From the NCBI GenBank assembly GCA_019115765.1, contig DXCZ01000018.1, positions 1 through 43,591 of the forward strand: DNA of 43,591 nucleotides, in the 5' to 3' direction. Every line of letters begins with the position of its first letter. The stretch's first letter is position 1. The notes beneath the pieces are model-generated. The model was given only the letters and a program-made list of their open reading frames with translations, did no database searches and was not told the DNA's origin. Made by a program: the position numbers and the translations under genes. The stretch comes from Candidatus Mediterraneibacter stercoripullorum (lineage in GTDB: Bacteria > Bacillota > Clostridia > Lachnospirales > Lachnospiraceae). Shown piece by piece: positions 1 to 43,591 of the stretch.

Positions 1-1062
1 GGGAACGGAGACGGTTCTGCATCAGGAGGTGACCGTCCGTCCGGTGGCGGCGATGATATGTCTGCAGGTGTTTATAATGAGGATCCCGTTGTGTCCGGCG
101 GAGATATAGGCGGAACCGGAGCGGAGGCAGATAACTCCGTGCCGAGGGTGATCGTGACAGGATTTGATACAGAACCGGCACAGGTAAAAGCGGGCAGTGA
201 TTTCAAACTGATCATCCATCTGAAGAATACATCGAAGAAGACGGCGGTTTCCAATATGCTTTTTGACCTTCAGGCTCCGGCTGCCGGAACAGACGAGGCT
301 GCGGAAGCGCCGGCTTTCCTTCCGGTATCAGGTTCCAGTTCCATTTATCTGGATAAAATTCCTGCAAACGGTACAAAGGACATTTCTATCGAGCTTAACA
401 GCCGGGCGGATCTGATACAGAAACCGTACAGCATTACCATGACCATGCAGTATGAGAACAGCGATGCGGTGCAGTTTGAAGGACAGTCAAGCCTGGCGAT
501 CCCGGTGCTGCAGGCTGCCAGATTTGAATTCAGCGAGATCCAGATCATGCCGAATGCTGTGATGGTAGGAGATGAGGCAAATATCACCTGCAATCTCTAT
601 AACCTGGGCAGAGTGAAGATGTATAATGTGAAGGCGAGTTTTGAAGGGGATGCCATTACAGGACAGGAACAGTTCCTTGGAAATATCGAGTCAGGAGGTA
701 CGGGAGTGATCGACAGCATTGTCACTGCTGCCGCTGAATCATATGATGAGTCAAACTGCAGATTGGTATTAAGTTATGAGGATGATTCCGGAAATGTGAC
801 AACAGTTGAACAGCCATTTACCATGATGGTATCTCCGGCGGAGGAGATCGTGGATACCGGTGAGTTTGAAATGACAGAGCCGGAAGACGAGGGGAGTCCG
901 GCTGTAGGGATCATTGTGGCTGTGCTGGCGGGGATCGTACTCGTGATCATTGCTGTGGTCGTGATTCTGAAACAGAGAAAAAGGAGAATCCAGCTGGCGG
1001 AAGAGGAGGAATTGATGGATGAGGTGGAGCGATTTACTGAGGATGAGCGCCGGGAGCCTTAA
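1..1062 (+). CDS. Surface/secreted CARDB-like protein with C-terminal membrane anchor (5' partial)
   Basis: The reading frame is open from base 1, so the gene starts upstream and only about 353 C-terminal residues are seen. The first residues are a Gly/Asp/Ser-rich linker. Two beta-rich modules with patterns such as KAGSDFKLIIHLKNTSKKTA and VMVGDEANITCNLYNLGRVKMY resemble CARDB/DUF11-type extracellular adhesion modules. Near the end there is one hydrophobic span (about 22 residues, GIIVAVLAGIVLVIIAVVVIL) followed by KQRKRR and an acidic tail, the usual topology of a C-terminally anchored exported protein. It overlaps the start of the next gene by 44 bases, so the two are translationally coupled. 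By context it is probably the extracytoplasmic partner of a MacB-type ABC system. The substrate is unknown. The family call is from pattern only. Confidence 0.7.
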   Translation, partial: GNGDGSASGGDRPSGGGDDMSAGVYNEDPVVSGGDIGGTGAEADNSVPRVIVTGFDTEPAQVKAGSDFKLIIHLKNTSKKTAVSNMLFDLQAPAAGTDEAAEAPAFLPVSGSSSIYLDKIPANGTKDISIELNSRADLIQKPYSITMTMQYENSDAVQFEGQSSLAIPVLQAARFEFSEIQIMPNAVMVGDEANITCNLYNLGRVKMYNVKASFEGDAITGQEQFLGNIESGGTGVIDSIVTAAAESYDESNCRLVLSYEDDSGNVTTVEQPFTMMVSPAEEIVDTGEFEMTEPEDEGSPAVGIIVAVLAGIVLVIIAVVVILKQRKRRIQLAEEEELMDEVERFTEDERREP

Positions 1063-2416
1063 GCGGCGGAAGCTGAGGGCGTTCCTGACCATACTCGGTG
1101 TTGTGATCGGAACTACCTCTATCGTAGTGATGATCTCTCTGGGGCTCGGGCTTCAGCAGTCCATGTATGAACAGGTGGAACGGGACGGGGGAACAAATAC
1201 CCTGACGGTTACCGGTATGGATAATTATTTTTTGGATTCGGGCAGTGAGGAAGAAGTTCCTGACCAGTATATTACAGATGAGTCTGTAGAAATGTTCCGC
1301 ACTCTGGAACATGTGAAGTCGGTTAATCCCAGACTTCAGACGTCCGGTATCGGAATAAAAGGAAAGTACATGGGATATCTTGATATCTGCGGACTTACGC
1401 CGGAAGATATGGAAACCCTCGGCCTGGAAATGAATCCGGGCGGGAGCCTGCCGGATCCGGACAGCGGAGAACTGGAGTTTGTATATGGGAATATGGCCCT
1501 TATGAATTTCTATGAAAAGGGTTCAGGAATGGGGTACTGGGATACCGGGGAAATGCCGGATATTGACCTGATGTCGGATCAGATCTTTCTGATCCTTGAT
1601 GAGGACAGTTACTACCAGAGTCAGGATACATCTTCCATGGGGATGATGGGAGAAGGTGGAGATGGAAGCTCCGCAGCTCCCAGAAATCCGAAAAAGTATG
1701 TGGTAAGTGCAAGCGGCGTGATGGCGGGAGATGAGAATACATATAATGAATTTTCCTATTCTGCTCTCTGTGATCTGGATACGCTGAGGGAATATCTGCA
1801 GAAGGAGTTCCGGGGACGCCAGATTCCGGGCCAGCCTACTGCGGAAAGCGGGAAGCCCTACAGTCAGTTTGTCTATTCATCGGCGGTCATCCGTGCAGAC
1901 GATATGGATCATGTAAGTGAGCTGGCTCAGACGATACGTAGTCTGGGATATAATGTGTATACCAATATGGAATACATTGAAGGAATGCAGCAGAGTCTGG
2001 CTATGGTTCAGGCAGTTCTGGGCGGTATCGGAGCGGTATCGCTCCTTGTTGCGGCCATCGGGATAGCCAACACGATGATGATGTCCATATACGAGAGGAC
2101 AAGGGAAATCGGAGTGATGAAGGTGATCGGATGCAGCCTGAATAATATCCGTCAGCTTTTCCTGCTGGAAGCGGCATTTATCGGACTGATCGGTGGTGTT
2201 GTAGGAAACATTCTGAGCCTGATTCTGTCCGGCGTGATCAATATGTTGATCTCAGGCGGCAATGTTATTGGAGTGGAGGGCAATATTTCCTACATTCCCC
2301 TCTGGCTTGTGCTGGCATCCGTAGGGTTTGCTGTGCTGGTCGGAATGGCTGCCGGATATTTCCCGGCGCTGAGAGCAATGCGGTTGAGTCCGCTGGCCGC
2401 GATCAGAAATGAATAA
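1019..2416 (+). CDS. MacB/FtsX-type ABC transporter permease
   Basis: A 465-residue membrane protein of the MacB_PCD-FtsX architecture. One transmembrane helix lies near the N-terminus (FLTILGVVIGTTSIVVMISL) after the usual SLKRRKLRA lead-in. A large extracytoplasmic domain follows (about residues 45-325). Three C-terminal helices carry the conserved cytoplasmic loop ERTREIGVMKVIGCS. Such permeases pair with a separate ATPase of the MacB/LolD type and act mechanically on extracytoplasmic substrates. No ATPase is in the window, so it presumably lies upstream. The start at 1019 has a GAGGAGGA Shine-Dalgarno about 9 bases upstream, inside the preceding gene. A strong terminator follows directly. 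Substrate unknown. Confidence 0.88.
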   Translation: MRWSDLLRMSAGSLKRRKLRAFLTILGVVIGTTSIVVMISLGLGLQQSMYEQVERDGGTNTLTVTGMDNYFLDSGSEEEVPDQYITDESVEMFRTLEHVKSVNPRLQTSGIGIKGKYMGYLDICGLTPEDMETLGLEMNPGGSLPDPDSGELEFVYGNMALMNFYEKGSGMGYWDTGEMPDIDLMSDQIFLILDEDSYYQSQDTSSMGMMGEGGDGSSAAPRNPKKYVVSASGVMAGDENTYNEFSYSALCDLDTLREYLQKEFRGRQIPGQPTAESGKPYSQFVYSSAVIRADDMDHVSELAQTIRSLGYNVYTNMEYIEGMQQSLAMVQAVLGGIGAVSLLVAAIGIANTMMMSIYERTREIGVMKVIGCSLNNIRQLFLLEAAFIGLIGGVVGNILSLILSGVINMLISGGNVIGVEGNISYIPLWLVLASVGFAVLVGMAAGYFPALRAMRLSPLAAIRNE

Positions 2417-2427
2417 AAAAGAGAAAG

Positions 2428-2470
2428 AACCCGGTCTTGACGGAGGGGGTGCCGTCAAAACCGGGTTTTT
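2428..2470. terminator. Bidirectional rho-independent terminator
   Basis: A 16-bp stem (2428-2443 with 2452-2467, one mismatch) closes an 8-base loop. T residues follow on the plus side and an A-rich run precedes it. It lies between two convergent genes and its right end touches the stop codon of the minus-strand gene, so it can serve both. Confidence 0.9.
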
Positions 2471-2736
2471 CAGCCTTCTTCGATGACTTGTATCTCCAGG
2501 TAGTCGAAATCAATGGAGTCTACAAAATTATCCTGATAAAAGCGCGCTTTTGCGTGACGTTTGAATTCAGCTATAGTAGCGTCCAGCCAGATCGGCTTGC
2601 TCAGATCGAATTCATAACAGATCTCGTCTAGTGCGTTAAATATCTTATGTGTGCGGGTGTCGTCTGTATTATCGCAGATGACGGTATCACGTATCATCCG
2701 GTTATTTTTGAATTCTTTTGCCCATAAACGAAACAT
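2470..2736 (-). CDS. Small conserved protein of unknown function
   Basis: An 88-residue soluble protein beginning MFRLWAKEFKNN and ending FDYLEIQVIEE. I recognise it as a small conserved protein of Clostridia, but I know of no assigned function and see no catalytic motif. It is rich in charged residues and has no signal peptide or membrane span. The start at 2736 is preferred over an ATG nine bases upstream because the AAAGGA ribosome-binding sequence is then about 8 bases away instead of abutting the start. It converges on the ABC permease gene and shares its terminator. Confidence 0.7.
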   Translation of the reverse strand: MFRLWAKEFKNNRMIRDTVICDNTDDTRTHKIFNALDEICYEFDLSKPIWLDATIAEFKRHAKARFYQDNFVDSIDFDYLEIQVIEEG

Positions 2737-2857
2737 AGGGATCATCCTTTCGATTTTCAGATACGCCTATCTTATCACAAATACCCGGGAAAGTCACTGC
2801 GGTTTTCCGAATGGCGCGGGCTGAACTGTTGCTGAAGAGTGCCGGTATGTTCTTCTC

Positions 2858-2887
2858 TTGACAGTGGAAAGTGAAATAAATTATACT
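2858..2887 (+). promoter_or_regulatory. Sigma-A promoter for the GNAT-like/PfoR-like pair
   Basis: TTGACA (2858-2863) and TATACT (2882-2887) are separated by 18 bases, about 45 bases upstream of the start at 2934. This is one of the best -35/-10 matches in the window. Confidence 0.8.
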
Positions 2888-2933
2888 GACCCTGCAGAGT
2901 GTTCTGCAATGATTACAGAAGGAGCTGATATGA

Positions 2934-3392
2934 ATGATTAGAGAATGTACAAATGAAGATATGCAGATGATTTCAGAATATCTGAGCGGTGAAGTATACG
3001 GCCGGGCGATTCTCGCGGCGGTGAATGCCTATGGATTTGCAGAACGCTTCCAGACGGTTTATGTGGATGTGGAAGCGGGACAGTGCGAGGGAGTGTATCT
3101 CTGGCTTCATGGAAATCTGTTCCTGTACAGTAAGAAGAACAAGGTCGAGATTGATTTCCTTGAGCAGATGTTCGGGATCGAGGCTCCGGAGCTTGTTGCA
3201 GGCAGGAAGGATAATGTAAATATTGTCAGCTGGCTGCTGACAGATTACTTCAGAGAGGAAACCGGGAAGATGCCTGTTGTACGGGACCGGACAGGCGCGG
3301 TTGTAGAAGGTGTTGAGGCTGCCGGAGACGGCGGAGATATCTGGTGTGTCCTCTCCAGAGAAGAGCTGGAGGATGGAAGGAAAGTAAGATGA
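2934..3392 (+). CDS. GNAT-like N-terminal domain protein, possibly a truncated acetyltransferase
   Basis: 152 residues opening with MIRECTNEDMQMISEYL, the beta-1/alpha-1 pattern of GNAT-related proteins. The segment to about residue 95 (GFAERFQTVYVDVEAGQCEG...LFLYSKKNKVEIDFLEQMF) resembles the N-terminal half of two-domain acetyltransferases of about 250 residues. The expected acetyl-CoA-binding half with its R/Q-x-x-G-x-G/A loop is not present, so catalysis is doubtful. AGAAGGAG sits 9 bases before the start. The stop overlaps the start of the next gene (ATGA), so the pair is translationally coupled. Alternative: a distinct small family unrelated to GNAT. The domain call is a pattern inference. 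Confidence 0.5.
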   Translation: MIRECTNEDMQMISEYLSGEVYGRAILAAVNAYGFAERFQTVYVDVEAGQCEGVYLWLHGNLFLYSKKNKVEIDFLEQMFGIEAPELVAGRKDNVNIVSWLLTDYFREETGKMPVVRDRTGAVVEGVEAAGDGGDIWCVLSREELEDGRKVR

Positions 3393-4456
3393 AAAGCATA
3401 TTCGACAGGATGGTTTCAGGCGGACTTGGAGGAACTGCCCAGGGGATGTTTGTGACCCTGATCATCGGGACCGTGGCAGAGCAGCTTGGCGGAATGCTGA
3501 GCGGTATTTCCGGAGGTCCGGCCGGACAGATGGTCACCCTGATCGGGCGGGTGCTGACTTCACTGATGGGCGCCGGTATCGGCATTGCAATTGCACGGAA
3601 GCTGGCGGTGGAGAATCTTGTGACCGTGTCGGCAGGGATTGCAGGAATGGTCGGTGCGCAGGCCGAAGGAATCATCTCAGGCAGTCTGTTTGCAGACGGC
3701 GGAATCCTCATTGCCGGGGCGGGTGAACCTCTGGCTGCTTTCGCTGCAGCGTATGTTGCGGTGGAACTTGGAACACTGATTGCGGGAAAGACAAGGCTGG
3801 ATCCGATTCTAGTGCCGATACTCTGCATCGGAGCCGGGAGCATCGTTGCCTTGTTCGCAGGCCCCTATATCAGTAGGTTTTCCTCCTGGCTGGGATGGCT
3901 GGTCAGCTGGTGTGCGGGACAGCATCCGTTCCTCATGGGGGTAACTGTGTCATTGCTTGCCTGTATACTTTCTACGCTGCCTTTCGGAGCGTTGATGATA
4001 TTCTCTGCCGTGAGCCTCAATGGAGCTGCGGCAGGCGCGGCAGCTGTGGGATGCTGCTGCAGTATGGTGGGATTCGCGGCCGTGGGCTGCAGAGAGAACG
4101 GGATCAGCGGGCTGATCGTACAGGGACTGGGCACATCGATGCTCCAGACGCCGAACATCATACGGCGGCCGGTGATCTGGCTCCCGGAACTTCTCTCCGC
4201 GGCAATACTGGGTCCGCTGAGTACTCTTGCATTTGGCATGACCGGCAATGCCCTGGGAGCTGCCATGGGCACGGCTGGTCTGATCGGTCCCCTGACGACC
4301 TGGCAGATCATGACAGGATCAGAGCAGGATGTGATCGTACTTGTCAAGATCATGCTGATCCAGTTCATCCTCCCGGCTGTGCTGAGCCTTCTTATATCCG
4401 GGTTTATGATGAAAAGGCGCTGGATCCGCAGCGGAGACATGAAACTGCAGGGATAA
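3389..4456 (+). CDS. PfoR/PTS-EIIC_2-like membrane protein
   Basis: A 355-residue polytopic membrane protein, very rich in Gly and Ala, with about 8-10 hydrophobic spans. It fits the PTS_EIIC_2 family (COG3641, PfoR), whose members resemble PTS permease subunits or were described as putative toxin regulators. Typical stretches are GGTAQGMFVTLIIGTVAEQLG and LDPILVPILCIGAGSIVALFAGPYI. No EIIA or EIIB gene accompanies it, so a sugar-phosphotransferase role cannot be assigned. The start at 3389 is chosen because its ATG overlaps the previous stop and GGAAGG lies 8 bases upstream; an earlier in-frame ATG lies inside the preceding gene with no ribosome-binding site. Transport substrate unknown. Confidence 0.78.
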   Translation: MKSIFDRMVSGGLGGTAQGMFVTLIIGTVAEQLGGMLSGISGGPAGQMVTLIGRVLTSLMGAGIGIAIARKLAVENLVTVSAGIAGMVGAQAEGIISGSLFADGGILIAGAGEPLAAFAAAYVAVELGTLIAGKTRLDPILVPILCIGAGSIVALFAGPYISRFSSWLGWLVSWCAGQHPFLMGVTVSLLACILSTLPFGALMIFSAVSLNGAAAGAAAVGCCCSMVGFAAVGCRENGISGLIVQGLGTSMLQTPNIIRRPVIWLPELLSAAILGPLSTLAFGMTGNALGAAMGTAGLIGPLTTWQIMTGSEQDVIVLVKIMLIQFILPAVLSLLISGFMMKRRWIRSGDMKLQG

Positions 4457-4497
4457 CAGATATTTTGTTAAAAGAACATAAAAAAAGAGGGAACTCT

Positions 4498-4526
4498 GTG
4501 ACATCGGGCATAAAATATGGTATACT
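4498..4526 (+). promoter_or_regulatory. Promoter of the small alarmone synthetase gene
   Basis: GTGACA (4498-4503) and TATACT (4521-4526), spacing 17, about 35 bases before the start at 4563. Confidence 0.7.
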
Positions 4527-4562
4527 TTTCAAAGAACAAACAACCATTGGGGGATGTCCGTT

Positions 4563-5324
4563 ATGAAAGGTGAACAACAGATTGAGGCTGCGGTGAGGAG
4601 TTATGAAGATGTCGACAGCTGGAAGACAGTCATGTTCCTGTATAAAGCGGCTCTCAAGGAAGTGGGGACTAAGCTGGAGATTCTCAATGATGAGTTTCAG
4701 CATGTCCACCAGTACAATCCCATCGAACATATCAAGACCAGGATCAAGGAGCCGGAGAGCATAGTGAAAAAGCTGAAACGCTACGGTTATGAGACCTCGC
4801 TGGAGAACATGGTCAGATATGTCAACGATATTGCGGGGGTACGCCTGATCTGCTCCTTCACATCAGACATTTACCGGCTGGCTGAGATGATTGGAAACCA
4901 GAGTGATCTGAAGGTGCTTTCCATCAAGGATTACATCAAGAAACCGAAAGACAGTGGTTATAAAAGTTATCATATGCTTGTATCTGTACCAATCTTTCTT
5001 TCGGACAGCGTTGTGGATACGAAAGTAGAGATTCAGATCCGTACGATCGCGATGGATTTCTGGGCGAGTCTGGAGCATAAGATTTATTATAAATTTGAAG
5101 GGAACGCACCGGAGTACATAAGCAGAGAACTGCGTGAATGTGCGAATATGGTTTCTGAGCTGGATGATAAGATGCTGTCGCTTAATGAAGCAATCCAGGA
5201 ATGTATTATCCAGGATGCCAGCAAAGAATATATGGATGATGTGATAGACAATGTGATCGGCGTCAAAGGCGAACAGAAGATCATTCATTTTAAAGAGCAG
5301 AAATCCGAGCAGAGAAAAAACTGA
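4563..5324 (+). CDS. Small alarmone synthetase, RelQ/YjbM-type GTP pyrophosphokinase
   Basis: 253 residues with a single RelA/SpoT synthetase domain. It transfers pyrophosphate from ATP to GDP/GTP to make (p)ppGpp. Signature segments are DIAGVRLICSFTSDIYRLAE, DYIKKPKDSGYKSYHMLV and VEIQIRTIAMDFWASLEHK, which hold the substrate-binding and Mg-coordinating residues of the fold. There is no HD hydrolase domain and no TGS/ACT regulatory region, so it is a monofunctional synthetase like Bacillus YjbM (RelQ/SasB). The start at 4563 is favoured because GGGGG (4549-4553) is then 9 bases away; the ATG at 4554 would abut it. It has its own promoter and terminator and appears monocistronic. A hydrolase-type relative is encoded near 38.2 kb. 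Confidence 0.92.
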   Translation: MKGEQQIEAAVRSYEDVDSWKTVMFLYKAALKEVGTKLEILNDEFQHVHQYNPIEHIKTRIKEPESIVKKLKRYGYETSLENMVRYVNDIAGVRLICSFTSDIYRLAEMIGNQSDLKVLSIKDYIKKPKDSGYKSYHMLVSVPIFLSDSVVDTKVEIQIRTIAMDFWASLEHKIYYKFEGNAPEYISRELRECANMVSELDDKMLSLNEAIQECIIQDASKEYMDDVIDNVIGVKGEQKIIHFKEQKSEQRKN

Positions 5325-5333
5325 ATAAAGCTG

Positions 5334-5378
5334 AAAAAGTGAATCTGAAGGCAGAAAACCCGGCAGGTTCACTTTTTT
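5334..5378 (+). terminator. Rho-independent terminator after the alarmone synthetase
   Basis: AAAAAGTGAA (5334-5343) pairs with TTCACTTTTT (5368-5377) around a 24-base loop, with the T tract inside the right arm. Confidence 0.75.
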
Positions 5379-5421
5379 GTGCATTTTTCGAAAAAAATAA
5401 AGAATATTACTTAAAAATATA

Positions 5422-5456
5422 TTGACAAATAACAAAAAATAATTAATTATAATTAA
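5422..5456 (+). promoter_or_regulatory. Promoter and palindromic candidate operator upstream of the GH36 gene
   Basis: A perfect TTGACA (5422-5427) precedes a very AT-rich tract. TATAAT (5448-5453) lies 20 bases downstream; TAATTA at 5444-5449 gives a 16-base spacing. The -10 sits inside a perfect 14-bp palindrome TTAATTATAATTAA (5443-5456), a plausible operator for one or both LacI proteins encoded just downstream. The promoter is seen in sequence; the operator role is inference. Confidence 0.55.
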
Positions 5457-5497
5457 ATAGAGAGATTAAAATAAATTAATTTGGTGAGGAAAATCGG

Positions 5498-7678
5498 ATG
5501 AATATTATTTATGACAGTAATAACGGCGTATTTCTGCTGAACACGGAGAATACTACATACGGGATCGCCATTGTTGATGGTTGTTATCTGGGGCATCTAT
5601 ATTATGGCGCAAGACTGGAAAGCACGGACATCAGATATCTGCTCAGAGAAGACGAAGGACCTCGTGTTCCTTCTGTTAACAGGCGGGAGAAGGGATCCTT
5701 TCTTGACTGTACGCCTCTGGAGTATCCTGAGACGGGCATGGGCGACTACAGGGAAAGCGCTCTTTGTATCCGGAGTCTGAGCGGGCACCGGGCCAGCGAG
5801 CTCTGCTATGAAGGATATGAGATCTGCGAGGGGAAACCTGCTCTGGAAGGTCTTCCGGCGACTTGGGGGAATTCTGCGGAATGCCGCACACTTAAGCTGT
5901 TCTGCCGTGACAGCCTGCTTGGGATGAAGGTGACTCTGCTGTATTCTGTATTTGCGGATGTGGATGCCATTACACGTGCGGTGCTGGTTGAGAATGAAGG
6001 AAGCGAGCCGTTCTATATTGAAAAGGTACTTTCTGCAAGTATTGATATGGATGACAGGAATTTTGAAGTCATGGGCCTCTTCGGTTCCTGGGCAAGAGAG
6101 CGGCATATTCAGAGAATGCCGCTGGGATACGGGAGGCAGAATATTTCTTCCTTCCGGGGGGAGTCCAGTCACCAGGAGCATCCATTTATGGCTCTTGTCA
6201 CTCCTGATACGACCCAGGATAGCGGGGAAGTTTATGCTATGAATTTCGTTTATTCCGGGAATTTTATCGCACAGGCGGAGAGAAACCAGTTTGACTCCGT
6301 CAGAATGAGTATGGGAATCCATCCGGAGGGATTTACCTGGAAGCTGGAGCCGGGAGAGTGTTTTACAGCGCCGGAAGTCGTTATGGTTTATTCTGATGAA
6401 GGGCTGGGGAAGATGACCCGTTCATTCCATGATCTGTACCGGAAGCATCTGATCAGGAGCCCGTATCTGCATCAGAAGCGGCCGATTCTGATCAATAACT
6501 GGGAGGCTACGTATTTCGATTTCGATGAGAAGAAGCTTCTGGATATAGCGGAGGAAGCATCCAGGCTGGGAATCGAGATGCTGGTCATGGATGATGGCTG
6601 GTTCGGGAACCGGAGCAGCGATGACAGTTCGCTGGGAGACTGGGTTGTCAATGAAGAGAAGATAAAGGGCGGTCTGAGCCTGCTTGTTGAAAATGTGAAG
6701 AAGATGGGACTCAAGTTCGGGATCTGGATCGAGCCGGAGATGATCTCGCCGGAGTCGGAACTGTACAGGGAACATCCGGACTGGGCGATCCAGATTCCTG
6801 GAAGAGAGACGACTCAGAGCAGAGCTCAGTATGTTCTTGATTTCTCCAGGGAGGAAGTGACGGACTGCATTTACGAGAAGATCGCAGCTGTGCTCAGGAG
6901 TGCGGATATTTCCTATGTGAAATGGGATATGAACCGCCAGCTTGCCACTATGGGGAGTTCTGCGCTGCCGGCGGACCGCCAGGGGGAATTGTATCACAGA
7001 TATATGCTGGGAGTGTACAGGATGCAGGAGAGGCTGATCACGGATTTCCCGGATATCCTTCTTGAGAACTGTTCTGGCGGCGGAGCCCGGTTTGATGCGG
7101 GTATGCTTTACTATAGTCCTCAGATCTGGTGCTCTGACGATACGGATGCCGTCGAGAGGCTGGCGATCCAGGAGGGAACGGCTATGCTTTATCCGGTATC
7201 CACGATGGGAGCTCATGTGAGTGTGTGTCCCAACCATACGGTAGGCAGGATGACTCCATTTGAGACGAGAGGAGATGTGGCGCTGCTTGGTACATTTGGG
7301 TATGAACTGGATATTACGAAACTGTCCGATGGAGAAAAGGAACTTGTGAAGAAGCAGGTGGAGCATTACCACAGGTACAATGATCTTATCCGTGAGGGAG
7401 ATTACTACAGAATTGCTTCGGTGTCGGAGAACGGATATTATGACAGCTGGATGATCCTCTCCGGTGATAAGAAGAAAGCATTGCTGTTTTATGTACAGGT
7501 GCGTGCGATGGCAAACGGAAAGAGCAGATTTATCAGGCTGAAGGGGCTTGAGCCGGAACGGGATTACTGTGTGGATGGAAAAGTATACTCCGGACAGGTC
7601 CTGATGAAAGCTGGTCTGAGGATTCCGGCGGAGTTCGGAGACTTTAAGAGCCGGATCCTGGAGGTGGAAGCAGTCTAA
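5498..7678 (+). CDS. GH36 alpha-galactosidase
   Basis: 726 residues, the normal length of tetrameric bacterial GH36 enzymes. It has an N-terminal beta-sandwich, a central TIM barrel and a C-terminal beta domain. The barrel opens with LVMDDGWFGNR, the nucleophile is D477 in YVKWDMNRQ, and the acid/base is in CSDDTDAVERL (D547, next to D548). CSGGGARFDAG is also conserved. It removes alpha-1,6-galactosyl groups from galactomannan or raffinose-type oligosaccharides. No signal peptide is present, so it acts in the cytoplasm after import. It is the first gene of a transcript continuing into two LacI genes, 46 bases downstream. Context in a mannan locus points to galactosyl side chains of (galacto)glucomannan. 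Confidence 0.95.
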   Translation: MNIIYDSNNGVFLLNTENTTYGIAIVDGCYLGHLYYGARLESTDIRYLLREDEGPRVPSVNRREKGSFLDCTPLEYPETGMGDYRESALCIRSLSGHRASELCYEGYEICEGKPALEGLPATWGNSAECRTLKLFCRDSLLGMKVTLLYSVFADVDAITRAVLVENEGSEPFYIEKVLSASIDMDDRNFEVMGLFGSWARERHIQRMPLGYGRQNISSFRGESSHQEHPFMALVTPDTTQDSGEVYAMNFVYSGNFIAQAERNQFDSVRMSMGIHPEGFTWKLEPGECFTAPEVVMVYSDEGLGKMTRSFHDLYRKHLIRSPYLHQKRPILINNWEATYFDFDEKKLLDIAEEASRLGIEMLVMDDGWFGNRSSDDSSLGDWVVNEEKIKGGLSLLVENVKKMGLKFGIWIEPEMISPESELYREHPDWAIQIPGRETTQSRAQYVLDFSREEVTDCIYEKIAAVLRSADISYVKWDMNRQLATMGSSALPADRQGELYHRYMLGVYRMQERLITDFPDILLENCSGGGARFDAGMLYYSPQIWCSDDTDAVERLAIQEGTAMLYPVSTMGAHVSVCPNHTVGRMTPFETRGDVALLGTFGYELDITKLSDGEKELVKKQVEHYHRYNDLIREGDYYRIASVSENGYYDSWMILSGDKKKALLFYVQVRAMANGKSRFIRLKGLEPERDYCVDGKVYSGQVLMKAGLRIPAEFGDFKSRILEVEAV

Positions 7679-7724
7679 CAGAGAGGGAACGGTAGATTAT
7701 AGCAAAGATAAGTGAGGGCGGAAG

Positions 7725-8738
7725 ATGGGTCAGAAAAAGGATGTTAAACTGGAAGATATTGCAGATGAACTGGGCGTCAGTATTGTTACGGTGTCCAATG
7801 CCCTGAAGGGGAAGAAGGGGGTCAGTGAATCCACGAGAAACCGGATCCTGAGTGTGGCGGAAAAACTTGGGTATCATATGGATTCCAGGGCGAAGAGTCC
7901 GGGGCACTCCTATGTCATCGGGGTGGTTGTTGCGGAGAGATATGTAAAAGAGTTCCCGTCTTTCTATCTGGAGATCTACAAATTTATCGCTCAGGATGTG
8001 GCGAAGCGGGGACATTTGACAGTTCTTGAGGTTGTGACACCGGAAAAAGAGATACAGAGGGAGACGATCTCTCTGGAAAACGGTCTCGCCGGGGTGATCA
8101 TGATCGGTGAGTTCGGACCGGGATATTTTGAAGCGGCGAGAGATTATTATTCTGCGATTCCGCTGGTATATGTGGATTATTATGATATATACGAGGATAT
8201 GGATTATGTTGTCACCGATGGCTTCGGAGGCATGGAGCAGATGACGAGAATGCTGATAAAAGCAGGATACCGGGATCTGACTTTCGTCGGAAATGTAAAT
8301 GCTACAAAGAATATAACCGACCGTTATCTGGGCTTCTGCAAAGCTCTGGAAAAGGCGGGCATTGAGGAGCAGAATCCTGTTATACCGGACCGGGATTTTT
8401 CGGAAGGAGATTACAGGCTGGATGTGGAACTGCCGGATAAGCTTCCGGAGGGATTTGTATGCAATTGCGACCGGACGGCGCTTCTTCTTATGGAGAAACT
8501 CAGAAAAAGAGGAGTCAGGATCCCGGAGGATGTATCCGTTGTAAGCTTTGATGGATACCCGGATGTGAAGCATGAGGGTATCAGCCTGAGCACGTACAGA
8601 AATGATGGGAAAGCTCTGGCGCATATCAGTGTAAATACTATGCTTAGAAGGATTGAGGGCAGGAAACCGGCCGGAGTGCGGATCGTTGAAGGCACTGTTG
8701 AACCGGGTGATACAGTTGGGAACAGGAGGAAAGTGTGA
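7725..8738 (+). CDS. LacI-family transcriptional regulator, copy 1
   Basis: 337 residues. The N-terminal helix-turn-helix VKLEDIADELGVSIVTVSNALKGKKGVS is followed by a periplasmic-binding-protein-like sensor domain with the usual landmarks (GVVVAERYV, VIMIGEF, YRDLTFVGN, DVSVVSFDGYP). It probably represses or modulates mannan genes according to an intracellular sugar. The hinge after the HTH (YHMDSRAKSPGHSY) lacks the usual PNxxARxL hinge-helix pattern. It lies directly downstream of GH36 and one base upstream of a paralogue. The ligand cannot be read from sequence. Confidence 0.93.
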   Translation: MGQKKDVKLEDIADELGVSIVTVSNALKGKKGVSESTRNRILSVAEKLGYHMDSRAKSPGHSYVIGVVVAERYVKEFPSFYLEIYKFIAQDVAKRGHLTVLEVVTPEKEIQRETISLENGLAGVIMIGEFGPGYFEAARDYYSAIPLVYVDYYDIYEDMDYVVTDGFGGMEQMTRMLIKAGYRDLTFVGNVNATKNITDRYLGFCKALEKAGIEEQNPVIPDRDFSEGDYRLDVELPDKLPEGFVCNCDRTALLLMEKLRKRGVRIPEDVSVVSFDGYPDVKHEGISLSTYRNDGKALAHISVNTMLRRIEGRKPAGVRIVEGTVEPGDTVGNRRKV

Positions 8739-8739
8739 T

Positions 8740-9738
8740 ATGCCGGAAGTGAAGCTGAAAGATATTGCTGATGAAATAGGAGTCAGTACAGTGACGGTTT
8801 CCAATGCGCTTTCCGGAAAGAAAGGCGTAAGTGACAGGATGCGCAGCAGGATCGAAGCTGTTGCCAGGAAGATGGGCTATAATGTAGACCGGTATACCAG
8901 GAAAGAGGAAGGGGGATTCCGGGTGGGAGTGCTTGTGGCGGATATTTACATTGAAGTGGGCAACTCTTTCTACTGGGCGCTGTATCAGCAGCTTGCCTTC
9001 GCTGCGTCAAAGTCTCAGAGCGTCACTATGCTGGAGGTGCTGGATTCAGAACTGCAGAAATCAAAAGAATTACCTAAAATGCTGCAGGAGAATGCTGTTG
9101 ACGGTATGATTATCATTGGATGGCTTTTCCGTCCCTATATTGAGAATCTGGTCAAGCATGCGGGAGTCCCTATCGTACTTCTGGATTTCGCTGTGAAAGG
9201 GCTGAAATGCGACGCTGTGCTGTCCAGTAATTATACTGGAATGTACAAAATGGTCCGCTACCTTCTGTCTAATGGCCACCGGGATATTGCCTACGTGGGA
9301 TCACGGTTTGCGAACGAGAATATCATGGACCGCTACTACGGATACAGGAAAGCTCTTATGGAGAATAATATCCGGTTCAGAAAGGAATGGGTCCTGGAGG
9401 ACCGTGATCTGATCACGGGAGAGGTGCGGATCTCACTTCCGGAAAATATGCCTACAGCATTTGCCTGCAACAGTGACCTGACGGCCAGCGCGCTTTATGA
9501 TCTTCTGCGGCAGCGGGGATATCGGATTCCTGAAGATATTTCCATTGTAGGATATGATAACTACCTGATACACAGTTTCGCATCCAGTTTGACAACGTAT
9601 AATGTAGACATGAAACGTATGGCGTCTATCGCGCTGAAGCTTCTGCTTGGCAAGATCAGGGGTGTGGAGAAAAATTATGGGATCCGGTATATTGACAGTA
9701 CGATCATTGAGAGAAGCAGTGTGAAGGAGCTGAGATGA
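8740..9738 (+). CDS. LacI-family transcriptional regulator, copy 2
   Basis: 332 residues, a paralogue of the preceding gene with an almost identical recognition region (VSTVTVSNALSGKKGVS). The sensor domain is more diverged, so the two may read the same operator but different ligands. The start at 8740 has AGGAGGA 9 bases upstream and lies one base after the previous stop; upstream in-frame codons overlap the previous gene and lack a ribosome-binding site. As in copy 1 the hinge (YNVDRYTRKEEGGFR) lacks the canonical Pro-Asn/Leu motif. It ends 93 bases before a long inverted repeat that separates it from the convergent DUF624 gene. Confidence 0.93.
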   Translation: MPEVKLKDIADEIGVSTVTVSNALSGKKGVSDRMRSRIEAVARKMGYNVDRYTRKEEGGFRVGVLVADIYIEVGNSFYWALYQQLAFAASKSQSVTMLEVLDSELQKSKELPKMLQENAVDGMIIIGWLFRPYIENLVKHAGVPIVLLDFAVKGLKCDAVLSSNYTGMYKMVRYLLSNGHRDIAYVGSRFANENIMDRYYGYRKALMENNIRFRKEWVLEDRDLITGEVRISLPENMPTAFACNSDLTASALYDLLRQRGYRIPEDISIVGYDNYLIHSFASSLTTYNVDMKRMASIALKLLLGKIRGVEKNYGIRYIDSTIIERSSVKELR

Positions 9739-9831
9739 CTGTTCGGACAATAGCATTTCCTGATTACATCCGGGAGCGGAATTGTTCATTTATTTTCGAA
9801 GGTCCGCAAACAGAGCTGATCTCGAAAACCT

Positions 9832-9934
9832 TTCTGCGGGAGTGTCGGATATGGGCGGGTGACTTCGCAGGGACCTTTGTAGTTTTACTTATTTCCCGAA
9901 GCGGAACTCGAACGTATCCGACACTCCCGCAGAA
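9832..9934. repeat. Long inverted repeat A (20-bp perfect stem, 63-base loop)
   Basis: TTCTGCGGGAGTGTCGGATA (9832-9851) is the exact reverse complement of 9915-9934. It lies between the convergent LacI and DUF624 genes. No T tract follows either arm, so it is not a classical terminator, though it may act at transcript ends. Read on the minus strand, the loop contains GTAAAACTACAAAGG, which resembles GTAAAGCCGCAAAGG in inverted repeat B at 23.9-24.0 kb. The remaining intergenic sequence shows no coding potential. Confidence 0.75.
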
Positions 9935-9964
9935 TACGTTTATGTTACCTCTGTTTTCGGAAGA

Positions 9965-10594
9965 TTAAATATCGAAGTCAGTGCCCTCATCAGCCATATA
10001 ATGCCGGAACACTCTTTCGGTGATCAGTACGGAAATTACCGCAGTGATCGAGAATCCAAGCACCACCCAGTATGCGAAGGTGTAATAGAACACTGCCGGG
10101 AAATATAAGGTTACACATATCGGTATGGATATGATAAATATAAGGGCCAGAGTATATGGCAGATGTGCAAGTGCTGTAAGCAGGCTGTTTTTCAGCAGGT
10201 TCAATGGTGTATTTATAAATGTTGCCTGGAGCGGGAATACGTACGCCAGTACAAATGCGAGGATGATAAAAAGGATGAAATACAGGCATAACGGAATCAG
10301 ACTGGTAAGATGCCCCGCTATATATATTGTAAAGAAAAGCATTGCTGCAAGGAACGGGAGCAGGATCAGCCAGAGGATCAGCCCGTTTCTGGCGTTGGAT
10401 TTCCACAGGGAAAAATAATCCTTTATTACATAGGACTCTTTGCCCCGGATTCTTTTCTGGACAGAGGCATACAGGGCGCTGAAGGATATGCCGAGCGTCA
10501 CGATCGGGATGGATGTGACAATAAAAAGAATATTCAGCAGGATCAGATCACCCACGAGGGACATAAAAGAAAAAAATTTGTTGTCAGGCTTCAT
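9965..10594 (-). CDS. DUF624 (YesL-like) membrane protein
   Basis: 209 residues with about five or six transmembrane helices and the family's opening pattern (FFSFMSLVGDLILLNILFIVTSIPIVTLG, then a cytoplasmic RGKESYVIKDYFSLWKSN loop). YesL-like proteins are found beside carbohydrate ABC importers in Firmicutes; their role is unproven, and an accessory function in sugar uptake or sensing is the usual guess. It is divergent from the mannooligosaccharide-binding protein gene and probably shares its control region. AAAGGAGAGG lies 7 bases before the start. It is the only minus-strand gene in the mannan region. Confidence 0.88.
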   Translation of the reverse strand: MKPDNKFFSFMSLVGDLILLNILFIVTSIPIVTLGISFSALYASVQKRIRGKESYVIKDYFSLWKSNARNGLILWLILLPFLAAMLFFTIYIAGHLTSLIPLCLYFILFIILAFVLAYVFPLQATFINTPLNLLKNSLLTALAHLPYTLALIFIISIPICVTLYFPAVFYYTFAYWVVLGFSITAVISVLITERVFRHYMADEGTDFDI

Positions 10595-10902
10595 TTTAAC
10601 CTCTCCTTTAACTAAATATTAATCTTAAATATAGAATAACATATTTAAAATAAAAATCAATTTAATTTTTAACAAATAGATTAAACTAGATTAAATTAAA
10701 AACTATTTAAGCTATTAAAAAAGTGATTAGTTATAGAAAAATTGGAAAAAGACAAAAAAACATAGAAAAATTGAACAAAATTCAACGATAATTATTAGAG
10801 AAATGATAGAAAATGAATTAAATCAAAGAAAAAACTTGAAATTAAAACAAGCTAATGATAAGATTAAACCAAGTTAAAAATCACTTTAAAGGAGGAACCA
10901 AA
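10595..10902. promoter_or_regulatory. AT-rich divergent control region between the DUF624 and binding-protein genes
   Basis: About 300 bases of extremely AT-rich sequence with no coding potential. It holds direct repeats TAGATTAAAC/TAGATTAAAT (10677-10696), further TTAAAT-type words (near 10660, 10691 and 10818), and ATAATTAT near 10788, echoing the TAATTA core of the palindrome in the GH36 promoter. AAAGGAGGA (10888-10896) is the ribosome-binding site of the downstream lipoprotein. It must contain promoters in both directions. The operator assignment is inference. Confidence 0.6.
10836..10864 (+). promoter_or_regulatory. Candidate promoter of the sugar-binding lipoprotein operon
   Basis: TTGAAA (10836-10841) and TAAGAT (10859-10864) with 17-base spacing, about 40 bases before the start. 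In such an AT-rich tract other -10-like words exist, so this is only the best-placed candidate. Confidence 0.4.
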
Positions 10903-12276
10903 ATGAAAAAGAAAAAAGTATTCGCATTGGCACTGGCGGCAGCAATGACCCTTTCACTGGCAGCCTGCGGCAATAATGGCGGGGGCAGCGGCGAAGGCAG
11001 CAGTGAAGCAACTGATGTGACTCTGGACCAGATCACTCTTGGAGAGGACTACACAGATATTGAGGCAGAGCTTCATTTCCTGACTCACAAGACAGATGTC
11101 GTGGATACAAAGTTCCAGGATTACATCAATGAGTTCAACGAGATGTATCCGAACATTACGATTGAGTACGAAGGTATCACGGATTATGCCAATGATGTAA
11201 CAACCCGTCTTTCTACAGGAGACTGGGGAGACATCTGTATGATCCCGACTACAGTTGCGAAGGATGACCTGGGAGATTACTTCCTGGCGCTGGGCGATAC
11301 GGATACGCTTGGTGAGACTTACACCATGCTGGACAACTTCTCCTACGATGGAAAATCCTACGGACTTCCTTCCATGGCGAACATTCAGGGCGTTGTATAC
11401 AACAAGGCAGTATTTGAGGAGGCAGGAATTACAGAGCTTCCCACAACACCGGATGAATTCCTTGATGCCCTTCAGAAGATCAAGGACAACACAGACGCCA
11501 TCCCGCTTTATACCAACTTCGCAGCAGGCTGGACAATGAGCGCATGGGATGCTTACATCGACGGATGCGCTACAGGTGATACAAACTTTGCCAATGAAGG
11601 TCTGACAAAAGGTGAGAATCCCTTCTCTGACAGAGGAGACGGCACAGGCCCCTATGCAGTATACAACACACTGTATGAAGCTGTTGCACGCGGCCTGACA
11701 GAGGACGACCCGACAACGACTGACTGGGAAGGCAGCAAAGGTATGCTGAATAATGGTGAGATCGGTGTTATGGTACTTGGATCCTGGGCTCTTCCGCAGA
11801 TGCAGCAGGCAGGCGACAATGCAGACGATATCGCTTACATGCCGTTCCCGATCAGCGTGGATGGTATCCAGTATGCAACGGAAGGACCGGATTATTTCTA
11901 TGGTATCAATGTAAACAGCTCTGCAGATCAGCAGATCGCAGCAATGTGCTACATAAAATATCTTGTTGAGCAGTCCGGATTTGCAGCATCCGAGGGTGGT
12001 GTTGACTGTCTCGTAGATGCTGAGTTCCCGGAGGCTCTGGCATCCTTCCAGTCTGATACGGTTAAGATCATCATGAACGATCCGGCTCCGGAAGGAGAAG
12101 AGACACTGCAGTCTGATATTAACAACGAGTCTGAGCTTGGCATCAACGTATCCGGTGAGCTTGCTACTCAGGTAGTTGAGAATGCTACGACAGGCGCAAA
12201 GACCATGGACGAACTGGCTGACGAGTGGAATGCAGCATGGACAGCAGCTCAGGAAGAGAACGGTATTACACATTAA
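10903..12276 (+). CDS. ABC transporter sugar-binding lipoprotein (probable mannooligosaccharide-binding protein)
   Basis: 457 residues of the family 1 extracellular solute-binding proteins. The signal peptide MKKKKVFALALAAAMTLSLAAC ends in a lipobox with the lipidated cysteine at position 22, followed by a Gly/Ser/Asn-rich linker. The mature protein has the usual pattern for oligosaccharide binders (FQDYINEFNEMYPNITIEYE, YGLPSMANIQGVVYNKAVFE, GEIGVMVLGSWALPQM). It captures oligosaccharides at the cell surface for the two permeases downstream. The start at 10903 is supported by AAAGGAGGA 6 bases upstream and the immediate signal peptide; the longer frame adds a non-signal extension. By synteny with the R. 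intestinalis mannan locus the ligand is probably (galacto)(gluco)mannooligosaccharide. Confidence 0.93.
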   Translation: MKKKKVFALALAAAMTLSLAACGNNGGGSGEGSSEATDVTLDQITLGEDYTDIEAELHFLTHKTDVVDTKFQDYINEFNEMYPNITIEYEGITDYANDVTTRLSTGDWGDICMIPTTVAKDDLGDYFLALGDTDTLGETYTMLDNFSYDGKSYGLPSMANIQGVVYNKAVFEEAGITELPTTPDEFLDALQKIKDNTDAIPLYTNFAAGWTMSAWDAYIDGCATGDTNFANEGLTKGENPFSDRGDGTGPYAVYNTLYEAVARGLTEDDPTTTDWEGSKGMLNNGEIGVMVLGSWALPQMQQAGDNADDIAYMPFPISVDGIQYATEGPDYFYGINVNSSADQQIAAMCYIKYLVEQSGFAASEGGVDCLVDAEFPEALASFQSDTVKIIMNDPAPEGEETLQSDINNESELGINVSGELATQVVENATTGAKTMDELADEWNAAWTAAQEENGITH

Positions 12277-12304
12277 TCTGAGATAACTGTAAGAGAAGAA
12301 CAAG

Positions 12305-12336
12305 TGCCGCAGCGGCCGAAATGAGGTGCTGCGGCA
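12305..12336 (+). other. Intercistronic hairpin between binding protein and permease
   Basis: TGCCGCAGC (12305-12313) and GCTGCGGCA (12328-12336) form a perfect 9-bp GC-rich stem with a 14-base loop and no T tract. In ABC sugar operons such hairpins commonly protect the 3' end of the binding-protein mRNA or partly reduce read-through, giving more lipoprotein than permease. Confidence 0.6.
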
Positions 12337-12366
12337 TCTCTTCCCGCAGCAGGAAAGGAGAAAGAT

Positions 12367-13359
12367 ATGAGGGAAAAGAGATCTTTTCGCGAATGGCTTG
12401 CGACAGGTAAAGTAAACCGCAGACTGGTCATGGTAACATTTATGTTCATACCTCTGCTTCTGCTGGTTGTATTTACCTACCTTCCTTTTGGAAAGATGAT
12501 CCAGTTCAGTTTTTATGATATGGCTTATCTTGGTGACCGTGAATTCGTAGGCCTGGACAATTATATTGAAGTGTTTACAAGAGACGATTGTTTCCAGGCT
12601 TTGAAACTCAGCGTATATTATATGGTCGGAGCATTTATCCAGCTGGCGCTTGCGCTGTTCTTCGCATCTATCCTCAGTACAAAGATGAAGGGAGCGGGGA
12701 TCTTCAAAGGACTCCTGTTCTTCCCCTATCTGGTATGTGGTATTGCAGTCGGATTCATTTTCAAGTTCTTCTACACAAGAGGCTTTGTATTCGATACAGT
12801 GCTGCAGTGGATCGGATTTGAACTTGATAACCTTCCGTACTGGCTGAGAGATACAAGTATCAACAATGTTTCTCTGGCTGCGACTTCGATCTGGAGATAT
12901 ATGGGACAGAACATGGTGCTGTTTATCGGAGCGATCATGTCTGTGGACGCCTCTATGTATGAGGCTGCGGATATTGACGGAGCCAGCGGTCTCCAGAAAT
13001 TCCTTTATGTGACATTCCCGAGCATCAAGACCATCATCGTTCTGAACCTAATCCTTTCCATCACAGGTTCACTGAGTGTATTCGAGCCGCCATATGTTAC
13101 AACCGGAGGTGATTTCGGAACAGGTACTTACTTCGTTATTATGAACGAATTGGCACATGAGAGTCAGAAAGTAGGACTTGCGTCCGCAATGGCGATCGTA
13201 CTTCTTGTGATCATCCTGATCGCAACAGCGCTTCAGAAGCTGTTCTTCTGGTATTTCTTCGGTGAAGGTGAGCAAGAAGCTTACCGTGTGATCCGGAAAC
13301 GAAAGAAACTGGCTGAAAAAGAAGCGGCGCTCGCGGCACAGAAGGGAGGAACCGTGTAA
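12367..13359 (+). CDS. ABC sugar transporter permease 1 (MalF type)
   Basis: 330 residues with six predicted membrane spans in the binding-protein-dependent permease fold. The N-terminal VMVTFMFIPLLLLVVFTYLPFGKMIQFSFYD is characteristic. The EAA loop contacting the ATPase reads YEAADIDGASGLQKFLYVTFPSIK. The C-terminus is charged. AAAGGAG precedes the start. It forms the channel with the following gene; their stop and start overlap (TAATG), showing coupling. No ATPase gene is in the cluster, so a shared MsmX/MsmK-type ATPase encoded elsewhere is expected. Confidence 0.94.
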   Translation: MREKRSFREWLATGKVNRRLVMVTFMFIPLLLLVVFTYLPFGKMIQFSFYDMAYLGDREFVGLDNYIEVFTRDDCFQALKLSVYYMVGAFIQLALALFFASILSTKMKGAGIFKGLLFFPYLVCGIAVGFIFKFFYTRGFVFDTVLQWIGFELDNLPYWLRDTSINNVSLAATSIWRYMGQNMVLFIGAIMSVDASMYEAADIDGASGLQKFLYVTFPSIKTIIVLNLILSITGSLSVFEPPYVTTGGDFGTGTYFVIMNELAHESQKVGLASAMAIVLLVIILIATALQKLFFWYFFGEGEQEAYRVIRKRKKLAEKEAALAAQKGGTV

Positions 13360-14204
13360 TGTCAACTGCTAAATTGAAAAAGATAATCATAACGATTTTA
13401 AAATATCTTGCACTTCTGCTGGCGTCCTTCATCGCGGTGCTTCCTCTGGTAAGCTGTGTTATCACCGCTTTCAAGACACCGGAAGAATACGCGGCTACCA
13501 GTGTTATGGAACTCCCCAGCAGCTGGCTGTATTTTGAAAACTTTATCCAGGCGTGGGATCAGGCAAACATGGGTCTGGCGTTCCGGAACTCTTTTATCAT
13601 CCTTGTGTGCGTACTTATCGGTGCTGTGCTGATCGGATCAATGCTGGCTTATGTACTGAGCAGATTTAAATTTTTCGGAAACGGACTGATCAGGAACCTG
13701 TTCCTGTTCGCATCCCTTCTTCCCGGTATTGCAATGCAGGTATCTGTATATCAGATCATGTATACACTGGGCTGGATCAACAGTCTGCCTGGCTACATTG
13801 TTCTGATGTGTGGAACAGATGTTATTTCTATCTACATTTTCATTCAGTTTTTCGAGAATATCTCGACATCTCTGGATGAAGCTGCGATCATGGACGGATG
13901 TACATACTTCGGAGTATTCTTCCGGATCCTGCTTCCGCTTCTGAAACCTGCGATCATTACAGTCATGATCCTGAAAGGCGTGGGCGTGTATAACGAATAC
14001 TACATGGCGAACCTGTATCTGCAGGACAAGAACTCTCTTGTAACAGTGGCTACATCGCTGTTCAAGTTTACAGGCCCTCTGGGCAACCAGTACAACTATA
14101 TCTGCGCGGGTGTTATCATTACCATGATCCCGGCGCTGATCATCTTCATTCTCTGCCAGAAACAGATCTACGGCGGTCTGGCTCAGGGTGCGGTAAAAGG
14201 CTGA
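13359..14204 (+). CDS. ABC sugar transporter permease 2 (MalG type)
   Basis: 281 residues, six membrane spans, with the MalG-type EAA loop LDEAAIMDGCTYFGVFFRILLPLLKPA and a C-terminus ending KQIYGGLAQGAVKG, typical of this half of carbohydrate importers. It partners with the preceding permease and the lipoprotein at 10.9 kb. The start overlaps the previous stop by one base; GGGAGG lies within the end of the previous gene about 9 bases upstream. Confidence 0.94.
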   Translation: MSTAKLKKIIITILKYLALLLASFIAVLPLVSCVITAFKTPEEYAATSVMELPSSWLYFENFIQAWDQANMGLAFRNSFIILVCVLIGAVLIGSMLAYVLSRFKFFGNGLIRNLFLFASLLPGIAMQVSVYQIMYTLGWINSLPGYIVLMCGTDVISIYIFIQFFENISTSLDEAAIMDGCTYFGVFFRILLPLLKPAIITVMILKGVGVYNEYYMANLYLQDKNSLVTVATSLFKFTGPLGNQYNYICAGVIITMIPALIIFILCQKQIYGGLAQGAVKG

Positions 14205-14276
14205 TAAAGCCGGATACCGATACAGGCAGAATTATAATCAAGACAGTCAAACGACAGATTATGGAGGCAACATATT

Positions 14277-15302
14277 ATGAGTAATGTAAAGATCATAGGG
14301 CCCAATGTGCCCAATATGCCGTGGCAGGACCGCCCGGCTCAGGCGTCAGGAGATCTTCCGGTATGGAGATACAGTGAGAACCCGATCATCGGCCGCAATC
14401 CGGCAAAGGGAGTGGCGAGGATATTCAACAGTGCAGTCATGCCTTATGAGGACGGATTCATCGGCGTGTTCCGCGGCGAGCAGACCAACGGCATCCCCTA
14501 TATCTATCTTGGAAGAAGCAGTGATGCCATCCACTGGGAATTTGATGAGGAGAAAATTCCTTTTAAAGATGAAAACGGCAATGATTTTATGCCGAGATAC
14601 GCATATGATCCGAGACTTGTAAAAGTAGAGGATACCTACTATATCATGTGGTGCCAGGATTTCTACGGGGCTTCCATCGGAATTGCAAAGACTCAGGATT
14701 TCAAGACATTTACAAGAATCGAAAATCCCTTTATCCCGTTCAACCGCAATGCGGTCCTGTTCCCGAGAAAAGTGAACGGAAACTACATGCTTCTCTCAAG
14801 ACCAAGTGACAGCGGACATACACCTTTCGGAGATATTTTCCTCTCTGAGAGCCCGGACATGGTCTACTGGGGAAAACACCGTCATGTGATGGGCAACAGC
14901 AGCAACTGGTGGGAGAATGTGAAGATTGGCGGCGGCGCTGCTCCGATCGAGACGTCAGAGGGGTGGCTTTTGTTCTATCACGGAGTTACCGGCACATGCA
15001 ACGGCTACGTATACAGTATCGGCGGAGCAATCCTGGATATTGATAATCCGTCAGTGGTGAAATACCGCTGCAGCACCTTCCTGCTCACACCGGAAGAGTG
15101 GTATGAGGAGAGAGGATTCGTGCCGAACGTAGCCTTCCCCTGTGCGACAATCCATGATGCAGAGACCGGAAGGATCGCAGTCTACTATGGATGTGCGGAC
15201 ACTTATGTAGGTCTGGCCTTCACAACAGTAGACGAAGTCGTAGGTTATATCAAAGACCACAGCGTGGTATCTGAGACAGATACAGAAATCGGGATCCGCT
15301 GA
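14277..15302 (+). CDS. GH130 beta-1,4-mannooligosaccharide phosphorylase (RaMP2-like)
   Basis: 341 residues forming a five-bladed propeller of family GH130, of the shorter type active on beta-1,4-mannooligosaccharides. The enzyme cleaves the non-reducing mannose with inorganic phosphate, giving alpha-mannose-1-phosphate and a shortened chain. The general acid is D111 in YAYDPRLV. Other family segments are FNSAVMPYEDGFIGVFRGE, GGGAAPIETSEGWLLFYHGV and YYGCADTYVGLAFT. No signal peptide, so cytoplasmic. GGAGG is 10 bases upstream. It sits between the importer and the epimerase, and its shortest product, mannobiose, is the epimerase's likely substrate. Confidence 0.93.
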   Translation: MSNVKIIGPNVPNMPWQDRPAQASGDLPVWRYSENPIIGRNPAKGVARIFNSAVMPYEDGFIGVFRGEQTNGIPYIYLGRSSDAIHWEFDEEKIPFKDENGNDFMPRYAYDPRLVKVEDTYYIMWCQDFYGASIGIAKTQDFKTFTRIENPFIPFNRNAVLFPRKVNGNYMLLSRPSDSGHTPFGDIFLSESPDMVYWGKHRHVMGNSSNWWENVKIGGGAAPIETSEGWLLFYHGVTGTCNGYVYSIGGAILDIDNPSVVKYRCSTFLLTPEEWYEERGFVPNVAFPCATIHDAETGRIAVYYGCADTYVGLAFTTVDEVVGYIKDHSVVSETDTEIGIR

Positions 15303-15340
15303 TCATGCGGACCCCGGAAGCAGAAAGTGAGGCTTGAGAA

Positions 15341-16513
15341 ATGTTCGTACAGGAAGTAAAAGACCATCTGGAACATAAGATCATTCCCTTCTGGGAAAAT
15401 CTTAAAGACGAGGAATACGGCGGCTATTACGGATATCTGGGATATGATCTTGAGCTGGATAAGAAAGCAGTCAAGGGATGCATCCTGAACAGCCGGATCC
15501 TCTGGTTCTTCTCCAATACTTATATGCTCCTCAGAGACGAGACGCTGCTGGAGCATGCCCGTCACGCGTATCTCTTTCTCAGAGATCACTGCATCGACAG
15601 AGAATACGGAGGTATCTACTGGTCTCTGGCTTATAACGGAGAACCGGAGGATACTACGAAGCATACTTACAATCAGGCATTTGCGATTTACGCACTGTCG
15701 TCCTACTATGACGCCTCGGGGGATGAAGAAGCCCTCGCGCTGGCACGGGAACTCCGGGGAATCATTGAGACGAAATGCAAGGATGAATACGGATATCTGG
15801 AGGCGTTCAACCGCCGTTTTGAACCGGAAGATAATGACAAGCTGTCTGAAAACGGGGTCATGGCAGAGAAGACAATGAATACGCTTCTTCACGTTTTTGA
15901 GGCTTATACGGAGCTGTATCGTGTGACAAAAGATCATGAGGTGGGAGATAATCTCCGGTTTATGCTGGATCTCATTGCGGATAAGGTTTACAATCCGAAG
16001 GAGGGAAGGCAGGAAGTATTCTTTGACCGGACATGGAACTCTTTGATCGACCTTTATTCTTACGGGCATGATATTGAGACCGCATGGCTGGTAGACCGGG
16101 GACTTGAGGTTCTGGGAGATGCAGCCTATACAGAGAAACTGTCACCTATTACAAAGACCATTACGGCAAATATCTACCACAGAGCATATATTGATCATTC
16201 CCTTGTAAATGAGGCGGAGAATAAGGTGGTGGATACGACCCGGATCTGGTGGGTGCAGGCTGAGGCTGTAGTGGGATTCCTGAACGGATACCAGAAGTCC
16301 CCGGAGCATAAAGAGTACCTTGAGGCGGCTGTGGATATCTGGAACTATATCCGCACGTATCTTGTGGACAGCAGAGAGGGATCCGAGTGGTACTGGGCTC
16401 TTGACAAAGACAGAAAACCTCTCGAGAAGCCTATTGTAGAGCCGTGGAAATGTCCGTATCATAACGGCAGGATGTGTATCGAAGTGATCAGGAGGATGCA
16501 GGACAATGCATAA
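15341..16513 (+). CDS. Cellobiose/mannobiose 2-epimerase
   Basis: 390 residues of the N-acylglucosamine 2-epimerase superfamily with an (alpha/alpha)6 barrel. It interconverts the reducing-end glucose and mannose of beta-1,4-disaccharides, turning mannobiose into mannosyl-glucose. The catalytic and binding histidines are H184 (LLHVFEAY), H243 ([11 protein letters not shown]) and H374 (CPYHNGRM); this numbering matches what I recall for Ruminococcus albus cellobiose 2-epimerase. Aromatic residues such as WYWALD complete the site. The stop overlaps the start of the mannosylglucose phosphorylase gene by 8 bases, coupling two enzymes that act one after the other. Confidence 0.93.
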
Positions 16514-17681
16514 ACAGTATTATATTGAGCAGGCAAAGGTAGAGAAGCTGATTGCCAGGAAAAATCAGAAAACAGACTTTTACAACGGAATATTTGACCG
16601 TTATGAATATCCGGTGCTGACAAGAGAGTTTGCCCCTGTCCACTGGAGATACGATCTCAACGAAGAGACCAATCCTTATTTTATGGAACGGCTGGGCATC
16701 AATGCGGTCATGAACTCAGGCGCCATCGAGCTGAATGGAAAGTATTACCTGGTTGTCCGGGTGGAGGGAAATGACCGGAAGTCCTTCTTTGCGGTGGCAG
16801 AGAGCGACACCGGCATCGACGGATTCCATTTCTGGGATTATCCGGTGGTGCTGCCGGATACATGCCCGGAGGAGACCAATGTATATGACATGCGTCTGAC
16901 AAAGCATGAGGATGGGTGGATCTACGGAGTGTTCTGTTCAGAGAGCAAAGACAAGAACGATCCGGATCTGTCCGCAGCAGTGGCGGCAGCGGGGATCGTC
17001 CGTACAAAGGATCTGAAGACATGGGAGAGGCTGGACAACCTTACTACGCTGAATTCTCCTCAGCAGAGAAATGTAGTCCTTCATCCGGAATTTGTAGATG
17101 GAAAGTATGCATTTTATACAAGACCTATGGACGGCTTCATCGAGACCGGAAGCGGCGGCGGGATCGGATTCGGTCTGTGCGACGATATCGAACATGCGGT
17201 GATCGATGAGGAGAAGATCATCAGCAGAAGAGTATATCATACGCTGACCGAGTCTAAGAACGGGGCCGGAGCTGTGCCGATCCGGGGAAAGAAATGCTGG
17301 ATCAATATCGCCCATGGTGTGCGGAATACGGCGGCAGGACTGAGATATGTACTCTATGTATTTGGTACTGATCTTAAAGATCCTTCTAAAGTGATCGCGC
17401 AGCCATCTGGTGTATTCCTTGTACCACTCGGGGCAGAACGTGTAGGAGATGTTTCCAACGTAGTATTTACAAATGGAGCTATTGCCAAAGAAAACGGAGA
17501 CGTTTATATCTATTATGCATCCTGCGATACACGGATGCATGTGGCAACCACTACCATTGACAAACTGGAGGATTATCTGTTCAATACACCTGAGGATCCG
17601 CTGAGATCACCGGACTGCGTGAAGCAGAGATGTGAGCTGATCAGAAAGAATCTGGAGATCCTGGAAAAGGAAGCTCGGTAA
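16506..17681 (+). CDS. GH130 4-O-beta-D-mannosyl-D-glucose phosphorylase
   Basis: 391 residues of GH130 subfamily 1, longer than the other GH130 in this operon because of N- and C-terminal helical extensions ([20 protein letters not shown] and [18 protein letters not shown]) typical of mannosylglucose phosphorylases such as BfMGP and RaMP1. The enzyme phosphorolyses mannosyl-beta-1,4-glucose to alpha-mannose-1-phosphate and glucose. The general acid is D128 in [27 protein letters not shown] and GGGIGFGLC are further family segments. It is cytoplasmic and acts directly after the epimerase whose gene it overlaps. Confidence 0.94.
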
Positions 17682-17747
17682 ATATGTAAATATAATGCGG
17701 GCGGTCACGTTATGGCCGCCCGGAGAAAAAATCAGGGGAGTGATCGA

Positions 17748-18398
17748 ATGATTTTCAGAAATTACCTTGACGACATAAAAGAAAAGACACAGGAAATGAG
17801 TATAAAAGAGAAGGTAGCCTATGTGATCACCTATTACTGGTATCACATTCTGATCATTGTTTCAATCATTGCCCTGATTTTTTTTACTGTACGTTTCTAT
17901 CTCTTCGGAAATGTCAGACCTGAGTTTACATGTGTGATCGCAGATCATGCGATGAATGAGGAGACGGCAGAACAGATTGCCGGAGATTTTGCAGATATGG
18001 CAGGGCTGGATCCGGAACTTGTGGAAATAGATCCGGACTACTTCTTTTCCTACGGAGATGTGGAGATGGAGGGGGTAAACGAAAGCTCCTATGAGAAGTT
18101 CTTTCTAAGGTGGAGAAACCAGGAGCTGGATGCAGTGATCATTCCGGAAAGCCTGTACAGATTCTGTGAAGAGATGGGCGGGAGCTGCCGCAGTCTGGAG
18201 AACATGGATACGACCGGACTGGAAACATATACTGATAACGGAGTATGTACGGCAGTAGTACTCGGTGAGGCGGACCTGATTGAAGAGGTTACTGGAAAAG
18301 AGGAGGAAAAACTGCTGCTGGCGTTCCCGGATAACGGCAGGCATGAAGAACTGTGTGAAGTATTTCTGCGCTGTATAGCGGATATGCAGATTAAGTGA
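17748..18398 (+). CDS. Unknown protein with one membrane span, within the mannan operon
   Basis: 216 residues. A short basic/acidic cytoplasmic N-terminus (IFRNYLDDIKEKTQEMSIKEKVAYVITYYWYH) leads into one transmembrane helix (ILIIVSIIALIFFTVRFYLF) and an acidic domain of about 150 residues that should face outside. I do not recognise the domain; it has the alternating pattern of a small alpha/beta fold and no sugar-binding or catalytic motif I can name. The start at 17748 has AGGGGAG about 7 bases upstream. An ATG at 17712 lacks one and overlaps a small hairpin (17699-17721). It lies co-directionally between the phosphorylase and esterase genes. A membrane-associated accessory of uptake is possible but unsupported. 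Confidence 0.75.
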   Translation: MIFRNYLDDIKEKTQEMSIKEKVAYVITYYWYHILIIVSIIALIFFTVRFYLFGNVRPEFTCVIADHAMNEETAEQIAGDFADMAGLDPELVEIDPDYFFSYGDVEMEGVNESSYEKFFLRWRNQELDAVIIPESLYRFCEEMGGSCRSLENMDTTGLETYTDNGVCTAVVLGEADLIEEVTGKEEEKLLLAFPDNGRHEELCEVFLRCIADMQIK

Positions 18399-18437
18399 AT
18401 ATCATATAAAAAAAGATGAAACCGGAGGTTAAATATA

Positions 18438-19490
18438 ATGAAAATATATCCTGACTGTGATAAACTTCAATATACCGGGAGGATCGACTGGACCGATCCC
18501 CGGGAACCTGTATTTGTCTTTCCGTGTACATCGGTGAAGATCCGGTTTACAGGAAAGCAGCTGAAGATGCGTGTGAGGAACCGGAAAGCATACTGGGAAA
18601 ATTATCTGGGATGTGTGATAGACGGCGAACAGTCATCAATCAGACTGCCGGAAGACGGTGAAGCGGTTCTGGAGCTGCCGGTGAAGGCAGCAGGAGAATT
18701 GAAAGACAGCGTTCATGAAGCCCTTATCTTCAAGAGGCAGGATTCCTGTCATGAGCTGACCGTTCTTGGTTTTGAACTGGAAGAGGGTGCGCAGATCCTG
18801 GATCCGCCGGAAAGACCCGCCCGGAGGATCGAGGTGTATGGAGATTCTGTCTCCGCAGGAGAGGTGTCCGAGGCAGTGGAGTATACCGGAAGAACTGATC
18901 CGGAGCACAACGGAGAGTACTCTAACAGCTGGTATTCCTACTCCTGGATCACTGCCAGGAAACTGAATGCAGAGATTCATGATGTTGCCCAGGGAGGCAT
19001 TGCCCTTCTGGATAATACCGGATGGTTTCACGCACCGGACTATATCGGTATGGAGAGCGCCTGGGATAAGATCCATTACAATCCGGACCTGGGACCTTCT
19101 ACAGAGTGGAACTTTGACAATTATAAGCCGCAGGTTGTGATCGTGGCTATCGGCCAGAATGACAATCACCCAGACGACTACATGAACGATGAGTATGACA
19201 GTGCCAGAGGAATCCGGTGGCGCAGCGGCTACAGGGCATTTCTGGAAAAGCTCAGAGGAAAGTATCCGGATGCACACATAATCTGCATTACAACACTTCT
19301 GGAACATGATCCGGCCTGGGACAGAGCCATTGATCAGGTATGCCGGGAGATGGAGGATGATAAGATCACGCACTATATGTTCCGCAGAAACGGAAAAGGA
19401 ACGCCGGGACATCTGAGGATACCAGAGGCGGAAGAGATGGCGGTGGAACTGTCAGCCTATATTGAAAGCCTGAGTGTGGACTGGGAATAA
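18438..19490 (+). CDS. CE2-type SGNH acetylesterase
   Basis: 350 residues. The N-terminal third (to about residue 125) is a beta-sandwich, and the C-terminal part is an SGNH hydrolase with S137 in VYGDSVSAGE, the Gly block at AQGGIA and GQND at 239-242. This jelly-roll-then-SGNH order is the hallmark of carbohydrate esterase family 2. The C-terminal histidine is H325 in TPGHLRIPEAEEMA; the usual Asp three residues before it is absent, which fits CE2 enzymes known to use a Ser-His dyad. It removes acetyl groups from acetylated manno- or gluco-oligosaccharides. No signal peptide, so intracellular. GGAGG is 9 bases upstream. A CE17-type esterase follows 14 bases later. Confidence 0.87.
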   Translation: MKIYPDCDKLQYTGRIDWTDPREPVFVFPCTSVKIRFTGKQLKMRVRNRKAYWENYLGCVIDGEQSSIRLPEDGEAVLELPVKAAGELKDSVHEALIFKRQDSCHELTVLGFELEEGAQILDPPERPARRIEVYGDSVSAGEVSEAVEYTGRTDPEHNGEYSNSWYSYSWITARKLNAEIHDVAQGGIALLDNTGWFHAPDYIGMESAWDKIHYNPDLGPSTEWNFDNYKPQVVIVAIGQNDNHPDDYMNDEYDSARGIRWRSGYRAFLEKLRGKYPDAHIICITTLLEHDPAWDRAIDQVCREMEDDKITHYMFRRNGKGTPGHLRIPEAEEMAVELSAYIESLSVDWE

Positions 19491-19504
19491 AAGGGGGGAC
19501 GATC

Positions 19505-20647
19505 ATGTACAGGACAGATCTTGCAAGACTGAAACAATGTATGAGAAAGGCGCAGGCCGGGGAAGAACTGACGCTGGGGTTTTTCGGTGGTTCGATCACT
19601 CAGGACAGCCTGGCGACAAAGCATGAGAACTGTTATGCTTACAGGGTTTTTTCCTGGTGGAAGGAAAATTTTCCTGAGGCACAGCTGAGCTATGTAAACG
19701 GAGGAATCGGAGGGACTACTTCTCATTACGGGGTGTCCCGCGCAGTGACGGATATGTTGATGTATCAGCCGGATTTTATCGTAATAGATTTCAGCGTGAA
19801 TGATGAGCCGGATGAATTCTTCCAGGAGACTTATGAGGGGCTTGTCAGGAAAATGCTGACATGGCCGTCTCAGCCAGCCCTTCTTCTGCTGAACAATGTC
19901 TATTATGACACCGGGAAAAATGCTCAGGAGTACCATAATAAGGTAGGCGAATGGTATCAGATCCCTTATGTCAGCATCAGAGATACCGTATATAAGAGGA
20001 TGAAGGCGGGAGAGTTCTCCAGAGAAGAGATCACTCCTGACGGACTTCATCCCAATGATCTGGGACATGGTCTTGTAGCGGCAGAGATCACATCCTTCCT
20101 GGAACAGGTAAAGGAACATATGTGGGAAGATGAGCCGGGGACAGGGATCGGCACTCCGTACGGTGCTGATGCAGGAAGTGTCCTGCCGCCTGCCATGACG
20201 GAGAATGCTTACGAGAATGCCGTAAGGCTGACGATCCGGGAAGTATCGCCGGAACTGGGTGGATTCCGCACTGACGCCAGGGAGAAGAACGGGCATCTGG
20301 ATCATTTCAAAAACGGATGGATCGGGAAGAAACCGGGCGACAGCATCCGCTTTACTGTAGAGGCATCCTGCATTGCCATTCAGTACCGGAAGACGATCAG
20401 CCGGCCTGCATGCAGGGCTGAGTTGATCCTTGACGGAGATGAGGCGCATCCGGTTCTCCTGGACGGGAATTTCGATGAGGACTGGGGTGACTGCCTGTAT
20501 CTGGAACCTGTGCTCCATCACGGGGAAGATAAGATACATGTTCTGGATATCCGTATCCTGGATCCCGAAGAGCAGGCGGGAGATAAGGACGATCCGAATG
20601 CTTCACTGACACCGTTTTACCTGATGTCAGTGATCACAGCCAGGTGA
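19505..20647 (+). CDS. CE17-type SGNH acetyl-mannan esterase
   Basis: 380 residues. The SGNH domain comes first: S30 in FFGGSITQDS, Gly block GGIGGTTS (66-73), N99 in IDFSVNDEP, and D179/H182 in TPDGLHPNDLGH. A C-terminal beta-sandwich (about 210-375) resembles the CBM35-like domain of CE17. That order matches the RiCE17 esterase of Roseburia intestinalis, which removes 2-O-acetyl groups from mannooligosaccharides. The domain order is the reverse of the CE2 enzyme encoded just upstream, so the two are not tandem duplicates. No signal peptide. AAGGGGGG precedes the start. Together they would deacetylate acetylated glucomannan oligosaccharides before phosphorolysis. Confidence 0.87.
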   Translation: MYRTDLARLKQCMRKAQAGEELTLGFFGGSITQDSLATKHENCYAYRVFSWWKENFPEAQLSYVNGGIGGTTSHYGVSRAVTDMLMYQPDFIVIDFSVNDEPDEFFQETYEGLVRKMLTWPSQPALLLLNNVYYDTGKNAQEYHNKVGEWYQIPYVSIRDTVYKRMKAGEFSREEITPDGLHPNDLGHGLVAAEITSFLEQVKEHMWEDEPGTGIGTPYGADAGSVLPPAMTENAYENAVRLTIREVSPELGGFRTDAREKNGHLDHFKNGWIGKKPGDSIRFTVEASCIAIQYRKTISRPACRAELILDGDEAHPVLLDGNFDEDWGDCLYLEPVLHHGEDKIHVLDIRILDPEEQAGDKDDPNASLTPFYLMSVITAR

Positions 20648-20713
20648 AAAGGTTCCGGCAGAGGTTTGGCACAGGCTGGTTCCGTAACTAAAGTAGGAAA
20701 AGGAGAAAGATTT

Positions 20714-22438
20714 ATGGAAGCAAGAAAAAGATATGAAGAGTGGTTGGAAAATCCGTGTTTCGATGAGAAAACGAAAGAGGAGCTGCGGGGGATCGCAGAG
20801 GATGAAAAGGAAATCGAGGAGCGCTTTTATCGGGATCTGGAGTTCGGCACAGGAGGATTAAGAGGAATTATCGGTGCGGGAACGAACCGGATGAACATCT
20901 ATACAGTAAGAAAAGCGACTCAGGGACTGGCTAATTTTATCCGGAAAGAGAACGCTCAGGAGAAGGGTGTTGCCATTGCATTTGACTCCAGAAATATGTC
21001 GCCTGAATTCGCACAGGAGGCAGCCCTCTGCCTTGCCGCAAACGGGATCAAAGCATACATCTTCCCGTCTCTGCGCCCCACACCCATGCTGTCCTTTGCT
21101 CTGAGAGAGCTGGGATGTACGGCAGGGATCGTAGTGACGGCGAGCCACAATCCGCCGGAATATAACGGATATAAAGTGTACTGGGAGGATGGCGCTCAGA
21201 TCACATATCCAAAAGATGAGCAGATCATCGGAGAAGTAAATGCAGTGACAGACTATGCTTCCGTAAAGACGATGAGCAGAGAAGAAGCTGAAAAAGCAGG
21301 TCTGTATCAGGTGATCGGATCAGAGATTGATGATAAATATATCGCGGCACTGAAATCTCTTGTTATCCACCCGGAGATCATACGGCAGGAGGCACAGAAG
21401 TTAAAGATCGTCTACACTCCGCTCCACGGAACAGGAAATATACCGGTGCGCCGTATTCTGAAAGAGCTGGGATTTGAAAATGTCTATGTAGTAAAAGAGC
21501 AGGAGCTTCCGGACGGAAACTTCCCCACTGTGTCCTATCCCAACCCAGAGGATAAGAATGCATTTAAGCTCGCCCTGGAGCTGGCTGAGCAAGTAGACGC
21601 TGATATCGTGCTTGCCACAGATCCTGACGCGGACCGTCTTGGCGTATATGCGAAGGATACGGCAACGGGAAAATATATGAGCTTTACCGGGAATATGTCC
21701 GGAATGATCATTCTTGACTATATCCTCTCACAGAGAAAAGCCATGGGAACTCTGCCGGAAAACGGTGCCGTAGTCACAACTATCGTGTCCGGCAAGATGT
21801 CCAGGGGACTGGCGAAGGAATATGATATGGATCTGATCGAGACGCTCACCGGATTCAAATACATCGGCGAGCAGATCAAGTTCTTTGAGCAGAACCATGA
21901 CCATGAATTTGTCTTCGGATATGAAGAGAGCTACGGGTGTCTTGTAGGAACACATGCAAGAGATAAGGATGCTGTCGTGGCAGTTATGGCGCTGTGTGAG
22001 GCAGCTGCATTCTGCAGACACCAGGGCATCACACTCTGCGACCAGATGCACACTCTCTTTGAGAAATACGGATACTATAAGGAAGGTCTCTGTACTGTAA
22101 CGCTGAAAGGACAGGAAGGCGCAGAGAAGATCCGCTCCATGATGGAACAGATCCGTACCAGTGTTCCGGAGCAGATCGGAGGCCTGAAGGTACTGCAGTT
22201 CAGAGATTACAGAGAAAATGTACTGAGAAACTGTGAGACCGGAGAAGAGACGGAGACGGGACTTCCGAAATCAAATGTGCTCTATTTTGAACTGGAAGAC
22301 GGAGCATGGTGCTGTGTACGTCCTTCCGGAACAGAGCCGAAGATCAAGTTCTACATCGGCGTAAAAGGCAGCGGCGAAGAGGATGCGGCAGAGAAGCTGG
22401 CGGATCTGACGAAGGCTGTAGAAGCTCTGGCACAGTAA
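20714..22438 (+). CDS. Phospho-sugar mutase (phosphoglucomutase/phosphomannomutase)
   Basis: 574 residues of the alpha-D-phosphohexomutase superfamily. The phosphoserine is S144 in TASHNPPEYNGYK; the metal loop is DPDADRLG, the sugar-recognition loop EESYG and the phosphate-binding loop RPSGTEPKIKFY. It interconverts hexose-1- and hexose-6-phosphates; in this locus it would feed mannose-1-P and possibly glucose-1-P from the two phosphorylases into glycolysis. The start at 20714 is preceded by AAAAGGAGAAAG. The longer in-frame start at 20666 has no ribosome-binding site and adds a non-family leader. Dual Man/Glc specificity is inferred from context. Confidence 0.92.
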   Translation: MEARKRYEEWLENPCFDEKTKEELRGIAEDEKEIEERFYRDLEFGTGGLRGIIGAGTNRMNIYTVRKATQGLANFIRKENAQEKGVAIAFDSRNMSPEFAQEAALCLAANGIKAYIFPSLRPTPMLSFALRELGCTAGIVVTASHNPPEYNGYKVYWEDGAQITYPKDEQIIGEVNAVTDYASVKTMSREEAEKAGLYQVIGSEIDDKYIAALKSLVIHPEIIRQEAQKLKIVYTPLHGTGNIPVRRILKELGFENVYVVKEQELPDGNFPTVSYPNPEDKNAFKLALELAEQVDADIVLATDPDADRLGVYAKDTATGKYMSFTGNMSGMIILDYILSQRKAMGTLPENGAVVTTIVSGKMSRGLAKEYDMDLIETLTGFKYIGEQIKFFEQNHDHEFVFGYEESYGCLVGTHARDKDAVVAVMALCEAAAFCRHQGITLCDQMHTLFEKYGYYKEGLCTVTLKGQEGAEKIRSMMEQIRTSVPEQIGGLKVLQFRDYRENVLRNCETGEETETGLPKSNVLYFELEDGAWCCVRPSGTEPKIKFYIGVKGSGEEDAAEKLADLTKAVEALAQ

Positions 22439-22513
22439 GATGGATCAGACGGATCAATGATCGCCCCGGCAGGCAGTGAATATTCAAAACAGATGATACG
22501 GGAGGATTTCCAT

Positions 22514-23872
22514 ATGGGGTTTTCAGAAAATTTTGTATGGGGTGCAGCTACCAGTGCCTATCAGATTGAGGGCGGAGTACATGGGACTGGAAAAGGCATG
22601 CATATCTGGGATGTATATACAAAGGAACCGGGCAGAGTGTACGGAGGGCATACCGGGGATACTGCCTGCGATCACTATCACCGTTTCCGGGAGGATGTCC
22701 GGATCATGAAGGAAATGGGCCTTCAGGCATACAGATTTTCTATCGACTGGTCCAGGGTCCTTCCAGAAGGGACCGGCAGGGTGAATGAAGAAGGAATCCG
22801 GTTCTACAGCGACCTGATCGATGAATTGCTGAAAAATGGCATTGAGCCCTATGTTACACTCTTTCACTGGGAGCTGCCATATGAGCTGTATAAAAAGGGC
22901 GGCTGGATGAACCGGGATATTGCAGAATGGTTCGGGGAGTATACCCGTCTTGCGGCGGAGCGCTTCAGCGACCGGGTGAGCCATTTCTTCACCCTGAACG
23001 AGCCACAGTGCTTCGTTGGTCTGGGATTTCTCACCGGGGCCCATGCGCCCGGGCTGAAATGCCCTCTGCGGGATACTTTTGAGATGGCCCACAATGCGCT
23101 GCGTGCCCATGGAAGAGCCGTGCAGATGCTCCGGCAGTATGGAAAGCAGCCTCTGACTATCGGATACGCGCCCACCAGCGGGATCATCTATCCTGCATCA
23201 GAGCGCCCGGAGGATATCGAGGCGGCAAGGCAGCAGTATTTCGGCATGCAGGATGATGATGCCAACTGGACATGGAACGTTTCCTGGTGGTCAGATCCGG
23301 TCCTTCTCGGGCACTACCCAGAGGAGGGGATGAAGCGATATGAAAAATATCTTCCGAAGATCACGGAGGAGGATATGAAGCTTATCTCCGAGCCTATTGA
23401 TGTGTACGGACAGAACATCTACAACGGCAGGGCATTCCGCATGGGACAGGATGGAAAACCGGAGGAAATGGAACGTGAGCCGGGATATCCCATGACGGGG
23501 GTAGACTGGCCGGTAACGCCTGAGTGCCTGTACTGGGGGCCCAAGTTCCTTTATGAGAGATATCATAAGCCGATCTATATTACTGAAAATGGCATGGCAT
23601 GCCATGACACAGTTTCACTGGACGGAAAAGTCCACGATCCTAACCGGATCGATTTCCTGGCGCGATATCTGGGCCAGCTGAAGCGGGCTGCGGAGGAGAT
23701 TGATCTGAGAGGCTATTTCCAGTGGTCGCTTATGGATAATTTCGAGTGGGAAAAAGGCTACAAAGGCAGGTTCGGTCTGGTTTATGTGGACTTTATGACT
23801 CAGGAAAGGATCCTGAAGGATTCGGCGTACTGGTACAGAGATGTAATAAGTAATAATGGCAGGGATCTTTGA
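22514..23872 (+). CDS. GH1 beta-glucosidase
   Basis: 452 residues, a standard GH1 TIM barrel. The N-terminus FVWGAATSAYQIEGG is diagnostic; the acid/base is E163 in TLNEPQ and the nucleophile E358 in ITENG. The C-terminal WSLMDNFEWEKGYKGRFGLVYVD forms the sugar-binding aglycone wall. The sequence lacks the Ser/Lys/Tyr signature of 6-phospho-glycosidases (the C-terminal segment reads NFEWEKGY), so it should act on unphosphorylated sugars. Cytoplasmic. It probably trims terminal beta-1,4-glucose from glucomannan oligosaccharides so that the phosphorylases can proceed. The start at 22514 has GGAGG 8 bases upstream; the longer frame has none. It ends the co-directional run of mannan genes. Confidence 0.93.
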   Translation: MGFSENFVWGAATSAYQIEGGVHGTGKGMHIWDVYTKEPGRVYGGHTGDTACDHYHRFREDVRIMKEMGLQAYRFSIDWSRVLPEGTGRVNEEGIRFYSDLIDELLKNGIEPYVTLFHWELPYELYKKGGWMNRDIAEWFGEYTRLAAERFSDRVSHFFTLNEPQCFVGLGFLTGAHAPGLKCPLRDTFEMAHNALRAHGRAVQMLRQYGKQPLTIGYAPTSGIIYPASERPEDIEAARQQYFGMQDDDANWTWNVSWWSDPVLLGHYPEEGMKRYEKYLPKITEEDMKLISEPIDVYGQNIYNGRAFRMGQDGKPEEMEREPGYPMTGVDWPVTPECLYWGPKFLYERYHKPIYITENGMACHDTVSLDGKVHDPNRIDFLARYLGQLKRAAEEIDLRGYFQWSLMDNFEWEKGYKGRFGLVYVDFMTQERILKDSAYWYRDVISNNGRDL

Positions 23873-23907
23873 AAATCAGAGGGATTACTGTTCGTTCTCA
23901 GACGTCC

Positions 23908-24047
23908 GCTATAACGGAGCTGTATTGCCCCGGCGGCCACGCTTTCGCTCGGAGCATAGCGCAGCGGACACGTAAAGCCGCAAAGGACACGGCTTAAGTG
24001 CCGGCGCTCTGCTACGGGCCTTCGTGACAACACAGCTCCGTTATAGC
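23908..24047. repeat. Long inverted repeat B (16-bp perfect stem, 108-base structured loop)
   Basis: GCTATAACGGAGCTGT (23908-23923) is the exact reverse complement of 24032-24047. The GC-rich loop contains further small hairpins and a duplicated GGACACG. Its GTAAAGCCGCAAAGG and a preceding CGCT-CGG-ATA pattern resemble the loop of inverted repeat A read in reverse complement. It lies at the end of the mannan transcript in a 414-base gap (23873-24286) without coding potential; the rest of the gap holds a weak terminator-like hairpin and no convincing promoter. Confidence 0.75.
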
Positions 24048-24109
24048 TGGATACAGAAACACTTTGAACAGTACAGTAAGTCAGCCGAATACACTGGACG
24101 AAGAAGCGG

Positions 24110-24148
24110 CGGAGGGTATATCATATAGATGGTATTCCCTCCGTTGTT
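24110..24148 (+). terminator. Weak terminator-like hairpin downstream of inverted repeat B
   Basis: CGGAGGG (24110-24116) pairs with CCCTCCG (24137-24143) around a 20-base loop; a T-rich but interrupted tract (TTGTTGT) follows. It may end the mannan transcript. Confidence 0.45.
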
Positions 24149-24286
24149 GTATATCAGACAGATGATAACGCCTGCCGGCAATCGTTGACGTGCAGATTTC
24201 AGTGGGAGGCGGTTCTTGCAGCTGATATATACCCCTGCGGAGAATATACGGGAAAAGGCTGAAAAAATGAGAAAGGAAACAGCACG

Positions 24287-26584
24287 ATGAGGATTTATGT
24301 AAATCAGGCAGGATACCTGCCGGGAAGCAGGAAGACGGTTCTGCTTGCAGAGGCGGCAGAGCAGGAAAGCAGTAAGAAGGAAGTTGAACATTCATCAGAA
24401 ACGGTCAGAGTTATGGACCGGAGTGGAAGATGTGTACTGGAAAAAGAAGCAGAATACTGGGGATACGATGAATGCGCGGGAGACCTTGTGTGGAGAGCGG
24501 ATCTGACAGGACTGACTGTTCCGGGCGAATATCGGGTAGAATATGAAAAGGAGCAGATATCCTGTTCTCTGCACATAGCAGAGGATGTGTATGCAGGGCT
24601 TTGCAGAACTCTGTCAAAAGCGCTGTATTTCCAGCGGTGCGGAATAGAACTGGAGGAACCTTATGCAGGAAAATTCAGCAGAAAAGCCTGCCATATGGAA
24701 CAGGCTGTCCGGCTTGAGGATTATGAAAAAGCATCTCAGGGGACGGCTGCTCAGGCCATCCGGTACTTCGATGTGCAGGGCGGCTGGCATGACGCCGGAG
24801 ATTACGGGAGATATACCACTACGGCAGCAGCGGCGCTGGCACATCTGCTGTACGCGTATCAGTTTTTCCCGGAGGCTTTTTCTGAGAGCCTGAATATTCC
24901 GGAGAGCGGAAACGGGATGCCGGATATTCTCAATGAGTGCCTTTATGAACTGAAATGGCTCCTGAAGATGCAGATGGAAGATGGAAGTGTCTGCCATAAA
25001 CTGACTTCTATGCGTCATGCTAACTTTGTGATGCCGTCGGAAGATCACAGGAGGTTCATTCTGTTCCCGGCTTCCTCTATGGCTGCAGCGGATTTTACTG
25101 CGGTTATGGCTCTCGCATCACGGGTGTACAGCAGATTCGACGAGGCATTTTCACGGGTGGCTCTTGAAGCGGCAGAACGTTCCTGGAACTGGCTGGAAAA
25201 CCATCCGGAATTTACAGGATTTCAGAATCCGGAGGGATGTAATACCGGTGAATATGCTGATACAGATGACAGAGATGAAAGACTGTGGGCCGCGGCAGAA
25301 ATGTACCGCACTCTTCAGAAGGTCAGATATCTGGAAAAAGCGGAGCAGCTTTTTGGCGTTCTGGAAGCGGAAGGAAAAGACATGGTATCCATGGGCTGGG
25401 GCGATGTATCCGGATTTGCAGGATGGAGTCTGCTGGAAGACCTTCTGAAAACGGCGGAGCCTGACTGTGCAGACAGCCCGGCCTGTGGTGAAAAGGAAAA
25501 TACAGATCACAGCAGTGAAGGAAATAAGGATGGAAAGGCAGCCGGCCTTTCGCGGAGATATCTGGAAGCATTTACGGCTGAGGCTGAGCGGATCCTGGCG
25601 CTGTGCAGAGACAGCGGGTATGGAGTGGCTATGGTTTCCGGAGAATATGAGTGGGGAAGCAATATGACAGTGCTTAACCGGGCGATGATACTTGGAACCG
25701 CATTTATTCTGACCGGAAATCCATGCTACAGGGAGTGTGCAGTGCAGCAGATGGACTATATCCTGGGAGTAAACGCAGCAGGATACAGCTATGTCACCGG
25801 TGCAGGGGAACATGCATTCCGGAATCCTCATAACAGAGTTACTGTGGCGGATGGGATAGAGGAAACTATACCGGGATTTGTATCCGGCGGTCCCAATGCA
25901 TATCCTGTGGACGAGAAGGCCGAATGGCTGATCCGTCCGGGAACATCGCCCATGAAATGTTATCTGGATATCTGGGAGTGTTATTCGCTGAACGAGATTA
26001 CGATCTACTGGAATTCCCCGGCTGTATTTGCCGCGGCTTTCTTGAGTACAGAGAAGGAGGAGAGCGGACCTTTTGAAACGCTGGAATCCAGAAAGGTGAA
26101 GGCAGGAAGGTTTACGATCGTTCAGGATCATGTGCGGGTAAACGGACATGAGCAGCCTTACGATTATATGGAAATCCGGGAAGGAGTAAGCGTTCTTCCT
26201 ATTCTGGACGGACATGTACTCCTTCAGAAACAGTACCGTTATCCGGTCAGATCCTGGCAGTGGGAACTGCCGGGCGGCTTTGTAGATCCGGGGGAAATTC
26301 CGGCGACGGCAGCGGTCCGTGAACTGGAGGAGGAGACCGGATACCAGGTGAAGAATCTGGTCCCGCTGGGAGCGTTCTATCCGTCTTTCGGCTCTACCAA
26401 TGAAAAGATACATCTTTTTGCAGCCGAGTGTGGAGAAAAAGGGGAGACACACAGAGAACCGGGAGAAGTGATACGGATGGAGAAAGTGACGATAGAAGAG
26501 TTCAGACAGCTTGTAGCGGAAGGAAAGTTCATGCACGGCGCCGGCCTGGCGGCATGGGCCAGATACATGAGCAGTATCAATTAA
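24287..26584 (+). CDS. GH9 glycoside hydrolase fused to a Nudix (ADP-ribose pyrophosphatase-like) domain
   Basis: 765 residues in one frame. Residues 1-90 are the Ig-like lead domain (IYVNQAGYLPGSRKTVLLAE), and about 95-590 form the GH9 (alpha/alpha)6 barrel with WHDAGDYGRY (D169 and base D172), FRNPHNR and acid E570 in SLNEITIYWNSP. An acidic insert lies near 388-425. Residues about 600-765 are a Nudix domain with a complete Nudix box at 664-686 (GFVDPGE ... RELEEETGY) and the ADP-ribose-pyrophosphatase features QKQYRYPVRSWQWELPGG and AFYPSFGSTNEK. No signal peptide, so the GH9 part probably acts on imported beta-1,4-gluco-oligosaccharides. AAGGAGG at 26054-26060, just before the Nudix part, looks like a relic ribosome-binding site. 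AAAGGA precedes the main start. Confidence 0.9.
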   Translation: MRIYVNQAGYLPGSRKTVLLAEAAEQESSKKEVEHSSETVRVMDRSGRCVLEKEAEYWGYDECAGDLVWRADLTGLTVPGEYRVEYEKEQISCSLHIAEDVYAGLCRTLSKALYFQRCGIELEEPYAGKFSRKACHMEQAVRLEDYEKASQGTAAQAIRYFDVQGGWHDAGDYGRYTTTAAAALAHLLYAYQFFPEAFSESLNIPESGNGMPDILNECLYELKWLLKMQMEDGSVCHKLTSMRHANFVMPSEDHRRFILFPASSMAAADFTAVMALASRVYSRFDEAFSRVALEAAERSWNWLENHPEFTGFQNPEGCNTGEYADTDDRDERLWAAAEMYRTLQKVRYLEKAEQLFGVLEAEGKDMVSMGWGDVSGFAGWSLLEDLLKTAEPDCADSPACGEKENTDHSSEGNKDGKAAGLSRRYLEAFTAEAERILALCRDSGYGVAMVSGEYEWGSNMTVLNRAMILGTAFILTGNPCYRECAVQQMDYILGVNAAGYSYVTGAGEHAFRNPHNRVTVADGIEETIPGFVSGGPNAYPVDEKAEWLIRPGTSPMKCYLDIWECYSLNEITIYWNSPAVFAAAFLSTEKEESGPFETLESRKVKAGRFTIVQDHVRVNGHEQPYDYMEIREGVSVLPILDGHVLLQKQYRYPVRSWQWELPGGFVDPGEIPATAAVRELEEETGYQVKNLVPLGAFYPSFGSTNEKIHLFAAECGEKGETHREPGEVIRMEKVTIEEFRQLVAEGKFMHGAGLAAWARYMSSIN

Positions 26585-26605
26585 TATGTAAAGTCTCGGG
26601 GTGGC

Positions 26606-26634
26606 TTGTATTTTACTTTCAAATATTTTATACT
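26606..26634 (+). promoter_or_regulatory. Promoter of the TPR lipoprotein gene
   Basis: TTGTAT (26606-26611) and TATACT (26629-26634), spacing 17. Transcription would begin near 26641, placing the structured element below at the very 5' end of the mRNA. Confidence 0.65.
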
Positions 26635-26640
26635 GAAACG

Positions 26641-26700
26641 GAGAGCGCAGGGATTCGGAAATGCATTATGTCAGTAAAAACTGACTTGAATCCCGCTGGA
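26641..26700 (+). promoter_or_regulatory. Candidate structured 5' leader RNA
   Basis: GGGATTC (26650-26656) pairs with GAATCCC, extended by AGC/GCT across a small bulge. Inside is a second hairpin, TCAGT-AAAA-ACTGA. The 24 bases at 26645-26668, starting GCGCAGGGATTCGGA, recur with two changes at 43568-43591. The element sits between promoter and ribosome-binding site, as a cis-regulatory RNA would. I cannot match it to a known riboswitch class; an interspersed repeat is the alternative. Confidence 0.45.
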
Positions 26701-26725
26701 TGAGAAATGATTTAAAGGAGTATAA

Positions 26726-27286
26726 ATGATGCGGAAAAGAAGGTTAAAGCTGGTTCTGATGACGGCTATATGTGCGGCAGGGATCCTGGCAGGATGCGGG
26801 AGTGCTGCTAAGGACGGCACAGACGCCCTTGAGGCCGGTGATTATGAGCAGGCTGTTACACTGTTTCAGGAGGCTGCTTCAAGTGATGACCGTGATAAGG
26901 CGGCTCAGGGATATCGGGGACTTGGCATGGCATATTATGAGACGGAAGATTATGAAGCTGCGCTTTCTGCTTTTCAGAGCGCTCTGGATAACGGGACAGA
27001 GCAGACTACGCAGCTTTACAATCTGATGGGAGTCTGTGCTATGCAGACAGAGGATTATGCAGATGCCCTGTCCTATATCCAGTCCGGACTTGCACTGGCG
27101 GATTCGCAGGAGGGAGAAGACGCTCCGGATGCTTCTCTGATCCAGGAGATGAAATATAACGAGATTATCTGCTGTGAGCGTCAGGGAGACTGGGATACCG
27201 CTAAGGAAAAGGTCGCGGAATATCTGGCAGATTATCCGGATGATGAGACAGCACAGAAAGAGGCAGACTTCCTGGAGACAAGATAA
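26726..27286 (+). CDS. TPR-containing lipoprotein
   Basis: 186 residues. The signal peptide has a basic N-terminus (MMRKRRLK), a hydrophobic core and lipobox LAGC with the lipidated cysteine at position 24. The mature protein consists of tetratricopeptide repeats (ALEAGDYEQAVTLFQEA, GLGMAYYETEDYEAALSAFQ, LMGVCAMQTEDYADALSYIQ, and a degenerate fourth near CERQGDWDTAKEKVAEYL). It would be an outer-face scaffold for protein-protein contacts; the partner is unknown. AAAGGAG lies 5 bases before this ATG and 8 before a second ATG at 26729, so either may be the start. It has its own promoter and a strong terminator downstream, suggesting a monocistronic unit. Confidence 0.85.
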   Translation: MMRKRRLKLVLMTAICAAGILAGCGSAAKDGTDALEAGDYEQAVTLFQEAASSDDRDKAAQGYRGLGMAYYETEDYEAALSAFQSALDNGTEQTTQLYNLMGVCAMQTEDYADALSYIQSGLALADSQEGEDAPDASLIQEMKYNEIICCERQGDWDTAKEKVAEYLADYPDDETAQKEADFLETR

Positions 27287-27378
27287 GATCAGGTCAGAAA
27301 CCAGGATGTGGGACACATGAATGTGAAGAGCTGCGGGACTGCCTGGTGATCAGGATGAATATGGACAATTGAAACGAC

Positions 27379-27416
27379 AGGGTCAGGGATTATCAGTTCG
27401 ATACCTGGCCCTTTTT
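27379..27416 (+). terminator. Rho-independent terminator after the TPR lipoprotein
   Basis: AGGGTCAGG (27379-27387) pairs with CCTGGCCCT (27404-27412, one wobble), followed by a run of T. It ends about 20 bases before the start of the mnmM-like gene. Confidence 0.85.
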
Positions 27417-27436
27417 ACCTTGGAGGAATGTGCTGT

Positions 27437-28009
27437 ATGGAGCTTCGACGAAAATATCAGATAACAGAATACTGTCATCATTTCCTGAGAGAATATATTG
27501 CAGAAGGAGACTGCTGTGTGGACGCCACCTGCGGAAACGGAAACGATACCCGGTTCCTTTGTGAATGTGTTGGCTCCGCAGGAAAAGTCTATGCCTTTGA
27601 TATTCAGAAATGTGCTGTGGATGCCACCCGCAGACTGCTGGAGGAAAAGGGCTGCCTGGAGCGGGCAGAACTGATCTGCGCCGGACATGAGGAGCTGGAC
27701 CGGTATGTAGAGAGGGAGCTCTCCTGCATCATGTTCAACTTCGGGTATCTCCCCGGCGGTGATCACGCTCTGGGGACAAAGCCGGAGACCAGTCTGGCGG
27801 CAGTGGAAAGAGGCCTGGGTCTTCTGAAAGTCGGCGGCATTATGAGCCTGTGTATCTACAGCGGAGGCGATACCGGTTATGAGGAGCGAGACGCTCTGCT
27901 GGCATATTTGAAGGAACTGGATACGAGAAAGTGGCTGGTGATTCTGAACAGTTTCTATAACAGACGGAAGGATCCGCCAATACCAGTGTTCGTGATTCGG
28001 CTGGAGTAA
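27437..28009 (+). CDS. mnmM: Class I SAM methyltransferase, MnmM (YtqB) type
   Basis: 190 residues with a Rossmann methyltransferase fold. Motif I is DATCGNGNDT, followed by FDIQ at the ribose-binding acidic position. FNFGYLPGGDH is the conserved substrate-side segment of the YtqB family, with IYSGG and the closing NRRKDPPIPVFVIRLE. The family was long annotated as putative rRNA methylase; Bacillus YtqB is now known as MnmM, which methylates nm5s2U34 of tRNA to mnm5s2U. The start at 27437 has TGGAGGA 9 bases upstream, while an ATG at 27428 abuts that site. It is followed by hflX, so the small cluster concerns RNA and ribosomes. Confidence 0.87.
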   Translation: MELRRKYQITEYCHHFLREYIAEGDCCVDATCGNGNDTRFLCECVGSAGKVYAFDIQKCAVDATRRLLEEKGCLERAELICAGHEELDRYVERELSCIMFNFGYLPGGDHALGTKPETSLAAVERGLGLLKVGGIMSLCIYSGGDTGYEERDALLAYLKELDTRKWLVILNSFYNRRKDPPIPVFVIRLE

Positions 28010-28069
28010 GTAAATTTTCGGGCAGAACCTATGAATAAATCGCAAAAGCATGGAAAGAGAGAGCATTTT

Positions 28070-29305
28070 ATGTTTCAGATGGATGATATAGAAGAAAAAG
28101 TAATCCTTGTCGGTGTGGAGACCGGCGGGGAGGCGCCGGCGGAGCAGTCTCTGGATGAACTGGCCGAGCTGGCGAAGACAGCGGGTGCGTCTGTGGCCGG
28201 GCGTCTGATCCAGACAAGGGAGTCGATCCATCCCGGAACCTATGTGGGGAAAGGAAAGCTCCTGGAACTCAAAGAGTTGATCTGGGAGACGGACGCCACA
28301 GGGATCATCTGTGATGACGAGCTGACCAGTGCCCAGCTGGGCAATCTGGAGGAGGAGCTGGAGGTCAAGATTATGGATCGTACTCTTCTGATCCTGGATA
28401 TATTTGCTGCAAGGGCAGTGTCCGGAGAGGGAAAGATTCAGGTGGAGCTGGCACAGCTGCGCTACCGGGCTTCCAGACTTACGGGACTGGGACGCTCCCT
28501 GTCCAGGCTGGGCGGCGGAATCGGTACAAGAGGTCCGGGAGAGAAGAAACTGGAGATGGACCGGCGGCTTATCCGGGAGCGGATCAGCCGTCTGAAGCGG
28601 GAGCTGAAGGACGTGGAGCGGCACCGGGAACTGATCCGAAGCAGGAGAGTCCAGTCCGGGCTGAAGGTTGCTGCCCTGGTAGGTTACACTTCGGCAGGAA
28701 AGAGCAGCATCGAGAATGCGTTGACTGATGCAGGAATCCTGACAGACGCCATGCTGTTTTCCACTCTGGATACAACAACACGGTCTCTGCAGCTTGACAA
28801 TACCCAGGAAATCCTTCTTACAGATACGGTGGGATTTATCCGAAAGCTGCCTCATCATCTGGTAGAAGCATTCAAGAGTACTCTGGAGGAGGCGAAATAC
28901 GCGGATATTATCATTCATGTGGTGGATGCGTCCAATCCCCAGATGGATACCCAGATGCATGTGGTCTATGAGACGCTCCGCCAGCTGGGTGTGGAGGACA
29001 GGCCTGTGATCACTCTGTTTAATAAGCAGGATAAACTGGAGACTCAGGTGCGGCAGAGAGATTTCCAGGCGGATTACTCTATCCTGACTTCTGCGAAGAC
29101 GGGACAGGGGCTGGATGAACTGAAGGCTGCCCTGCTGGAGATCATAAGGAAGGATCAGATCTATATCGAGCGTCTGTATGACTTCTCCGAGGCGGGGAAG
29201 ATCCAGCTGATCCGCAGCAGAGGACAGCTGCTGTCCGAGGAATACGTGCCGGAAGGGATTTCTGTAAAGGCCTATGTGCCCAGGGAAATATATGGAAGGG
29301 TATAA
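28070..29305 (+). CDS. hflX: GTPase HflX
   Basis: 411 residues. The N-terminal HflX domain (residues 1-190) carries the family's STYVGKGKL-like element (HPGTYVGKGKLLELKELI), DRTLLILDIFAARA and the Gly-rich loop RLGGGIGTRGPGEKKLE. The G domain follows with G1 GYTSAGKSS, G3 DTVGFI and G4 NKQD. HflX binds the 50S subunit, splits stalled or heat-damaged ribosomes and hydrolyses GTP and ATP. The start at 28070 gives the usual family N-terminus (MFQMDDIEEKVILVGV) with a GA-rich ribosome-binding sequence upstream; an earlier in-frame ATG at 28031 has none. It is co-directional with mnmM and a nitroreductase gene 19 bases downstream. Confidence 0.95.
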   Translation: MFQMDDIEEKVILVGVETGGEAPAEQSLDELAELAKTAGASVAGRLIQTRESIHPGTYVGKGKLLELKELIWETDATGIICDDELTSAQLGNLEEELEVKIMDRTLLILDIFAARAVSGEGKIQVELAQLRYRASRLTGLGRSLSRLGGGIGTRGPGEKKLEMDRRLIRERISRLKRELKDVERHRELIRSRRVQSGLKVAALVGYTSAGKSSIENALTDAGILTDAMLFSTLDTTTRSLQLDNTQEILLTDTVGFIRKLPHHLVEAFKSTLEEAKYADIIIHVVDASNPQMDTQMHVVYETLRQLGVEDRPVITLFNKQDKLETQVRQRDFQADYSILTSAKTGQGLDELKAALLEIIRKDQIYIERLYDFSEAGKIQLIRSRGQLLSEEYVPEGISVKAYVPREIYGRV

Positions 29306-29324
29306 TAAGAAAGGAAGCGGTATC

Positions 29325-30116
29325 ATGGTTACCATAGAGAAAGAAAAGTGTATCGGCTGTGGACTCTGTGCAAAGGACTGTCCGGCCAATAAGATCACGG
29401 TAAAAGATGGAAAAGCGGAGTATACTCCGGAATGTATTCTCTGCGGCCACTGTGTGGCAGTCTGTCCCAGGGGAGCAGTTTCTATCCCGGAATATGATAT
29501 GGCAGCGGTGGAAGAGTATGACAGGGAGCGCTTTGCTGTGGATCCGGATCAGTTTCTGCGTGCGCTGAAGTTCCGCAGGAGTATCCGGGACTACAAGGCG
29601 ATGCCCGTGGAGCGGGAAAAACTGGAAAAGATCCTGACGGCCGGCAGATATACTCCGACAGCCAAGAATGCACAGGCCTGCCATTTTATTGTCCTTCAGG
29701 ACCGTCTGGAGGAGTTCAAGGATCTGCTCTGGGAACGGATCCCGGAGATGGCGGAGCAGATAAAGAAGCAGTCTCCCCAGTACTCCATGTTCTTCAAGTT
29801 CCTGTACCGCAGACGGAGGAAAGACCCGGCGGACGACGGACTCTTCTTCAATGCGCCGGTGTGCATTGTGATCGGAGCGTCCAATCCTATTGACGCAGGA
29901 CTGGCAGCGGCCAATATGGAGACCGTGGCTGTGGCCGAGGGAATGGGAGTGCTCTTCGACGGATATCTGCAGCGGATCACGGATGCCTGTCCGAAAGCGA
30001 AAGAATGGCTTGGAATACCGGATGTTCCGGTGGCATGCTGTATGCTCCTGGGATACCCGGCGGTTACATACAGACGGACCGCGCCACGGAAGCTGGAGGA
30101 TGTAGACTGGCGGTAA
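29325..30116 (+). CDS. Ferredoxin-nitroreductase fusion protein
   Basis: 263 residues. The N-terminal 55 residues hold two 4Fe-4S cluster motifs, CIGCGLCAKDCP and CILCGHCVAVCP. The remainder is an FMN-dependent nitroreductase domain starting at FRRSIRDYKAMPVEREKLEKIL with the flavin-binding TPTAKNAQACHFIVL and later EGMGVLFDGYL. Such fusions are common in anaerobic Firmicutes and are thought to shuttle electrons from ferredoxin-type donors to an unknown acceptor. AAAGGAAG precedes the start at 29325; a longer frame runs back into hflX without a ribosome-binding site. Substrate unknown. Confidence 0.92.
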   Translation: MVTIEKEKCIGCGLCAKDCPANKITVKDGKAEYTPECILCGHCVAVCPRGAVSIPEYDMAAVEEYDRERFAVDPDQFLRALKFRRSIRDYKAMPVEREKLEKILTAGRYTPTAKNAQACHFIVLQDRLEEFKDLLWERIPEMAEQIKKQSPQYSMFFKFLYRRRRKDPADDGLFFNAPVCIVIGASNPIDAGLAAANMETVAVAEGMGVLFDGYLQRITDACPKAKEWLGIPDVPVACCMLLGYPAVTYRRTAPRKLEDVDWR

Positions 30117-30205
30117 AGAGTACTGCCGTAGTAACAGGAAAGTCGTAAAAGATTGATATAAGTGAATGAACGAAGATAGAATTACGGGAAAGGGGGGCGG
30201 TACAG

Positions 30206-30910
30206 ATGCTTCGAGTTGCGGTTGTGGATGATGAAAAAGCGCAGAGTGATCTTCTGGAAAATTATATGCTCCGTTATGGCAGAGAGCATGACGAGGAGTT
30301 TCATATTACTGTTTTTCAGGATGCAAGGGTATTCCTGAGGGATTATCAGGCGGATTTTGATGTGATCTTTATGGATATCCAGATGCCTCATGTGGACGGG
30401 ATGACATTGTCCCGGACGCTGAGAAAAAAGAACAGCACGGTTATCCTGATCTTCATTACCAATATGGTTCAGTTTGCCGTGGAAGGCTATGCGGTAGATG
30501 CCATGGATTTTATTGTGAAGCCTGTCAGCTATTACCGGTTCGCCTCTTCCCTGACAAAGGCCAGGAACCGCCTGAAACAGACCCGGGGTGTAAATCTGAC
30601 GATTCGGACGAAAGAGGGAATATACCGGATTGATTCATCTCAGGTTCAGTACATAGAGATGGTCATGCATCATACGGTATTTCATACAGAAGACGGTATC
30701 TATGATTCTACCGGCAGTCTGAAAAAGCTGGAAGAACAGCTGGAGGGACAGAATTTTGCCAGGTGTAATAACGGATATCTGGTCAATCTGCGTTTTGTCC
30801 GTGCGGTGGAAGGTGAGGATGTCCTTGTTGGTGAAGAAAGGCTGAAGATAAGCCGGACCCGGCGGAAGGTGTTTCTGCAGCAGCTTTCAGAATATCTGGG
30901 AGGGAAATAG
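30206..30910 (+). CDS. LytTR-family response regulator
   Basis: 234 residues. The receiver domain (1-120) has the acidic pocket VVDDEK, phospho-acceptor D57 in VIFMDIQMPHVDGM and the conserved Lys in VKPVSYY. The C-terminal half is a LytTR DNA-binding domain (IRTKEGIYRIDSSQVQYIEM ... FARCNNGYLVNLRFVRAVEGEDVLV ... ISRTRRKVFLQQLSEYL). LytTR regulators of the AgrA/VirR type bind direct repeats upstream of their targets. AAAGGGGGG lies a few bases before the start. The cognate kinase gene begins one base after the stop, giving a typical two-component pair. Confidence 0.94.
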   Translation: MLRVAVVDDEKAQSDLLENYMLRYGREHDEEFHITVFQDARVFLRDYQADFDVIFMDIQMPHVDGMTLSRTLRKKNSTVILIFITNMVQFAVEGYAVDAMDFIVKPVSYYRFASSLTKARNRLKQTRGVNLTIRTKEGIYRIDSSQVQYIEMVMHHTVFHTEDGIYDSTGSLKKLEEQLEGQNFARCNNGYLVNLRFVRAVEGEDVLVGEERLKISRTRRKVFLQQLSEYLGGK

Positions 30911-30911
30911 C

Positions 30912-32249
30912 ATGCTTCAGGAATCTCAGTTATACTGGTATAAGGTATTATTTCTTTTTGAACTTCTGGCGGCAGAAGGCATCTTTTCTTTCAAGCTGCG
31001 CAGAAGAAATCATTTCCCTGTCAGGGTGCTGGCTTCTGTAGGAATCTGTCTGATTTTTGCTGTTTTCTACCCTCTTATGGATTACACGGTCATGTATAAC
31101 TCGGGGATATTTTTTGCGATTTTTCTTATGACTCTTTTCGGATTCCGGTTCTGTTTTGACGAGAGCTGGTGGAATATCCTCTTCTGTGCACTGGCAGCGT
31201 ATTCGGTCCAGCATATTGCTTTTGTCACCTATAATATGGTCATCATGGGGCTGGATCTGGAAAATATTTTAAGTCAGATGGGAAGTGTATTAAATCCATA
31301 TGGAAATTATGATATGCAGGGCGGTGTAAATCCTCTGACTGTATTGGCGTATGCGGACTGCTATGTGCTGATCTACTGGTATTTCGGATATTTTCTGAAT
31401 GAACGGATGCAGAGAAATGAGGATCTCAGTCTGGGGAGAAAACCACTGATCGCATTCTCGGGACTTCTGATCGCGGTGGATATCGTACTTCACATGGTAA
31501 CAGTAATGAACACTGCCGCGGACCGAACATCTGTCATGCTGGAATACAGCTATAACCTGCTCTGCTGTATCCTTGTGCTCTTCCTTCAGTTCGGTATCCT
31601 GTCAAGAAGGCAGCTGGAGCAGAGCAATGACCAGCTTCAGCAGATGCTTGCCCAGCGGGAAAAGCAGTATGAGATCCGAAGAGAGAGTATGGATATCATC
31701 AACATCAAGCACCATGACCTGAAGCATCAGCTGGGACTGCTGAGAAAGGTAGTGGACCGGCAGACGCTGCAGGGTATGGAGGACGCTGTGAACCGCTATG
31801 ATACGATCGTAAGTACGGGAAATGAGTATCTGGATCTGTTGCTGACGGAGAAGAGCATGCTCTGCCAGGCCAAGAAGATCATGTTTACTTATATTGCAGA
31901 CGGACAGAAACTGAATTTTATGGAGCCGGGGGATGTGTATTCCCTGTTCGGCAATGCCACAGAGAACGCCATTGAGTATGTGGAAAAACTGGAAGATGAA
32001 GAAAAGCGGTTTATCCATCTGTCTGTGAAGGCAGTGGGAGGGCTTGTCACAGTACATGTAGAAAATTATTTCGAAGGGCAGGAGTGGAATATGGCCGAAG
32101 GGCTCCCCGGAACGACGAAGGAAAATAAAAGTTATCATGGATTCGGCCTGAGAAGTATCCGCATGACGGCGGAAAAATACGGAGGAGAGATGTCTGTTCA
32201 TGCGGCGGATCACCTGTTCAGTCTGGATGTGGTACTTCCGTTGCGATAA
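30912..32249 (+). CDS. GHKL-type sensor histidine kinase (AgrC-like)
   Basis: 445 residues. About six hydrophobic spans fill residues 10-225, followed by a coiled-coil (RRQLEQSNDQLQQMLAQREKQYEIR), a short dimerisation segment with the phospho-acceptor histidine at about 267-268 (IKHHDLKHQLG), and a GHKL ATPase domain with the N-box NATENAIEYVEKL and the G-box KSYHGFGLRSI. The C-terminal ATPase domain lacks the conserved signature of orthodox kinases but matches the HATPase_c_5 type of AgrC-like proteins. The membrane input domain suggests sensing of a peptide or envelope signal. No AgrB/AgrD genes lie nearby. Partner: the LytTR regulator just upstream. Confidence 0.92.
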   Translation: MLQESQLYWYKVLFLFELLAAEGIFSFKLRRRNHFPVRVLASVGICLIFAVFYPLMDYTVMYNSGIFFAIFLMTLFGFRFCFDESWWNILFCALAAYSVQHIAFVTYNMVIMGLDLENILSQMGSVLNPYGNYDMQGGVNPLTVLAYADCYVLIYWYFGYFLNERMQRNEDLSLGRKPLIAFSGLLIAVDIVLHMVTVMNTAADRTSVMLEYSYNLLCCILVLFLQFGILSRRQLEQSNDQLQQMLAQREKQYEIRRESMDIINIKHHDLKHQLGLLRKVVDRQTLQGMEDAVNRYDTIVSTGNEYLDLLLTEKSMLCQAKKIMFTYIADGQKLNFMEPGDVYSLFGNATENAIEYVEKLEDEEKRFIHLSVKAVGGLVTVHVENYFEGQEWNMAEGLPGTTKENKSYHGFGLRSIRMTAEKYGGEMSVHAADHLFSLDVVLPLR

Positions 32250-32422
32250 GACCCGCGTCTCCCGGATTCTGTCGTGCCCATACAAACGATGTATAGAGAA
32301 CTGGCGCAAAGTAAGTAACAGAAATGACAAAGGGAGAAACATCTGTTTTATACAGATTTTCTGTGTGTTATATTCTTTTCAACCGAAAGAGGGATAAGGA
32401 AATGTGAGAAAGGAGAAAGAAT

Positions 32423-35400
32423 ATGACAGACAAAAAGAAAAAGATGAGCAGCAGAAAATTTATGGCTATCTTCATCCCGATCACGGCAGTACTGCTTGTC
32501 ACATCTATCGTGGTGACATGTGTAATGCAGTATTGGAGCACAGTTATGGATGCGGTGTTCGGAGAGGCGGAAATCTCTATCACTGCCGCGGAGGGAACGG
32601 AGAACTGGGACACAGATTACTATGGCCTGAATGAAGAGGGAATGACCCCGGAAGCAACAGCAGAGCAGGGAGCTGAGCTGGCCCGCAGAGCAGAGGCCGA
32701 GGGCATCGTTCTTCTTAAGAATCAGAACAACGCCCTGCCGCTGACCAACAATGGAGAGGCACTTTCTGCTGATAATCCGATCACGGTCAATGCTCTGGGA
32801 TGGTCCTTCTATTATCCCAGTACAGGTGGATCCGGATCGGGAGCAGTGGGATCAGACGGGCTGGTTTCACCGAAGGAAGCGCTTGCAGCAGCAAATATTC
32901 AGATCAATGAGGGACTGGAAGACTATTATATCAACTGGTCCAACGAGCATTTTACGGAATGGATGGTAACAAAAGAAAACGGTTATTACTCAGATGAGGA
33001 TACCAATACGGAGCCTGCAAGACCTTCTGTGAGCAAGGCTTATCAGGCAGCATGGGATGTGCCTGAGCTGAATGGACAGCTGGTTGCCGAGGCGTGCGAT
33101 TCATCTGATGCATCTGCAAACAATACGCAGATCGTCTGGATCGGCAGAGGCGGCGGAGAGTATCATGACTGTCCGACTATTATGACGAAAGAAGGCGGCA
33201 GTGTTAACGCATATGGTATCAATCCGGATAAGCATTATCTGGAGCTGACTGACGAGGAAGAGGCTGTGCTGGAGCAGGCGAAAGAGATGCGAGGAGAAGA
33301 CGGAAAAGTGATCGTCATCATCAATGCCAATAATACGATGGAGCTTGGGGAGCTGGAGGATGATGATCAGGTTGATGCCGTTCTGTTCGTGGGCGGTCCC
33401 GGAAAGCAGGGCTTCTATGCCATCGGTGATGTGCTGAATGGTACAGTAAACCCTTCCGGACGTCTTGCGGATACCTATGCAGCTGATCTGCTCGCAAATC
33501 CCGCTATGGAAAACTTCGGAAGTAACGTATACTATGACGCAGATGCAGAATTTCCGAATCAGTATGACACAAAGATCGAGTATACTGATGAAGACGGAAG
33601 TATTTCTGAGAGACCGGTTATGTTTGTAGGATATGAGGAAGGCATTTATGTGGGATACAGATTCTACGAGACGGCGGCTGATATGGGTTACTTTACTTCC
33701 GACCAGATGCCGGAAGGCGTGACAGATCCCTATTACAACCGGGAAAACGGAGTCATTTATCCATTCGGATATGGCCTATCCTATACAACATTCAGTCAGG
33801 AGATCACAAGAGCAGAGTATAACGATGGCGTATTTACCTTTGATGTCCGTGTGCAGAACACCGGAGATGTTGCCGGAAAGGACGTTGTAGAGCTTTATGT
33901 AGAGACGCCCTACACAGAAGGCGGCATCGAGAAAGCAAAAGTTGTCCTCTGCGGATTTGACAAGACAGATATCCTGGAACCCGGCGGGGAACAGATCATG
34001 ACCATCCAGGTAAACGAAGAAAATATTGCTTCCTATGACGACACAGTAAATCAGTGCTATGTGCTGGATGCCGGAGATTATACATTCTATATCGGTACAG
34101 TGGACGAGACAGTTTACGGATCTCACGCATGGGCATATGCGGATCCGGTGAATGCTGCCGAGGCAGAAAATGCCAGTGCAGTAGTGTTTGAAGAAGAGGA
34201 TGCTGTCAGTGAGACCGTGATCTACAACGAAGAAAATGACGGCGCGCGCAGCAGCGACCTGGTGGCAGCTGCCAACGCTTTTGAACGCGAGATGACAGGA
34301 AATAATCTGAATGTCAGCAATGGAAGTACTACCATGAACCGGGCAGACGGATTCCAGGCATCCTGGCCGACAGCACCTCAGGAAGAGGATACAGTGATGC
34401 CGGAAGAACTCAAAGAGATCCTTGATGATAATAACTACAGTACAAAAGAAGCCACGGCGCTTCACGATGAAGATGTGGATATGCCTGAGACAGGAAAAAG
34501 CAACGGACTTGAGCTGATTAGTCTCCGCGGTCTGCCCTATGACGCGCCGGAGTGGGAGAATTATATTGAGCAGTGGACCCCGGAGGAGATGGCTCTTCTG
34601 CTTGGAAAGGCCGGCTTCCAGACAGAGGCGTTTACTCAGTATGGCAAGCCGACAACACTGGATAACGATGGCCCTCAGGCATTCCGTCATCAGGCGCTGG
34701 GTGAAGAGAATGAGAAGGTGGATACCTATTATATGACTGCATTCCCCTGTGAGGCACTTCTCTCCTGTACATGGAATGAAGACCTGCTTCAGGAGATCGG
34801 TGAGAACGTAGGTGCGGAAGGTTCCGTCAACGGGATGTCCGGATGGTATGCGCCGGGATTGAATACACACAGGACAGCTTTCGGAGGAAGAAATTTCGAG
34901 TATTTCTCAGAAGATCCCTTCCTGGCTGGAAAGCTGGCGGCAAGAGAAGTATCAGGCGCTGCAAAATATGGTGTATTTACATACATCAAGCATTTTGCGA
35001 TGAACGATCAGGAAGCTTTCTGCCGTTCCTGGTGCTGCGGAATGCATATGGACGAGAGTCTTGACCGTTATCAGAATGATGAGTGGATCCTCATGACCTG
35101 GGCCACAGAGCAGACAGTGAGGGAAATTTATCTGAAAGCTTTTGAGATCGCGATCAAAGAGGCGACCACGGATCTGCATTATCTGGACAGCGACGGAAAT
35201 CCCCGGGTAGTAGAAGATTTCCGCTGTGCGACGGGTGTTATGACAGGATTTAACTGTGTGGGAAATACATGGGCAGGCGGCAACAACGCTCTCCTTCAGA
35301 CAGTTCTGAGAGATGAGTGGGGATTCTGCGGCACAGCGCTTACTGATTATGCGCTTCATGACTTTATGTATCCGGATCAGATGATACGAAACGGCGGTAC

Positions 35401-35695
35401 AGCGTGTCTGCAGTCGAACCGAAAGAACTTTGTTGATCAGGATGATCCAAGCGCTACCACAGTGACGTATCTTCAGAAAGCAACCCATGAGATGTGTTAC
35501 ATGGTTGCCAACTCCAATGCAATGAACGGAGTGGCGCCTGGCTCGAAGATCAGCTATTCACTGGCGCCATGGGAAGTGGGATGTGCAGTGGCAATTGCTG
35601 TGACCGGAGTGCTCTTTGTAGGAGTTATCATCCTCAGCATCATGCGGGTACGGGATGAGAAAAGAAATCCGGACCGCTATCAGACAAAAAAATAA
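32423..35695 (+). CDS. Domain-permuted GH3 beta-glycosidase with two membrane anchors
   Basis: 1090 residues. An N-terminal transmembrane helix (about 14-35) is followed by the GH3 C-domain (AEAEGIVLLKNQNNALPL, then GGPGKQGFYAIGDVLNGTVNPSGRL) at about 70-400. A fibronectin-III-like domain (FGYGLSYTTFS ... YVLDAGDYTFYIG) follows at about 440-570. The GH3 TIM-barrel domain lies last (about 690-1040), with nucleophile D975 in CGTALTDY and KHFAMNDQE. A second hydrophobic helix lies at about 1055-1075 before a basic tail. The order C-domain/FnIII/N-domain is permuted relative to most GH3 enzymes. The catalytic part should be outside, held by both ends. Probably a beta-glucosidase or related exo-enzyme; substrate not readable. 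GAGAAAGGAG precedes the start. Confidence 0.9.
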   Translation: MTDKKKKMSSRKFMAIFIPITAVLLVTSIVVTCVMQYWSTVMDAVFGEAEISITAAEGTENWDTDYYGLNEEGMTPEATAEQGAELARRAEAEGIVLLKNQNNALPLTNNGEALSADNPITVNALGWSFYYPSTGGSGSGAVGSDGLVSPKEALAAANIQINEGLEDYYINWSNEHFTEWMVTKENGYYSDEDTNTEPARPSVSKAYQAAWDVPELNGQLVAEACDSSDASANNTQIVWIGRGGGEYHDCPTIMTKEGGSVNAYGINPDKHYLELTDEEEAVLEQAKEMRGEDGKVIVIINANNTMELGELEDDDQVDAVLFVGGPGKQGFYAIGDVLNGTVNPSGRLADTYAADLLANPAMENFGSNVYYDADAEFPNQYDTKIEYTDEDGSISERPVMFVGYEEGIYVGYRFYETAADMGYFTSDQMPEGVTDPYYNRENGVIYPFGYGLSYTTFSQEITRAEYNDGVFTFDVRVQNTGDVAGKDVVELYVETPYTEGGIEKAKVVLCGFDKTDILEPGGEQIMTIQVNEENIASYDDTVNQCYVLDAGDYTFYIGTVDETVYGSHAWAYADPVNAAEAENASAVVFEEEDAVSETVIYNEENDGARSSDLVAAANAFEREMTGNNLNVSNGSTTMNRADGFQASWPTAPQEEDTVMPEELKEILDDNNYSTKEATALHDEDVDMPETGKSNGLELISLRGLPYDAPEWENYIEQWTPEEMALLLGKAGFQTEAFTQYGKPTTLDNDGPQAFRHQALGEENEKVDTYYMTAFPCEALLSCTWNEDLLQEIGENVGAEGSVNGMSGWYAPGLNTHRTAFGGRNFEYFSEDPFLAGKLAAREVSGAAKYGVFTYIKHFAMNDQEAFCRSWCCGMHMDESLDRYQNDEWILMTWATEQTVREIYLKAFEIAIKEATTDLHYLDSDGNPRVVEDFRCATGVMTGFNCVGNTWAGGNNALLQTVLRDEWGFCGTALTDYALHDFMYPDQMIRNGGTACLQSNRKNFVDQDDPSATTVTYLQKATHEMCYMVANSNAMNGVAPGSKISYSLAPWEVGCAVAIAVTGVLFVGVIILSIMRVRDEKRNPDRYQTKK

Positions 35696-35760
35696 AACAG
35701 AACCAGATTAAATGCAGAGTGGGAAGACGGATCTGTTCCAGATCCCCGTTCCGCATGTGC

Positions 35761-35806
35761 GAAAAAGTTCCGGGATCACGGCATTAGAGGATTCCGGAAC
35801 TTTTTC
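35761..35806 (+). terminator. Rho-independent terminator after the GH3 gene
   Basis: GAAAAAGTTCCGG (35761-35773) is the exact reverse complement of 35794-35806, a 13-bp stem with the T tract in its right arm. Confidence 0.92.
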
Positions 35807-35888
35807 TATAATGTTTCCCAAAAACAGAAATCCTACTTGAACAAAGCGAATATATGTGTTAAACTTACACAAAAGCATAAATTCTATT

Positions 35889-36001
35889 ATTCACAATATG
35901 TGAATCTCTGATATCTTGATTTTATCTTTGCGGTATTCAAATGCCGCTTTATCAGAAAATTCATGCTTTTATTTCCAATACACAGCAGGAGTTTTCTGAT
36001 A
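35889..36001. repeat. Cluster of short inverted repeats upstream of the Rpn-like gene
   Basis: Three inverted repeats lie in tandem in the 245-base gap before 36052: ATTCAC-AATAT-GTGAAT (35889-35905, perfect), GCGGTAT-caa-ATGCCGC (near 35931-35948, one wobble), and TATCAGAAAA (35950-35959) with TTTTCTGATA (35992-36001, perfect, 32-base loop). They may be operators, hairpins limiting read-through, or a remnant of a mobile element. No clear promoter was identified. Confidence 0.6.
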
Positions 36002-36051
36002 CGGTATCACAGAAGAAAATCTCCTGATCATGACAAGAAAAGGAGGTTTTC

Positions 36052-37050
36052 ATGGTAAGAAAGAAAAAACGGAATAAGAAACCTGACGGTAAGCAGAAGA
36101 CACTGCGCTGGCATTATGGATTTTACGCGGGAATACAGATTGAGTTCGGGGAAGAAAGCGACCAGCTGGATTTCAGACAGGAGGTTATCCTGGGAACTGA
36201 ACCTGTCCGGTCAGATATGATCATCATAAAGAAAGAACCTGGCAGGCCGATTCAAAAAAATATCGGCAGGATTTTCAGACGGTATAACATCATTGAGTAT
36301 AAAAGTCCGGATCACAGTCTGACAATCGCTGATTTTTACAAGGTATGTGCATATGCTTTTCTGTATAAATCCCTGGGGAAGAATAAAGTGATGATCGAGG
36401 ACATGACCATTTCTCTGTTCTGCAGCCATTATCCCCGCAAGCTGGTAAAGCATCTGAGAAAGATCTGGAATTTTACATTTGAGAAACAGTCAGAGGGAAT
36501 TTATATTGTGAAGGGAAGCGTCATACCGATCCAGATCATTCTGCTTCACCTTCTTCCTCAGGAAGAGAATATATGGCTCAGCAGCCTTACAAATCGGATG
36601 GAAGATATTACCACAGCAGAAAAACTGGCAGAGGCATATGAGCCGCATGTAAATGAGCCGTTATACCGACAGGTGATGGATCTGATCGTAGAAGCGAATG
36701 AAAAGATGTTCAGCAGGGAGGTTAAAGATATGAGCGAAGCACTTGCCAAAATATTTGAAGAAGTATGGAAAGACCGTGTGGACGAGATGAAAAGAAAGGC
36801 AGTGCGTGAGGGCCGTCAGGAGGGAATCCGCGAAGGCCGTCAGGAGGGAATCCGCGAAGGCCGTCAGGAAGGAATCTGTGAAGGTCTACAGTCGGTTCTG
36901 ATGGAGGTTCTGGGAGAACTGGGACCGGTTTCAATAAAACTTTACAGACGAATTTCAGATCAGAAGGATACAGAGACTCTCAAGCAGTGGAGCAGATTTG
37001 CCGCCACCGCCAAGAGTATTGAGGATTTTGAAAAGAAGATCTCCGTCTGA
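36052..37050 (+). CDS. Rpn-like PD-(D/E)XK nuclease-family protein
   Basis: 332 residues. A basic N-terminus (VRKKKRNKK) leads to a domain resembling the PD-(D/E)XK 'putative transposase' Rpn/PDDEXK_2 families. The likely active-site residues are D55 (RSDMIIIKK), E82 and K84 (IIEYKSPD). A helical region follows, and near residues 252-276 the 8-residue unit REGRQEGI occurs three times, as is common in this protein group. Rpn proteins are DNA endonucleases linked to recombination and, in some cases, phage defence; whether this copy cuts DNA is unknown. AAAAGGAGG precedes the start. It stands alone, downstream of a terminator and a cluster of inverted repeats. Confidence 0.75.
   Translation: MVRKKKRNKKPDGKQKTLRWHYGFYAGIQIEFGEESDQLDFRQEVILGTEPVRSDMIIIKKEPGRPIQKNIGRIFRRYNIIEYKSPDHSLTIADFYKVCAYAFLYKSLGKNKVMIEDMTISLFCSHYPRKLVKHLRKIWNFTFEKQSEGIYIVKGSVIPIQIILLHLLPQEENIWLSSLTNRMEDITTAEKLAEAYEPHVNEPLYRQVMDLIVEANEKMFSREVKDMSEALAKIFEEVWKDRVDEMKRKAVREGRQEGIREGRQEGIREGRQEGICEGLQSVLMEVLGELGPVSIKLYRRISDQKDTETLKQWSRFAATAKSIEDFEKKISV
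36805..36876 (+). repeat. Three 24-bp tandem repeats inside the Rpn-like gene
   Basis: Units at 36805-36828, 36829-36852 and 36853-36876 encode REGRQEGI three times and differ by only a few third-base changes; a degenerate fourth (CEGLQ) follows. The unit is a multiple of three, so copy number can change without frameshift. Confidence 0.92.
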
Positions 37051-37119
37051 AAGAAAACGGGACAAGGGACATTAGACATTCAGAGGCTGCGTGTGCCAAC
37101 TGAATGCCAATGTCATATT

Positions 37120-37851
37120 TTACAGAAATGCACCGTCAAATCCTATGATCTGTCCGGTCAGATACTCCGGCGCTTCTGCCAGCATGAGGATCATCTGTGC
37201 GGTCTCTTCCGGCGTGCCGAACCGGCCTGCAGGGACTTCCTCTGCAAGTTCCGCCCGCTCTTCCGGGTTCAGCCGGGCGTTCATTTCTGTATCGATCACC
37301 CCGCATGCGATGGCATTGACCTGGATGTTGCTGGGAGCAAGCTCTTTTGCAAGGGCTTTTGTCAGCCCGTGGACGCCGGATTTGGAAGCGGAGTAGGCTG
37401 CTTCGCAGGAGGCGCCGGATGTGCCCCACATGGAGGATACATTGATGATCTTTCCGGCTTTGCGGGAGACCATATAGGGGATTGCGGCCCGGCAGCAGTA
37501 GAAGACAGAGGAGAGATTCGTGCTGATCAGATCCTGCCACTGGCTGTCGGTCATATCTGTAAGGAGTCCGAACCAGGCAATCCCTGCGTTATTTACCAGT
37601 ACATCCAGTCCGCCGGCCCTTTTTTCTATAATATCAAAGATTCTGTGGACATCTTCCGGGTTTCCGACATCTCCGGGAACCATGGTGCAGCTCCCGCCGG
37701 AACGGAGTATCTTCCGGCTGAGATCCTCCAGCTGCGCTGCAGATTTCCGGCAGTTTATAAATACATGATATCCTGCGCCGGCAAATGCCAGCGCACAAGC
37801 CCGTCCGATTCCCCGGGATGAACCTGTGATCAATACAGTTTTGGAATTCAT
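37120..37851 (-). CDS. SDR-family NAD(P)-dependent oxidoreductase (FabG-like)
   Basis: 243 residues, the classical short-chain dehydrogenase length. The cofactor motif is TGSSRGIG, the structural motif NNAG, and the catalytic Tyr-Lys lies in AYSASKSGVHG with the upstream Ser in INVSSMWG. The C-terminus ending LTGQIIGFDGAFL is typical of 3-oxoacyl-ACP reductase-like enzymes. Substrate unknown; it is not in a fatty-acid cluster, so the fabG name is not used. The start at 37851 has AAAGGA 9 bases upstream; the longer frame adds residues unlike any SDR. It converges on the Rpn-like gene, with only a weak CATTCAG/CTGAATG hairpin (37077-37106) between them. Confidence 0.9.
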   Translation of the reverse strand: MNSKTVLITGSSRGIGRACALAFAGAGYHVFINCRKSAAQLEDLSRKILRSGGSCTMVPGDVGNPEDVHRIFDIIEKRAGGLDVLVNNAGIAWFGLLTDMTDSQWQDLISTNLSSVFYCCRAAIPYMVSRKAGKIINVSSMWGTSGASCEAAYSASKSGVHGLTKALAKELAPSNIQVNAIACGVIDTEMNARLNPEERAELAEEVPAGRFGTPEETAQMILMLAEAPEYLTGQIIGFDGAFL

Positions 37852-38181
37852 AGGCGTGTTCCTTTCTTTTTCAGATTCTCTGGAAATATGTATGTACTGT
37901 ATAGGAGTATAACAGAAAACATACGAACATAAAGAAGTATACCACACATACAGTACAAGATGCACCCATTTATAATTGACAGCTGTCTGTTCGACTTGAA
38001 TACGACAAATGAATCCAGCCGCCAGGGCAACACCGCTTTATAGCGGCCGCTCGAGACACATCTGAACGGACTCCATACCTTCAAAAAATGATACTTTTCC
38101 TTGTGCACATCATTCCAGTGTGTTAAGATTTTTATAGTATTTCAGAAGGTGCACGCTTGGAAATCGAGGAGGATAAAGCCG
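37852..38181. promoter_or_regulatory. Divergent intergenic region with an inverted repeat around the SDR promoter
   Basis: The gap between the SDR gene and the HD-domain gene has no coding potential. TGTACTGTAT (37893-37902) and ATACAGTACA (37948-37957) form a perfect 10-bp inverted repeat, and TATACT-like -10 words on the minus strand lie between or beside the arms, suggesting an operator for the SDR gene. A small CCGCT-TTAT-AGCGG hairpin sits near 38032-38046. AGGAGG before 38182 is the ribosome-binding site of the next gene. Confidence 0.4.
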
Positions 38182-38760
38182 ATGTCAAAAGTTGATGATG
38201 CCATGGTGTTTGCGACGAAGGCCCATGAGGGACAGTTCCGAAAGGGAACAAGAAGGCCGTATATCGTCCACCCCATTGAGGTGGCGGATATCGTGTCGGG
38301 GATGACGAAGGACGAGGACGTGATCTGTGCGGCAGTGCTGCACGACACCATAGAGGACTGCAAGGGCGTTACAAAAGACGTGCTGAAGCTTCAGTTTGGC
38401 GAGCGTGTGGCTGACATGGTTGGTCAGGAGAGCGAGGATAAGTCCAGGACCTGGGAGGAGAGAAAGGGAGCTACTATTACGAGACTGAAGGAGGCTTCTC
38501 TTCCGGTACAGATGATCGGACTGGCAGACAAGCTGTCAAATATGCGGGATATCGACAGAGATTATCCGGTCATGGGAGAATTGCTGTGGACCAGGTTCCG
38601 CATGCAGAGCAAGTCGGCGTTAGGATGGTATTACAAGGGGATCAGAGACGTGCTTGCAGAACGGTTTGCGGGAGTGCCGGCCTTTGAAGAGTACTGCCGG
38701 CTTATTGACAAGAATTTCGGCGCCGGTCCGGCGGATATGGACTGGAAGGAAGAGGGATGA
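38182..38760 (+). CDS. HD-domain (p)ppGpp hydrolase-like protein
   Basis: 192 residues with an HD phosphohydrolase domain of the RelA/SpoT/MESH1 type. The metal-binding motif is spread over RRPYIVHPIEVADIV, AAVLHDTIEDC and LADKLSNMRDI. It would remove the 3'-pyrophosphate of (p)ppGpp; there is no synthetase domain, so it resembles small alarmone hydrolases. The start at 38182 has AGGAGG 9 bases upstream; the longer frame adds a cysteine/aromatic leader without family features. A broken AraC gene follows 7 bases after the stop. Substrate other than (p)ppGpp cannot be excluded for this family. Confidence 0.88.
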   Translation: MSKVDDAMVFATKAHEGQFRKGTRRPYIVHPIEVADIVSGMTKDEDVICAAVLHDTIEDCKGVTKDVLKLQFGERVADMVGQESEDKSRTWEERKGATITRLKEASLPVQMIGLADKLSNMRDIDRDYPVMGELLWTRFRMQSKSALGWYYKGIRDVLAERFAGVPAFEEYCRLIDKNFGAGPADMDWKEEG

Positions 38761-38767
38761 TAGAAGG

Positions 38768-39576
38768 ATGCATCAGGAGCTGATCAGAGAGCTGGCGGTC
38801 ATTTCAGAGGAGGAGCAGAGAATCCTGGACGGACAGAAAGGGATCGACCAGCATATTTATATGGAAATACAGTGGTCCTGCAGGAGGGAGACCTCCTTTT
38901 TTTAAACCAGAACGCGGTACAGGAGATACTTCCTGCAGGGAAGGATGATATTGCGGTGAACTTTATCGTGCTGCCGGAGTTTTTCGATACGGCGTTCTTC
39001 ATGATGGGGGAGGAGGAAAACATGCTGAAGGACTTCCTGGCAGGGGCGCTGAGGGGCAGGGATGAGAAGATATCTTACATGTATTTCCATGTGTCAGATA
39101 TCCTGCCCGTCCAGAATCTGGTGGAAAATATGGTATGGACCATTTTCTATGATTCTCCCAATAAGCGCAGCTGCAATCAGATCACCATGGGGCTGATCTT
39201 CCTTCAGCTTCTGGACTGCATGGACAAGGCGGAGACCGGCGGCAGCAGGTTTGATACGGAGATCACAGGCGCGGTGCTGAGTTATATCAACGAGCATTAT
39301 AAGAACGGCAGCCTCTCGGAACTTGCCGCGGAGCTGAACTATGATGTGTACTGGCTGAGCCGGGAGATCCGGCGGAGAACCGGGAAGACTTGCAAGGAGC
39401 TGCTCATGGAGAAGCGGATGCAGCAGGCCAGGTATCTGCTGGAGAACAGTCAGATACCGGTGACAGATATCATCGAGTCCGTAGGGTATGACAATACCAG
39501 CTATTTCTACCGGAAGTTCAGGGAGAGATATGGAGTGAGCCCGAAGGAGTACCGGAAAAATACGCGCGGTTCATGA
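38768..39576 (+). pseudogene. AraC-family regulator with internal deletion and frameshift
   Basis: The reading frame starting at 38768 gives MHQELIRELAVISEEEQRIL...IDQHIYME, a recognisable AraC-family N-terminus, then stops at TTTTAA near 38903. From about 38872 another frame gives VVLQEGDLLFLNQNAVQEI and continues through the rest of the protein: the tail of the cupin domain and an intact double helix-turn-helix (LSELAAELNYDVYWLSREIRRRTG ... VTDIIESVGYDNTSYFYRKFRERYGVSPKEYRK). In full-length relatives, as I recall them, about 60 residues with the cupin HxHxYVE core separate these parts, so some 170-180 bases appear lost in a length not divisible by three. A GTG at 38872 could start a truncated protein with a DNA-binding domain but no complete sensor. 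Confidence 0.8.
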
Positions 39577-39597
39577 ATTGAACTGCGCGTATTTTTT
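39556..39597. terminator. Bidirectional terminator covering the stop codons of two convergent AraC genes
   Basis: A 17-bp stem (39556-39572 with 39580-39596, one wobble) has A5 at its left foot and a T tract at its right foot, so it works on both strands. The 7-base loop and inner stem contain the back-to-back stops of both genes (TCATGA, 39571-39576). Confidence 0.92.
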
Positions 39598-40554
39598 CGG
39601 TGATACTCCCACAGCCCTGGTGAATGCCTTCAGATAGTTGCTGTAGTCATTAAAGCCGCATGTCTCACAGGCTTCATTTACTGAATATCCCTGGCTGAGC
39701 AGAGACTTGGAAAGAGTGATCCGCTTGGCAGTGATGTACTTGTTGATGGTCGTCCCTGTGGCAGCCTTGAAGATCCGGCAGATGTAGGATGTACTCAGAT
39801 AGAAGTGGGAAGACAGTCTGTCCAGGGACAGGTCCTCCTGGATGTGGGTGTTGATGTAGGACAGGATCTCATCTACCTGAGTGTGATAACTTCCGGACTG
39901 GGGAAGGGGAGAGACGCCATGGGAGGATCCGCAGCTGACTGCAGACCTACCGGACGAGTCATCACCTGCACTGCTGTTCCCGGCGCCGGCAGATACTCGG
40001 TCGGCGTTGTCTGTATTGCCTGCCGCTGTGGATGCGTTCTGCCTGCAGCGGGCCTCGAATGCCCGGTTCAGGAACACCATCAGTTCCAGGAAGACGGCGT
40101 GGTCCAGGATATCCTCTCCCAGACCGCTGTTGTCCGGCAGCTTGTGGATGAAGTACATGAACCGGTTCTGCTCCTCGGGAGTCAGGTGCATCCGGTGGGG
40201 CATCTCTGTATCCCGGAAATGAAAGCACCGGCTCAGGTCCGTGGTCTCCGTGGACAGATGGCTTAAGAACTCCGGGTCAATAGACATGATGATCCGCTCA
40301 TGTTTCTGCTTGTCAATCTGGGTAAGATAGTGGCTCTCAAATTGATTGATCAGGAAAATGTCTCCGTCCATGATATCGTAGAAGCAGTTGTCGATCAGGA
40401 ACTGCTTTCCTCCGGAGATAGAATAATAGATCTCATAACAGTCATGGATGTGCATGTCCATGGCCTTCTCATCGTTATATAAATGCGCATAAGCAAAGGA
40501 ATGCTGCTCCATGCAGCGGCGCATGGACTCCTTGCAGGAAGGGCTTGGTTTCAT
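39571..40554 (-). CDS. AraC-family transcriptional regulator
   Basis: 327 residues. The N-terminal cupin sensor domain has HIHDCYEIYYSISGGKQFLID and GDIFLINQFESHY. The C-terminal pair of helix-turn-helix motifs is intact (LSLDRLSSHFYLSTSYICRIFKAATG and YSVNEACETCGFNDYSNYLKAFTRAVGVSPKKYAQ). Between them, about residues 170-215, is an unusual Ser/Gly/Ala/Asp-rich, low-complexity linker. AAGGAGGA lies about 8 bases before the start. It is divergent from kduI with 172 bases between, so it is the likely regulator of the kdu operon, probably responding to an unsaturated-uronate-derived sugar. Confidence 0.92.
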   Translation of the reverse strand: MKPSPSCKESMRRCMEQHSFAYAHLYNDEKAMDMHIHDCYEIYYSISGGKQFLIDNCFYDIMDGDIFLINQFESHYLTQIDKQKHERIIMSIDPEFLSHLSTETTDLSRCFHFRDTEMPHRMHLTPEEQNRFMYFIHKLPDNSGLGEDILDHAVFLELMVFLNRAFEARCRQNASTAAGNTDNADRVSAGAGNSSAGDDSSGRSAVSCGSSHGVSPLPQSGSYHTQVDEILSYINTHIQEDLSLDRLSSHFYLSTSYICRIFKAATGTTINKYITAKRITLSKSLLSQGYSVNEACETCGFNDYSNYLKAFTRAVGVSPKKYAQFNS

Positions 40555-40635
40555 GAAAAAATCCTCCTTATAAGGTGTTTGCGTTCATTATAATCTTACT
40601 GTTCAAAATTTACAAGATTTACATCAAAAAAAGAC

Positions 40636-40664
40636 GAGAAATGGAATAAAACGAATGATATACT
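40636..40664 (+). promoter_or_regulatory. Candidate kdu operon promoter
   Basis: TATACT (40659-40664) is a good -10, but the -35 position (40636-40641, GAGAAA) is poor, as expected for an activator-dependent promoter. The divergent AraC gene is 82 bases away. A small ACTCT/AGAGT hairpin and a GCCGG/CCGGT hairpin lie in the leader, and ACAAGGAGG precedes the kduI start. Confidence 0.45.
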
Positions 40665-40726
40665 CTCTTTAGAGTCAAGAAAAAGGGCCGGCGGAAGACC
40701 GGTCATTCTTACAAGGAGGTTTTAAC

Positions 40727-41590
40727 ATGGAAGTCAGAACAGCAGCTTCACCGAAGGATGTGAAGCACTACACAACGGACAGGCTGAGAGAAGAGTTCCT
40801 CGTTCAGAATCTGTTCCAGGCGGACAAGATCAATCTTGTTTACAGCCATATCGACCGTATCATTACAGGAGCAGCAGTTCCGGTAAATGAAAAGCTTGAT
40901 CTGACCGCAGGGGACGAGCTCCGCGCGGAGTATTTCCTTCAGAGAAGAGAGATGGGACTGATCAACATCGGCGGCGACGGAATCGTTACCGTTGACGGAA
41001 GGGTATACGAGATCAATGCAAGAGACGGAATGTATATCGGAAGAGGCTCAAAGGACATTTCATTTGAGAGCAAGGATTCCGCAAATCCGGCAAAGTTCTA
41101 TCTGAACAGCGCACCCGCACATGTAGCGTACCCGACTGTACACATCAAACCGGAAGGAGAGCCGGAAGAGGGTGTTGTGATCATCAAAGATGAGAACAAG
41201 GTTGAGTGCGGAACACTGGAAGACGCAAACCACAGAATCATCAATAAATACATCGTGACAAACCAGGTACAGAGCTGCCAGCTTGCCATGGGAATGACCA
41301 GACTGATGCCGGGAAGTGTATGGAACACTATGCCGTCCCACACCCATGACAGACGTATGGAAGTTTATCTGTACTTCGACATGGCTGACGATGCATTTGT
41401 CGTACATTACATGGGAGAACCCCAGGAGACAAGACACATCATCATGCACAATGAAGAGGCCGTTATCTCCCCGAGCTGGTCCATCCATTCCGGATGCGGA
41501 TCCCGTGCTTACACATTCATCTGGGGAATGTGCGGAGAGAACCAGGACTACGATGATATGGACAATATCGCAAACAAGGATCTGAGATAA
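40727..41590 (+). CDS. kduI: 5-dehydro-4-deoxy-D-glucuronate isomerase
   Basis: 287 residues, a bicupin isomerase of family KduI. It converts 5-keto-4-deoxyuronate, released from unsaturated uronates made by pectate or glycosaminoglycan lyases, into 3-deoxy-D-glycero-2,5-hexodiulosonate. The N-terminal EVRTAASPKDVKHYTTDRLREEFLV and metal-binding SHTHDRRMEVYLYF and SWSIHSGCG segments are diagnostic. Cytoplasmic. It is the first gene of a three-gene operon, followed after 26 bases by the next enzyme of the same route, and divergent from an AraC regulator. Confidence 0.96.
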   Translation: MEVRTAASPKDVKHYTTDRLREEFLVQNLFQADKINLVYSHIDRIITGAAVPVNEKLDLTAGDELRAEYFLQRREMGLINIGGDGIVTVDGRVYEINARDGMYIGRGSKDISFESKDSANPAKFYLNSAPAHVAYPTVHIKPEGEPEEGVVIIKDENKVECGTLEDANHRIINKYIVTNQVQSCQLAMGMTRLMPGSVWNTMPSHTHDRRMEVYLYFDMADDAFVVHYMGEPQETRHIIMHNEEAVISPSWSIHSGCGSRAYTFIWGMCGENQDYDDMDNIANKDLR

Positions 41591-41616
41591 AACGAAAAGA
41601 AAAGGAGAGAAAGAAC

Positions 41617-42408
41617 ATGGTAAATTTTTCACTGGAAGGTAAAATCGCACTTGTAACAGGCGCTACTTACGGAATCGGATTTGCAATCGCAACTGCATAC
41701 GCAGAAGCAGGCGCTACAATCTGTTTCAACGATATCAATCAGGAGAAGGTTGATATGGGAATGGCTTCCTACAAAGAGAAAGGCATCGATGCTCACGGAT
41801 ATGTGTGCGATGTGACAGATGACGAGCAGGTTAAGGCAATGGTAGCTAAGATCAACGAGGAAGTAGGCGTCATCGACATCCTTGTAAACAACGCCGGCAT
41901 CATCATGAGAAAGCCCATGCTCGAGATGGAGGCATCCGAGTTCCGCAAAGTCATCGACGTTGACCTGAACGCTCCGTTCATCGTTTCCAAGGCAGTGATC
42001 CCGGGAATGATCGAGAAAGGACACGGCAAGATCATCAACATCTGCTCCATGATGAGTGAGCTCGGCCGTGAGACGGTATCTGCATACGCAGCTGCAAAGG
42101 GCGGCCTGAAGATGCTTACAAGAAATATCTGCTCCGAGTACGGCGAGCACAACATCCAGTGCAACGGTATCGGACCCGGATACATCGCTACACCTCAGAC
42201 AGCTCCCCTTCGTGAGCGCCAGGCTGACGGAAGCAGACATCCGTTCGATCAGTTTATTGTATCCAAGACACCGGCTGCAAGATGGGGCAATCCGGAAGAC
42301 CTGCAGGGACCGGCTGTATTCCTTGCTTCTGATGCTTCTGATTTCGTTAACGGACACATCCTGTATGTGGATGGCGGAATCCTTGCATACATCGGCAAAC
42401 AGCCGTAA
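41617..42408 (+). CDS. kduD: SDR dehydrogenase, KduD / gluconate 5-dehydrogenase type
   Basis: 263 residues. The Rossmann motif is TGATYGIG, with NNAG and the catalytic SAYAAAKGG. The insertion TPQTAPLRERQADGSRHPFDQFIVSKTPAARWG is typical of the KduD/gluconate-5-dehydrogenase branch of the SDR family. Next to kduI the likely reaction is NADH-dependent reduction of the hexodiulosonate to 2-keto-3-deoxygluconate. Sequence alone does not separate KduD from gluconate 5-dehydrogenase; the symbol rests on context. AAAGGAGAG precedes the start. KDG kinase and aldolase genes are not in the window. Confidence 0.87.
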   Translation: MVNFSLEGKIALVTGATYGIGFAIATAYAEAGATICFNDINQEKVDMGMASYKEKGIDAHGYVCDVTDDEQVKAMVAKINEEVGVIDILVNNAGIIMRKPMLEMEASEFRKVIDVDLNAPFIVSKAVIPGMIEKGHGKIINICSMMSELGRETVSAYAAAKGGLKMLTRNICSEYGEHNIQCNGIGPGYIATPQTAPLRERQADGSRHPFDQFIVSKTPAARWGNPEDLQGPAVFLASDASDFVNGHILYVDGGILAYIGKQP

Positions 42409-42416
42409 TCGGACAT

Positions 42417-43235
42417 ATGTTAACAGCAGCGAGAACACACGATTACGGCAGACAGTCTGTTGACGGACTGGCAGAGCTGCTCAGGTCGGAAGGGATCGAT
42501 GCGGCTCAGCTTGTCCTGCCAAAGGCATTCACAGAGATCAGTTCCTATGAGGAAGTGACTCCTGCTCTCCTGGAGCGGATCCGGCGGAATTTCGACGACG
42601 CCGGTGTCAGGATCCACATCCTTGGATGCTATATGGATCTGGGAAACCCGAATCCGGATGTGAGAAGGAACGCAGTAGAGACATTTAAGAAATGTCTGGC
42701 GTGGAAAAAGATCCTGGGAGCGTCCATCGTCGGAACAGAGACCGCCTATCCCCGCCTCAGCCGGGAGGAGAAGAAGGTCTGGTACCCGTGTATGATGGAC
42801 AGTATCGCCCGCCTTGTAGAAGAGGCAGAGCGTCTGGATACGGACATGGCTCTGGAACCGGTGTACTGGCATCCTCTGGAGGATCTGAACACAACGGCGG
42901 CCGTGTTTGATAAGATGAACAGCAGCCATCTGAAAATGATCTTCGATCCTGCAAATGTGCTGGAACATCCCGAGATCGATCAGGAAGCATACTGGAAGGA
43001 ATGGCTGGATACCCTTGGCGACAGGATCGAGGCAGTGCATATGAAGGACTTCGTGGAAGGCCCTCAGAAGGAATACTGTCCGGTCCTCCTGGGCGAAGGC
43101 GTGATCCGCTACGATACCATTATCCGCTGGCTGAAAGAGCATAAGCCGGACATCGTCATCGTGCGGGAGGAACTGGATCCGGCACATGCGTCAGAAGAGC
43201 TGGCATATATGCATCGGCTGTGGGAACGGTGCTGA
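42417..43235 (+). CDS. Sugar phosphate isomerase/epimerase-like TIM-barrel protein
   Basis: 272 residues of the xylose-isomerase-like TIM barrel (AP endonuclease 2) superfamily. Typical pieces are IHILGCYMDLGNPNPDVRRNAVETFKKCL, VGTETAYPR, MALEPVYWHPLEDL, LKMIFDPANVLEHPE, EAVHMKDFVEG and the closing IVIVREELDP. The conserved Glu, His and Asp residues that bind the metal in isomerases and epimerases of this fold are recognisable. The reaction is unknown; its position suggests processing of a uronate-derived sugar. Only 8 bases separate it from kduD and no good ribosome-binding site is visible (CGGACAT), so translation probably depends on coupling. Confidence 0.82.
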   Translation: MLTAARTHDYGRQSVDGLAELLRSEGIDAAQLVLPKAFTEISSYEEVTPALLERIRRNFDDAGVRIHILGCYMDLGNPNPDVRRNAVETFKKCLAWKKILGASIVGTETAYPRLSREEKKVWYPCMMDSIARLVEEAERLDTDMALEPVYWHPLEDLNTTAAVFDKMNSSHLKMIFDPANVLEHPEIDQEAYWKEWLDTLGDRIEAVHMKDFVEGPQKEYCPVLLGEGVIRYDTIIRWLKEHKPDIVIVREELDPAHASEELAYMHRLWERC

Positions 43236-43340
43236 GAATGGCAGAGTGCATTTTCGGATTGCCTGTGTATTCCTGTGAAGCCTGCAGATTACAGGCTGGA
43301 TCATTTTACAGATATTGCGGTAAAAAATAAAATATTGCGC

Positions 43341-43378
43341 AGAAAAAGGAGGTTTGTGTCTGCAGACCTTCTTTTTTT
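43341..43378 (+). terminator. Rho-independent terminator of the kdu operon
   Basis: AGAAAAAGGAGGT (43341-43353) pairs with ACCTTCTTTTTTT (43366-43378, one wobble) around a 12-base loop, ending in seven T. The AGGAGG inside is part of the stem and precedes no start codon. Confidence 0.85.
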
Positions 43379-43465
43379 GACGTGTCCGGAAAATGTCAGT
43401 TCGTGCAAGCAATGCACCCGCTTGCCAGATACACCCCATTCGTGATTTCGTACAAAACAGAAGAA

Positions 43466-43553
43466 TATATCAGATGTGGGATGACTCCCGCCTCTATAGG
43501 CGGTGAGTGACAAATCAGTATCAGTGGCGGGTGTCAATCCCCCATCTGATATA
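43466..43553. repeat. Long imperfect hairpin C
   Basis: TATATCAGATG (43466-43476) pairs exactly with 43543-43553. After a bulged T the stem continues with GGGAT/ATCCC, GAC/GTC and CCCGCC/GGCGGG, about 25 pairs in all, around a loop of roughly 33 bases. An alternative inner hairpin CCGCC-TCTATA-GGCGG is possible. It lies after the kdu terminator, in a 356-base gap (43236-43591) without genes. The position at an operon end parallels inverted repeats A and B. Confidence 0.75.
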
Positions 43554-43567
43554 CGCTCCGCGAGGCT

Positions 43568-43591
43568 GCGCAGGGATTCGGAGATGTATTA
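43568..43591 (+). repeat. Second copy of the leader motif, cut by the window edge
   Basis: The last 24 bases match 26645-26668 at 22 of 24 positions, starting GCGCAGGGATTCGGA. The match runs to the final base, so the element probably continues beyond the window. Confidence 0.7.

Follow-up and report, generated by a model that had tools for sequence, protein, structure and literature searches.

The most similar described gene set is the mannan utilisation locus (MULL) of Roseburia intestinalis, which comprises a LacI regulator, an ABC importer, two GH130 enzymes, an epimerase, two carbohydrate esterases, GH36 and GH1 enzymes, and a phosphomutase. The mutase acts on both mannose-1-phosphate and glucose-1-phosphate, and a bifunctional GH1-isomerase protein has been described along with the locus (PMC6385246); the terms Nudix and GH9 have no occurrence in the main text of that report. 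Among Nudix hydrolases, ADP-ribose pyrophosphatases (ADPRases) are marked by a proline about 15 residues past the signature glycine, and NDP-sugar hydrolases (NDPSases) by an Asp-X-Lys motif at the signature glycine +65 as well as by a dimer with domain-swapped N-termini. The NDP-sugar hydrolase Bd3179 from Bdellovibrio (PDB ID: 5c7q and 5c7t), reported to be periplasmic, carries the Asp-X-Lys motif (PMC4629899).

The window (the whole stretch of 43,591 nucleotides analysed here, from Candidatus Mediterraneibacter stercoripullorum) resembles the R. intestinalis MULL, as described, in that the genes for an importer, a LacI regulator, two GH130 proteins, an epimerase, esterases, GH36, PGM/PMM and GH1 lie in one run (Table 1). 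Unlike in the MULL, GH113 and the isomerase are encoded elsewhere in the genome, and the last gene of this beta-mannan-type locus is a single ORF that joins a GH9 enzyme to a Nudix hydrolase. The GH113 match of the genome is located on another contig (C54, 58% identity), the locus itself being devoid of GH113, while isomerase and kinase are separate genes outside the locus. Loci of the MULL type are further characterised by their induction by beta-mannan and by a secreted GH26 mannanase. The GDSL esterase is presumably a CE17 enzyme, a label given by position only.

Table 1. Features of the beta-mannan-type locus and of the GH9-Nudix fusion (window positions)
Feature	Position	Strand	Basis
GH36 alpha-galactosidase family protein	5498..7678	+	Pfam Melibiase/GH36
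Second LacI-like ORF	7725-8738		Inspection only
LacI-family regulator	8740..9738	+	Pfam on 8734-9735
Sugar ABC importer: binding protein and two permeases	10855..14204	+	Pfam
GH130 phosphorylase family protein a	14277..15302	+	Pfam PF04041
Cellobiose/mannobiose 2-epimerase-like protein	15341..16513	+	Pfam PF07221; NCBIfam EpiA, E 1.3e-89, under model cut-off
GH130 phosphorylase family protein b, 391 aa, locus marker	16506..17681	+	Pfam PF04041
CE2-type esterase	18438-19490	+	Pfam CE2_N
GDSL esterase	19505-20647	+	Pfam GDSL
Phosphogluco/phosphomannomutase (PGM/PMM)	20666..22438	+	Pfam PGM_PMM I-IV
GH1 beta-glucosidase	22457..23872	+	NCBIfam TIGR03356, over cut-off
CelD_N-GH9-Nudix fusion protein, 765 aa, single ORF	24287..26584	+	Pfam; same architecture, 90% identity, in G042
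CelD_N, N-terminal Ig-like domain, residues 2-89	24290..24553	+	Pfam PF02927, E 3e-11
GH9 catalytic domain, residues 102-582	24590..26032	+	Pfam PF00759, E 1.8e-87, profile 1-443 of 444
Variable insert within GH9, residues 385-420	25439..25546	+	Alignment; 50% identity to G042
Junction/linker STEKEESG, residues 587-594	26045..26068	+	Versus G042: amino acids unchanged, no common in-frame start codon
AAGGAGG, inside the codons for KEE	26054..26060	+	Motif count; not above chance
Nudix hydrolase domain including N-terminal beta-sheet part, residues 595-765	26069..26581	+	Pfam NUDIX 631-739 (E 6.5e-22), AlphaFold2, fold matches
Nudix box GFVDPGEIPATAAVRELEEETGY, intact, residues 664-686	26276..26344	+	Signature check over rows

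The same gene run is found in G046, G038, G023 and G020, where it is followed by a phosphomannose isomerase-ROK kinase fusion and then by a Nudix gene; the run of G424, which belongs to another genus, ends likewise. In G183 (another genus), the GH36 and importer genes have a GH9 gene next to them and no Nudix of this subfamily accompanies it, so GH9 is a member of such loci independently of Nudix.

Some further features of these loci were observed. The isomerase-ROK fusions that precede the Nudix gene at L062:6987-8882, L064:7723-9618 and L070:7707-9557 comprise 631 aa in L062 and L064 and 616 aa in L070. In protein clusters P0126, P0129 and P0130 the isomerase is joined to Nudix rather than to ROK, as if kinase and Nudix swap places. 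A 228-aa protein without a Pfam match is encoded inside the locus (window 17712-18398); it is 42-45% identical to its counterparts in the G038, G023, G020 and G424 loci and 86-89% identical in G042, where it is split over two ORFs. It is a conserved component of the locus that has no name as yet.

Domain architecture of the fusion protein

The ORF is uninterrupted by internal stops, and its matches to CelD_N, GH9 and NUDIX each exceed the respective Pfam cut-off, that to GH9 being significant across the whole catalytic domain. An earlier account of this DNA, drawn from its letters (the sequence-only reading), had described an in-frame fusion with both halves complete, which these matches within one ORF bear out. 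D169, D172 and E570 of the GH9 half are invariant across 13 aligned GH9 proteins, the latter two having been singled out in that account; the Asp pair of the DAGD motif and the Glu are taken by us to be catalytic. The GH9 half can be classed as a beta-glucanase-type hydrolase, with predicted activity on beta-1,4-glucan. The Nudix signature GX5EX7REXXEEXG is present at residues 664-685, within the box proposed earlier, and is intact in 134 of the 136 rows examined; position 23 of the box is Tyr, not Ile, Leu or Val.

Fold matches identify the Nudix fold, and the AlphaFold2 model of the Nudix part alone, as a monomer, reaches a pLDDT of 95.0. The full-length model (mean 84.1) is of low confidence in GH9 residues 497-568, although these are conserved, and contains no usable inter-domain information. 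As no signal peptide is evident by inspection of the N-terminus (MRIYVNQAGYLPGS...), the suggested cytoplasmic location of the protein is reasonable. Ig-domain GH9 enzymes (PDB ID: 3x17, 3ez8, and 1clc) match the window protein over CelD_N and/or GH9 and share its catalytic residues; the window protein differs from them by the lack of a signal peptide (by inspection), by its C-terminal Nudix domain, and by its placement in a mannan-type locus. The variable insert within GH9 evolves fast (dN/dS 0.58 versus G042) and is shorter or absent in several relatives.

Authenticity and origin of the fusion

Among the 58 genus genomes searched, which include the window's own (G000), the same fusion is present in one further genome, G042, at 90% identity. 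Over the junction (codons 580-611) the two differ by 13 synonymous and no non-synonymous changes. No in-frame start codon is common to both between residues 575 and 615, and therefore the Nudix half is probably produced only as part of the fusion. Between G000 and G042, dN/dS is 0.131 in the GH9 half; the value of the Nudix part, 0.027, resembles those of the locus genes GH1 (0.034) and PGM (0.037). Purifying selection acts on both halves. A contig search with the full protein as query gave six loci. In the protein collection, where the 7997 candidates with most words in common were scored and the best 120 of 1767 taken, the cluster of the window protein comprises 59 member sequences, and four other GH9-Nudix clusters, about 60% identical, are found among the matches listed.

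The sequence-only reading had allowed for an assembly error. Such an error, in assembly or binning, could be imagined in a genome as fragmented as the window's (123 contigs, 89% complete); it is ruled out, for practical purposes with certainty, by the fusion in the separate genome G042 with its synonymous-only junction differences, and is made less likely still by the 59 sequences of the window cluster and the four further GH9-Nudix clusters (among the matches listed). These lines of evidence, together with the selection on both halves, indicate that the junction is translated and kept. The ORF is a genuine single gene for one polypeptide of two complete enzymes, and the fusion is conserved. 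Separate genes in all close relatives, which had been named, along with a missed stop or indel in reads over the junction, as what would count against a real fusion, are not what is seen: G042 is fused, and G048 and G046 keep the genes apart.

In G048 and G046 the two halves are separate neighbours, which agrees with the earlier supposition that they were once separate genes. The two genes of G048 overlap by the four bases ATGA (L063:4352-4355), where GH9 stops and Nudix starts, with a likely ribosome-binding site for Nudix within the GH9 3' end; this is a state close to fusion. The order is reversed in G046, where 24 bases separate the Nudix gene from the GH9 gene that follows it. In the fusions, the Nudix part sets in exactly where stand-alone Nudix proteins have their natural N-terminus (at PFETL or the corresponding stretch); the window protein reads EESGPFETL and the stand-alone P0132 MESRIPFETL. 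The linker of P0003 keeps an internal Met that corresponds to the start of cluster P0149, and P0003 may therefore also give rise to a product consisting of Nudix alone.

AAGGAGG at the junction had been interpreted as a relic ribosome-binding site. The motif is indeed there; however, the window contains nine copies versus 8.0 +/- 3.3 in shuffles, and at this chance-level count the motif alone is no evidence for a relic. By reading of the linkers, the old start codon would have stood nearly on AAGGAGG, where a normal spacer would not fit. A relic site is thus not supported by the motif counts and would be badly spaced to the homologous start; it stays conceivable, given that the sequence preceding the Nudix start of G048, with its likely ribosome-binding site, is located within the 3' end of GH9.

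Specificity class of the Nudix half

The Nudix half had been called ADP-ribose-pyrophosphatase-like, a description that holds for fold and superfamily but not for the class marker, as the marker proline is a phenylalanine. The ADP-ribose pyrophosphatases compared (which we take to be E. coli NudF, MT-ADPRase, and Thermus Ndx2 and Ndx4) share with the window Nudix the fold, the N-terminal sheet domain and the Nudix box, and are 22-32% identical to it in structural alignments. They differ in the marker proline, whose alignment column is occupied by Phe701 in the window protein, and in that the window Nudix is fused to a glycoside hydrolase. The phenylalanine is part of a PSFG motif present in 132 of 134 rows. 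The position of the NDPSase Asp-X-Lys is taken by His750-Gly751-Ala752, which also distinguishes the window Nudix from Bd3179 (30% identity). By the published markers, the Nudix half would therefore count as neither an ADPRase nor an NDPSase. The GDP-mannose pyrophosphatase NudK from E. coli is 19-21% identical. The favoured candidate substrate is a nucleotide sugar formed from mannose-1-phosphate or glucose-1-phosphate; the His-Gly-Ala in place of the Asp-X-Lys marker and the tie of 2yvm (Thermus Ndx2) on Z, at 21.8, count against an NDP-sugar substrate.

Several other assignments were considered and rejected. Membership in YffH/AdpP is contradicted by the TIGR00052 score (46.7 bits versus a cut-off of 79.55), and the score for the NudE equivalog is likewise under its cut-off. 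A Nudix transcription factor, presumably of the NrtR type, is contradicted by the intact signature and by the absence of any DNA-binding domain over the Pfam cut-off.

Recurrent fusion to pathway enzymes

A search with the Nudix part that admitted long proteins (0.55-1.75 times 765 aa) yielded 15 fusion clusters. GH9 followed by Nudix, the architecture that the sequence-only reading had proposed to look for, accounts for five of them, the other partners being GH113 (four), phosphomannose isomerase (three), GH36, GH32, and a metallo-beta-lactamase fold (one each). Mannan-pathway enzyme types are the partner in 13 of the 15 clusters, a raw count for this Nudix subfamily alone; neither the GH32 nor the metallo-beta-lactamase-fold partner is a mannan enzyme. 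Identity to proteins encoded in these loci is 47-81% for the GH113, isomerase and GH36 partners. Both partner and NUDIX were seen by Pfam scan in nine of the 15 clusters and in G042, the rest resting on precomputed domains. P0006, P0125, P0128, P0129 and P0131 consist of one sequence on one contig each and could be artefacts; the remaining 10 clusters have more members or contigs. With six partner families, joining must have happened no fewer than six times if partners were never exchanged.

The quick Nudix tree (103 rows) contains the 15 fused clusters and G042, 11 stand-alone locus genes, and 76 stand-alone proteins drawn from the best 120 of 734, leaving out those shorter than 170 aa and, from P0165 onwards, roughly every second one. 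Removal of 12 rows that were outlying or on long branches left 91 for the careful tree. On the latter, the distinction between fused and stand-alone requires 13 changes (nine forced), with five for GH9 (four forced), three for GH113 (all forced) and three for the isomerase (all forced), counts that include possible losses, as gains and losses are inseparable. The quick tree has three forced GH9 changes versus the four on the careful one. A single GH9, GH113 or phosphomannose isomerase group is found in 0% of 200 bootstrap trees. A quick GH9 tree (61 rows: six fused, three unfused locus genes, and 52 unfused proteins, each 540 aa or longer, from P0007-P0059) requires five changes for the fused rows (four forced), and one clade of fused rows is rejected (p-AU 2e-78). 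A single ancestral GH9-Nudix fusion is hence rejected on the GH9 tree and has no support on the Nudix tree. Copies fused with different pathway enzymes lie on several separate branches of the Nudix tree, i.e., fusion is recurrent.

Distribution across genomes

The gene for GH130 protein b is present in seven of the 58 genus genomes (E <= 1e-50), and an intact Nudix orthologue (at least 73% identity) in exactly the same seven, the 58 genomes being related by descent rather than independent trials. The two genes share one contig in six of the seven and lie on different contigs in G048. The remaining Nudix matches in the genus, among the matches listed, are at most 49% identical, those spanning most of the domain about 27-36%; the window's genome encodes another Nudix protein, 32% identical. 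An extra Nudix copy in G005 (L067:9751-10325), which lacks the GH130 marker, is split over two frames and looks like decay after locus loss. In G008 (contig C8 8577-8711, L010), a probable GH9 relic of 45 residues matches residues 544-588 of GH9 at 78% identity, the genome having no other GH9 match in that search.

In a sample of 397 family genomes, GH130b is present in 71 (E <= 1e-100) and Nudix in seven (E <= 1e-28); both occur in four (G000, G424, G306, and G419) and in one locus in two (G000 and G424). With a same-locus Nudix in two of 71, most GH130b-bearing family genomes, including G183 with its GH9, do without it. The five other Nudix-bearing genomes of this sample have no linked locus on the contigs examined: around the Nudix of G067, G438, G138 and G306, the stretches examined hold no locus-gene homologue except Nudix, and the sole neighbour scanned of the G419 copy is a GH3 protein. 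Nudix is present in two of 392 genomes of an order-wide sample (G000 being one), in three of 245 relatives of G424 (all three already among the known ones), in none of seven in the genus of G175, and in none of one in that of G303; wider genome searches added one distant member (G686, 43%). Among Mediterraneibacter-type Lachnospiraceae, the Nudix subfamily is an optional, clade-limited accessory of loci of this kind.

Distant members of the subfamily occur near DUF1846 proteins in two genera, at L071:7019-9615 (G067) and L073:4978-6459 (G138). A ROK kinase lies between Nudix and the DUF1846 protein in one of these loci, the neighbours in G067 being ROK and DUF1846. A different role of these members, outside mannan loci, is possible.

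Proposed function and alternatives

The GH9 and Nudix families are already known. The literature searched contains no paper on their joint architecture, on its recurrent emergence or on the mannan-locus link, nor one with both 'Nudix' and 'GH130', and 'Nudix' is absent from the main text of the mannan papers that were term-searched. The sequence-only reading saw no functional reason to join the two enzymes. Such a reason is suggested by their membership in one beta-mannan-type locus and by the fusion of Nudix to other pathway enzyme types, as fusion partners often reveal common pathways. The fusions to several partners and the exact locus match within the genus point to a previously undescribed role of Nudix in bacterial mannan catabolism.

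An explanation that we regard as evenly poised between right and wrong is that of a conserved fusion in a mannan-type locus, in which GH9 would trim oligosaccharides and Nudix would clear nucleotide sugar. Acting on imported (gluco)manno-oligosaccharides, the GH9 half would trim beta-1,4-glucose linkages, a task assigned to GH3 enzymes in R. intestinalis and F. prausnitzii. Phosphorolysis by GH130 would flood the cell with mannose-1-phosphate, leading to accumulation of a nucleotide sugar (GDP-, ADP- or UDP-hexose); the Nudix half, less surely, might hydrolyze it and return sugar-1-phosphate to the PGM/PMM of the locus. Fusion to a neighbouring gene would set 1:1 co-expression and could arise easily, since the genes lie end to end or overlap. 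A nucleotide-sugar substrate would imply that phosphorolytic pathways through mannose-1-phosphate carry the cost of a side reaction. Rather unlikely, in our estimate, is the proposal that the Nudix half represents a new specificity class, an undescribed pathway enzyme of gut Lachnospiraceae that break down mannan via mannose-1-phosphate. It would recycle misdirected nucleotide-hexoses from the phosphorylase product, and its repeated attachment behind GH9, GH113, GH36 or phosphomannose isomerase, at their C-terminus, would keep clearing and catabolism at 1:1 within one protein.

We consider it unlikely that the Nudix half is an ordinary housecleaning pyrophosphatase for ADP-ribose (or NAD/FAD-derived) compounds, which entered the locus by accident and underwent neutral fusions between abutting genes. 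The Phe in place of the marker proline in 132 of 134 rows speaks against it, as does the other Nudix protein of the window's genome; neither the match to the locus in seven of 58 genus genomes nor the partner bias in 13 of 15 clusters is expected for an unlinked housekeeping gene. Only a little short of an even chance is given to the view that tight packing produced the fusions as a neutral side effect, through loss of a stop or start codon between overlapping genes, with Nudix still working in the pathway and linkage bringing no benefit. The four-base overlap in G048 is a small step from fusion, the fusions begin right at the stand-alone Nudix N-terminus, the partners vary (GH32 and the metallo-beta-lactamase fold included) as if any upstream gene serves, and the internal Met of P0003 may still give a separate Nudix product. 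However, the junction amino acids are unchanged between G000 and G042, and the missing conserved start codon there makes the Nudix half probably fusion-only. These two points are not decisive, as a neutral fusion would also be hard to undo.

Whichever way the fusions arose, their annotation calls for care: P0006, for one, bears no other name than 'glycoside hydrolase family 9 protein'.
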